Part shown: in pieces, positions 1-38,709 of the stretch
Layout of the letters: every line of letters begins with the position of its first letter
Position numbering within the stretch: position 1 is the first letter of the stretch
Assembly (NCBI GenBank): GCA_014361055.1
Contig: JACIWI010000015.1
Span: forward strand, 1-38,709
DNA length: 38,709 nucleotides
Source: Candidatus Bipolaricaulota bacterium
Lineage (GTDB): Bacteria > Bipolaricaulota > Bipolaricaulia > Bipolaricaulales > Bipolaricaulaceae
Reading direction: 5' to 3'
Position numbers and translations under genes: made by a program
Notes under the pieces: model-generated
Seen by the model: the letters and a program-made list of their open reading frames with translations, nothing else
What the model was told of the DNA's origin: nothing
The model's database searches: none

Positions 1-1276
1 GCAGGTACACGTCGGGCACCGGGGTGGGGGCGCCCGTCTCGCGGAACAGCGTCTCAAGCAGGGCCCCCTGCCGGGCGAGGACGTCCTCGATCGGTCGCCC
101 GCGAAGCACGATCTCGGTGAACGCGTCCAGGTACACTTTGTTGAACTCGCCCGACCGGGCGCCGAACCCGCCGGGGATGATGGACACCAAGAGATCGGGA
201 GCCGCGGACTGCACGGCTACCCCATCGGCGAGGACCTTGAGCCCGCCGGTGGGCACCGCCCCGGCGGCCTCGGCGACCACCGGGAAGAACCCCACGCCCT
301 GCAAGATCGCGACCTGCGTGGAGGGGCGGGTCAGGTACTCGATGAGCAGGTAAGCCCCGGCCGGATCGGGCGAGGTCTTGGGGATGGCGAGGCCGGCGAG
401 CACGGTGATCACGCCACGGCCCTTGGGGCCCGCCGGAGCAGGCAAGACCACGAAGTCATCCGGACGCTCCAGGATCGCCGTCTTCACCCGGGCGGTGTGG
501 TCCCACGCGATCCAGACCTCCTCCGAGAGGAGTGCCGTGTCCATCGAGTCAAGGGTCGGCGCGGATGGGCTGACGTACTCCCAGAGCTCCTTCAGGTACT
601 GCCACATCGCCACCGCTTCCGGCGAGTTGAACTTCTTGGCCTGGGCCCCGGTGAAGGACGGGTAGAGATAACCGTGGAGGAACCGGTGGAGCAAGGCCCG
701 TGGGCCGGCGGGGATGCCGAGCCGCTTTTCCCCGGTGGCCTGGTAGACGTTCTTCGCCCACTCCAGAAGCACATCGTAGGTGAGGCCCTCGGTAGCCATC
801 CGGCCTGGCAGGTACGCCAGCGCCTTCTTGTTGGCCACCAGCACGTACGTGGCCTGCATCCAGGGGATGTAGGCCTGGGCGCCGTCAATGCGCCCGAGCT
901 CCACGAACGTCTTGGCCAGGGTGCGGTCGCCCAACCCCTCAAGCTGGCTCAGTTCCGCGCTCAGGTCCTTGAGCGCCGTGTGGTACACGAGGAAGTTCCC
1001 GTGCAGGTCGCCGACCAAATCCAGCGACCCCTTCCCGGCTTGATACTCGGCGAGAATACGATTGGTCAACTCCGGCTCCTCCGCCCCCAGGAAAACGACG
1101 CGGATGCCGGTGGCCTGCGTGAACGGCGGGAGGAGCTCTGTGCGGGCCCACTCCGCCTCGGTGATCGGCCGCATTTGCGTGGACATGAACGTCAGGTCCG
1201 GCGAGGCAACCCCGGCCGTGACACCGACGCTCACCAACAATCCGATGAACAACCACCGCATGTTCCACCTCTTCAT
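1..1276 (-). CDS. ABC transporter extracellular solute-binding protein, family 1 (3' end cut by window)
   Basis: The frame stays open from ATG at 1276 to base 1, giving about 425 residues without a stop, so the C-terminus lies outside. The N-terminus is a signal peptide: MKRWNMRW, a hydrophobic stretch (LFIGLLVSVGVTAGVA), then mature sequence from about residue 26. The remainder has the look of SBP_bac_1 carbohydrate receptors: an early TGIRVVFLG strand, a YIPWMQATYVLVANKKAL segment, and a hinge-like stretch near GLAIPKTSPDPAGAYLLIEYL. Such proteins capture sugars in the periplasm and deliver them to a two-permease ABC importer. Those permeases would be expected past base 1. The start is fixed by an AGAGGAGGG Shine-Dalgarno 8 bases upstream. 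An in-frame ATG at 1261 is less well placed. The gene is divergent from the glycosyltransferase at 1498 and has its own promoter. The substrate cannot be told. Confidence 0.85.
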   Translation of the reverse strand, partial: MKRWNMRWLFIGLLVSVGVTAGVASPDLTFMSTQMRPITEAEWARTELLPPFTQATGIRVVFLGAEEPELTNRILAEYQAGKGSLDLVGDLHGNFLVYHTALKDLSAELSQLEGLGDRTLAKTFVELGRIDGAQAYIPWMQATYVLVANKKALAYLPGRMATEGLTYDVLLEWAKNVYQATGEKRLGIPAGPRALLHRFLHGYLYPSFTGAQAKKFNSPEAVAMWQYLKELWEYVSPSAPTLDSMDTALLSEEVWIAWDHTARVKTAILERPDDFVVLPAPAGPKGRGVITVLAGLAIPKTSPDPAGAYLLIEYLTRPSTQVAILQGVGFFPVVAEAAGAVPTGGLKVLADGVAVQSAAPDLLVSIIPGGFGARSGEFNKVYLDAFTEIVLRGRPIEDVLARQGALLETLFRETGAPTPVPDVYL

Positions 1277-1361
1277 CTTGAATTCCCTCCTCTTGCATCT
1301 GAGATTGGACTTGGTTCCTGATCCCTCCTTGGATTCACCCCCCTTCCTGTGGAGTAAATCC

Positions 1362-1390
1362 AGGTTACCGGTTGTGGTAGCGCCTGTCAA
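1362..1390 (-). promoter_or_regulatory. Sigma70-type promoter of the solute-binding protein gene
   Basis: On the minus strand TTGACA (1390-1385) is followed after exactly 17 bases by TAACCT (1367-1362). Transcription would begin near 1355, leaving a leader of about 80 bases with a strong Shine-Dalgarno before ATG 1276. This contrasts with the leaderless starts elsewhere in the window. Confidence 0.65.
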
Positions 1391-1472
1391 CCGAGCGGGA
1401 AAGGGCGTCCCCTCGCTTTCGTTCGCATACGCGTTAAGTCCCGACGGCGCCCTTAGGCGGCGGGCATGGACG

Positions 1473-1478
1473 TATAAT
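1473..1478 (+). promoter_or_regulatory. -10 element of the glycosyltransferase gene
   Basis: A perfect TATAAT lies 19 bases before ATG 1498. No good -35 is seen at 16-18 bases upstream. The transcript would start near 1485 and carry only about a dozen leader bases, which contain AGGGGGAGGT directly before the ATG. Confidence 0.55.
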
Positions 1479-1497
1479 CGTGACCTCAGGGGGAGGT

Positions 1498-2835
1498 ATG
1501 ACACGGATTGGAATCTGCCATTTTCGCGTCGGGGAAACAGACGGCGTGTCGCTGGAGATCGACAAATGCCGGCGGGTCCTCCAGCGGTTGGGGCACCAGA
1601 TCTTCTTGTGCGCCGGGCGCTGCGGGAGCGGTGCAGGGGCGTTTGTCATCCCAGAACTCGCCCTCGACCATCCAGAGGTTGTTCAGATTCGCAAGAACGC
1701 GTTCCAGCGCCTGGCGGATTACCCGTCCGAGGACGCTCTCCGCAACCACATCGAGGACGTGGCGGCACGGGTCGAGGCGGGGGTCAGACGGTTCGTGGCC
1801 AGCTTCGGCCTCGATCTCCTCATCGTGCACAACATATGGGCGCTCCCGACCAATCTTCCCGCCACGATCGGGGTGTGGCGAGCCGTTCAGGATCTTCACT
1901 TGTCGGCGATCGCCCATCATCACGACTTCTACTGGGAGAAGGACGATTACCGCAGCCCCACGTGCCCATTGGTGCGAGACCTGCTTGCTGAGCACTATCC
2001 ACCCCGCAGTCCTCGCGTGACGCACGTCGTCATCAACCGCCTTGCCCAAGAGGAATTGCGCCACCGTGGGGTGCCCGCGGTGGTGGTGCCCAACGTGTTT
2101 GACTTCAGTACTCCGCTGATCCGGGACGATCTTTCCGCCAGCTTCCCGGAGCGGATGGGCCTTTCCCCGGCGGAGGTGGTGTTCCTCCAGGCGACGCGGG
2201 TGGTCCGCCGGAAGGGGATCGAGATCGCGGTAGAACTCGTAGCGCGGCTCGCCTTGCCCGAATACCAGGGGGCCCTAACCCAGCGCGTGCGCGCCCGCGG
2301 AGGCAGCTCCCGAGCCCGACCGGTGCTCCTTCTCCCCAACCTGGTAGAGGACCCGGAGTACTGCGCCGCCCTCCAAGAGCGGATCGCCCAGCGGGAAGTA
2401 GACGCCCGGTTCGTGTCGGACCAGGTGGCTTTGGAACGAGAGCCGCCCCGGTTCTCGTTCTGGGATGCCTACCTCTGCGCCGACCTCGTCACCTACCCCT
2501 CGCTCCAGGAGGGGTGGGGGAATCAGCTCCTGGAGGCGATCTGGGCGAAGCTACCTGTGGCGCTCTATGAATACCCGGTGTTCCGCTCCGACATCGCCCC
2601 GGTGGGGTTCCGGTACGTGTCGCTGGGGAGTAGCCACGAGTGGGATGAGATGGGCTTCGCCCGGGTGCCTGAGCCCGTTTTGCGCCGGGCAGCACGGGAG
2701 GTCGCCGATCTCCTGGCGAGCCCGGACCACTACCGGCAGGTCGTCGAGCACAACTTCGCGCTGGGTAAGACCCACTTCTCCCTCGAAACCCTGGCCAGGC
2801 ACCTGGACCGACTGGTGACGGCCGCCCTCGGTTGA
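1498..2835 (+). CDS. Glycosyltransferase, GT4-like
   Basis: A 445-residue cytosolic GT-B fold glycosyltransferase. The N-terminal half begins MTRIGICHFRV, has the Rossmann-like stretch FGLDLLIVHNIWALPTNLP and the acceptor-side motif HHHDFYWEK. A linker VVVPNVFDFSTP leads into the C-terminal donor-binding half: LQATRVVRRKGIEIAVELV near residue 235 (the family's phosphate-binding R..RKG motif) and the E-x7-E-type region YPSLQEGWGNQLLEAIWAKLPV near residue 340. Sequences with this HHHDFYWE/VPNVFDF signature have been linked to synthesis of glycerate- or glucosyl-type compatible solutes in thermophiles. That link is from memory and the exact sugar is not shown here. ATG 1498 follows a purine-rich AGGGGGAGGT; the in-frame GTG at 1480 overlaps the promoter and is unlikely. 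The next gene, a sugar-nucleotide pyrophosphorylase, could supply the donor, but it has its own promoter. Confidence 0.8.
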   Translation: MTRIGICHFRVGETDGVSLEIDKCRRVLQRLGHQIFLCAGRCGSGAGAFVIPELALDHPEVVQIRKNAFQRLADYPSEDALRNHIEDVAARVEAGVRRFVASFGLDLLIVHNIWALPTNLPATIGVWRAVQDLHLSAIAHHHDFYWEKDDYRSPTCPLVRDLLAEHYPPRSPRVTHVVINRLAQEELRHRGVPAVVVPNVFDFSTPLIRDDLSASFPERMGLSPAEVVFLQATRVVRRKGIEIAVELVARLALPEYQGALTQRVRARGGSSRARPVLLLPNLVEDPEYCAALQERIAQREVDARFVSDQVALEREPPRFSFWDAYLCADLVTYPSLQEGWGNQLLEAIWAKLPVALYEYPVFRSDIAPVGFRYVSLGSSHEWDEMGFARVPEPVLRRAAREVADLLASPDHYRQVVEHNFALGKTHFSLETLARHLDRLVTAALG

Positions 2836-2845
2836 TGCCCGGCTG

Positions 2846-2874
2846 TTGACGGCCCTGGAGCCCGGCAGTAGATT
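2846..2874 (+). promoter_or_regulatory. Promoter of nucleotidyltransferase gene, leaderless type
   Basis: TTGACG (2846-2851), 17-base spacer, TAGATT (2869-2874). The GTG start at 2884 is 9 bases past the -10, so the transcript should begin at or within a base or two of the start codon. No Shine-Dalgarno is present. Confidence 0.7.
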
Positions 2875-2883
2875 GGGAACACG

Positions 2884-3780
2884 GTGCGCACGATCATCCT
2901 CGCCGGTGGGTACGCGAAGCGGCTGTGGCCGATCACCTGGGATCGGCCGAAGCCCCTCCTCCCCGTGGCCGGGAAGCCCATCTTGGATTGGATCATGGGC
3001 CGGCTCCCCGACTCCGATCGCCCGATCCTTTCCGTGAACCGGCGGTTCGCCGCGGCGTTCGCCGCTTGGGCGAAGGGGCGTCCGGTGGAGCTGGTGGTGG
3101 AGGAGACCCGGTCCGAGGAAGAGAAACTCGGGGCCATGGGGGCCCTGGCGTACCTCGTGGACCGCCTGGGGCTGGACGACGACCTGCTTGTGATCGGCGG
3201 GGATAACCTGTTCGAGCTCGATCTCGCTGGGTTCGTAGGCGCGTTCCGGGGCCGGACGCTCGTCGCCCTCTACGACCTCGGCGACCGGAGCCAGGCCCGC
3301 CTCCGGTACGGGGTGGCCGTGGTCCAGGGGGACAAGGTCGTCGAGTTCCAGGAGAAGCCCGAGGTCCCCCGCTCCAGCCTCGCCAGCACCGCCTGCTTTT
3401 TGTTCCCGCGCCATGTCCTTCCTCGATTCCGGGAGTTCCTCGGCGAGGCCCCGGCCCGCCATGACACCCCGGGCTACTTCCTGGAGTGGCTCCTTTCCCG
3501 GGAGCCGATCGAGGCGTTCACCTTTCGCGGAGGCTGGTACGACATCGGTGGCCGCGAGACCTACATCGAGGCCAACCTCCGCCACACCGGGGGGGCGAGC
3601 TGGATCCACCCCGGGGCGGAGGTGGTGGACTCGGCCGTGGAACGCTCGGTGGTCCTCGGCCCGTGTGAGATCAGGAGCTCCTTCCTCTCCGGGTGCGTGG
3701 TGGACGAGGGGGCGCGCCTCATCGGGGTCGAGCTCCGCAACGCCCTGGTGGGCCGAACCACCTGGGTGAGCGGGGGCTAG
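2884..3780 (+). CDS. NDP-sugar pyrophosphorylase (nucleotidyltransferase)
   Basis: 298 residues. The enzyme would join a sugar-1-phosphate to an NTP to make a nucleotide sugar in the cytosol. The N-terminal signature is TIILAGGYAKRLWPITWDRP followed by KPLLPVAGKP: the glycine loop and the catalytic Lys of the NTP_transferase fold, although the usual G-T-R is replaced here by A-K-R. VIGGDNLFELDL near residue 105 is the metal/nucleotide Asp motif. GVAVVQGDKVVEFQEKP and GGWYDIGGRETYIEAN are typical of the sugar-binding half. The last 60 residues (WIHPGAEVVDSAVERSVVLGPCEI) form a short left-handed helix of hexapeptide repeats. The start is the GTG placed by a leaderless promoter. Nucleotide and sugar specificity cannot be read from the sequence; donor supply for the preceding glycosyltransferase is an inference from adjacency. 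Confidence 0.82.
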   Translation: MRTIILAGGYAKRLWPITWDRPKPLLPVAGKPILDWIMGRLPDSDRPILSVNRRFAAAFAAWAKGRPVELVVEETRSEEEKLGAMGALAYLVDRLGLDDDLLVIGGDNLFELDLAGFVGAFRGRTLVALYDLGDRSQARLRYGVAVVQGDKVVEFQEKPEVPRSSLASTACFLFPRHVLPRFREFLGEAPARHDTPGYFLEWLLSREPIEAFTFRGGWYDIGGRETYIEANLRHTGGASWIHPGAEVVDSAVERSVVLGPCEIRSSFLSGCVVDEGARLIGVELRNALVGRTTWVSGG

Positions 3781-3794
3781 CCGACCCCAGAGGC

Positions 3795-3824
3795 TTGACA
3801 CGCCCCGACTTCCGGTACTAGGAT
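3795..3824 (+). promoter_or_regulatory. Promoter of the riboswitch-controlled gene
   Basis: TTGACA (3795-3800), 18-base spacer, TAGGAT (3819-3824). Transcription would start near 3831, a few bases before the aptamer. Confidence 0.65.
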
Positions 3825-3838
3825 GACGATACCACCCG

Positions 3839-3916
3839 AATGGGCAAACCCGGCGAAAGCCGGGGACGCAAAGTCACGGGTCTAAGGGGTGACCTAGGAT
3901 GGCCGGACTGCCGAAG
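3839..3916 (+). ncRNA. Cyclic-di-GMP-I (GEMM-I) riboswitch aptamer
   Basis: All the landmarks of the type I c-di-GMP aptamer are present in order. GGGCAAACC (3842-3850) is followed by a 6-bp stem CCCGGC/GCCGGG closed by a GAAA tetraloop (3849-3864), then GGGACGCAAAG (3863-3873), then CGGGTCTAAGG (3877-3887). The second hairpin pairs GTCA (3873-3876) with TGGC (3900-3903) and AGG (3885-3887) with CCT (3893-3895) around a GGTGA loop. P1 closes with GGCA (3843-3846) to TGCC (3909-3912), followed by GAA. The ATG at 3899 and its Shine-Dalgarno-like AAGGGG (3884-3889) lie inside the second hairpin, so ligand binding should hide the start. That would make it a translational OFF switch. The overlap is seen; the direction of control is inferred. 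Confidence 0.88.
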
Positions 3917-4720
3917 GTGGCGTTGCATCTTGGCGCGATGGTGTTGATCGGGGCGATCCTGGTGGGCGGGCTGAGCCGTGCCCAGGAGACGCCAGGAGCG
4001 CCAACGCTTGAGGATCTGATCGCCCGCATCGAGACGGCACAGACCCTTTCCGCTGAAGAGAAGAGCCAGGTGGTGGGTTCCCTTTCCGCGGCGGTGACCG
4101 GTGGGTACCTCACGACAGCGCAAGCGTTGGCGTGGTTGGACACGGTCCAGCTCGAGGCGCTGACCCCGGAGGCGGCGGAGTTCGCAGTCGAGGCCCTCAC
4201 GATGGCGGTTGCCGCGCTGACGACGGGGCGGGTGGACCCCGAGGGCGCGCTGACCGCGTTGGCCGTGGCGACGACGGCCCAGGATCTGGCGCTGCTCAAG
4301 ACGATGCTCGCGGAGCTGGCCGCCCCGCCGGGGATCAGCCAGGCCCTGGCCAATGTGGCCACTGGTTACGACAAGGCCACCATCGCCACGCTGCTCGACG
4401 AGACACAGGAGCTCATCCTGGATGGCGTCCCGCCGGGGATCGTGCTCCGGGTGGCCAAGGACGCGCTTCGTTCCCAGACCGACTTGACCACGCTCCAGGA
4501 GGGGCTGGCCACGTTGGGGACCCTGATCGCCGACGGGACGGCGCCGGGCCGCGCGGCAAATCAAATCGTGGAAAACGGACACCGTGGCCAAAACCGCGAG
4601 CATGAGCGAAACCAAAACGCGCACCAGGGTCCCGGGTTCGCCCCAGAGGAAGAGGAGGAGCGCAACCAGAACGCCGCTGAGCACGGCCAAGGCAATCCCG
4701 GAAAAGGGAACAAAGGCTGA
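3899..4720 (+). CDS. Secreted protein of unknown function under c-di-GMP riboswitch control
   Basis: 273 residues from ATG 3899. I do not recognise a family. Residues 1-28 form a signal peptide (hydrophobic MVLIGAILVGGL, cleavage near SRAQ-E). The middle (about 35-215) is rich in Ala, Leu and Thr and predicted helical, with repeated phrases such as EALTPEAAEFAVEALTMAV and LIARIETAQTLS. The last 60 residues switch abruptly to a polar tail rich in Asn, Gln, Glu, His and Gly, ending GNPGKGNKG. The leader RNA is a c-di-GMP-I aptamer, so the product is probably linked to surface attachment, matrix or appendages, but only by that regulation. The start is uncertain. ATG 3899 has a spaced AAGGGG but sits in the aptamer; in-frame GTG 3917 and ATG 3938 lie past it and lack a clear ribosome site. 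Confidence 0.65.
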   Translation: MAGLPKVALHLGAMVLIGAILVGGLSRAQETPGAPTLEDLIARIETAQTLSAEEKSQVVGSLSAAVTGGYLTTAQALAWLDTVQLEALTPEAAEFAVEALTMAVAALTTGRVDPEGALTALAVATTAQDLALLKTMLAELAAPPGISQALANVATGYDKATIATLLDETQELILDGVPPGIVLRVAKDALRSQTDLTTLQEGLATLGTLIADGTAPGRAANQIVENGHRGQNREHERNQNAHQGPGFAPEEEEERNQNAAEHGQGNPGKGNKG

Positions 4721-4793
4721 TCTCCTGCGCTCCTACTTTCGGGCGCCTAGCCGCGGTCCCTGCCGTAGGGATACGGGACATCACCGGCACCTG

Positions 4794-4806
4794 CGGTACG
4801 ATACCG
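4794..4806 (+). promoter_or_regulatory. -10 element and overlapping palindrome before the first nagA
   Basis: TACGAT (4797-4802) lies 7 bases before ATG 4810, giving a leaderless arrangement, with a weak GGGACA (4775-4780) as -35. The -10 is embedded in a perfect inverted repeat, CGGTA-CGA-TACCG (4794-4806), placed where a repressor would block RNA polymerase. The regulator is unknown; the GntR protein at 6251 is one candidate. Confidence 0.5.
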
Positions 4807-4809
4807 GCG

Positions 4810-5958
4810 ATGGCCGATCTATGGCTGCGCGGCGGGGAGCTGGTGACCCCACACGGACTCGTTGGCGGAGATTGCCTGATCCGAGACGGGAAGATCGCGG
4901 CGGTTGGCCGTGTGGACGCCGAGCCTGCCAGTGCCGAGGTCCTCGATGCGGGCGGCTGCTACGTGGCCCCGGGGTTCATCGACCTCCACGTCCACGGCGG
5001 GGGCGGGGCCGAGTTCATGGACGCAACCCCGGACGCGGTAGGGACGATCGCGACCTTCCACGCCGCCCATGGGACGACCACGCTCCTCGCGGGCCTCCTC
5101 CCCGCGCCCGCGGACACGATGCGACGGGCGATGATCGCGGTGAGCGAAGCCGCCCCTTGCGGGATCGCCGGCGTGTACCTGGAGGGGCCGTTCGTCCCGC
5201 CCAGCAAGCCAGGCGCCCTCGATGGGCGCTGGTTCCTCACCCCTTCACCGGACGCGTTCCGGAACCTTGTTCACGGCCATGAACGCCTGGTCAAGGTGGT
5301 GACCCTCGCCCCCGAACTCCCGGGGGCAGACGAACTTCTGCGGGAGGTCCTGGCGGTGGGGGCGGTGCCGGCCATCGGGCATACCGCGGCCACCTACGAG
5401 GAGACCATGGCCGCCCTAAGGTGCGGGGCCCAGCACTTCACCCACCTCTGGAACGCCATGAGCGGCCTCCATCACCGTGAGCCGGGGGCCGTGGGGGCGG
5501 CCCTGGACACGGACGCCTGGGTCGAGCTCATCGTGGACGGGGTACATCTCCATCCGGCAACGGTGCGCCTCATGGCCAAGGCCAAGGGATTCGATCGGAT
5601 CTGCTTGGTCACCGACGCCATCGGCGCTGCCGGCCTTCCCGATGGGGACTATGCGCTCGCGGGGCTTCCGGTCCACGTTCACGATGGAGTCGCCCGGCTC
5701 GCCGACGGGACCCTGGCCGGAAGCACCCTCACCATGGACCGGGCGGTGCGGAACTTCATGGAGTTCACCGGGTGCTCGCTCCCCGAGGCAGTGCGCTGCG
5801 CCACCCTCAACCCGGCCCGGCTCCTCGGGATCGCCGATCGAAAGGGAAGCCTGGGGGTGGGAAAGGACGCGGACATCGTCGTTTTCGACGCGGGCCTTAC
5901 CGTCCACTACACCATCCGGGGAGGGGAGATCGTGTATGGCTGGGGTCATCGCCGTTGA
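4810..5958 (+). CDS. nagA: N-acetylglucosamine-6-phosphate deacetylase (first copy)
   Basis: 382 residues, the usual NagA length. It hydrolyses GlcNAc-6-P to glucosamine-6-P and acetate in the cytosol. Amidohydrolase landmarks are intact: metal-binding HVHG in APGFIDLHVHGGGGAEFMD (about residue 57), the Glu of YLEGPFV (about 125), GHTAA (about 195), HFTHLWNAMSGLHHREPG (about 214-232), DGVHLHP, and the catalytic Asp in LVTDAIG. The C-terminal beta-sandwich has LAGSTLTMDRAVRN and GKDADIVVFD. The start is placed by a leaderless promoter, with no Shine-Dalgarno. It is a clear paralogue of the copy at 15230 (near-identical opening MADLW, same GGGGAEFMD and GLHHREPG blocks). Immediately downstream lie decayed ends of nagB and polA rather than a working nagB, so this copy appears stranded from its former partner. 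Confidence 0.93.
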   Translation: MADLWLRGGELVTPHGLVGGDCLIRDGKIAAVGRVDAEPASAEVLDAGGCYVAPGFIDLHVHGGGGAEFMDATPDAVGTIATFHAAHGTTTLLAGLLPAPADTMRRAMIAVSEAAPCGIAGVYLEGPFVPPSKPGALDGRWFLTPSPDAFRNLVHGHERLVKVVTLAPELPGADELLREVLAVGAVPAIGHTAATYEETMAALRCGAQHFTHLWNAMSGLHHREPGAVGAALDTDAWVELIVDGVHLHPATVRLMAKAKGFDRICLVTDAIGAAGLPDGDYALAGLPVHVHDGVARLADGTLAGSTLTMDRAVRNFMEFTGCSLPEAVRCATLNPARLLGIADRKGSLGVGKDADIVVFDAGLTVHYTIRGGEIVYGWGHRR

Positions 5959-5984
5959 GCACCGCGGATTGACCTAGACAATGG

Positions 5985-6078
5985 CGGGTGTTCGCAAATC
6001 CACTTCCGTCCCGATCTTGTTCAACGAAACCGGCACCCCGTCGCCGAGCGGACCGCGGCCCAGGACCGCCAGCTCTAG
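5985..6078 (+). pseudogene. Decayed 3' end of a nagB-like gene
   Basis: Read in the frame ending at TAG 6076-6078, the end is VAERTAAQDRQL-stop, beside VADRAAARGLAG-stop in the intact nagB. A little earlier RPDLV stands where nagB has HPNLTV, preceded by CSQIHF versus ASILQL, with a few extra codons between. The TAG overlaps the stop of the polA remnant on the other strand through a CTAG, exactly as the intact nagB and polA do at 17115-17118. Similarity is short and partial; its position next to the polA remnant is the main support. Confidence 0.5.
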
Positions 6079-6183
6079 AGTTCGCCCCAGTTTTGGCCGA
6101 GCGTCATGAGTCGCGGCCGAGCCCTGGATCGGGGTGTTGATCGCGTTCCTGCGGTCCGCCGCGCCCTCTTCCACCGCTATCGC
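6075..6183 (-). pseudogene. Remnant of a polA 3' end
   Basis: Bases 6113-6160 are identical over 48 bases to 17341-17388 of the intact polA and encode ADRRNAINTPIQGSA of the polymerase domain. The last codons before the TAG (6077-6075) read LGQNWGEL, against LGKSWGDL in the intact gene. The distance between these two blocks is 188 bases shorter than in polA, a frame-breaking deletion. On the upstream side the sequence jumps from CGGTCCGCC (17380-17388 equivalent) to what follows the second CGGTCCGCC of polA (17462-17470), an 82-base loss between 9-base direct repeats. It is plainly non-functional. Confidence 0.85.
6113..6160 (+). repeat. 48-base perfect direct repeat, copy 1
   Basis: Identical and in the same orientation to 17341-17388 inside polA. 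The two copies bracket 11.2 kb carrying the whole gntR-to-nagB operon. Copy 1 sits in the polA remnant. Confidence 0.95.
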
Positions 6184-6215
6184 CAATGGCGTCCCCCCGC
6201 CCTCCGGAGCCGCGC

Positions 6216-6244
6216 TTGACACAAGGAACGTGCTGGGCTATTAT
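6216..6244 (+). promoter_or_regulatory. Strong promoter of the amino-sugar operon, leaderless type
   Basis: TTGACA (6216-6221), 17-base spacer, TATTAT (6239-6244). This is the closest match to the sigma70 consensus in the window. The first in-frame start, GTG 6251, lies 6 bases past the -10. Confidence 0.8.
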
Positions 6245-6250
6245 GCAAAC

Positions 6251-7003
6251 GTGCAGATGTATAGACAAGTTGTTGGAGAACGACTCGACCGTAGAAGCCC
6301 TATCCCTCTTTACTTTCAGCTCAAGGAGATCTTGCGCTCGTGGATCATCTCCGGGAAGTTCGACTCCGGGGCACGGTTCCCCTCGGAGAACGAGCTCCAG
6401 GCTCGTTTCGGGGTTAGCCGGATGACCCTCCGTCGTGCCCTTTCCGAGTTGGTGCACGAAGGGTTCCTCTTTCGCGAGCAAGGGCGCGGGTCATTCGTCG
6501 TCAAAACGCGGTTGCAAGAACAGCTTCGCCATCTCACCAGCTTCACCGAGGACATGCGCCTCCAGGGCCTCCCCACCACGTCCCGGATCCTCGCGTTCCA
6601 GGTGGTGACCGACGAAACGGTAGCCCACAAGCTGGACGCGCCCCCCGAGGAGGAGCTGGTCCGCTTGCAGCGCGTCCGGTTGGCTGGCGGGGAGGCGGTG
6701 GCCTTGCAGACGGCGTTCGTCCGCCACCGATTCTGCCCGGGGCTCGTGGAACGGGGGCTGGTGGAGGGCTCTCTGTACAAGACCCTCGAGGAAGTGTACG
6801 GGCTGCGCCTGGGCCGGGCCGTGCAAACGCTGGCCGCCAAACCCGCCGACCAGTACGAGGCGGAGCTCTTGGAGATCGTCCCCGGCCAGCCGGTGTTGGT
6901 CTTGGAGCGCACCACGTACCTGCAGAACGGGGCGTCTATCGAGTACGTCCGCTCCAGCTACCGGGGCGATCGGTACCGGTTCGCGGTGGAGCTGAGCCGC
7001 TAG
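6251..7003 (+). CDS. GntR-family transcriptional regulator, HutC subfamily (probable amino-sugar repressor)
   Basis: About 250 residues. The N-terminal winged helix (PIPLYFQLKEILRSWIISG, then FPSENELQARFGVSRMTLRRA, then FREQGRGSFV; about residues 17-80) is the GntR DNA-binding domain. The rest is a UTRA effector domain of the HutC/NagR type (LTSFTEDMRLQGLP, LVRLQRVRLAGGEAVALQTAFV, VLVLERTTYLQNGASIEYVRSSYRGDRYRF). In known relatives such as NagR and DasR this domain senses glucosamine-6-P or GlcNAc-6-P, and leading the amino-sugar operon supports the same role. The promoter geometry favours leaderless GTG 6251; ATG 6257 is the alternative, and the open frame back to 6134 runs through the promoter and polA remnant. 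A possible operator lies at 6257-6270, at the start of the gene itself, which would give autoregulation. Confidence 0.88.
   Translation: MQMYRQVVGERLDRRSPIPLYFQLKEILRSWIISGKFDSGARFPSENELQARFGVSRMTLRRALSELVHEGFLFREQGRGSFVVKTRLQEQLRHLTSFTEDMRLQGLPTTSRILAFQVVTDETVAHKLDAPPEEELVRLQRVRLAGGEAVALQTAFVRHRFCPGLVERGLVEGSLYKTLEEVYGLRLGRAVQTLAAKPADQYEAELLEIVPGQPVLVLERTTYLQNGASIEYVRSSYRGDRYRFAVELSR
6257..6270 (+). promoter_or_regulatory. Candidate GntR/NagR operator
   Basis: ATGTATAGACAAGT holds an imperfect palindrome (TGTCT/ATACA on the reverse strand) with the look of HutC-family operators. It sits just downstream of the inferred transcription start. No second exact copy was found at the other promoters, so support is modest. 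Confidence 0.35.
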
Positions 7004-7019
7004 TCAACACGGAGGGAAC

Positions 7020-8033
7020 ATGGAACGGCTAAAGGTAGGGGTGATCGGGGTCGGACAGATGGGGTCGCGCCATGCCCGGGTGTACTCCCAGCTGTCGAAC
7101 ACGGAACTGGTGGCGGTGGCCGACCCCCAAGCCGAACGGGCTAAGGCCATAGCCAAAGAGCTCGGCGTGCGTCGGGTGTACACGGATTACCGGGAGCTCC
7201 TGGCCTTGCCCGAGGTGCAGGCGGTGAGCATCTGTACCCCGGATGAGGCTCACCGGGAGCCGGTGGTCCACGCCCTCCAGGCGGGGAAGCACGTGCTTCT
7301 GGAGAAGCCGCTGGCCACCACGATCGAGGATGCGGAGGCCATTCTCGCCACCGTGCGCCAGGCCACGGGCAAGCTCATGGTCGCCCACCTGCTTCGGTTC
7401 GACCCGCGTTACGCGCTGGTCAAGGAGGCCATCGACCACGGAGAGCTCGGCGACATCATCTACATTATCTCCCACCGTAGCAGCCCTCACACCGAGGGGC
7501 CGCGCATCTACAAGCCGGGCACGTGCCTAACCATGCATGTGGCTGTCCATGACCTGGACATCATCAACTGGTTCATGCCCAGCGTGGCCACCCGCGTGTA
7601 CGCCGAGGCCGCGGACAAGCTGCTCGCCTCCAAGCGCATGCTGGACGCGGTCTCTGCAGTAGTGGCGTTCCGGGATGGGGCGTTCGCCAGCGTGAACTAC
7701 TGCTGGGCCCTGCCCGACCGATCCACCACCCGGCTCGACGCCCGCATGGAGGTAGTGGGGACCAAGGGGGCAGCGTACATCGGCATGTACCACGAGCAGG
7801 GACTGCTCATGGCCACTGAAGCCGGCGTCAAGACCCCGGACCTGCACCATGGGCCCACGGTGGGCGGGCAGGTACGGGGAGACCTGCGCGAGGAGATCAT
7901 GGCCTTCGTCGCCTGCGTCCTCACCGACATCCCCTCGCCCGTGCCCGTCGAGGAGGCGTTCCGTGCCGTGCAGGTGGCCCAAGCCATCCGGGACTCCCTG
8001 GCCACCAAGGCGCCAGTCAAACTGAGCCTGTGA
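7020..8033 (+). CDS. Gfo/Idh/MocA-family NAD(P)-dependent oxidoreductase
   Basis: 337 residues. The N-terminal Rossmann domain opens RLKVGVIGVGQMGSRHARVY, with the GxGxxG dinucleotide loop at about residues 10-15, followed by VAVADP. The family's EKP motif is in GKHVLLEKPLATT (about residue 98), where the Lys is catalytic. The C-terminal alpha/beta sheet domain (about 125-330) includes HVAVHDLDIINWF, where His and Asp are expected in the active site. These enzymes oxidise, reduce or epimerise sugars and inositols; the substrate here is unknown. Its place between the regulator and the transporter suggests processing of the imported sugar, or of a modified amino sugar before phosphorylation. 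A GGAGGG Shine-Dalgarno precedes the ATG, 16 bases after the gntR stop. Confidence 0.85.
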   Translation: MERLKVGVIGVGQMGSRHARVYSQLSNTELVAVADPQAERAKAIAKELGVRRVYTDYRELLALPEVQAVSICTPDEAHREPVVHALQAGKHVLLEKPLATTIEDAEAILATVRQATGKLMVAHLLRFDPRYALVKEAIDHGELGDIIYIISHRSSPHTEGPRIYKPGTCLTMHVAVHDLDIINWFMPSVATRVYAEAADKLLASKRMLDAVSAVVAFRDGAFASVNYCWALPDRSTTRLDARMEVVGTKGAAYIGMYHEQGLLMATEAGVKTPDLHHGPTVGGQVRGDLREEIMAFVACVLTDIPSPVPVEEAFRAVQVAQAIRDSLATKAPVKLSL

Positions 8034-8115
8034 GGGGGTGAGAAGAGGGCAAACACCGGGTTTCACCGCAAAAGGTCAGCACGGACGCACAGGAAGGTTG
8101 AAAGGAGGTTGAGTC

Positions 8116-9666
8116 ATGCGTAGGTTGGCGATGCTATTGGTGGTAGGGTGCCTCATCGCGGCTGGGGCAATGGCCCTGGCCGAAGAGCCGCGCTACGGCG
8201 GTGTCCTGCGGGCGGCCATGCAGACCAACCCACCCACCTTGGATCCCCACAAGACCACGACCACGGCCACCCAACAGATCGCATGTCACGTGTTCGAGCC
8301 GCTGGTCGCGTTCGACGAGAACTTCGCCCCCCAACCGGTGCTCCTGGCAAGCTGGGAGGCCGCTGAGGACAACCTCTCTTACACCCTACACCTGCGGACT
8401 GGGGTGAAGTTCCACAACGGTAAGCTGCTCACGGCCGAGGACGTCAAAGCTTCGCTGGAGAGGATCATCGCCATCTCGCCGGTCAGCGGTTACTACGACG
8501 GGGTGACCGAGATCGACGTGGTGGACGATCACACCCTCCAAGTTCGGCTCAGCAAGCCAATGAACCTGGTGGCGGCGATGACCGTCCAGGTCACTTGGCA
8601 GGGGATCATGCCCAAGGAGTTCGCCGAAAACCACGACGAGCTGCGCGTTGGCCAGCTGATCGGCACCGGCCCGTACAAGCTGGTGGAGTGGCGGCCGGAC
8701 GTGTACGTCAAGCTGGTGCGCTTCCCCGACTACGTGCCCGTGGAGGCACCGGCCTCCGGGTTCGTGGGCAAGAAGGTCGCCTACCTCGACGAGATCCTGT
8801 TCATCCCGGTCAAGGAGGTCGGGGCGCGCATCGCCGGGTTGGAGACGGGGGAGTACGACTACGCCGAGGCCCTGCCCATCGAGACCCTGAAGACGATCCA
8901 AGCCAACCGCAACCTAGTACCGCAGATCGTAAAACCCCAGTGGGCACTGGTATGGGAGCTCAACGGCAAGGAGTGGCCGACGAGCAACGCCAAGTTCCGC
9001 CAGGCGCTCCTGGCCGCGCTGGACATGGAGTTCGTGGTGTCCACCGTGGTCATGAACGACCCTAACTTCTACAGCGTGAACCCCGGGTTCATCTTCGGCC
9101 CATGGTCGGCATGGTACACCGAGGCGGGCAAGGAGCACTACAACCAGGCCAACCTGGAGCGGGCGCGTCAGCTGCTCAAGGAGGCCGGGTACAACGGCGA
9201 AGACGTGGTCCTGCTCTCCAACCGCGACTACTACTGGATGTACCGTTGCACCCTGGCTGCGGCCGCGTGCTTGGAGCGGGCCGGCATCCGGGTCAAGATC
9301 GAGTTCTCGGATTGGCCGTCCCAGATCGGCAAGGCCCTGACCCTGAAAGGCTGGAACATCAACCAGACCGGTTGGTCACCGAACGAGGACCCGGTCCGCA
9401 CCAAGGGGTCCCTGCTGTGTGGGGCCCCCTACGCCTACGGGTACTGCAACCCGAAGATGGACCAGTTGCTCGACCAGATCTCCCGGCCGGCAAGCTTTGA
9501 GGAACGGAAGGAGATCTGGGAACAAATCCAGCTTCTCTACTACGACGATGTCCCCGTGATCTTCTTCGGCTACATCTTCGGGCTTGACGCCACCCGCGCC
9601 GAGGTCCAGGACTACCGGCCATGGTACGTGGTGCCGCGGTTCTGGAACGTGTGGAAGCGGGGGTAG
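8116..9666 (+). CDS. ABC transporter substrate-binding protein, family 5 (oligopeptide/chito-oligosaccharide type)
   Basis: 516 residues. A signal peptide (MRRLAMLLVVGCLIAAGAMA, cleavage near ALAEEP) precedes a full SBP_bac_5 domain: RYGGVLRAAM, PPTLDPHKTTTTATQQI, VFEPLVAFDEN, then YTLHLRTGVKFHNGK and LTAEDVKASLERI (the family signature), and IGTGPYKLVEWRP. The C-terminal lobe has QALLAALDMEFVV and PYAYGYCNPKMDQLLDQI. Family 5 receptors bind peptides, but several bind chitobiose or other sugars, as in Vibrio. Sitting in a GlcNAc operon, an N-acetylated oligosaccharide or muropeptide ligand is the likeliest, by inference. The start is fixed by AAAGGAGGT 7 bases upstream. It is followed by a strong intercistronic hairpin and two permease genes. 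Confidence 0.9.
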   Translation: MRRLAMLLVVGCLIAAGAMALAEEPRYGGVLRAAMQTNPPTLDPHKTTTTATQQIACHVFEPLVAFDENFAPQPVLLASWEAAEDNLSYTLHLRTGVKFHNGKLLTAEDVKASLERIIAISPVSGYYDGVTEIDVVDDHTLQVRLSKPMNLVAAMTVQVTWQGIMPKEFAENHDELRVGQLIGTGPYKLVEWRPDVYVKLVRFPDYVPVEAPASGFVGKKVAYLDEILFIPVKEVGARIAGLETGEYDYAEALPIETLKTIQANRNLVPQIVKPQWALVWELNGKEWPTSNAKFRQALLAALDMEFVVSTVVMNDPNFYSVNPGFIFGPWSAWYTEAGKEHYNQANLERARQLLKEAGYNGEDVVLLSNRDYYWMYRCTLAAAACLERAGIRVKIEFSDWPSQIGKALTLKGWNINQTGWSPNEDPVRTKGSLLCGAPYAYGYCNPKMDQLLDQISRPASFEERKEIWEQIQLLYYDDVPVIFFGYIFGLDATRAEVQDYRPWYVVPRFWNVWKRG

Positions 9667-9681
9667 CCGGGGCTGTCCGGA

Positions 9682-9711
9682 CGGGGGCGGGGGCCATGTC
9701 CCCCGCCCCCG
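9682..9711 (+). other. Strong GC hairpin between binding-protein and permease genes
   Basis: A perfect 12-bp stem (9682-9693 with 9700-9711; arms of five G, C, five G and the complement) with a six-base CCATGT loop. No T-run follows, so it is unlikely to be a full terminator. Hairpins here commonly protect the upstream message and give the binding protein excess over the permeases. Confidence 0.75.
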
Positions 9712-9739
9712 CTAACCTCAAGGGTAGCCGGGGCAAGCG

Positions 9740-10684
9740 ATGATCCAGTACACGGTTCGTCGGCTATTAGCACTCGTGCCGATGTGGATCGTGGTAAGCC
9801 TGTTCACATTTTCCATCATGTACATCATCCCCGGCGACCCCCTGGTCTCCATCCTCGGCCCCAGTGCCTCCCCGGAAGCACGAGCGCGCATGATCAAGAG
9901 CATGCACCTGGACGACCCGTTCTGGGTGCGCTACTGGAAGTGGTTCAGCGGCGCGGTGCGTGGTGACCTGGGCGAGTCCATCTTCCTCGGGCGATCCGTG
10001 TTCCAGGCGATCGTGGAACGGCTCCCGGTCACCCTATACCTGGGGATCGGGGCGCTCGTGGTGGCGCTGGCGCTGGGCCTGCCGGCCGGGATCATCAGCG
10101 CCCTCAAACGCAACAGCGCCACCGACACCGCGGTCATGACCGTGGCGTTGGCCGGCTTGTCCACCCCAGAGTTCCTGCTGGGGTTGGTGCTGATCTACGT
10201 GTTCGCCGTGGGCCTCGGTTGGTTCCCGGTGGGGGGGTACGTTCCGCTCACCCAGAACCTCCTCGAAGGGCTGCGGCGACTGGTCATGCCCTGCTTCACC
10301 CTGGGGTTCATCTGGGCGGCGCTGGTGGCACGCATGACCCGGGCGACGATGCTCGACGTGCTCGACACCGACTACATCAGGACGGCCCGGGCCAAGGGGC
10401 TCGCCGAACGCCTTGTCATCTGGCGCCACGCCCTGCGCATGGCCCTGATCCCCGTGACCACGGTGATCGGGTTTGTGGTCATCCTCATCGTGTCCGGCGC
10501 GTTCATCACCGAGATCGTGTTCTCCCTGCCGGGCATGGGGAATCTGGTGGTCAACTCGGTGCTCAAGCGAGATTACCCGGTAGTTCAGGGAGCGATGCTG
10601 TTCATCACCACCGGCACGCTGCTCATCAACCTGCTGATCGACCTTCTGTACGCCTACCTCGACCCGCGGATCAAGTATGACTAG
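9740..10684 (+). CDS. ABC transporter permease, DppB/OppB type
   Basis: 314 residues, inner-membrane. The N-terminus YTVRRLLALVPMWIVVSLFTF is the conserved first helix of this family. Five further hydrophobic segments follow (near residues 95-115, 135-160, 170-185, 240-260, 285-305). The EAA-type loop that docks with the ATPase is RTARAKGLAERLVIWRHALR (about residues 213-232). GAFITEIVFSLPGMGNL is also typical. It pairs with the next gene, whose ATG 10677 overlaps its end by 8 bases, to form the translocation channel for the family-5 binding protein. The ribosome site is weak (GGGG only), consistent with lower expression than the upstream gene. Confidence 0.93.
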   Translation: MIQYTVRRLLALVPMWIVVSLFTFSIMYIIPGDPLVSILGPSASPEARARMIKSMHLDDPFWVRYWKWFSGAVRGDLGESIFLGRSVFQAIVERLPVTLYLGIGALVVALALGLPAGIISALKRNSATDTAVMTVALAGLSTPEFLLGLVLIYVFAVGLGWFPVGGYVPLTQNLLEGLRRLVMPCFTLGFIWAALVARMTRATMLDVLDTDYIRTARAKGLAERLVIWRHALRMALIPVTTVIGFVVILIVSGAFITEIVFSLPGMGNLVVNSVLKRDYPVVQGAMLFITTGTLLINLLIDLLYAYLDPRIKYD

Positions 10685-11543
10685 GAAAAACACGGACGAC
10701 ACGCGCCTCGGTCGGCTACGGGAGACCCTACGCCAGCGGATGATCGTCATCGGCGGGACAATCCTCGTCGTGATCGCTCTGGCCGCACTCATCGGGCCGT
10801 TCTTCAGCCCGTACCCGCCGAACGCGTTGACCCCGGAGTTCCTCAAGCCCCCGTCCGGGGCGCATTGGTTCGGCACCGATAGTTTCGGGCGGGATGTGTT
10901 CGTCCGCAGCCTGCTTGGGACCCGCATGTCCTTGGCGATCGGATTAGCCACCACCATCCTCAGCAGCGCTTTGGGCACCGTCATCGGGTTGGCGGCTGGA
11001 TCGTTCCGTGGACTGGACTACCTGCTGATGCGGTTAATGGACGTAATTATGGCCTTCCCGGCCTTGCTGCTGGCCATGGCCGTACTGGCGGCCATGGGGC
11101 GGAACGTGGCCAACATCCTCATCGCCCTAGGCCTGGTGTACACGCCGCGCACGGCCCGCATCGTACACGCATCAACCCTCTCCGTGCGGGAGGAGGCGTA
11201 CATCGAGGCGGCACGGGCCTTGGGAATCCCGTGGTGGCGGATCCTCTTCCGCCACGTGTTGCCCAATGTGTTCGCCCCGTTGGTGGTACAAGGAACGTTC
11301 GTGTTCGCCTACGGCGTGCTGGCCGAGGCCGGATTGAGCTTCGTCGGCGTGGGCATCCAACCACCGACGCCCAGCCTCGGCAACATCCTCGGGGATGCCC
11401 GAGCCATCATTCGGGAGGCCCCGTGGATGACGTTTTTTCCGGGGGGAATCATCTTCGCCCTGGTGATGGCCATCAATCTCATGGGCGATGGCTTCCGGGA
11501 GACACTCGATCCCCGGCTGCGCCGTATGTTCAAAGGAGGTTGA
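10677..11543 (+). CDS. ABC transporter permease, DppC/OppC type
   Basis: 288 residues. The N-terminal OppC leader has one membrane helix (IVIGGTILVVIALAALIGPFF in two parts). It is followed by the periplasmic phrase HWFGTDSFGRDVFVRSLLGTR, a hallmark of the family, and then a five-helix permease core. The EAA loop is YIEAARALGIPWWRILFRHV (about residue 175-195), and GLSFVGVGIQPPTPSLGNIL is also conserved. It is translationally coupled to the DppB-type gene. No DppD/DppF ATPase gene follows: the next gene is a SIS protein, so the ATP-hydrolysing subunits must be encoded elsewhere or shared. Confidence 0.93.
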   Translation: MTRKNTDDTRLGRLRETLRQRMIVIGGTILVVIALAALIGPFFSPYPPNALTPEFLKPPSGAHWFGTDSFGRDVFVRSLLGTRMSLAIGLATTILSSALGTVIGLAAGSFRGLDYLLMRLMDVIMAFPALLLAMAVLAAMGRNVANILIALGLVYTPRTARIVHASTLSVREEAYIEAARALGIPWWRILFRHVLPNVFAPLVVQGTFVFAYGVLAEAGLSFVGVGIQPPTPSLGNILGDARAIIREAPWMTFFPGGIIFALVMAINLMGDGFRETLDPRLRRMFKGG

Positions 11544-11544
11544 A

Positions 11545-12261
11545 GTGCTGGAAACCGTGTACTACCAAGGAATCAAGGCCCTGATCGATAGAATAGTGGA
11601 GACGCAGCGGCTGAACATTGAACTGGGTGCGCAAACGATTGCCGCCTCGCTCATCCAAGGGGGGGTGCTCCACGTGTTCGGCAGCGGGCACTCGGCGATG
11701 GTGGGCAAGGAGATCACTCAGCGTGCCGGAGGGTTGGTGCCGGTCAACCTCATCCCCGACCCCAGCGAGGGCCTGGCCGAGCGCGTGGAGGGGTACGGCA
11801 AAGTCCTGCTGGACGCCTATGCCCGCAAGTACGGCCTGAACCCGGGCGAAGTGATCATCGTCGTCTCCACCTCGGGGCGCAACCCTGTGCCCATCGAGAT
11901 CGCCATGGAAGCCAAGGCGCGAGGGCTGTTTACCATCGGCATCGTGTCCCTGGAGTACGCCCGACAGTCCTGTTCCCGGCACCGCAGCGGCAAGCGCCTG
12001 TTCGAGGTGGTAGACCTGGTGCTGGACAACTGCGTCCCCCCCGGGGACGCCATCGTGGAGATGAAGGAGCTGGGCCAGAAGTCGGGGGCTAGCTCGACCA
12101 TCGCCGGGGCCCTGCTCGTGAACATGCTCATGTTACGGGTCATCGAGGAGATCTGCCGGCGCGGCGGCACACCCCCCATCCTCAAGAGCCAGAACCTGGA
12201 GGGGGCTGATGAACACAACCAGAAGCTGCTCGCGGCCTATCGAGGCCGCCTGAACCTGTGA
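11545..12261 (+). CDS. SIS-domain sugar-phosphate-binding protein (UPF0309/COG4821-like)
   Basis: 238 residues from GTG 11545, chosen because AAAGGAGGT lies 5-6 bases upstream and overlaps the end of the dppC-type gene. The single SIS domain shows VLHVFGSGHSAMVGKE (phosphosugar loop 1, about residue 42) and IIVVSTSGRNPVPIEIA (loop 2, about residue 110), followed by GASSTIAGALLVNML. The size and the phrase SEGLAERVEGYG fit the UPF0309 group rather than MurQ etherase (about 300 residues) or the glutamine-dependent GlmS. Proteins of this group probably bind or isomerise a hexosamine phosphate, but no reaction is proven. Its position just before the amino-sugar kinase makes it a likely pathway enzyme. 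Confidence 0.82.
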   Translation: MLETVYYQGIKALIDRIVETQRLNIELGAQTIAASLIQGGVLHVFGSGHSAMVGKEITQRAGGLVPVNLIPDPSEGLAERVEGYGKVLLDAYARKYGLNPGEVIIVVSTSGRNPVPIEIAMEAKARGLFTIGIVSLEYARQSCSRHRSGKRLFEVVDLVLDNCVPPGDAIVEMKELGQKSGASSTIAGALLVNMLMLRVIEEICRRGGTPPILKSQNLEGADEHNQKLLAAYRGRLNL

Positions 12262-12270
12262 GGAGGTTCC

Positions 12271-13281
12271 GTGCGCATCGTAGGCGTGGACGGCGGGCAG
12301 TCCAGCACCCGGTGCCTGGTGGTGGATGAGCGCGGGCACGTGCTGGGGCACGGACGCGGCGGACCCTCCAACCACCTGCGCGGGGAACGGGGCACAGCTC
12401 GGTTACGCCAGGCGCTGGCCACCGTGTTCGCCGCTGCCCTTCCCGGCGAGGTGCACCCCGAGGTGGCGGGCATCTGCCTGGGCATGACCGGAGTCACCCG
12501 AGGGGAGCAGACCCAGCAGATCGTGGAGGAGATCGTCAGGGAGTACGTGTCGCCCGAGCACGTGTACGTGTGTGGGGACATGTCCATTGCCCTGGCCGGG
12601 GCAGCGGTGCTCGGCCCGGGGGTCCTCGTGTACGCGGGCACCGGGGCCAACACATACGGCGTCGATGAGAGCGGTCGCGAGGTACGCGTCGGGGGATGGG
12701 GGTACCTCATCGACGATGAGGGGGCTGGCTACGACCTTGGGCGACAGGCGCTCAAGTGGGTGTTCCGGGCCGAGGATGGGCGGGGCCGCCCCACCCTCCT
12801 CCGGGAGAAGCTCCTCGCCCACTTCGGGTGTGCTACCCTGAGTGACCTACGGTGCAAGGTGTACGAGGGTGATGGTCTGCCCCGGCCGGAGATCGCCGCC
12901 CTGGCCCGGCTGGTGGGCGAGGCTGCCGCCGAGGGAGACGCGGTGGCCCAGTCCATCCTGGCCCTGGCTGGGCAAACCCTGGCGGAGACTGCGGTCACAG
13001 CCATCCGAAAGTTGGGCAAGCAGGACCAAGCGATCACCGTCTACCCAGCGGGGGGAGTGTTCGGCGCCGGATCGTGGATCATGAAGCCGTTCACCACCGC
13101 CCTGCGCTCTGGTGCCCCCCACGCCCGGGTCGCCTCCCCTCGCTTCCCCCCAGTGGCCGGAGCGGTGTTCCTGGTCCTGCGCATGCTGGACATCAACCTG
13201 GATGAACGGTTTCTGGATCGCCTGTCCCAGGGACTCGAGGAGATCGGATGGATGAATTACAAATCGGAATCGCCAAGGTAG
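12271..13281 (+). CDS. N-acetylglucosamine kinase-like ATPase (BadF/BadG/BcrA/BcrD family)
   Basis: 336 residues. ATP-dependent phosphorylation of GlcNAc (or ManNAc) is expected. The ASKHA-fold landmarks are IVGVDGGQSSTRCLVVD (phosphate-1 loop, residue 4), VYVCGDMSIALAGA (connect/Asp, about 100), VLVYAGTGANTYGVD (phosphate-2, about 118) and GGWGYLIDDEGAGYDLGRQA (about 140). The last closely matches the GWG..x.DEG..Y.IGR block of animal and bacterial NAGK. GVFGAGSWIMKPF is the adenosine-side loop. The GTG start is fixed by AGGAGGTTCC. It supplies GlcNAc-6-P to NagA and ManNAc-6-P to NanE. Sugar preference cannot be read directly. Confidence 0.88.
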   Translation: MRIVGVDGGQSSTRCLVVDERGHVLGHGRGGPSNHLRGERGTARLRQALATVFAAALPGEVHPEVAGICLGMTGVTRGEQTQQIVEEIVREYVSPEHVYVCGDMSIALAGAAVLGPGVLVYAGTGANTYGVDESGREVRVGGWGYLIDDEGAGYDLGRQALKWVFRAEDGRGRPTLLREKLLAHFGCATLSDLRCKVYEGDGLPRPEIAALARLVGEAAAEGDAVAQSILALAGQTLAETAVTAIRKLGKQDQAITVYPAGGVFGAGSWIMKPFTTALRSGAPHARVASPRFPPVAGAVFLVLRMLDINLDERFLDRLSQGLEEIGWMNYKSESPR

Positions 13282-14558
13282 ACGTCACCCCATCCGGCGC
13301 GGTGCCCATGGCCGGGTACGTGGCCCGGGTTGGCCAGTCGCTCGGCGTCCACGATCCCCTTTGGGCGCGGTGCTTCTTGTTTCACCACGGTAGAGCACGA
13401 GGGGCGTTGGTGGTGCTAGAGGTGGTGGGCGTTCACGAACACTGGGCTGCGGAGGCGCAGCGCCGGGTCGCGGCGGCAGCTGACGTGCCCCCGGAGGGGG
13501 TGGTGGTGGCCTGCACGCACACCCACTCCGGCCCGGCCGGGCTTGACGTCCCGCCCACTCCGGACCCAACCCAGACGGCCATGGCCGAGGCCATCCTGGC
13601 CCGGGTGGAGCAGGCGGCCGCGCAGGCCGCCCAAGCCCTGGCTCCGGCCCGGGTCGGTGTCGCCACCGCTCCCGTGCCCGGGATCGCCGGCCACCGTACC
13701 CGGCCGCAGCAACCGGTGGACCAAACGTTGTGGGCGTTGGTCATCGGAGATGCGATGGGCCGGGTCCGTGCGGTCCTCGCCAACTTCCCCTGCCACTCCA
13801 CCGTACTCGGCCCAGACAACCGGCTCCTGTCCGGGGACCTATTCGGAGCCGCCGCTGCAGCCGCCGAGCGCAGGCTGGACCATGGCGCGGTGGTCGCCCT
13901 GACCGTGGGGGCAGCCGGCGATATCAGTACACGGTTCTTCCGCCAGGCCCAAGACTTCCACGAGGTGGACCGCCTCGGGGGCCTCCTCGCTACCGCCCTG
14001 GTGCGCCTCGTCCAGGCGGCCACGCCCGCCCGCGATGCCAGCGTCGCCGTGCGCTGGAGGCGGTGCTGGCTCCCATACAAGCCGGCACCAACGGCGGACG
14101 AGGCCCGGCGGATGGCGGAAGAGCTGCGGGCGGAGCTCGCCGCGCTCGTCCGGCAGGGCACGGTACCCCCGGGCGCGCTGCACATCGCCCGCACCCGGGT
14201 GGAGGGGGCGGAGCGGCTGCTGGCCATGGTGGAGGCTGGGATGCTGGCCGCCGGCGGGGCCGAGGCCGTGCTGTGCGGGCTCCGCATCGGGCCGGGGATC
14301 CTGATCGGGATCCCTGGCGAGCCGTTCAGCTCGGTGGGGCAAGCCATCCGGGACCGAGCCACTCCGCCGTTCCAGGCCACTGGGCTAGGGCTAGCCAATG
14401 GCTACCTAGGGTATTTCCCCGATGAGGATGCGGTCCGGACGGGTTGGTACGAGGCCCTGATCAGTCCGTTCGACCACCGGGCCACGATGGTGCTGACTGC
14501 GGCGGCCACGGCCTTGGTTGCGGAGATGGAGGAGGAAGACAGTGGAAGGCGTGCTTGA
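13248..14558 (+). CDS. Ceramidase-fold amidohydrolase (neutral/alkaline non-lysosomal ceramidase N-terminal domain)
   Basis: 436 residues with no signal peptide, so cytosolic. The domain order matches the catalytic half of neutral ceramidases: IGIAKVDVTP and MAGY at the start; VVVACTHTHSGPAG (zinc-binding His pair, about residue 88); FPCHSTVLGPDNRLLSGDLFG (about 183-203); IGIPGEPFSSVGQAIRD (zinc Glu region, about 345); and GLANGYLGYFP-DEDAVRTGWYE (Tyr region, about 385-410). Known secreted enzymes are 650 or more residues with a C-terminal Ig-like domain; this one stops before it. Ceramide is an improbable substrate inside an amino-sugar operon. An N-acyl amino sugar or glycopeptide amide is an inference. 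It overlaps the kinase gene by 34 bases, with GAGGAG six bases before its ATG. Confidence 0.85.
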   Translation: MDELQIGIAKVDVTPSGAVPMAGYVARVGQSLGVHDPLWARCFLFHHGRARGALVVLEVVGVHEHWAAEAQRRVAAAADVPPEGVVVACTHTHSGPAGLDVPPTPDPTQTAMAEAILARVEQAAAQAAQALAPARVGVATAPVPGIAGHRTRPQQPVDQTLWALVIGDAMGRVRAVLANFPCHSTVLGPDNRLLSGDLFGAAAAAAERRLDHGAVVALTVGAAGDISTRFFRQAQDFHEVDRLGGLLATALVRLVQAATPARDASVAVRWRRCWLPYKPAPTADEARRMAEELRAELAALVRQGTVPPGALHIARTRVEGAERLLAMVEAGMLAAGGAEAVLCGLRIGPGILIGIPGEPFSSVGQAIRDRATPPFQATGLGLANGYLGYFPDEDAVRTGWYEALISPFDHRATMVLTAAATALVAEMEEEDSGRRA

Positions 14559-15237
14559 ACGCATCCAGGGAGGCTTGATCGTGTCCTGTCAGGCCGGTGA
14601 AGGATCGCCGTTTCATGGACCCCGGTTTATGGCCGCGATGGCGGTGGCCGCCGAGCAGGGCGGGGCGGTGGGCATCCGAGCCAATGGCCCTGCAGACGTA
14701 CGCGCCATCCGTCGGGCTACATCTCTCCCCATCATCGGCATCTACAAACGGCGCGACCTCAGCCCAGATGTGTACATCACCCCGGACGTGGCAAGCGCGC
14801 GGGCCGTGATCCGCGCTGGAGCGGACATCGTGGCCGTGGACGGCACGGCGCGCCCGCGGCCTGGGGGCGTCACTTTGGCCGAGCTCGTGCGCGCCATCAA
14901 GGGCACTTATCACGTGCTGGTCATGGCCGATATCTCCACCGTGGAGGAGGCATCGGCCGCGGTCGCCGCCGGCGCGGACATCGTCGCCACCACCCTCTCC
15001 GGGTACACCCCGGCCACGGCTCACAGGCGCGCCGGCCCTGACCTGGACCTGGTCCGGGAGCTGGTGGCCCGGGTCCAAGTACCGGTGATCGCTGAAGGCC
15101 GTTTCTGGACGCCCGAAGAGGTGTGCCAAGCCATCAGCCTCGGCGCCCACGCCGTGGTGGTGGGCACGGCCATCACCAACCCAGAGGCCATCACCGCCCG
15201 GTTCGTGCGCGCCCTGCAGGAGGCAACACATGGCTGA
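14542..15237 (+). CDS. nanE: N-acylglucosamine-6-phosphate 2-epimerase
   Basis: 231 residues, against about 229 for E. coli NanE. It interconverts ManNAc-6-P and GlcNAc-6-P. It is a TIM barrel with the family phrases GGLIVSCQA (residue 10), IIGIYKRRDLSPDVYITP (catalytic Lys in YKR, about 67), DGTARPRPGG, VLVMADIST, IVATTLSGYTP, VPVIAEGRFWTPEEV (catalytic Glu in AEG, about 180) and GAHAVVVGTAITNP. Start GTG 14542 is chosen for the GGAGGA five bases upstream; the end of the ceramidase-fold gene overlaps it. Its presence implies that ManNAc or sialic-acid-derived sugars also enter the pathway, although no NanA lyase is in the window. Confidence 0.93.
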   Translation: MEGVLERIQGGLIVSCQAGEGSPFHGPRFMAAMAVAAEQGGAVGIRANGPADVRAIRRATSLPIIGIYKRRDLSPDVYITPDVASARAVIRAGADIVAVDGTARPRPGGVTLAELVRAIKGTYHVLVMADISTVEEASAAVAAGADIVATTLSGYTPATAHRRAGPDLDLVRELVARVQVPVIAEGRFWTPEEVCQAISLGAHAVVVGTAITNPEAITARFVRALQEATHG

Positions 15238-16390
15238 CCTGTGGGTGCGGGGCGCCCGCCTGCTAGCCCCAATGGAGGAGGGCGATTGCCTGGTGCGCGA
15301 AGGGCGGATCGCCGCGCTGGGCCGGGTACTCCCCTCCGCCGTCCCTCACGGCTGCCCGGTGCTGGATGCGGCCGGGCGGTACCTCGCGCCGGGTTTCATC
15401 GACATGCACGTCCACGGAGGAGGCGGGGCCGAGTTCATGGACGCGGAGCCAGAGGCAATAAGGACAATCGCAGCCTTCCACGCCGCCCACGGCACCACGA
15501 CCCTGTTTGCGGCAATCGTCCCGGCCCCAGTGGATCGTATGCGCCGGGCCATGGCCGCGGTGGCCGAGGCGGCGGAGCCCGGGATCGCCGGCCTGTACTT
15601 GGAGGGCCCGTTCGTCTCTCCCGCCAAAAAGGGCGCATTCAACCCGCGTTGGCTGCGCCCCCCCTCGGCAGGAGCCCTCCGCAAGCTGGTCGAGGGATAC
15701 CAGGACCTGGTGAAGGTGGTGGCCTTCGCCCCGGAGCGACCGGGCGCGGACCAGCTGCTCGCGGACATCCTGGCCATCGGAGCGGTGCCGGCCGTGGGCC
15801 ACACCGCCGCCAATGAGCAGACCATGGACGCCGTTGCCCACGGGGTGCGCCACTTCACCCACCTCGGCAACGCGATGAGCGGCCTCCACCACCGTGAGCC
15901 GGGGGTGGTCGGGGCTGCCTTGTCCTCATCCCACACCACGCTCGAGGTGATCGCGGACGGGGTGCACATCCACCCGGCGGTGATCCGGCTGCTCGTGGAG
16001 TTCCTAGCCGCCCGCGGCCAATTGGACCGGCTGTGCCTCATCACGGATGCCACCAGCGCCACCGGCATGCCGGACGGTATCTACCAACTGGGGGACCAGG
16101 AGATCATCGCCCGTGCCGGCGAGGTGCGCCTGCGCGATGGCACGTTGGCTGGCTCGGTGCTGACCATGGAACGGGCGGTGCAGAACACAGCAGCGTTCGC
16201 TGGTTTGTCGCCGGCGGAGGCGGTGCGCCTGGCCACGGCCAATCCGGCCCGGACGCTGGGATTGGCCAGCCGGAAGGGGGAGCTGACGCTGGGCGCGGAC
16301 GGGGACCTCGTCCTCCTGGACGATGACCTCGCGGTGTGGGCCACCGTGCGCGCGGGCGAGGTGGTGTTCTCCCGGGAGGGGAACCGGTGA
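15230..16390 (+). CDS. nagA: N-acetylglucosamine-6-phosphate deacetylase (second copy)
   Basis: 386 residues, paralogue of the copy at 4810. It carries HVHGGGGAEFMD, LYLEGPFVSPAKKG, GHTAA, HFTHL, GLHHREPG, DGVHIHP and LITDATSATGMPDG, so all metal and substrate residues are present. One visible difference is HLGNAM where the first copy and most relatives have an aromatic residue (HLWNAM, HLFNAM). This may change acyl or sugar specificity. ATG 15230 overlaps nanE by 8 bases, with AGGAGG six bases upstream, and the end overlaps nagB by GTGA. It is thus the operon's working deacetylase, in contrast to the separately promoted first copy. Confidence 0.92.
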   Translation: MADLWVRGARLLAPMEEGDCLVREGRIAALGRVLPSAVPHGCPVLDAAGRYLAPGFIDMHVHGGGGAEFMDAEPEAIRTIAAFHAAHGTTTLFAAIVPAPVDRMRRAMAAVAEAAEPGIAGLYLEGPFVSPAKKGAFNPRWLRPPSAGALRKLVEGYQDLVKVVAFAPERPGADQLLADILAIGAVPAVGHTAANEQTMDAVAHGVRHFTHLGNAMSGLHHREPGVVGAALSSSHTTLEVIADGVHIHPAVIRLLVEFLAARGQLDRLCLITDATSATGMPDGIYQLGDQEIIARAGEVRLRDGTLAGSVLTMERAVQNTAAFAGLSPAEAVRLATANPARTLGLASRKGELTLGADGDLVLLDDDLAVWATVRAGEVVFSREGNR

Positions 16391-17118
16391 ACCTTCTCAT
16401 CACTGCAGACTACCGCGAGCTGAGCCAGGCCGCCGGCCAGCTGGTGGCACAGGCGCTCCTGCACGACCCGGATGCCGTCCTTGCCCTTCCCACCGGGGAA
16501 ACCCCAAAGGGAATGTACGAAGCCCTGATCCGCCTGTATCAGGAGGGCCTGGTGGACTTCTCCCGGGCCACGGCGTTCAACCTGGACGAGTACCTGGACA
16601 TCCCGCCCGACCATCCCCAAAGCTTTTCTGCCTACATGCGCCGGTACCTTTGGGATCACGTTAACCTAGCGAAGGACAAGGTGCACATCCCGGCGAGTCT
16701 CCCTGAAGATCCGGAAGCTGAGTGCATCCGCTATGAGGAGCTGATTCGAAAAAGTGGTGGGATTAACCTTGCCGTCCTTGGGATCGGCGAAAATGGCCAC
16801 ATCGCGTTCAACGAACCGGGCACCCTTTGGGAGACCCCGACCCATGTGGCCGTCCTCTCCCAGGAGACACGGGAGCGGGAAGCCCAAGCGTTCGGAAGGC
16901 TCGAACACGTGCCGACGCACGCGATCACAATGGGGATCAAGACGATCATGCGCGCCCGCCGGGTGCTCCTCCTTGCAAGCGGCGAAGAAAAGGCGGGGAT
17001 CCTCGCCCGTGCGCTCTCCGGCCCGATCACCATTGACGTGCCGGCGTCGATCCTCCAACTCCATCCCAATCTGACAGTGGTCGCCGACCGGGCCGCCGCC
17101 CGCGGCCTTGCCGGCTAG
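16387..17118 (+). CDS. nagB: Glucosamine-6-phosphate deaminase
   Basis: 243 residues, close to Bacillus NagB length. It converts glucosamine-6-P to fructose-6-P and ammonia. Motifs: ALPTGETPKGMYEALI (phosphate loop, about 30), FNLDEYLDIPPDHPQSF (catalytic Asp, about 63), INLAVLGIGENGHIAFNEPG (about 124-143, with the catalytic Glu/His and acid), and ITMGIKTIMRARRVLLLASGEEK (about 178-200). The start GTG 16387 overlaps the nagA stop. The end is convergent with polA: both TAG stops share the CTAG at 17115-17118. A decayed copy of this same junction lies at 5985-6183. Parts of the gene near 16735-16800 look less G+C rich than the neighbours. Confidence 0.94.
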   Translation: MNLLITADYRELSQAAGQLVAQALLHDPDAVLALPTGETPKGMYEALIRLYQEGLVDFSRATAFNLDEYLDIPPDHPQSFSAYMRRYLWDHVNLAKDKVHIPASLPEDPEAECIRYEELIRKSGGINLAVLGIGENGHIAFNEPGTLWETPTHVAVLSQETREREAQAFGRLEHVPTHAITMGIKTIMRARRVLLLASGEEKAGILARALSGPITIDVPASILQLHPNLTVVADRAAARGLAG

Positions 17119-19817
17119 AGGTCGCCCCAGCTCTTGCCGAGCTTTACGTCCACCTTAAGGGGGGCCTTGAGCTCCCACACCCCCTCCATGAGCCGCTTCA
17201 CCCGCTCCGCAGCAGCCGCCGCCTCGGCTTCGTCCACCTCGAACACGAGCTCGTCGTGGATCTGGAGGATCATCTCCGCCACAAGGTCCCCCTCCCGCCA
17301 CGCCTCGTGCAGGCGAAGCATGGCGAGCTTCATGAGATCAGCGGCCGAGCCCTGGATCGGGGTGTTGATCGCGTTCCTGCGGTCCGCCCCGGCCCCCCGC
17401 CGGTCGGCCGCGGCCAGCCCGGGCAGGGGGCGCCGACGGCCGAGAAGGGTCCGCGCATACCCGGTCCGCCGCGCCTCCTCCACCAACGCCTCCACGAACG
17501 TGGCCACCGTGGGGTAGGTGGCGAAAAACCGGTCGATGAAGAACTTCGCGTCGGATTGGGAGATCCCAAGGTCCCGGGCCAGGCCGTACGGGCTGATCCC
17601 GTAGATGATGCCGAAGTTCACGCGCTTGGCCACGGTGCGCATCCGCCCGTCCACCTGCCCCGGCGGCACGCCAAAGATCGCGGACGCGGTGCGCTGGTGA
17701 AGGTCCTGCCCCCGCCGGAACGCCTCGATGAGCCCTTCGTCCCCGGAGAGGTGGGCGAGGATCCGGAGCTCGATCTGGGAGTAGTCCGCCCCGAGGAGCA
17801 CCCGCCCCGGCGGGGCCACGAACGCCCGGCGGATGTCCACCCCCACCTCGTGCCGGGACGGGATGCTCTGGAGGTTGGGATCGGACGAGGAGAGGCGCCC
17901 GGTGGCGGTCCCGGTCTGGTTGAACGAGGTATGGACCCGGCCGGTCTTGGGGTGCACGTAGGCCGGAAGCTTCTCCACATACGTGTTCCTGAGCTTCTCG
18001 AGCTCCCGGTACGCCACGAGCTTGCCGGGGAACTCGTGGTAGAGGGCGAGCTCCCGCAGCACCAACGCATCGGTGGAAGGGCCAGTCTTGGTCCGCTCCA
18101 GCACCGGCAGCTTCAGCCGCCCGTAGAGGACCTCCCGCACCTGGGGGGTGGAGTTGGGGTTGAACGTACAGCCGGCCAGGGCGTAGAGCTCCCCCCGGAG
18201 CTGGTCGAGGAGGACCTCCAGTTCTTTCCCCTGCTCCCGCAGCACGTCCACGTCCAGGAGCACCCCGCGGCGTTCCATCCACCGCAGGACGTCGATCAGC
18301 GGAACCTCTATTTCCTCGAAAAGCGGGAGCAGCTCAGCCTCTCGCAGCCGTTGCGTGAGCCGGGGCCGCAGCCGACACACCACCTCCGCGTCCTCCCCCG
18401 AATAGCGGGCCGCCCGCTCCACCGGGACCTCGCGGATCTCCTTCTCTCCCCCTTCGGCGAGGAGCTCTTGGTACGTCTGCACCTTCTCCCCGAGCTCATC
18501 CCGCACCACCACATCGAGGCCGTGGGCCGGGGCGTCGGGGCGGAGGAGCCAGTGGGCGATCATGGCATCGAACGCAACCCCACGGGCCTCGATCCCGTAG
18601 CCCGCGAGCACCTGGAGGTCGTACTTCAGGTTCTGCCCGATGATCCGGGTCTTCTCCCCCTCGAGGAGGGGGCGCAACCCCGCGAGGACCTTCGGGAGGG
18701 GGAGCTGGGGCGGCGCCCCTGGGTACCGATGCCCCACCGGGATGTAGTAGGCCGCATACGGCTCCACCGCTACCGCGATCCCCACGATCTCCGCCGCGAG
18801 GGGATCGGTGCTCGTCGTCTCCAGGTCCAGGGCGAACTCCTCGGCCCCGGCCAACCGGTCAAGCAGGGCAGCGAACGCGTCCTCGCTGAGCACCACCTCG
18901 TAGCGCGGCGCCGGACCCGCCTGCAGCTTGAGCTCGGCCAGGATGGACCGAAACTCGAGGCCCTCGAGCACCTCCACCAGCCGTTCCGGATCGATGGGCC
19001 GGGGCTGGCAGTCGGCCACGGCAAGGCCCAACGGGACCTCCTTCAGGCGCACCAGCTCCCGCGACAGCAATGCCTCCTCGCGGTGTTCGGTAAGGGCGTG
19101 GGCGATCCTGCGATTGCGGACCCGGGTCGCGGCGGCGAGCACTTCCTCCAGCGACCCGTGCTCGCGCAGGAGCTCGACCGCGGTCTTCTCGCCGACCCCC
19201 TTGACCCCGGGGACGTTGTCCACCGCATCCCCCTCCAGGGCAAGGAGGTCCACGATGCGCTCCGGCGGGACGCCGAACCGCTCCTCCACCCCACGCCGGT
19301 CGAGGAACACCAAACGGTCGCTGGGCTTACGTCCTGGTCGGAGCAGGGCCACCCGATCGCTCACGAGCTGGGCCATGTCCTTGTCCCCGGTGAGGTGGAG
19401 GACGGGGATCCCCTCCCGCTCGGCGGCCCAGGACAGGGTGGCCATGATGTCGTCGGCCTCGTACCCAGGGCACTCCAGGTAGGGGATCCCGAACCCATCG
19501 AGGAGCTCCCGCACTCGCGGCAGCTGCCTGGCCAACGCCTCCGGCATCGGCTTCCGCGTCGCCTTGTAGTCGGCGTAGGTCGCGTGGCGCACGGTCTTCC
19601 CCTCCGCGTCGAACGCCACCGCCACATACCGGGACGGGTACTGGCGGAGGGCCATGAGGAGGGTGCGAACGAACCCGTACAGGGCGTTAACCGGTTCCCC
19701 GTTGGACGTGGCGAGGTCGGGGATCGCGTAGAAAGAGCGGAACAGGGCGGAATGACCATCCACAAGGAGGAGCCGCTCCGCTACCTCGTGGATCCCCAGG
19801 GCCTGGTAGACGTTCAT
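17115..19817 (-). CDS. polA: DNA polymerase I
   Basis: 900 residues. Three domains in order. The 5'-3' flap nuclease (about 1-290) has LLLVDGHSALFRSFYAI, YEADDIMATLS and GDAVDNVPGVKGVGEKTA. The 3'-5' proofreading domain (about 310-490) is apparently active, with the D-x-E of FALDLETTSTDP, the Asp of NLKYDLQVL and the YSGEDA motif all retained, unlike Taq polymerase. The polymerase domain (about 520-900) has GTATGRLSSSDPNLQSIP, motif A DYSQIELRILAHLSGDEG, motif B RTVAKRVNFGIIYG and motif C QIHDELVFEV. Start ATG 19817 overlaps the ruvC stop (ATGA). An open frame reaches back to 20339 but only through ruvC. It is last in the folP-DUF177-ruvC-polA operon. A 3' remnant of a second copy exists at 6075-6183. 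Confidence 0.97.
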   Translation of the reverse strand: MNVYQALGIHEVAERLLLVDGHSALFRSFYAIPDLATSNGEPVNALYGFVRTLLMALRQYPSRYVAVAFDAEGKTVRHATYADYKATRKPMPEALARQLPRVRELLDGFGIPYLECPGYEADDIMATLSWAAEREGIPVLHLTGDKDMAQLVSDRVALLRPGRKPSDRLVFLDRRGVEERFGVPPERIVDLLALEGDAVDNVPGVKGVGEKTAVELLREHGSLEEVLAAATRVRNRRIAHALTEHREEALLSRELVRLKEVPLGLAVADCQPRPIDPERLVEVLEGLEFRSILAELKLQAGPAPRYEVVLSEDAFAALLDRLAGAEEFALDLETTSTDPLAAEIVGIAVAVEPYAAYYIPVGHRYPGAPPQLPLPKVLAGLRPLLEGEKTRIIGQNLKYDLQVLAGYGIEARGVAFDAMIAHWLLRPDAPAHGLDVVVRDELGEKVQTYQELLAEGGEKEIREVPVERAARYSGEDAEVVCRLRPRLTQRLREAELLPLFEEIEVPLIDVLRWMERRGVLLDVDVLREQGKELEVLLDQLRGELYALAGCTFNPNSTPQVREVLYGRLKLPVLERTKTGPSTDALVLRELALYHEFPGKLVAYRELEKLRNTYVEKLPAYVHPKTGRVHTSFNQTGTATGRLSSSDPNLQSIPSRHEVGVDIRRAFVAPPGRVLLGADYSQIELRILAHLSGDEGLIEAFRRGQDLHQRTASAIFGVPPGQVDGRMRTVAKRVNFGIIYGISPYGLARDLGISQSDAKFFIDRFFATYPTVATFVEALVEEARRTGYARTLLGRRRPLPGLAAADRRGAGADRRNAINTPIQGSAADLMKLAMLRLHEAWREGDLVAEMILQIHDELVFEVDEAEAAAAAERVKRLMEGVWELKAPLKVDVKLGKSWGDL
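17341..17388 (+). repeat. 48-base perfect direct repeat, copy 2
   Basis: Within the intact polA (codes for part of the polymerase domain between motifs B and C). Identical to 6113-6160. Confidence 0.95.
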
Positions 19818-20287
19818 CCCGTCCTCTCCAGGAGGGCGCAGATCGCGATGGCCAGGGCATCGGCGGCGTGATCGCTGTCGAGATCTCTTGCCCCGACGAG
19901 GCTCTGCACCATGTGGATCACCTGGTCTTTCGGGGCGGATCCGCTGCCACAGATCCACTTCTTCACCTCGCGCGGGGCGAACGTGTAGAGGCGCCGGCCC
20001 TGGGCGAGGAGCTTCACCACGCCCACCACCTCCCGCGTGGCCATCGCCGACGGGGCGTTGCGGGCGAGGTACACCTCTTCCACCGCCACCCCAGTGGGGT
20101 CGTAGATGGCGATCAATTGGGCGAGCTTGCCGTGAATGGCGCTCAACCGGTCGGGGACCGGAACCGTAGCTTGCGTGCGGATCGTGCCCACGGCCAGCAC
20201 CTCCGGCCGGGCACCATCGCCGGCCACCACCGCGTACCCGGTGGCGGTCAGCCCAGGGTCCACGCCGAGGACCCGGATCGCCCTCAT
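19814..20287 (-). CDS. ruvC: Crossover junction endodeoxyribonuclease RuvC
   Basis: 157 residues, slightly shorter than E. coli RuvC (173). The dimeric nuclease cuts Holliday junctions with RuvAB. The four acidic residues are in place: Asp of VLGVDPGLTATGYAV (about residue 9), Glu of VAVEEVYLARN (about 68), and the pair in LDSDHAADALAIA (about 137-141). Start ATG 20287 has AAGGAG five bases upstream and overlaps the DUF177 stop by ATGA; the longer frame to 20413 is discarded. Pairing with polA in one operon joins two DNA-repair functions. Confidence 0.95.
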   Translation of the reverse strand: MRAIRVLGVDPGLTATGYAVVAGDGARPEVLAVGTIRTQATVPVPDRLSAIHGKLAQLIAIYDPTGVAVEEVYLARNAPSAMATREVVGVVKLLAQGRRLYTFAPREVKKWICGSGSAPKDQVIHMVQSLVGARDLDSDHAADALAIAICALLERTG

Positions 20288-20757
20288 AGGAGCTCCTTGA
20301 GCTTGGCCAGCCGAGGATCTCGGGTCTCCTTCGTCCCACACCCCGGCCGATGTCCCTCCCGGTTCAGGTCCGCCCCGCACGTCGGGCACAGGCCGCGGCA
20401 ATCCGGCCGGCACAAGGGCTTCAGGGAAAGCCCAATCCGCATCCCGGCCTCGATCATCGGCCGCAGCTCAAGATAGGAGCCGACGAGCTCGTCGGGCATC
20501 ACCTCCAGGGAGTCCTCGTAGTTCACCGGTTCCACCAGGTCCACCAGGCACCGGGAACACGGGCGGTGCACCCGTCCCTGAACGCGCACCCTCAGCACCA
20601 CCCGCTCCTCCTGATAGAACGCAACCGCATCAGCATGCACCGCTCCCTCCACCAGGAGCGACTCGCCCCGCCAGTCCAGCGTGGGGATGTCCTCCTCGCC
20701 GCTCACCGCGAACGGGCGGCCGGGAGCGGCCCGCATCGCTTCCAGGTCCAGCTTCAT
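20284..20757 (-). CDS. DUF177 / YceD-family protein
   Basis: 157 residues. The core of the family is visible: VEGAVHADAVAFYQEERVVL, RVQGRVHRPCSRCLVDLVEPV with a CxxC pair (about 67-70), then an acidic stretch and the Cys-rich tail LCRPDC-RGLCPTCGADLN (about 113-128). YceD proteins are linked to 23S rRNA maturation and usually sit immediately before rpmF (ribosomal protein L32). Here ruvC follows instead and no rpmF is in the window. Both ends overlap neighbours by ATGA (folP upstream, ruvC downstream). The four cysteines suggest a metal site. Confidence 0.85.
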   Translation of the reverse strand: MKLDLEAMRAAPGRPFAVSGEEDIPTLDWRGESLLVEGAVHADAVAFYQEERVVLRVRVQGRVHRPCSRCLVDLVEPVNYEDSLEVMPDELVGSYLELRPMIEAGMRIGLSLKPLCRPDCRGLCPTCGADLNREGHRPGCGTKETRDPRLAKLKELL

Positions 20758-21587
20758 GTTCCCCTCCTTGCCCTGAGCCGAACGGCCAGGTCCACCGCCC
20801 GCCGCACCGGGGCCACGTCGTGGACGCGGACCATGTCCGCTCCCCGGGCCACGGCCACCGCGCAGGCGGCGAGCGTCGCTTCCAGCCGCTCCGCCACCGG
20901 CAGGCCGAGCACCGCCCCGAGGAAGCTCTTGCGCGACGGGCCGACCAGGATCGGCCGGCCGAGCTCGCCGAGCTCGTCAAGCCGCCGCAGGAGGTCCAGG
21001 TTGTGTTCCACCGTCTTGCCAAACCCGATCCCGGGGTCGACGGCGACGAGATCGCGGTCGATGCCGACCGCGGCGGCCGCCTCGATCCGCTCGGCCAGGA
21101 ACGACCTCACCTCGCGAACCACATCCTGGTAGTGGGGGGCGAGCTGCATCGTCCTCGGGGTGCCCTGCATGTGCATCAGCACCACCAAGGCGCCGTGGCC
21201 GGCCACCACCCGGGCCATTCCAGGGTCGGCACGCAGGGCGGAGATGTCGTTGACGATCTGCGCCCCGGCCTGCAAGGCAGCCTCAGCCACCGCGGCCTTG
21301 GTGGTGTCCACCGACATCGGCACCCCCAGGCGGCCGCGCAGCCGCTCGATCACCGGCAGCACTCGCCGCAGCTCCTCTTCGGCCGGGACCGGCTCCGCCC
21401 CGGGCCGGCTGGATTCGCCGCCGATGTCGACAAGGTCTGCGCCCTCCTTGGCCAGGCGCAGGGCATGGGCCGCCGCGGCGTCGGGATCGAAAAACCGTCC
21501 CCCGTCGGAAAACGAATCCGGGGTCACGTTCACCACGCCCACCACCAGGACGCGGCCCTCAAGATCCCATTCCCCCCACCGGGCCAT
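20754..21587 (-). CDS. folP: Dihydropteroate synthase
   Basis: 277 residues. It condenses p-aminobenzoate with hydroxymethyl-dihydropterin pyrophosphate in folate synthesis. The TIM-barrel signatures run in order: VNVTPDSFSDGG (residue about 20), DIGGESSRPGAEPV, SVDTTKAAVAEAAL, IVNDISALR, VLMHMQGTP, VDPGIGFGKTVEHN, VGPSRKSFLG and MVRVHDVAP. ATG 21587 is chosen over ATG 21638 because a TATACT -10 element (21600-21595) lies between them, 7 bases before 21587, and the extra 17 residues are not family-like. First gene of the operon that continues into DUF177, ruvC and polA. Confidence 0.93.
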   Translation of the reverse strand: MARWGEWDLEGRVLVVGVVNVTPDSFSDGGRFFDPDAAAAHALRLAKEGADLVDIGGESSRPGAEPVPAEEELRRVLPVIERLRGRLGVPMSVDTTKAAVAEAALQAGAQIVNDISALRADPGMARVVAGHGALVVLMHMQGTPRTMQLAPHYQDVVREVRSFLAERIEAAAAVGIDRDLVAVDPGIGFGKTVEHNLDLLRRLDELGELGRPILVGPSRKSFLGAVLGLPVAERLEATLAACAVAVARGADMVRVHDVAPVRRAVDLAVRLRARRGT

Positions 21588-21594
21588 CGGGGCA

Positions 21595-21600
21595 AGTATA
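21595..21600 (-). promoter_or_regulatory. -10 element of folP operon, leaderless type
   Basis: TATACT on the minus strand, 7 bases before ATG 21587. No convincing -35 is seen at 16-18 bases. The element lies back-to-back with the rplI promoter (-35 at 21610). Confidence 0.55.
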
Positions 21601-21609
21601 GCACGGGAT

Positions 21610-21638
21610 TTGAACTGGGGATCATCCCCCTCTACCAT
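21610..21638 (+). promoter_or_regulatory. Promoter of rplI
   Basis: TTGAAC (21610-21615), 17-base spacer, TACCAT (21633-21638). The transcript would begin near 21645, leaving about 17 leader bases that include AAGGGG (21648-21653), 8 bases before GTG 21662. Confidence 0.6.
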
Positions 21639-21661
21639 TACCGGGCCAAGGGGTGATGCAC

Positions 21662-22108
21662 GTGAAGGTACTGTTGATCCGGGAAGTGCCGGGCCTAGGG
21701 ATCCCCGGGGACGTGGTGGACGTCAAGGACGGCCACGCCCGTAACTACCTGTTCCCGCAGAAGCTCGCTGTCCCCCCCACCGCCCACGCAATGGCCCGGT
21801 TCGCCAAGCTGCGTGCCCAATACAAGACAGAGCTCGCCGACCGCCGCACCCGGGCCCAAGCGCTGGCGGAGAAGCTCGCCGGGGCGGAGTTCGTGTTCCC
21901 CCGCCGGGTGCACGACGAGGACAAGCTCTACGCCGCCGTGCGCCCCGCGGACCTGGCCCGGGCGATCGAGGAGCGGTTCGGCGAGAAGATCGATCCGGAC
22001 CGGATCCGAATGGGAGCAGTGGAGGCGCTGGGGGAGTACCCGGCGGAGATCACCCTGTACGAGGACATCACCGCCACGGTGATGGTGAAGGTCGAGGCCG
22101 CCGCCTGA
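21662..22108 (+). CDS. rplI: 50S ribosomal protein L9
   Basis: 148 residues, the normal length. It binds 23S rRNA at the base of the L1 stalk. The N-terminal domain reads MKVLLIREVPGLGIPGDVVDVKDGHARNYLFP in two family blocks (about 1-33), then a long connecting helix (about 45-75: RFAKLRAQYKTELADRR onward), and a C-terminal domain with VHDEDKLYAAVRPADLARAI. GTG 21662 gives the standard L9 beginning and has the best-spaced Shine-Dalgarno; ATG 21656 and GTG 21653 are in frame but overlap it. It is not accompanied by rpsF, ssb or rpsR, its usual partners. Confidence 0.94.
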   Translation: MKVLLIREVPGLGIPGDVVDVKDGHARNYLFPQKLAVPPTAHAMARFAKLRAQYKTELADRRTRAQALAEKLAGAEFVFPRRVHDEDKLYAAVRPADLARAIEERFGEKIDPDRIRMGAVEALGEYPAEITLYEDITATVMVKVEAAA

Positions 22109-22176
22109 GGACGGGGTGGCCGAAAGAGGCGAGCATACCGGCAGCGCTCGTCGGTCGGGGTTCGGATAAGCGGGAC

Positions 22177-22206
22177 CCCCAGGGATTCCTGGCGGAATCC
22201 CTGGGG
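22177..22206 (+). other. Perfect 12-bp hairpin before murJ
   Basis: Arms CCCCAGGGATTC (22177-22188) and GAATCCCTGGGG (22195-22206) around CTGGCG. It ends 9 bases before ATG 22216 and is followed by TGCTAGCTT rather than a T-run. It could end rplI transcripts weakly or limit ribosome access to murJ. Confidence 0.7.
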
Positions 22207-22215
22207 TGCTAGCTT

Positions 22216-23703
22216 ATGGGTCCGTTCCTGTGGGCGGTGGCACGGTCCGCCCTGGGGACGACCCTCTCCCGCATCACCGGCCTTGTGCGCGACGCGGCCG
22301 TGGCCTACGTGTTCGGGGCCTCGGCCTCGTACGATGCGTTCCTGGTGGCCCTGTTCATCCCCAATGCGCTGCGGCAGCTCCTTGGGGAGGGGGGGCTCGC
22401 CGCCGCGTTCCTCCCCGTGTACGCCCGGGCCAAGGAGCACGGGGAAGGCGACGCTCTGGCCCGGTCCACGTTCGCCCTCCTGTTCGTCGTCCTCCCCCCG
22501 CTGTGCCTGGTCGGGGCCCTGCTCGCCCGGTGGTATGTGCCCATCCTCGCCGCCGGCTTCCCTCCGGAGAAGATGGCCCAGGCGGTGAACCTCGCCCAGT
22601 GGCTGTTCCCCCTGATCGGGTTCGTGTCCGTGGCCGCGTTGAGCGGGGGGATCCTCAACGCCCACGGCCGGTTCTTCCTGCCAGCCCTCGCTCCGGCGGC
22701 CCTCAACCTGAGCATGGTGGTGGGCGCGGTGTTCCTGTCCCGCTGGCTTCGCCCCCCGATCTTCGGCCTCGCCGCCGGGTCGCTGGTGGGCGGCGTGGGC
22801 ATGGTCGCGATCCAGCTCCCGTTTCTGCGCGGCCGGATCCTCGGGCGGGGGCCGGTGTGGCCGCCTCATCCCGACCTCGGGGACGTGGGACGGCGCCTGC
22901 TACCGGTGCTGGGCGGGCTGATGGTGGCCGAGGTGAACACGCTCGTCGACAACCGCCTCGCCTCGTACCTCGCTGACGGGTCCATCGCCGTCCTCCAGTA
23001 CGCGATGCGGCTGTTCCAGCTTCCCCTCGGGGTGGTGGCGGCCTCCGTGGCCGCGGTCGCCCTGCCCCGCCTCGCCCAGCACGTGGCCCGGGGCGAGGAG
23101 CAGGGGTTCCGGACCGCGCTCGCGCGGGGGTTCCTGGTCACCGCGGCGTGCATGCTCCCGGCGATGGCCGGCCTCCTCGTGTTGGGCCGGCCGATCCTGG
23201 CCGTGCTGTTTCAGCGGGGGGCGTACACCGCCGCCGACACCCTGCGCACGTACGGGGCGCTCGCCGGGTACCTCGCGGGCCTGTGGGCCTACGCGCTCGT
23301 GTACCTGTTCTCGCGGGCGTTCTTCGCCCTGGGCCGGCCCGCTCTCCCCGTTCTGGCCGGGGCGGTGGCCCTGACCCTGAACGTGGGGCTCAACCTGTGG
23401 TGGGTGCGGATCTGGGGCACGTTCGGCTTGGCCCTGGCCACCGGGATCGCCGGCTGGGCCGATGCCCTCCTCCTGGGGATTGTCCTGTGGCGGCGCCATC
23501 CGGGGTGGGTTCAGTGGCGACCGGTCGTGGCTGTGGGGCTGGCGTCGACCGGGATGGGCTTGAGCGTGGCGGTAGCCGACCGCTTCCTCGTCCCGTACGG
23601 CCCATGGGTGGAAGTAGCGGTGGGGACGATGTTGGGAGCTGTCCTCTACCTGGGGCTCGCCTGGCTCCTCGGCCTCCCCCGCTGGCTCAGGGCCGCACGA
23701 TGA
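22216..23703 (+). CDS. murJ: Lipid II flippase MurJ (MVF family)
   Basis: 495 residues with about 14 hydrophobic segments. It moves lipid II across the inner membrane for peptidoglycan synthesis. Family landmarks: TTLSRITGLVRDAAVAYVFGAS (about 15-36, in two parts), DAFLVALFIPNALRQLLGEGGLAAAFLPV (about 40-70, including the essential loop arginine), and later VNTLVDNRLASYLADGSIAVLQYAMRLFQLP (about 235-265) and RAFFALGRPALPV. The ATG lies just past a strong hairpin and has only a weak TGGGG ribosome site; in-frame GTG 22237 is an alternative. The 3' end overlaps the convergent zinc-ribbon gene by 17 bases. Confidence 0.93.
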   Translation: MGPFLWAVARSALGTTLSRITGLVRDAAVAYVFGASASYDAFLVALFIPNALRQLLGEGGLAAAFLPVYARAKEHGEGDALARSTFALLFVVLPPLCLVGALLARWYVPILAAGFPPEKMAQAVNLAQWLFPLIGFVSVAALSGGILNAHGRFFLPALAPAALNLSMVVGAVFLSRWLRPPIFGLAAGSLVGGVGMVAIQLPFLRGRILGRGPVWPPHPDLGDVGRRLLPVLGGLMVAEVNTLVDNRLASYLADGSIAVLQYAMRLFQLPLGVVAASVAAVALPRLAQHVARGEEQGFRTALARGFLVTAACMLPAMAGLLVLGRPILAVLFQRGAYTAADTLRTYGALAGYLAGLWAYALVYLFSRAFFALGRPALPVLAGAVALTLNVGLNLWWVRIWGTFGLALATGIAGWADALLLGIVLWRRHPGWVQWRPVVAVGLASTGMGLSVAVADRFLVPYGPWVEVAVGTMLGAVLYLGLAWLLGLPRWLRAAR

Positions 23704-24280
23704 GGCCCTGCTCCTCCTCGGCGGGCGGGGGAAACGCGCCCAACAGTCCACGCACGAACCGTTTCTCGTCCTCCGGGCTGCGGTAGCACCCGAGCCAATC
23801 GGCAACCGCTTGCGCGGCCCCGCGCAGCTTGTCCCCGTCGACCCTGCCCTTCTGGCGAAGGGGGCTGAACAGATCGACCAGGATCCGTCCCAACGGGGGA
23901 GGCGCCGTTCCGACCATCACCACCGGGGACAGGCTCTGGGCGAGGTACACAAGGGCTGCCTGTACGTCGGCGTCGTCGGCCGGCTCGCGGTGGAGGATCG
24001 CCGCCAGCGCCTCGGCCAGGGCCTCCACGTATGACCACGTGATCTCGCGGCCCGCCGCATCGAGTTCACGGCGCCACGCGGCCCACGCCTGGACGAGCTC
24101 CCGCGCCCGCCGGGCCCGCAGCCGTTCTTCTGCCGCCAGGTAATAGGTGCAGTCAGGCCGACACCGGATGAACCGGCCGCGATGAGCCCCGCAACACTGG
24201 CTGCACAGGCGCTGGTCCAACGCCGGACAGCGTCGGTCGCCCGTGCGCTTTCCGCAAAGTTGGCAACGGGTGGTACTCAC
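23687..24280 (-). CDS. Zinc-ribbon-containing protein of unknown function
   Basis: 197 residues from GTG 24280. The first 45 residues hold seven cysteines in pairs (CQLCGKRTGDRRC, LCSQCCGAHRG, CRPDCTYY), a likely zinc-binding module. The rest is mostly helical and acidic/basic (EERLRARRARELVQAWAAWRREL; EALAEALAAIL; AALVYLAQSLSPVVMVG) with no family I recognise. The start overlaps the stop of the SufT-like gene by GTGA, so it is translated with it. Location in an operon with an Rrf2 regulator and a SufT-like protein hints at metal or Fe-S homeostasis, by context only. The end is convergent with and overlaps murJ. Confidence 0.7.
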   Translation of the reverse strand: MSTTRCQLCGKRTGDRRCPALDQRLCSQCCGAHRGRFIRCRPDCTYYLAAEERLRARRARELVQAWAAWRRELDAAGREITWSYVEALAEALAAILHREPADDADVQAALVYLAQSLSPVVMVGTAPPPLGRILVDLFSPLRQKGRVDGDKLRGAAQAVADWLGCYRSPEDEKRFVRGLLGAFPPPAEEEQGLIVRP

Positions 24281-24582
24281 AGGGCGCCAAATTGGCGGCG
24301 GACCTCCTCAGACATCATGTCCGGAGTCCAGCGGGGCTCCCACACCAGGCTGACCTCGACGTCGTACCCCTCGAACTCCCGGCGCAGGACCTCCTCCACC
24401 TGGGCCGGCAGGGACGCGGCCAGCGGGCACCCAGGGGTGGTGAGGGTCATGTCCACGAGGATCTGGTCGTCATCCACTCGGACGTCGTAGATGAGGCCCA
24501 TGTCCACCACGTTGATCCCGAGCTCGGGATCGATGACGTGGTCGCGGATGATCGCCCGAACCGTGTCCGGGCTGGGCTTCAT
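24277..24582 (-). CDS. MIP18/DUF59 family protein (SufT/PaaD-like Fe-S assembly factor)
   Basis: 101 residues, a single DUF59 domain. VIDPELGINVVDMGLIYDVRV (family core DPE..NIVDLGLVY), then VDMTLTTPGCPLAASLPAQVEEVL with the conserved TTPGCP cysteine (about residue 52), and VEVSLVWEPRWTPDMMSEEVR (WxPxxMSEEAR). Members assist maturation of Fe-S proteins, acting as SufT in SUF systems. The ATG overlaps the rrf2-type stop (ATGA) and has AGGGGAGGGG upstream. Association with an Rrf2 regulator fits Fe-S control. Confidence 0.9.
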   Translation of the reverse strand: MKPSPDTVRAIIRDHVIDPELGINVVDMGLIYDVRVDDDQILVDMTLTTPGCPLAASLPAQVEEVLRREFEGYDVEVSLVWEPRWTPDMMSEEVRRQFGAL

Positions 24583-25037
24583 CGCTTGCCCCTCCCCTTG
24601 CGCGCGCCCGGCTTCCCCGCCTCCCCTGGCTTCTTGGCCAGGCCGACCACATCGGCCAGCGTGCTGCCGGCGAGCTCCTGGATGAAGCGCGCCTCAAGCT
24701 GCCGCCAGAAGGGCACAGTGGGGCAACCCTCGTTCATGGGGTAGCCTCCGCCCCGCACCTTCCCGTACACGAGGACCGGCGTCTCCGGCTCCAGGGCCTT
24801 GATGACCTGGTCCAGCTTGATCTCTTGCGGGGAACGGGCCAGGCGGTACCCACCGGTGCGGCCCTTCTGGGCGGTGACCACGCCAGCCCGACGGAGATCG
24901 AGGAGGATCTTGCGCACGAACGCCTCGGGGACGTGATAGCCGTCGGCGATCTCGCGAGCTGAGTGGTAGCCAGTCGGCTTGGTAGCGAGCTCGTAGAGGA
25001 TCCGCACTCCATAGCCTAACCGCTTACTGGTAATCAT
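24579..25037 (-). CDS. Rrf2-family transcriptional regulator
   Basis: 152 residues. The winged-helix starts at MITSKRLGYGVRILYELA and continues with SAREIADGYHVPEAFVRKIL, LRRAGVVTAQKGRTGGYRLAR (about 25-75), all conserved in IscR/NsrR/CymR-type proteins. Only one cysteine (GCP, about residue 108) is in the region where Fe-S-binding members have three, so a classical IscR cluster is unlikely. The tail is basic (KKPGEAGKPGARKGRGKR). Start ATG 25037 is 7 bases past a TAAAAT -10; the longer frame to 25184 runs through that promoter and into dxr. It heads a coupled unit with the SufT-like and zinc-ribbon genes. Confidence 0.88.
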   Translation of the reverse strand: MITSKRLGYGVRILYELATKPTGYHSAREIADGYHVPEAFVRKILLDLRRAGVVTAQKGRTGGYRLARSPQEIKLDQVIKALEPETPVLVYGKVRGGGYPMNEGCPTVPFWRQLEARFIQELAGSTLADVVGLAKKPGEAGKPGARKGRGKR

Positions 25038-25044
25038 GGTCGGC

Positions 25045-25073
25045 ATTTTATACCCAACGGCGCGCGCGGTCCA
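25045..25073 (-). promoter_or_regulatory. Promoter of the rrf2 unit, leaderless type, inside the end of dxr
   Basis: TGGACC (25073-25068), 17-base spacer, TAAAAT (25050-25045), then 7 bases to ATG 25037. The TAA at 25050-25048 is also the stop codon of dxr, so the promoter core is built from coding sequence. Confidence 0.65.
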
Positions 25074-26214
25074 CAACCCGCTCCGCCTCGGCCCGCGCCC
25101 AGTTGTCGGCGGCGAGGACCGCCTCCAGGCTGGCAATCGATTGAGGAACGTGCCGCGCGAGCACGGTCTCGATGCCGTGGGCAATGGCTGGGAACGAGAT
25201 CTTCCCGCGCAGGAACGCGTTCACCAGCACCTCGTCCGCGGCGTTGGCCACCGCCGGTGCCGTCCCGCCCGCCTTCCCGGCGGCGAGCACCGTCCAAAAC
25301 GCGGGGTAGCGGTCCCGGGGGAGCTCACGAAACGCGAGCCGGAGCCCCTCCAGGGGCAATCGCGCCGGGGGCGGGGGAAGCCGCCGGGGATGGGTCAGCG
25401 CGGCCCGGATGGGGATACGCATGTCCGCCGGGGCCAGTTGCGCCACCACTGTCCCGTCCACCAGCTCCACCAACGCATGGGCCCGCGATTCCGGGTGCAG
25501 CAGCACCCCGATCCGGTCCCACGGCGCGGCGAACAGGTGATGGGCTTCGATGACCTCGAACGCCTTGTTCACCAAGGTTGCCGAGTCCACGGTGATCCGG
25601 GGCCCCATGCGCCACGTGGGATGGGCGAGGGCCTCCGCCGGGGTCACCTGAGCCAGTGTGGCCGGATCCCGGTCGCGGAACGGCCCTCCGGACGCGGTCA
25701 GCCAAAGACGGGCCACCTCATCGGGGCGCACCCCGGCGAGGAGCTGCCACAGGGCGGCGTGTTCGGAGTCCACGGGGACGATCTGGTCCGGCCGCATCCG
25801 CGCCGCCAGCACCAGCTCTCCGGCCACGACCAGGGATTCCTTGTTCGCCAGGGCGAGCTTCTTTCCGGCGCGGAGGGCGGCCAGGGTGGCCACGAGCCCG
25901 GCTGCCCCCACCACCGCGTTGAGCACGAGATCCACTTCAGGAAGCGAGGCGAGCGCGGCAAGGCCTTCCGGACCGGGGATGACCTCGACCTCAGGCGGGA
26001 GCAGCCGCCGGATGGCCGTGGCCTCGGCCGCACCGGCCACCCCCACCCGGCGCACCCCGAACTCCCGCGCTTGGGCGGCCAGGACCTCGACCTTGCGGCC
26101 CGCGGCCAGGGCCACCACTGCCACCGGTTCCCCCCGGGCGCGCAGTTCGCGGACGACGTCGAGGGCTTGGGTGCCGATGGAGCCGGTGGCCCCGAGGACG
26201 GCGATCCGGGTCAT
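25048..26214 (-). CDS. dxr: 1-deoxy-D-xylulose-5-phosphate reductoisomerase
   Basis: 388 residues. Second step of the MEP isoprenoid pathway, DXP to MEP with NADPH. The N-terminal NADPH loop is RIAVLGATGSIGTQALDVV. Central catalytic blocks are ALANKESLVVAG (about 123), VPVDSEHAALWQ (metal-binding Asp/Glu, about 148), WLTASGGPFRD with flexible-loop downstream, THPTWRMGPRITVDSATL-type (here AHPTWRMGPRITVDSATLVN, in two parts) and FEVIEAHHLF. The C-terminal helix bundle follows. ATG 26214 overlaps the ftsH stop (ATGA), so it is expressed with ftsH. Confidence 0.96.
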   Translation of the reverse strand: MTRIAVLGATGSIGTQALDVVRELRARGEPVAVVALAAGRKVEVLAAQAREFGVRRVGVAGAAEATAIRRLLPPEVEVIPGPEGLAALASLPEVDLVLNAVVGAAGLVATLAALRAGKKLALANKESLVVAGELVLAARMRPDQIVPVDSEHAALWQLLAGVRPDEVARLWLTASGGPFRDRDPATLAQVTPAEALAHPTWRMGPRITVDSATLVNKAFEVIEAHHLFAAPWDRIGVLLHPESRAHALVELVDGTVVAQLAPADMRIPIRAALTHPRRLPPPPARLPLEGLRLAFRELPRDRYPAFWTVLAAGKAGGTAPAVANAADEVLVNAFLRGKISFPAIAHGIETVLARHVPQSIASLEAVLAADNWARAEAERVVDRARRWV

Positions 26215-28052
26215 CCCGCCGGTTCGAGCGCGACGTCGGCGAGCAGGGCGTTGAGATCGTCGCTTCCGAGTACCTCCCGCCGCAGAAGCTCCTGGGCCAC
26301 CCGGTCCAGGGCTGCTCGGTTGCGGGCGAGGAGGTCTCTGGCCTTTGCGTAGGCCTGGGTGAGGATGCTGCGGATCTCCCGGTCCACCGCAGCGGACAGC
26401 TCCTCGGAGTGCGCGTCGCTCTTGACGATCTCCTCGCCGAGGAAGATGTTTGTCCGCTCCTTGCCCAGGCTGATTGGGCCCAGCGCCTCGGACATCCCGT
26501 ACTCCACGACCATGCGGGTGGCGATCTCCGTGGCCTGCTTGAAGTCCTCCGCCGCCCCGGTGGTCTGCTCGCCGAACACGATCTCCTCCGCCGCCCGCCC
26601 CCCGAACAGCACCGTCAGCCGGTCCAGGAGCTCGGCCTTGGAGATGATGTACTTGTCCTCGGTGGGGAGGGGCAGGGCGAACCCGAGGACCCCGGTGCCG
26701 CGGGGGACGATGGTCACCTTGTGGATGGGATCGGTGTGGGGGAGGAGCTTGCTCACCAGGGCGTGTCCGGTCTCGTGGTACGCGATGCGCAGCCGTTCCT
26801 CCTCCTTGATGTACATGCCGCGGCGGGCGAGGCCAGTGAGGACCCGGTCCAGCGCCTCCTCAAAGTCACGCAGTTCGATGCGGTCCTTGTTGGAGCGGGC
26901 GGCGAGGAGGGCAGCCTCGTTGCACACGTTCTCCAGGTCTGCCCCTACGAACCCAGGGGTCCGCCGGGCGAGCAGGCTCAGGTCCATGTCTGGGGCTAGC
27001 TTCTTGTCCCGGGTGTGGATCCTGAGGATCGCCTCGCGGCCGTGCAGGTCCGGCGGGGGCACGGCGATCTTGCGGTCGAACCGGCCTGGCCGGAGGAGGG
27101 CCGGATCGAGCACGTCCGGGCGGTTGGTGGCGGCGAGCACGATCACGCCCGTATTCCCCTCGAACCCGTCCATCTCCGCCAGGAGCTGGTTCAAGGTCTG
27201 CTCGCGCTCGTCGTGGCCGCCGCCCAAGCCCGCCCCGCGCTTGCGGCCCACCGCGTCGATCTCGTCGATGAACACGATGCACGGGGCGCTGGCCTTGGCC
27301 TTCTGGAACATGTCCCGCACCCGGGCTGCTCCCACCCCGACGAACATCTCCACGAAATCGGAGCCGGAGATGGAGAAGAATGGGGCCCCCGCTTCCCCGG
27401 CGATGGCCCGGGCAAGGAGGGTCTTGCCGGTGCCCGGCGGCCCCACGAGGAGGATCCCCTTCGGGATCTTGGCCCCGAGGCGGGAGAACCGATGGGGGTC
27501 GCGGAGGTAGTCCACGATCTCCCGCACCTCTTCCAGCACCTCGTCGATCCCGGCCACGTCCTTGAACGTGACCTTGGTGAACTCCTTGGCCACCAGCTTC
27601 GCCCGGGACTGGCCGAACGTGAACGCCCCGCCCCCCTGCATGCGGCGCATCATGTACATCCAGAACACGATCACCAGTACCACGGGGAGGAGGTACATCA
27701 GGAGCGGCAGGAGCCACGCCCCCCCGCTGGCCGCCTGGAACCGGTAGCGAACGCCGTTCTCGTCCATAAGCCGGACCAGCTCCACGTACAGGGGCGAGCC
27801 CTCGGGCGGGCCTTGGGCTACAAACCGCTCCCCGCTTGCCAGCGCGCCCTCGATGCGGCTGCCCTGGATCATGACCTCCTGGACCTCTCCGGCCCGGATC
27901 CTGTCCTGTAGGTACGAATAGCTGAACTCATTCGCCCGCTGCTGGCTGGAGGGCCAAAACGCCTGGGCCAGGAGCAGCGCCACCACCACCATCACCAGGA
28001 TGAAGGTGAGGCTGCGCAGGTTGCGCGGCGGTGGAATTGACCTTCTGTCCAT
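26211..28052 (-). CDS. ftsH: ATP-dependent zinc metalloprotease FtsH
   Basis: 613 residues. Membrane-anchored AAA+ protease for quality control. Two membrane helices (about 15-33 and 112-134) flank a periplasmic region. The AAA domain has Walker A GPPGTGKT (about 203), Walker [15 protein letters not shown] region [22 protein letters not shown]. The M41 peptidase has HETGH (about 426-430) and the third zinc ligand Asp in [11 protein letters not shown] (about 504). The start is placed by TTGATC-17-TACAAT ending 8 bases before ATG 28052, with no Shine-Dalgarno. Confidence 0.97.
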
Positions 28053-28060
28053 ATCACTTT

Positions 28061-28089
28061 ATTGTAGCCCTGATTTTCCCCGGGATCAA
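28061..28089 (-). promoter_or_regulatory. Promoter of ftsH-dxr, leaderless type
   Basis: TTGATC (28089-28084), 17-base spacer, TACAAT (28066-28061), then 8 bases to ATG 28052. Confidence 0.72.
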
Positions 28090-28122
28090 CGGCCCCGCGT
28101 AGCCGGCGCGCGAGGGGGCGGC

Positions 28123-28128
28123 TACAAT
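28123..28128 (+). promoter_or_regulatory. -10 element of the surface-protease operon, leaderless type
   Basis: TACAAT, 6 bases before ATG 28135. No clear -35. It is divergent from the ftsH promoter, which uses the same TACAAT. Confidence 0.55.
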
Positions 28129-28134
28129 GCCGAC

Positions 28135-30291
28135 ATGCCTCGGTGGCTCCTGATCCTCGCCCTGGTCGCCTCCCTCGCTGGGCCGGCCTGGGCCGGCCCG
28201 GAACGCCTGGATCCCGTGCTGCGCGCGCTCGTCCACGCCCAAACCGAGGGCGGCCCGGCACAGCTCCTCGACCCCCAGGTGCTCCTCCAGATCGCATCCG
28301 CGTCCGTGGACGGGGTCCCGCTCCGCCCAGGACAGGTCCCGCCGGCCCTGAACCAGCTGCGGGTGCGGGTGTTCGTGCAAACGCGCGATATCGGGTCCGC
28401 CCATGCCCTTCCCGGGTTCCAGCCCCGCCAGGTCGTGGGGCGCCTCGCCACCGGTGAGGTGGCGGTGCCGGATCTCCCGGCGCTCTCCGACCACCCGGAG
28501 GTGGTATACGTCGCGGCCAGCCGCCCCCTTTCCCCAACCCTGGACCGGTCCGTGCCTGAGGTGGGGGCCCCGGCGTTGTGGTACAGCACCCTCAGCACCA
28601 CCGGCCAGGGGGTGATCGTGGGGGTGGTGGACTCGGGGATCGACGTCCTGCACAAGGACTTTCGCACTGGGCGTGCCGGGGACGAGCTGGAGACGCGGAT
28701 CGTCTACCTATGGGATCAGACCGCCCCCGGCGGGTGGATGCCGCCGTGGTGGGGAGACGCGTTCGAGGAACGTCGTTACGGCCGCGTGTTCACCCGGAAC
28801 GACCTTGAGGCGGCCATCGCCGTCGGAATCCCCCCCACCATGGACACCCTGGGCCACGGCACCCACGTCGCCGGGATCGCCGCCGGCGACGGTACCTCCT
28901 CCACCCTCGGCCTGCGCGGGGTGGCCCCGGGGGCGGACCTGGTGGTGGTGAAGACCACGTTCTACGAGGATGACGTGGTGGACGGGGTGCGGTTCGTGTT
29001 CGAGGCAGCGGCAGCGCTGGGGAGGCCGGCGGTGGTGAACCTGTCCCTGGGCGGACACGCCGGGCCCCATGACGGGACGTCCCTGTTCGAGCAGATGATC
29101 GACGCCCTCGTGGACCGCCCCGGGCGGGCGGTGGTCGTGTCCGCGGGGAACGAGGGCGACAGGAAGATCCACGTGGGGGCCGACGTCCGGGCCCGCACCA
29201 CGTGGCACCTCGTGGCCGAGAGAGAGGTCGTAGGAGTGCAGCTCTGGCACCCGGCGGCGGCGAGCTTCACCGTGGGGGTGACAGCCCCCACCGGGGAGAC
29301 GGTCACCGCCTTCCCCGGCACCACCCGGTGGGCCCCCACCGCCTCGGGGTCGGTGCAGCTGGACAACGCGGTTTCCATCCCGCCCAATGGGGACAGGGTC
29401 ATCTACATCTCCCTCATCGGGGCGGAGCGCGGAGCGCGGTGGACGATCACCCTCGACCCCGTGCGAGGCGGCCGGGTGGACGGGTGGGTGGAGGACCCCG
29501 CTGAGGGGTGGTTCGTGGAAGGGGACGGGAGCAGGGCCATTGCCGAGCCGGGCAACGCCCGCCGGGTGATCACCGTGGGGGCGTACATCACCAAGAACCG
29601 GTGGACGTCGCTCGCGGGAGAACAATCGATGGCCGAGGAGTACCAGCTCGGGGCGCTGGCCCCGTTCTCCTCCCGCGGCCCGACCCGGGACGGCCGGCTC
29701 AAGCCGGATCTCGCCGCGCCGGGGGCGTGGATCGCCTCCGCCCGATCCCGGGACGCGCCGCCCTCACCGTGGCTAACCCTCCCTGACCGGGAGCACTCCA
29801 TGCTCCTCGGGACGAGCATGGCCGCGCCCCACGTGACCGGGGCGGTGGCCCTGCTCCTCTCCCGCAACCCCAGCCTGGATTGGCAGGACCTCAAGGAGGC
29901 GCTCACCGGTGGGGCACGGCGAGACGCGTTTGTGGGGTCGGCCCCCAACGACGCGTGGGGGGCGGGGAAGCTGGACGTGCTGCGGGCGGCGGACCTCGTC
30001 TCCAGTGGGGGACCGGGCGAGGCCCCGGTGGTTGCGGCCCTGGCCAACCCGGTGGACCGGGAGGCCGTGTTCCGCTATCGGTGGCCGGAGGGGGCCACGT
30101 GGGCGGAACTGCACGTGTACGACATCGCCGGACGCCGCCTCGCCGCGTGGCGGCTGACGGGGCAGGAGGGGGAAATCCGGTGGAACCTCCGGGCGGCGGA
30201 CGGCCGGCCGGTGGCGAGCGGCCTGTACCTCGTGGTCCTCGTCACCGACCGCGGGCAGTCAGAGGTGGTGCGGTTGGTGGTGCAGCGATGA
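28135..30291 (+). CDS. Secreted subtilisin-like serine protease with C-terminal sorting-type domain
   Basis: 718 residues. ATG 28135 gives a clean signal peptide (MPRWLLILALVASLAGPAWA); the frame open back to 28000 has none and crosses the promoter. After a roughly 140-residue pro-region come the S8 triad: Asp166 in GVVDSGIDVLHKDF, His241 in LGHGTHVAGIAAG, Ser561 in LGTSMAAPHVTGA, with oxyanion Asn in VVVSAGNEGDR. An inserted beta-rich domain occupies about 345-500. The last 85 residues (ALANPVDREAVFRYRWP, then ELHVYDIAGRRLAAW, then GRPVASGLYLVVL) look like a type IX secretion C-terminal (type A) or FlgD-like Ig domain. The next two genes overlap by ATGA and encode outer-membrane proteins. 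The product is probably displayed on or released from the outer surface. Confidence 0.9.
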   Translation: MPRWLLILALVASLAGPAWAGPERLDPVLRALVHAQTEGGPAQLLDPQVLLQIASASVDGVPLRPGQVPPALNQLRVRVFVQTRDIGSAHALPGFQPRQVVGRLATGEVAVPDLPALSDHPEVVYVAASRPLSPTLDRSVPEVGAPALWYSTLSTTGQGVIVGVVDSGIDVLHKDFRTGRAGDELETRIVYLWDQTAPGGWMPPWWGDAFEERRYGRVFTRNDLEAAIAVGIPPTMDTLGHGTHVAGIAAGDGTSSTLGLRGVAPGADLVVVKTTFYEDDVVDGVRFVFEAAAALGRPAVVNLSLGGHAGPHDGTSLFEQMIDALVDRPGRAVVVSAGNEGDRKIHVGADVRARTTWHLVAEREVVGVQLWHPAAASFTVGVTAPTGETVTAFPGTTRWAPTASGSVQLDNAVSIPPNGDRVIYISLIGAERGARWTITLDPVRGGRVDGWVEDPAEGWFVEGDGSRAIAEPGNARRVITVGAYITKNRWTSLAGEQSMAEEYQLGALAPFSSRGPTRDGRLKPDLAAPGAWIASARSRDAPPSPWLTLPDREHSMLLGTSMAAPHVTGAVALLLSRNPSLDWQDLKEALTGGARRDAFVGSAPNDAWGAGKLDVLRAADLVSSGGPGEAPVVAALANPVDREAVFRYRWPEGATWAELHVYDIAGRRLAAWRLTGQEGEIRWNLRAADGRPVASGLYLVVLVTDRGQSEVVRLVVQR

Positions 30292-31103
30292 TCCGGAGCG
30301 TGGCGGCGCTGGTCCTCGCCGTGGCGGTGGCGGGCCTCGGCCAAGGGCACGTGGGGGGCGACGTCCTGTTCGCCCTCGCCGGGGGCGCCCGGTCGGCAGG
30401 GATGGCCGGGGCCGGCCTGGCCGTGGCCGACGGCGAAGGGCTGTTCCTGAACCCGGCTGCTCTAGTGGGCACGGCGGGATGGGAGGCCCTGTCCGCGTAC
30501 GCGCGCCAATTCGGGGCTGCCGACTTCGCCCTCGTGTCCCTCGCTGGCCCTGGGCTGGGCGTGGCCGCGATGGCCCTCGACGCTGGGTCCATCGGCCCTG
30601 GGCTCGCGTTCCGGGTGGAGGGGGCAGTGGCCGCGGTCGGGATCCCCATCTACGGCGGGCTCTCCATGGGAACGCGGGCGCGGCTGCTCCATCCGGTGGC
30701 CCCACGGGAGGCGCTGGGGTGGGCGGTGGACGCAGGGGTGCTCTGGCAGGGCCCGGTCCAGGTGGGCCTCGTTTGGCAAGGGGTGCTTTCCCAGCCGGCG
30801 TTCCCAGGGGAGGACTGGCCACGGACCCTGGCGGTAGGCGTCGCGGTCCCGTTCCGATGGGGCACCTTCCTATCCGGAATCGTGGCGCTGGACGCAACCG
30901 GCCTCGCCGCGGGGGCACCGGCACTGGCCGCAGGGGGCGAGCTGTGGGCAGGGGACATCGCGGTCCGGGCAGGCGTGACCGCGAATTCCGTCTCGTTCGG
31001 TGTCTCAGTCCGGTGGAGCTCGTTCCAGCTCGACTGGGCGGCGGTGGCCCACCCCGTGCTCCCGGCCGCGGTTCGCGTATCCTTAACCGTGAGGTTCCCA
31101 TGA
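30288..31103 (+). CDS. PorV/UPF0164-like outer-membrane beta-barrel protein
   Basis: 271 residues from ATG 30288, which overlaps the protease stop (ATGA). A signal peptide (MIRSVAALVLAVAVAGLGQG) is followed by GGARSAGMAGAGLAVADGEG and LFLNPAAL, the N-terminal hallmark of PorV/PorQ and UPF0164 barrels (usually GAR.LGMGGA..A.A......NPAGL). Alternating hydrophobic strands follow to a C-terminus of SLTVRFP. The ending FQLDWAAVAHPVLPAAVRVSLTV mirrors the second PorV-like protein at 34924. PorV in Bacteroidota shuttles proteins bearing C-terminal sorting domains to the surface sortase, and the protease just upstream has such a domain; a similar task is inferred. Confidence 0.75.
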   Translation: MIRSVAALVLAVAVAGLGQGHVGGDVLFALAGGARSAGMAGAGLAVADGEGLFLNPAALVGTAGWEALSAYARQFGAADFALVSLAGPGLGVAAMALDAGSIGPGLAFRVEGAVAAVGIPIYGGLSMGTRARLLHPVAPREALGWAVDAGVLWQGPVQVGLVWQGVLSQPAFPGEDWPRTLAVGVAVPFRWGTFLSGIVALDATGLAAGAPALAAGGELWAGDIAVRAGVTANSVSFGVSVRWSSFQLDWAAVAHPVLPAAVRVSLTVRFP

Positions 31104-34100
31104 CAAAAGCGTGGCTTATCTCGATCGTGCTCATCGGTTTCGCCGGGCTGGCCCAGGTTCAGACCCCATCGTTCACCCTCACCGTGACCGGGGAAAAGAC
31201 GTGGGCCGTACGGTTTGGGATCGGCGCCCCAGAGCTCCTGGCGCTGGAGAACATCCCCCCTGCTCAGCTCGTGTTGGGCCAATCCCTTTGGGCCGAGGTC
31301 ACCGGCATCGCCCTGGGGTTCCTGACCCTCAAGGCCAGCTTCAACGATCAGCTCGGCTCGGCCTTCCAGGACTTCGTGCTCCTGGTGGACCGCCCACCCT
31401 GGGAGGGGCAGCTCGGACACTTCGTGGTCGGGGCGGATGGGGCCGAGCTCGGGGTGTACAACAAGAAGCTCCTCGGGGCACGGCTGAGCTACTATGGGGA
31501 TGGGGTCACGGTAAGCGGCCTCGCCGCACGCCTGGAGGGGATCTCGGAGTCCCTCACCTTCCGCGGGGAGAGCGCCCGCGCCGAGGTCCTGTTCGCGACC
31601 GAGGACCCCGACCGCCCTTGGCAGCCGGCCCCGTACCTACGCCACGTGGAGGGCCTGTACTTCTGGCCCCTGCGCGCCCCGTTCGTGGAGGGGTTCTCCG
31701 AGGTCCAGTTCCAGTTCCTGCTGTCTCAACCCCTGTGGCGGTTCCTCGGCGATTGGGGCCTCGGCTACCTGCAAGAGGTGATCGAGGAGGCTTCGGCAGT
31801 CCCCCTCACCACAGGCGATTTCCTCGTGCTGCGCGACGAGGGGGACGTCCTGCTCCTTAAGGCCGCGCCGGCGGTGCTCCTCCGCCGTCAGGTCCAGGAC
31901 ACCATCGAAGCCTACAACGACCAGCATGGCCTCTCCGGCCCGGATCGGAAAACGTACCCGTTCATCGAGGGGAGCGCATTAGAGGAGAAGTTCCTGGCCG
32001 AGCTTTCCCAATTCGTGCAGGTCACGGTGGACGATGAAGGGTACGCGTTCTCCGTCGCCGCGCGGCGCCGCTACCTCCTGCTTGGGGAGCGGGACGTGAT
32101 CGAGGGGACGCTCACGCTCCTCGTGCGCCTGCCCGGGGAAGAGGCGTTCCGCCCCATCGACGACCCGGCCCTGGCTGACTTTGCCTGGTCGTTGTACCCC
32201 GCCGAGGGGGTGCTGCGCATCGCTTTCCCCGACACGTTCTTCCGTGCCGGGGCCGCGGTATGGGTGGCGTTCGACTACCAGCGAGAGGGAAACGTGTTCA
32301 CGCTCGGGCTGTCCGTGGTCCCCGGGTCGGAACGGGTGTACCTGAACGGGAAGCCCCTCGTGCGGAACACGGACTACACCATCGACTATGAGGTCGGGAT
32401 GCTGATCCTGTTCTCGCCTCTCTCCCAGACCGACGAGCTGCGGGTGGACTTCGAGCGGCAGCGGGGGGGCTTGGGCGGGTACACGGAGTACGAGCGGAAC
32501 TTCTTCGGACTGACGGTGGCCATGCCCGGTCTGGACGGGCTGGAGCTTTCCCTGTCCCGGGCGGCCGATTCTGGCCGGCCGGAGCCCACCAGCCGGACCA
32601 TGCCCAACACCCACTCCGTGGCCGCGCTGCGCCTTTCCGGGGAGGTGGCGGGATGGAAGTACCGCCTGAGCTTGGGCGGCTCGGAGAACGTGTTCCCAGC
32701 CGACGACAACGCTCGCATCCCCGCCCCAAACCGGATCAACGCCATCACCCGCGTCCAGGCGGCGGACGGGGAGTACGTGGTATTTGCCCACCAAAACGGG
32801 CTCACCGTATACCGGGGCGGGGCCTTCTCCGGGTATGGGGGGGCGGAGGGGATGTCGGGGCGGGCGGCGCGGGATCTCCTGGCGCTTTCGGACCGACTTC
32901 TCATCGCCACCGACGTCGGGCTGACCGTGGTCCGCCTGTGGGAGGCGTCCCCGTTCGATCGGGTACGGAGCTGGATCCGGTTGGACAAGATAAACGCCCT
33001 GCCGGGGAGCGAGGTCCTGGCGTTGGCTCAAGGTGGAGGCCAGGTGTTCTTGGCCACCGACGAGGCGGTGGCCGTGTTCGCCCCGGCCGACGCCGAAGCC
33101 CCGAAGAAATGGAAGAAGCTGGATCTCCCCGTTGGCCAGCCGAAGCCGACCGCCCTCCTTTGGGCCGGGGGACAACTGTACCTGGGGACGGAGGATGGCC
33201 TGTACGTACAGGAGGGTGAGGGGTGGACACAAGTGCCGGCGGTCCCTGGACCGGTGCGCGCCCTCCTCGCCCGCGGGGACGAGCTCCATGTGGCCACCGA
33301 CGAGGGGATCCGGGTGCTGCGCGGGGGGACCGGGGCCGGTTGGATCGCCATCGGCAAGAGCGTGTACGGGATGGCGATCTGGGACGGGGCGGTATGGTAT
33401 GCGGCCGAGGACGGCCTGTGGCGGGATGGAGAGACAACTCCGGCGGTGGTCGGGCCGATCACCGCGGTGGGGGTGGGCGGCAGTGGACTGTGGGCCGGCA
33501 GCCGGGCCGATGCCGAGTTCCGCCTGGACCTGTGGCGGCTCGCCCCGCAACCGGAGCGATATCCGCCGGACCAGACCAAGATCGACGGCCGCGACCTCGG
33601 CCAATTCAGCGACATCCCCGCGGCCGATCATACCCGGCTCGGGGTGACGGCGGGCCTGACCCTCGCCCGCGACGTGGGCGATTGGCGGTGGGAGCTGAGC
33701 GCCAGCACCCGCTCCCCGGGGTATGAGGTCATCGGGCAAGCCGGCCGATCCGACTCCCATGGGGTCGGGTTCGTGGCCCGCTACCTCAAGGAGGAGAGCG
33801 TCCGCCTCGAGGTGCGCGGGCGGTGGGACGTGGTGGACCTGTTCACCACGCCCCGTGCCCAGTTGAGCGGCGGTCTCGACTGGAGCTGGTCCGAGGGGGC
33901 CAAGGCCTACCTCTCCCTTTCCCCTACCCTTACCGGGATCGGCCCGTCCGAGGCAGCCCGCCTGGACCTGAGCTACCGGGCCGGTGTCTCCGGGGAATGG
34001 CAGGCCCTCTCCGGGCAACTTGGGGTGAGCGGGAAGCTCGCGGCCCCGGATCCGTACACATCGGGGCAGCTCACTGGACAACTCACGTTCCGGCCGAGCG

Positions 34101-34927
34101 GGGATTGGAGCGTGGAAGGAAGTTGGATCCGGCCGTTCCGCAGCCGCGGCCACCCCGGCGACGAGACGGTGACCGTCACCGCCAAGTGGACGGGTGGAGT
34201 GGCCATCGCCTCATGGAGCGCCAGTTGGCAGGAGGTCCGACGCCACCGCCTGCTCACCGGGGACTGGCGGGAGGAGCGGACCATCCAGGGCGAGATCCGG
34301 TGGACGGCTTGGTCCATCGGCGACGCGCGCCTCGCCCCGCGCCTGACGGCCTTTTGGAAGGACACAGGCGAGCAGCGTTGGGAGGTCCGCGGGATCGCCC
34401 AGCTCAGCCAGCCCACGGCATCCTGGCAGGCCGAGGTCGGCGTTGGCCACGGGTATCGGCCGGCCGCGGACCGCACCGACCGCGTGCTTTCGCTCGCCCT
34501 CACCTGGGACTACTCGGGTTGGGACGGGGTCCGACCGAGCTTCCGCTGGCAGCGGTCGTGGCAGGTCCTCTCACACCCCCGCTATCCCGATCAGGTGACG
34601 GAGGACCACCAAGCCACGTTGCGCGTGGCGTGGGAGCCGCGGGGGGCATGGCGCAACGACCTGACCCTGACCTGGAAGGCCCGAGACGGGAGCCTGACCC
34701 TCACCGATCGGCTGTCCTGGCCCGTGGAGTTCGGCACGCTAGGGATGGAGGCCAGTGCCACGTGGAAGGAGGGGCGCCTGGAGGGGAAGATGACCGCTCA
34801 ATTCGGTCATTCCCTGAGCGGCATGTGGAGCCTATCGGCCGAGGCCGGCTACGCGTTCGGGTACCAGCCGGCGACGCCATTCCGCCACGCCCTGTTCGGG
34901 GGGGTGACCCTGGCCGTCCGGTTCTAG
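31100..34927 (+). CDS. Large outer-membrane protein: N-terminal beta domains, beta-propeller and C-terminal barrel
   Basis: 1275 residues from ATG 31100 (ATGA overlap with the PorV-like gene). Signal peptide MTKAWLISIVLIGFAGLAQV. Residues about 20-400 are beta-rich without a family I know. At about 413-450 stands YLNGKPLVRNTDYTIDYEVG followed by MLILFSPLSQTDELRVDFE, a phrase type repeated in SprA/Sov translocon proteins and some other outer-membrane proteins. About 545-815 is a propeller of roughly six blades, each ending in phrases such as GLTVYRGG, GLTVVRLW, GLYVQEGEG, GIRVLRGG. About 845-1275 alternates polar and hydrophobic residues and ends GGVTLAVRF, the terminal Phe of an outer-membrane barrel. 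Role unknown. The stop shares CTAG with the convergent gene. The open frame upstream to 30479 is a shadow of the previous gene. Confidence 0.7.
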   Translation: MTKAWLISIVLIGFAGLAQVQTPSFTLTVTGEKTWAVRFGIGAPELLALENIPPAQLVLGQSLWAEVTGIALGFLTLKASFNDQLGSAFQDFVLLVDRPPWEGQLGHFVVGADGAELGVYNKKLLGARLSYYGDGVTVSGLAARLEGISESLTFRGESARAEVLFATEDPDRPWQPAPYLRHVEGLYFWPLRAPFVEGFSEVQFQFLLSQPLWRFLGDWGLGYLQEVIEEASAVPLTTGDFLVLRDEGDVLLLKAAPAVLLRRQVQDTIEAYNDQHGLSGPDRKTYPFIEGSALEEKFLAELSQFVQVTVDDEGYAFSVAARRRYLLLGERDVIEGTLTLLVRLPGEEAFRPIDDPALADFAWSLYPAEGVLRIAFPDTFFRAGAAVWVAFDYQREGNVFTLGLSVVPGSERVYLNGKPLVRNTDYTIDYEVGMLILFSPLSQTDELRVDFERQRGGLGGYTEYERNFFGLTVAMPGLDGLELSLSRAADSGRPEPTSRTMPNTHSVAALRLSGEVAGWKYRLSLGGSENVFPADDNARIPAPNRINAITRVQAADGEYVVFAHQNGLTVYRGGAFSGYGGAEGMSGRAARDLLALSDRLLIATDVGLTVVRLWEASPFDRVRSWIRLDKINALPGSEVLALAQGGGQVFLATDEAVAVFAPADAEAPKKWKKLDLPVGQPKPTALLWAGGQLYLGTEDGLYVQEGEGWTQVPAVPGPVRALLARGDELHVATDEGIRVLRGGTGAGWIAIGKSVYGMAIWDGAVWYAAEDGLWRDGETTPAVVGPITAVGVGGSGLWAGSRADAEFRLDLWRLAPQPERYPPDQTKIDGRDLGQFSDIPAADHTRLGVTAGLTLARDVGDWRWELSASTRSPGYEVIGQAGRSDSHGVGFVARYLKEESVRLEVRGRWDVVDLFTTPRAQLSGGLDWSWSEGAKAYLSLSPTLTGIGPSEAARLDLSYRAGVSGEWQALSGQLGVSGKLAAPDPYTSGQLTGQLTFRPSGDWSVEGSWIRPFRSRGHPGDETVTVTAKWTGGVAIASWSASWQEVRRHRLLTGDWREERTIQGEIRWTAWSIGDARLAPRLTAFWKDTGEQRWEVRGIAQLSQPTASWQAEVGVGHGYRPAADRTDRVLSLALTWDYSGWDGVRPSFRWQRSWQVLSHPRYPDQVTEDHQATLRVAWEPRGAWRNDLTLTWKARDGSLTLTDRLSWPVEFGTLGMEASATWKEGRLEGKMTAQFGHSLSGMWSLSAEAGYAFGYQPATPFRHALFGGVTLAVRF

Positions 34928-35790
34928 AAGCTCACCCCGAACCCGAACCGGTGGGAGGGCGCGAGCCAGGGGTGGGTCAGAAGGGCGTAGTCGACGGCGA
35001 ACGCCTGCCACCGTACGCCCAAACCCAGTGACCACTGGACGAGCCCGCCCTGGAGGCGCACCCCGCCCCGGACCTCGAGCTCCCGGAACAGGGCCCAGCC
35101 TAGGCCCACCGCGAGGTAGTCGGTCGAGAGGTCCAGGACGCCGAGCAATCCGGACGGGTGGATCCACGCCGCGCCCAAGGCGAGGTCGGTGGACCACCCT
35201 TCGTCCCGCTCCCCCAACCTCGCGCCGAACCCGAGCTCACGGATGGTCAGCCCAGCCCGCACTTCCCCGAACGGCGTGGACAGCCGGCCCAGGAGCCCGA
35301 TGTCCAAGGCGATCCCGCTTCCGGACGCGTCGGCCACCGTGATCTGGTGGTACTTCAGCGCCAACCCCACGGCTGTCGGAAACGGGAAGAGTCCAGAGAG
35401 GAACGGGATGCGGCGGGCATCTAGCCCGAAGCCCAACACCAGGCCAAAGGTGGAGAAGGTGAGGGGATCTTCGGCCGGGTCGGCGATCCCGCCCACCGAA
35501 AGGTAGGTCAAGCCCGCGCCCCACCCGGGCAAGGCCCCGGCCAGCCAGCCCACTGTGTACAGGTTGAGGACATTGGTCACGGTGGAGTCGGCCTGCAGCG
35601 AGGGCACCCACGCCAGCCCGGCCGGGTTCGCGAGCAGGGCCTCGCTGCCTTCGGCGAGGGCGGTATACGCCCCTCCCAGGCCCATCGCCCGCACCCCAAG
35701 CCCCACGTCGAACGGGTTCGCAAGGCCCTGGCCGAGGGCGGTCGCCCCGGCCAGGAGCCCGAACAGCACGAACAGGAGAGCGCGTCGCAT
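34924..35790 (-). CDS. Second PorV/UPF0164-like outer-membrane beta-barrel protein
   Basis: 288 residues. Signal peptide MRRALLFVLFGLLAGATALG, then GLGVRAMGLGGAYTALAEGS and EALLANPAGLAWVPSL, a near-textbook PorV/UPF0164 start. Strands continue to AFAVDYALLTHPWLAPSHRF and GFGVSF; relatives end with a similar DYA...H..LG.THR.S...F. ATG 35790 has GAGGAGGGG upstream, ten bases after the PKD protein's stop, so both are one operon. It repeats the pairing seen at 28135-31103: a protein with a sorting-type C-terminal domain next to a PorV-like barrel. Confidence 0.82.
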   Translation of the reverse strand: MRRALLFVLFGLLAGATALGQGLANPFDVGLGVRAMGLGGAYTALAEGSEALLANPAGLAWVPSLQADSTVTNVLNLYTVGWLAGALPGWGAGLTYLSVGGIADPAEDPLTFSTFGLVLGFGLDARRIPFLSGLFPFPTAVGLALKYHQITVADASGSGIALDIGLLGRLSTPFGEVRAGLTIRELGFGARLGERDEGWSTDLALGAAWIHPSGLLGVLDLSTDYLAVGLGWALFRELEVRGGVRLQGGLVQWSLGLGVRWQAFAVDYALLTHPWLAPSHRFGFGVSF

Positions 35791-35800
35791 CGTCCCCTCC

Positions 35801-38709
35801 TCAGCGCAGCACCAACATCCGCCCGACCTCGGACCGGATCGTCCGGCCGTCCTGGGTCGCCGTGATCAAGTAGAAATAGAGCCCGTTGGGCACGGTTCGG
35901 CCGGCCCCGTCCTTAAGGTCCCAGGTGAACTGGGCCCCCGCTATGTCGCGCTCCACCACGGGCCGGCCGAGGGCGTCGAAGACGCGGACCTTCGCCCCCG
36001 TGGCTCCGGCCGGGAGGAACACCTGGATCCGGGCCTGGGTCGAGGCTGGGTTATCGAGGAGGCGGGTGCCGATCTCTGCTCCGCCCTTGGGCCGGACGTA
36101 AAGGTCGAGGACCCGCCATGCACTCCACCCGGCTTGGTTCCGGGCCCTCACCTTGACCGTATACAGGCCCGCCGCGGGGTAGGTGTGCATCACGGGTGGG
36201 GTGCCGGTGGCGTCCACCGTGCCATCGCCATTGAAATCCCATTCCCAAGCGGTGACCGGGTCACCCTGAGGGGCGGTGGCAGTGGCGGTGAGGGTGACCG
36301 GCTGGCCCGCCTCCGGGACGGCGGGGCTGGCGGAAAGGGCGGTGACCGTGGGCGGCGGAGGCGGCAGTGGTGCGGTCACGGTGACAGATTTCTCCTTCGT
36401 GCCCTTGGCCCCCCGGCGGTCGGTGACCTCGAGCTTCACGGTGTAGGTCCTGGCGGCGACGTAGGTATGGGTGGGGTTGGCCTCGGTGGAGGTTCCGTCG
36501 TCGCCGAACGTCCAGGCGTAGGTGAACGGGGTATCCGGCGGATCGTCGGGGTCGGTGACGGTGGAGGTGAACGTGACGGCCTGGCCGGCGGCGGGGCTTG
36601 TGGGGGACCAGGTGAAGTCCACCGTGGGCGGCTGATTCGGGCGCAGGGTCACATTTATGGTTTTTGCCTTCGTCCCCTCCAATCCCTTGGCATCCCGAAC
36701 GAGGAGGACCACAGTAAAGGTGCCGCCGTCGGGGTACTTGGTCTTGGCCGTCTCCGGCGGCCCGTTCCGCTCCACGTATCTCGGGTTCGCCCCTGCACCG
36801 AAGTCCCACTTGGAGTACACGATGGCATCGCCATCGGGGTCGGTGATCGTCCCTGGAGTGAACGTGATCTCTTGGCCGTACTGGGGGTTGGCCGGGGTCC
36901 AGGTGAAGTCCTGGATCACCGGCGGGTTGTTGACCCCGATGTCGAAGGTGGTGCCTCGAACCGCCGTGGTATCGCCGCTCATTGTGCCCTCGGTGAAGGA
37001 GACCACGGTCTCCAGGCGCACGGTTCGGCCGGCCACGGTCTTGTCGGGGCCGGCGAGGGTGACCCAGATCCAAAGCTCCGCCTTGGCATCGTCGGCCACG
37101 GTGTTGTTGGCGGTGGGGGTGATGGACACCCCCGAAGTGCGGAACCCCGTGAGGTTCGTGGTCTCGCCGAGGAGGGCCCCGTTCTCCCCGCTCAACCGCA
37201 CCTCGAGCTTTACGAACTGGGTGTCGCTTGCCGTGCCCACGTTCTTCACCCGAACCCGGGTGATGGTTACCCCAGCCGCATTGGCGTCCTTGTCCTCGAG
37301 TTTGATCTTCTGGGCCACAAACCGCTGGGTGGAGTAGACGGTGCGCGGATCGATGGCGATGTCCTGGACCGTCTCAAACCCAGCCGGATAGATGGTGAGG
37401 GTTTCCGGGTAGGTGAGGACCGGAGTTTGATAGGTTGGGGTGGTGGGCGGTGAGCCCACCGGCGGCTCCTCGCTTCCCACCCGGACCTCGGGACGGATGG
37501 TGCGGCCGGTGGTGGCCAGTGGGGAGACCCGGTACTCGATGGTGATCGTGGCCTCCTTTTCATCGGCCACCTGGGTGGCGGTGAGCCCGATCCAGCCGCC
37601 GGTGCGGAAATCGTAGCCCGCTGGCCAGCCGGAGCAGACCTGGGTGGTGCCCACCCACACCGTGAACCCCGCGATGTCCGCGGTTTCCGCGGTCCCGAGG
37701 TTCCTCACCCAGAGCCGGGTGATCTGGACCTTCTTCCCGTTGTAGTCCCGGTCGGCCACCCAGATCGTCTGGGTGAAACGCTCGCCGGGGTTGATCCCGA
37801 GGCCCACCGGCGGCACCGAACGCTCCTCCGCCTCCTCAAACCCCGCCCGGCGAACGAGCCACACTGACCCGCTTACGGCGGTCTGGCTCGTATCCTGGCC
37901 GTTTTCGCGCATGGTGAGCGTGACTTTTGCCTGGATTGTCCGCTCATCACCCGCTGGCGGAAGGTCCGCACGAACCTTGAAATTGACCTCGATCACGAGA
38001 GAACCCTCGTCGGCAACGTTTCCATCCCAAGAAGGGGTGAAATCACCAGCTGCAAACTCAATTGGGAATGAACTAGGGCTGGCTTTCGTTGCGGTATAGG
38101 TATTAGTGCCGGTTCTAATGGTCACAGTGACACTGGAGAAGTGAGAAGCCTCGGCTGTACCGTCGTTGCGCACAGAAAGCCTTTGGAATGCAAGTCCCGC
38201 GGCGTTGGCGTCGCGATCGCGGAAGGTGGCCTTGAGGACGGGGGCGCTGTCGTCAGGGTTGAGGGTGTTGGCCGCGGCCGACTCGTCGATGACCTCCTCA
38301 AACCCGGCCTTGCGAATGGTCTCGGGCTTCCCATCCCGAAGGAACCCGGAATTCCCGGACTCGGTAGCGGTGTACCAGTAGAGGTTCGTCTCCAAAACCA
38401 AGGTTTCCCCGCCGGAAATGGCGGCGACACCCGCCACATCCACCATCACCCAGAGGTACCGGGTAGCTCCCCTGGGGATTTCGTAGGCAGTGGCGATGAT
38501 CACCCCGGTTTGGAGGTCAACCCCGGTCAGATCTTTGGTGATCGGGCTGGTGGGGTCTTGGGTGGGCGTGGCGGGGGTGGTGGTTTCCCAGGAGATGTAG
38601 AGCTTGGGGATGTGGGTGGAGGCGGCGGTCCCTGTGAAGTTCCGGATGTGCACAAACTCGATCCACGCCGTCCGCGCCGGGTCACCCACGACCTTGATCA
38701 CCTGAACGA
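35801..38709 (-). CDS. Large repeat- and PKD-domain surface protein with C-terminal sorting-type domain (5' end cut by window)
   Basis: At least 969 residues; the frame is open to the window edge, so the GTG at 38701 is probably internal. Three repeats of exactly 154 residues begin AGFEEVIDES, AGFEEAEERS and AGFETVQDIA and share the phrases DRDANAAG / DRDYNGKK / DKDANAAG and V(R/K)N(D/L/V)GTA. Three PKD domains follow (36985-36130 region), each with a W(D/T)FG or WDFNGDG core and a TY terminus (for example YAWTFGDDGTSTEANPTHTY). The last 90 residues (VRVFDALGRPVVERDI, then GRTVPNGLYFYLITA, ending RMLVLR) are a type IX type-A or FlgD-like sorting domain. It is expected on the cell surface, possibly adhesive. 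Confidence 0.85.
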   Translation of the reverse strand, partial: VQVIKVVGDPARTAWIEFVHIRNFTGTAASTHIPKLYISWETTTPATPTQDPTSPITKDLTGVDLQTGVIIATAYEIPRGATRYLWVMVDVAGVAAISGGETLVLETNLYWYTATESGNSGFLRDGKPETIRKAGFEEVIDESAAANTLNPDDSAPVLKATFRDRDANAAGLAFQRLSVRNDGTAEASHFSSVTVTIRTGTNTYTATKASPSSFPIEFAAGDFTPSWDGNVADEGSLVIEVNFKVRADLPPAGDERTIQAKVTLTMRENGQDTSQTAVSGSVWLVRRAGFEEAEERSVPPVGLGINPGERFTQTIWVADRDYNGKKVQITRLWVRNLGTAETADIAGFTVWVGTTQVCSGWPAGYDFRTGGWIGLTATQVADEKEATITIEYRVSPLATTGRTIRPEVRVGSEEPPVGSPPTTPTYQTPVLTYPETLTIYPAGFETVQDIAIDPRTVYSTQRFVAQKIKLEDKDANAAGVTITRVRVKNVGTASDTQFVKLEVRLSGENGALLGETTNLTGFRTSGVSITPTANNTVADDAKAELWIWVTLAGPDKTVAGRTVRLETVVSFTEGTMSGDTTAVRGTTFDIGVNNPPVIQDFTWTPANPQYGQEITFTPGTITDPDGDAIVYSKWDFGAGANPRYVERNGPPETAKTKYPDGGTFTVVLLVRDAKGLEGTKAKTINVTLRPNQPPTVDFTWSPTSPAAGQAVTFTSTVTDPDDPPDTPFTYAWTFGDDGTSTEANPTHTYVAARTYTVKLEVTDRRGAKGTKEKSVTVTAPLPPPPPTVTALSASPAVPEAGQPVTLTATATAPQGDPVTAWEWDFNGDGTVDATGTPPVMHTYPAAGLYTVKVRARNQAGWSAWRVLDLYVRPKGGAEIGTRLLDNPASTQARIQVFLPAGATGAKVRVFDALGRPVVERDIAGAQFTWDLKDGAGRTVPNGLYFYLITATQDGRTIRSEVGRMLVLR
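36920..38305 (-). repeat. Three tandem 462-base coding repeats
   Basis: The GGG codon of the AGFE motif starts at 38305, 37843 and 37381, giving spacings of exactly 462 and 462 bases (154 codons). DNA identity between units is low; the period is kept at protein level. A further unit is cut by the window edge. Confidence 0.85.

Follow-up and report, generated by a model that had tools for sequence, protein, structure and literature searches.

The window analysed here (38,709 nt of DNA from a Candidatus Bipolaricaulota bacterium, contig JACIWI010000015.1) raises the question of how a c-di-GMP-I riboswitch may act on a gene whose start codon lies within the aptamer itself. The first-pass annotation had placed such a riboswitch at 3839–3940; an Rfam scan of the window returns a single RNA match, a full-length c-di-GMP-I-type aptamer with P1, P2 and P3 on the + strand, so that the aptamer is present where it was claimed, with its limits shifted to 3834–3916, possibly to 3918 if P1 is extended. 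The covariance score, on which that annotation had staked its proposal, is strong: 80.0 bits against RF01051, matched over the whole model (1–87; gathering threshold 35), and 70.2 bits against RF03167 (gathering threshold 59; E-value 8.5e-15), the latter being the best Rfam family by E-value and the former giving the higher score in bits. Six c-di-GMP-I aptamers are found in the 1.56-Mb genome (G000), and the window copy is the top RF01051 scorer among them. The best named relatives of the gene next to the locus (Acetothermia bacterium 64_32, 68% identity) place this genome in Bipolaricaulota/Acetothermia. The window aptamer is a member of the c-di-GMP-I class. With c-di-GMP-I-GGC (RF03167), whose model has matches in 94 of 100 genomes of the phylum, it shares the short P1, the compact P2 and P3 and the consensus sequence; the RF03167 consensus differs in having no Shine-Dalgarno (SD) sequence or start, both of which the window aptamer holds, and in having G at position 47, where the window, the 18 aptamers with this layout aligned for covariation (18/18) and the other copies in its own genome have A. 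If "GGC" denotes this G, which is how we understand the name and the model consensus, the label does not fit the window at position 47, A3870 being that of the canonical pocket, even with an RF03167 score above the gathering threshold.

In the residue numbering of the Vc2 structure, with residue names taken from PMC3764141 and PMC4744006, G20, C44, A47, G79, G83 and C92 correspond to 3843, 3867, 3870, 3898, 3902 and 3911, respectively. P1, as read from the sequence, is formed by 3837–3838 with 3912–3913, and perhaps also by 3834–3836 with 3916–3918; its 5' CG is kept in 18 of the 18 aligned loci (as UG in one of them). P2 is a hairpin at 3844–3869 that includes C44 and a GAAA tetraloop (3855–3858), and P3 pairs 3872–3875 and 3877–3882 with 3898–3900 and 3903–3909, leaving a bulge at 3901–3902 with G83. 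The tetraloop and its receptor in P3 (3898–3902) are both present and aligned across the 18 loci, the interhelical C44–G83 pair is kept in all of them, and the ligand pocket is canonical, with the ligand contact G20 in 17/18, A47, which stacks between the ligand guanines, in 18/18, and the ligand contact C92 in 18/18.

The initiation signals are set into this fold, and the ATG at 3899–3901, the AAGGGG at 3884–3889, the TGCC at 3909–3912 and the GTG at 3917 are all found where the first-pass annotation had reported them. The SD, AAGGGGUGA (3884–3892; −9.3 kcal/mol with the anti-SD), lies in distal P3, in agreement with its earlier assignment to the second hairpin, which can now be refined: its first bases are able to pair with CCU 3893–3895, so that the SD is placed partly in an apical AGG/CCU mini-hairpin and partly in the loop of the latter. 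Support for this mini-hairpin across loci is modest, 10 of 500 shuffle sets being equally stable. The ATG occupies positions 80–82, in the tetraloop receptor and P2–P3 contact, and pairs at the top of P3 through A3899–U3881 and U3900·G3880. Its T and G had been assigned to the stem; this holds for the T but not for the G, which opens the conserved 2-nt bulge next to G83, the partner of C44 in P2, and the A, contrary to the earlier account, is also part of the P3 stem. The codons that follow, A-G-L-P-K (3902–3916), are made of P3, J3/1 (C92) and P1, codon 2 (GCC) opening with G83 and codon 5 (CCG, Pro) with C92. In the alignment of the 18 aptamers, 97.5% of cells pair and nine pairs show double-sided changes, with none of 500 shuffles as high; the upper helix of P2 has two-sided changes at all six pairs, and 98.9% of cells are paired in P3. 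At the top of P3, the second pair is formed on its 3' side by the A of the ATG in the window and, in most other loci, by the base that opens codon 2; it is U-A in 11 and C-G in seven of the 18 loci and broken in none, an exchange indicating that the start region is conserved in its pairing as well.

The gene that begins at this ATG (3899–4720, +) encodes a secreted protein of 273 aa with a signal peptide, a helical body and a charged tail rich in Asn, Gly and Lys, for which a Pfam search matched no family. In none of 16 loci does another in-frame start have an SD as strong as that of the in-aptamer one (−6.6 to −11.2 kcal/mol), which in every case also yields a signal peptide with a positively charged n-region; with the weaker alternatives, this positive charge is almost always lost. 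The orthologous leaders therefore favor ATG 3899 as the start, and GTG 3917, which had been considered as an alternative, is disfavored by its SD (−3.2 versus −9.3 kcal/mol), by the absence of the charge and by its lack of conservation. The window gene is absent from the only other genome of the same genus compared (G026), and the best matches of its protein are in another family (f9), which suggests a possible joint horizontal transfer of the riboswitch and the gene.

A search of 100 genomes of the phylum recovered homologues of the downstream protein in 21, and a c-di-GMP-I aptamer stands in front of 11 of these homologues (the window included), from three families of the phylum. In all 11, the start codon falls within the 3' strand of P3, and the loop of P3 holds the SD, mostly of the GGAGG type. 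Since the end of the aptamer, GCC GGA CTR CCG AA, is read in frame, the N-terminus is M-(x)-AGLPK or AGLPN, with the signal peptide coming after it and with the exception of L059 (AGLSK). No AGLPK-type N-terminus is found among the aptamer-less homologues, one of which (L044) is truncated by a contig end. AGLPK was ruled out as a protein motif, as the aptamer-less homologues are without it and unrelated aptamer proteins have it or a near form. One aptamer-less homologue, L046 (genome G077), starts GGGAGGCACTCATGATGGCCGGATGG (MMAGW) shortly after GGGAGG, and this start may be a relic of an embedded one after aptamer loss. The embedded layout is also present in three further protein families, represented by a protein with BNR repeats (L015), a small Gly/Asn-rich protein (L157) and a 166-aa protein with the N-terminus M-VAGPPK (L273, L277 and L281). 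A pattern made of a start codon, the P3 3' strand and CCGAA occurs 37 times in 23 of the 100 genomes, against two occurrences of the reversed control pattern; this count, together with the layout in 11 of 11 homologues, excludes chance. As judged by sequence comparison, the embedded form is a conserved, lineage-specific arrangement and not a one-off.

Most other aptamers examined in the phylum have a short P3 loop without an SD, and in many of them the start is found 1–17 nt past the CCG. An ATG that overlaps the 3' end of the aptamer (CCGAATG) is seen at L001, L018, L019, L021, L027, L031, L032, L130 and L138; these loci belong to the commoner aptamer type of the phylum, have no recognisable SD and stand mostly before secreted proteins, that of L001 being a Peptidase_S8 protein (subtilase). 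None of the 82 c-di-GMP-I loci compared from other phyla showed a credible start inside the aptamer, most SD-backed starts being 40–150 nt downstream; the sole serious candidate outside the phylum, L237, was rejected because an ordinary lipoprotein start with an SD of its own follows 27 codons downstream. At L104, L126, L154, L012, L161, L162 and L295, the in-aptamer ATG opens only an unconserved ORF of 27–151 aa, with the real gene beginning 229–624 nt later at L104 and at L126 and L154; the predicted membrane protein at +624 of the L154 aptamer resembles one at +315 of L126. Such short ORFs could possibly be leader ORFs under riboswitch control. The occurrence of the same P3 loop with ACG or AAG, or with short unconserved ORFs only, indicates that the loop is not kept for translation alone and that it either predates its role in initiation or is in part independent of this role.

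The usual platform of c-di-GMP-I switches, a separate conserved terminator or a downstream anti-SD, is absent at the window locus. A sigma-70-like promoter, TTGACA-N18-TAGGAT, lies at 3795–3824 (+; one found versus 0.1 expected), with a predicted transcript start near 3831, that is, at P1, and a −10-like hexamer recurs at the equivalent position across the 18 aligned loci, ending 14–30 nt before G20 and scoring at least 5 in 12 of the 18 versus 1 of 86 control windows. With the promoter and the −10-like boxes abutting the aptamer, the transcript should begin at or just before P1. Coding sequence follows directly 3' of the aptamer, the 100 nt after it show no consensus pair across 12 loci, which sustains the earlier claim that there is no separate platform, and a search for a terminator on the + strand found none. 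The −10-like box just 5' of the aptamer and the lack of conserved structure 3' of it leave no room for another expression platform, and comparison of loci shows an aptamer with an embedded SD and start, conserved as such.

We consider it likely that a single RNA domain combines here the roles of aptamer and expression platform with the start of the reading frame, with c-di-GMP acting as a translational OFF signal; in this respect, we infer the ligand, the OFF direction and a direct competition with the ribosome. The transcript would start at P1, with the SD in distal P3, the AUG at the P2–P3 docking site, and codons 2–6 building P3, P1 and the ligand contact C92. In the unbound state, P3 could open and admit the 30S subunit; with c-di-GMP bound, P1, P3 and the P2–P3 contacts would be locked, the SD–AUG stretch would be barred from the ribosome, and the secreted protein would not be made. 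As the SD, the start and the first codons lie inside the aptamer and this layout is kept, binding of the signal should block the ribosome directly. G79, G83, C92 and P1 fall within the footprint of an initiating ribosome, so that the bound and the initiating states would be mutually exclusive, with the ligand stabilising the closed one of the two, and this linkage argues for repression. That ligand pocket, docking site, SD, start and first codons are the same nucleotides, for which c-di-GMP and the initiating ribosome compete, and that the RNA dictates the N-terminal peptide, is a reading in which we place about even confidence. The canonical pocket and the two GGDEF proteins encoded in the genome point to c-di-GMP as the ligand; no PilZ domain was found in a search of this genome, and, given its six aptamers, RNA seems to be the main reader of c-di-GMP there. 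Single-sequence energies count against the preferred explanation, since the aptamer fold, which lies 1.1–9.2 kcal/mol above the free ensemble, leaves SD and AUG about as exposed as they are in the latter, and secondary-structure energies alone thus give no ligand-dependent switch.

The opposite direction, in which another fold masks the SD in the absence of ligand (in the window, through 5' CACCC with GGGUG) and c-di-GMP binding draws the 5' strand into P1, frees the SD and presents it in the P3 loop, is unlikely. One fold of window 3831–3960 does pair the 5' end with the SD, and V. cholerae has an ON-type c-di-GMP-I switch in Vc1, where less c-di-GMP means lower expression (PMC4744006), but this 5' anti-SD was dropped, as neither the minimum free energy fold of a longer window transcript nor the homologues show it, and the AUG remains in the P3 stem in the bound fold. 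A different ligand, sensed by a "GGC" variant or a riboswitch for c-AMP-GMP (a class described in PMC7266159 and PMC9481103), is quite improbable: against the E-value ranking of the variant model RF03167 stand the higher bit score of RF01051, the canonical contacts G20, A47 and C92 kept in the window and the GGDEF proteins of the genome, although a relative of the window aptamer, L154 (1437–1521 in genome G084), has A at position 20 (AGCAAACC), a site tied to c-AMP-GMP riboswitches.

It is very improbable that the P3 loop is kept as an RNA structure only and that the ATG is incidental, with translation starting just past the aptamer from the GAAGG of CCGAAGG, as it does with the phylum's other aptamers. 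Such a view could draw on the several related aptamers with ACG or AAG at the ATG site, on the in-aptamer ATGs that open only 27–151-aa ORFs and on TTG 3923 of the window, which has an upstream GAAGG (−5.8 kcal/mol); however, the in-aptamer start has the best SD in all 16 loci with a real protein, in most loci no other SD-backed start competes with it (at L040, 66 nt pass without any in-frame start), and the signal-peptide charge is lost from later starts.

With the one-domain OFF reading preferred, the locus can be set beside known systems. V. cholerae Vc1 and Vc2 and B. thuringiensis Bc1 (RF01051) share with it the fold, the tetraloop–receptor contact, C44–G83 and the G20/A47/C92 pocket. Vc1 has a long leader with the start codon more than 200 nt after +1 (PMC4744006), whereas the window start is inside the aptamer; Bc1 has a long platform with terminators (PMC11218506), whereas the window has no separate one; and in contrast to both, the window aptamer has a 5'-terminal P1 of 2 to 5 bp and encloses the SD, the AUG and codons 2–6. 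Overlap of aptamer and platform, one domain binding the ligand and controlling expression, is known from HMP-PP (thiS) and NAD+-I riboswitches (PMC7266159, PMC10043782), the former embedded in a terminator and the latter overlapping the ribosome-binding site; the window aptamer differs from them in holding the SD, the AUG and codons 2–6, including a ligand-contacting base, so that the N-terminal peptide is fixed. No c-di-GMP-I aptamer with SD, start and first codons was found in the literature searched, which did not include the founding papers of the class, where one may be described; we rate the aptamer class as known and the form with embedded SD, start and first codons as a new variant. 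In the translational preQ1 and SAM-II/III types, the aptamer also overlaps the platform.

Expression platforms usually drift and aptamers are conserved; where the two are fused, the platform is conserved as well and can be read from sequence. If the one-domain reading is true, each round of translation would reopen the sensor, the RNA would dictate the M-x-AGLPK N-terminus of unrelated secreted proteins, and at some loci the riboswitch may drive a leader ORF that precedes the regulated gene. The locus would then represent a minimal c-di-GMP-controlled translation switch of ~85 nt in which selection on RNA shapes a protein N-terminus, and a phylum so rich in c-di-GMP riboswitches (94 of 100 genomes) may control its secreted proteins mainly through RNA.

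Follow-up and report, generated by a model that had tools for sequence, protein, structure and literature searches.

A decayed nagB-polA junction behind nagA as the probable scar of a second amino-sugar operon in a Bipolaricaulota genome

Introduction

The displacement of resident genes by incoming modules has been described for the T6SS of Vibrio cholerae, where displaced effector modules leave 3' ends that are shifted back, and one-sided homology has been proposed (PMC5361080). Homology-facilitated illegitimate recombination is known from experiments on naturally competent bacteria and on conjugation in E. coli (PMC3240628). A search of the literature on amino-sugar metabolism in the phylum Bipolaricaulota returned nothing relevant.

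The window considered here is the whole stretch of 38,709 nucleotides from a Candidatus Bipolaricaulota bacterium (assembly GCA_014361055.1, contig JACIWI010000015.1). Its genome possesses one nagB, one intact polA and, behind the first of two nagA genes (nagA1), a stretch of about 160 bases with the decayed ends of nagB and polA, termed the ghost. The ghost is probably the genomic scar of a nagA1-nagB1/polA locus that was entered by a second amino-sugar operon from a related bacterium.

Structure and decay of the ghost junction

Local alignment of positions 5959-6260 to the rest of the window yielded matches that are collinear and on the same strand. The ghost consists of four pieces, in the order nagB FNExGTP motif, nagB end with CTAG and polA end, polA core motif, and a short outermost polA piece (Table 1). 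Positions 6040-6102, which cover the nagB end, the CTAG and the polA end, match 17080-17142 at 50 of 65 positions (E 4e-7). The core piece gave the strongest match, 66/71 between 6098-6166 and 17324-17394 (E 2e-23), and was also reported independently by a repeat finder. When 5985-6183 was aligned as a chain to the intact nagB-polA pair, the score was 131.6; dinucleotide shuffling gave a mean of 21.2 and a highest value of 30.5 over 300 replicates. Taken alone, the ghost's nagB part (5985-6075) scored 39.5, a value that none of 1000 shuffles reached (maximum 30). The ghost is thus similar to both nagB and polA, collinearly and on the correct strands.

The original prediction had described a degraded polA 3' end on the minus strand and, facing it, a probable nagB 3' end. 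Both are readable from the sequence. The identical block of 48 bases is a real match to intact polA, and the similarity extends well past it. The predicted span of 5985-6183 was close, with recognisable sequence running from 6019 to about 6176 and at most to 6186; the nagB FNEPGT piece was absent from that description. A search of 5959-6018 for N-terminal remains of nagB found the FNExGTP piece alone, and 5959-6018 had no blastn match in any relative's locus.

Table 1. Features of the nagA1-polA region (window positions)
Feature	Position	Strand	Evidence
Ghost nagB internal piece, FNExGTP motif	6019..6038	+	18/20 vs 16806-16825; nagB DNA profile (nhmmer) E 6e-4
Ghost nagB 3' end, VAERTAAQDRQL-stop	6040..6078	+	Aligned with intact nagB end from 17080
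Ghost polA 3' end, LGQNWGEL-stop	6075..6104	-	Aligned with 17115-17144; family-like end
Ghost polA core piece, ADRRNAINTPIQGSA	6098..6161	-	Matches 17324-17394; 48 consecutive identical bases
Ghost polA outermost recognisable piece	6152..6176	-	22/24 vs 17462-17484
nagA1, intact	4810..5958	+	Ortholog of the single nagA beside nagB-polA in G001; 84% aa, blastn 91% over 4936-5932
Intact nagB	16384..17118	+	76% aa to G001; diverged from G001 nagB except about the last 35 bases
Intact polA	17115..19817	-	Convergent with nagB, stops share CTAG; 96% aa to G001; Pfam DNA_pol_A
Incoming module	6254..17080	+	Pfam; not orthologous to the G001 operon
Inferred ghost/operon junction	~6187-6200		polA match over by 6186; similarity to G001 gntR upstream region from ~6198
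gntR promoter, TTGACA-17-TATTAT	6216..6244	+	Scan; similar boxes before gntR in G001, G019 and G025

The reading frames of both genes are destroyed by large gaps, by nagB pieces lying in differing frames and by two 1-base deletions, which break the polA frame directly beside the core motif. The nagB motif and the nagB end are joined by a loss of about 250 bases. In polA, the core and the end now meet at CGAGC, a repeat whose two copies in the intact gene (17138-17142 and 17324-17328) bracket the roughly 180 bases lost. CGGTCCGCC, present at two places in intact polA (~17380 and 17462), is common to the outermost polA piece and the core piece, which overlap there. This overlap fits a second deletion between short repeats, a possible reading for which older divergence is the alternative. 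At two aligned positions of the core, the ghost polA also departs from a state shared by every other genome; these changes and the two frameshifts are decay after function was lost. In its anatomy, the ghost is a pseudogene of the typical shrinking kind.

Gene order in the sister species and the incoming operon

The sole other genome of the genus (g1) that was found, G001, shares about 95% DNA identity with the window in the flanks. A single G001 contig aligns to window positions 1-3778 (94%) and 16444-35976 (95%) in the same order and orientation. Between the matched flanks, this sister species carries its own gntR operon, which ends in the nagA1 ortholog and is followed directly by nagB and the convergent polA, so that an intact version of the junction stands at the corresponding place. 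When polA was searched across the family, G001 showed no ghost. In the nagA tree, nagA1 and the G001 nagA are sisters (support 96), and nagA2 groups with the nagA genes of genus g5 (92). The order in G001 indicates that nagA1-nagB-polA existed in the genus and that the window's nagA1 has lost it. Elsewhere, nagA-nagB pairs are common, and nagB-polA convergence also occurs in G010.

The incoming operon encodes, by Pfam, a GntR/UTRA regulator, a Gfo/Idh/MocA dehydrogenase, an oligopeptide-type ABC transporter, a SIS protein, a BadF-type kinase, a ceramidase-like protein, NanE and NagA2, followed by NagB. The gntR operon of G001 has different transporter and kinase genes. The left edge of the operon is sharp (Table 1). 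The promoter in front of gntR came with the operon, since it is conserved upstream of gntR homologs. No donor was found among 40 genomes of the family or 100 of the phylum, where the top hits of the searched operon proteins show 33-76% amino acid identity. Outside the window's own genome, these best matches were 75% for gntR, 50% for the solute-binding protein and about 61% for nagA2, and the ceramidase-like gene has one relative (33%) among the 100 genomes of the phylum. The lack of a donor among these genomes counts against arrival from elsewhere but is compatible with such a mechanism, and the G+C content of the operon is not distinctive, which also counts against arrival. An older nagA-nagB-polA order split by the arrival or duplication of an 11-kb operon had been predicted, and the undisturbed order in G001 bears this out. 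Of the two routes, arrival is favoured over duplication because nagA2 groups with the nagA of another genus and the operon is not that of G001.

At the far edge of the operon, identity to G001 is about 65-80% in the last third of nagB and becomes near-identity from ~17085 into polA. This jump, from about 70% to near 100%, is a recombination break at the nagB 3' end, and it places a homologous anchor, the polA end, at one end of the operon. No integrase or mobility gene was present among the Pfam hits of the operon proteins. An attachment site of an integrative element was considered and rejected, given the lack of a mobility gene among these hits and the position of the identical block, which is not at the edge of polA but about 200 bases into the gene.

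Ancestry of the ghost polA end

The last polA codons read LGQNWGEL in the ghost, LGKSWGDL in the intact window gene and SGKSWGEL in the intact G001 gene. Other genera mostly have N in place of the S and E in place of the D. The intact polA genes of the window and G001 thus have a derived KS in common, and the ghost is family-like instead. Over the last 24 bases, the ghost differs from the window's intact polA at four bases, and in each case other genera also show the ghost's state. The tree of polA ends places the ghost within the stem of the genus (90) and outside the pair formed by the window's genome and G001 (97, ultrafast bootstrap), on a long branch; 85 sites were compared, and this position depends on a handful of them. 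The family-like end and this position indicate an ancestor that was a diverged, once functional polA. As had been predicted, the ghost polA end is diverged, and to judge from these bases it probably derived from such a gene and is probably not a fresh copy.

Origin of the scar

The entry of a second operon into the locus, which we regard as the probable origin of the ghost, would have proceeded as follows. In the ancestor, nagA1-nagB1 would have been convergent with polA, the order kept in G001. DNA of a related bacterium, arranged as gntR-transporter-...-nagA2-nagB2, would then have recombined into the locus. On one side, the linear DNA would have joined homologously, with the conserved polA end as the anchor; on the other, an illegitimate join would have formed within or next to a polA 3' fragment, immediately upstream of the incoming gntR promoter. 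The result would be a complete polA beside the new nagB2, with the old nagB1 and the final 370 bases or more of a polA copy stranded behind nagA1. Since nagB2 and the complete polA do the work, the stranded copy would have been free to decay through frameshifts and deletions, some of them between short repeats. We infer the one-sided homologous entry, the direction of these events and which copy had been the donor's.

The main rival would leave nearly the same scar. In it, a single crossover in the nagB 3' end or the polA end would have brought in a circular intermediate, or a tandem duplication would have followed uptake. The left product would then be the old nagB1 with the donor polA 3' end, and the right product the donor nagB2 with the resident polA. 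The switch to near-identity with G001 at ~17085 sits where that crossover is expected, and a ghost polA end foreign to the window's genome and G001 fits a donor polA on the left. This route requires a circle or a duplicated intermediate, however, and the Pfam-searched operon proteins include no integrase or mobility gene. It is credible but unlikely.

In a second rival, the intact nagB/polA junction would have been duplicated later and its copy, now the ghost, placed in the gap between nagA1 and gntR. The 48 bases identical to intact polA would suit such a copy, as would the higher score of the ghost nagB against the window nagB than against the G001 nagB. It is nonetheless very improbable, because the ghost polA end carries family-like states that are missing from one or both intact polA genes. 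In a simple simulation, with the states chosen post hoc, four random changes produced these states in 0 of 200000 trials. Moreover, nagA1 adjoins the ghost exactly as the G001 nagA adjoins nagB-polA.

Other genera and the wider locus

In the window, an NDP gene (2884-3780) precedes the amino-sugar island. In genus g12 (G018, G012, G033, G027 and G021), NDP and polA adjoin directly with their stops overlapping and have no island between them; the NDP/polA loci L110, L112 and L114, of G012, G018 and G033, respectively, were compared with window positions 3775-3780 and 17113-17118. The g12 arrangement would probably represent the empty site of the whole amino-sugar island. If so, the whole island would have been inserted between NDP and polA, with the ghost as the mark of the second of at least two arrivals. 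The CTAG that the ghost stops were predicted to share, as the intact pair does at 17115-17118, is present but not diagnostic. Such sharing is common at these convergent ends and is also found at the NDP/polA junctions of G018 and G033, and it was dropped as a sign of descent.

In G005 (C1:1149856-1152183) and G034 (C9:13926-16434), nagA faces polA without nagB across a gap of about 300-480 bases. A search of this gap in both genomes for nagB remnants gave nothing above noise, and nagB was not found in the g5 genomes searched. Depending on the genus, NDP, nagA or nagB lies directly beside polA, and this counts toward a further, tentative reading. In this family of Bipolaricaulota, amino-sugar cassettes may dock repeatedly at the polA 3' end, in exchanges that would need no integrase, be anchored in polA and leave scars of this sort.

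Within the G001 nagA, some 65 bases (L103:16400-16470) are 95% identical to the window's nagA2 (compare 15360-15440) and 85% to nagA1. Outside this patch the gene is mostly nagA1-like, which is read as recombination between nagA types. The patch implies that the locus recombined more than once, a point against the account of entry given above. The ends of nagA1 (4810-4930 and 5890-5958) share 54-62% with the G001 nagA and the centre mostly 90-98%, a mosaic pattern. Between NDP and nagA1, positions 3899-4720 hold an ORF of 273 amino acids with no Pfam match and no G001 counterpart at the locus. On the minus strand between NDP and gntR, G001 has a glcD-like FAD oxidase gene with etfA and etfB (L103:5082-8529); the corresponding window position is occupied by the 273-aa ORF and nagA1.

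The nagA2-like patch implies that nagA2-type DNA met this lineage, and it could be taken to mean that the window, with its two operons, retains the older order, the ghost and the second operon having been lost in G001. This account has very little probability, and less than that of a later duplicate, since G001 has its own gntR operon with different genes and the ghost presupposes an earlier intact nagB-polA junction behind nagA1. Chance similarity or an assembly chimera has next to no probability: the assembly is a draft of 150 contigs, but the chain score is far over the shuffles, and a chimera would not match both flanks to one G001 contig in order and orientation.

Comparison with known systems

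With the entry of a second operon as the probable explanation, a scar of about 160 bases orders two events largely from one genome, the old nagA-nagB-polA first and the second operon later. It also explains why there are two nagA genes here but one nagB, whose product (16384-17118) is predicted to act for both deacetylases. In addition, it suggests that the conserved end of a housekeeping gene may anchor the exchange of metabolic operons in a candidate phylum whose gene exchange is hard to study directly.

The event belongs to a known kind, of which the scar is a well-preserved case. As in the displacement of T6SS effector-immunity modules in V. cholerae, the new module lies beside a conserved anchor, and the old genes and a 3' end persist as remnants (PMC5361080). 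In contrast to that system, a metabolic amino-sugar operon is involved here, the remnant is housekeeping polA together with nagB, and one displacement is recorded. As in homology-facilitated illegitimate recombination, one end would be homologous and the other illegitimate (PMC3240628). The experimental proof given there differs from the present case, in which the mechanism is deduced from sequence and the donor is not among the sampled genomes. Finally, the ghost resembles the ordinary bacterial pseudogenes that shrink by deletion (PMC5447742) in its frameshifts and in its deletions, some of them between short direct repeats. Unlike those pseudogenes, it spans the junction of two genes and preserves their order.
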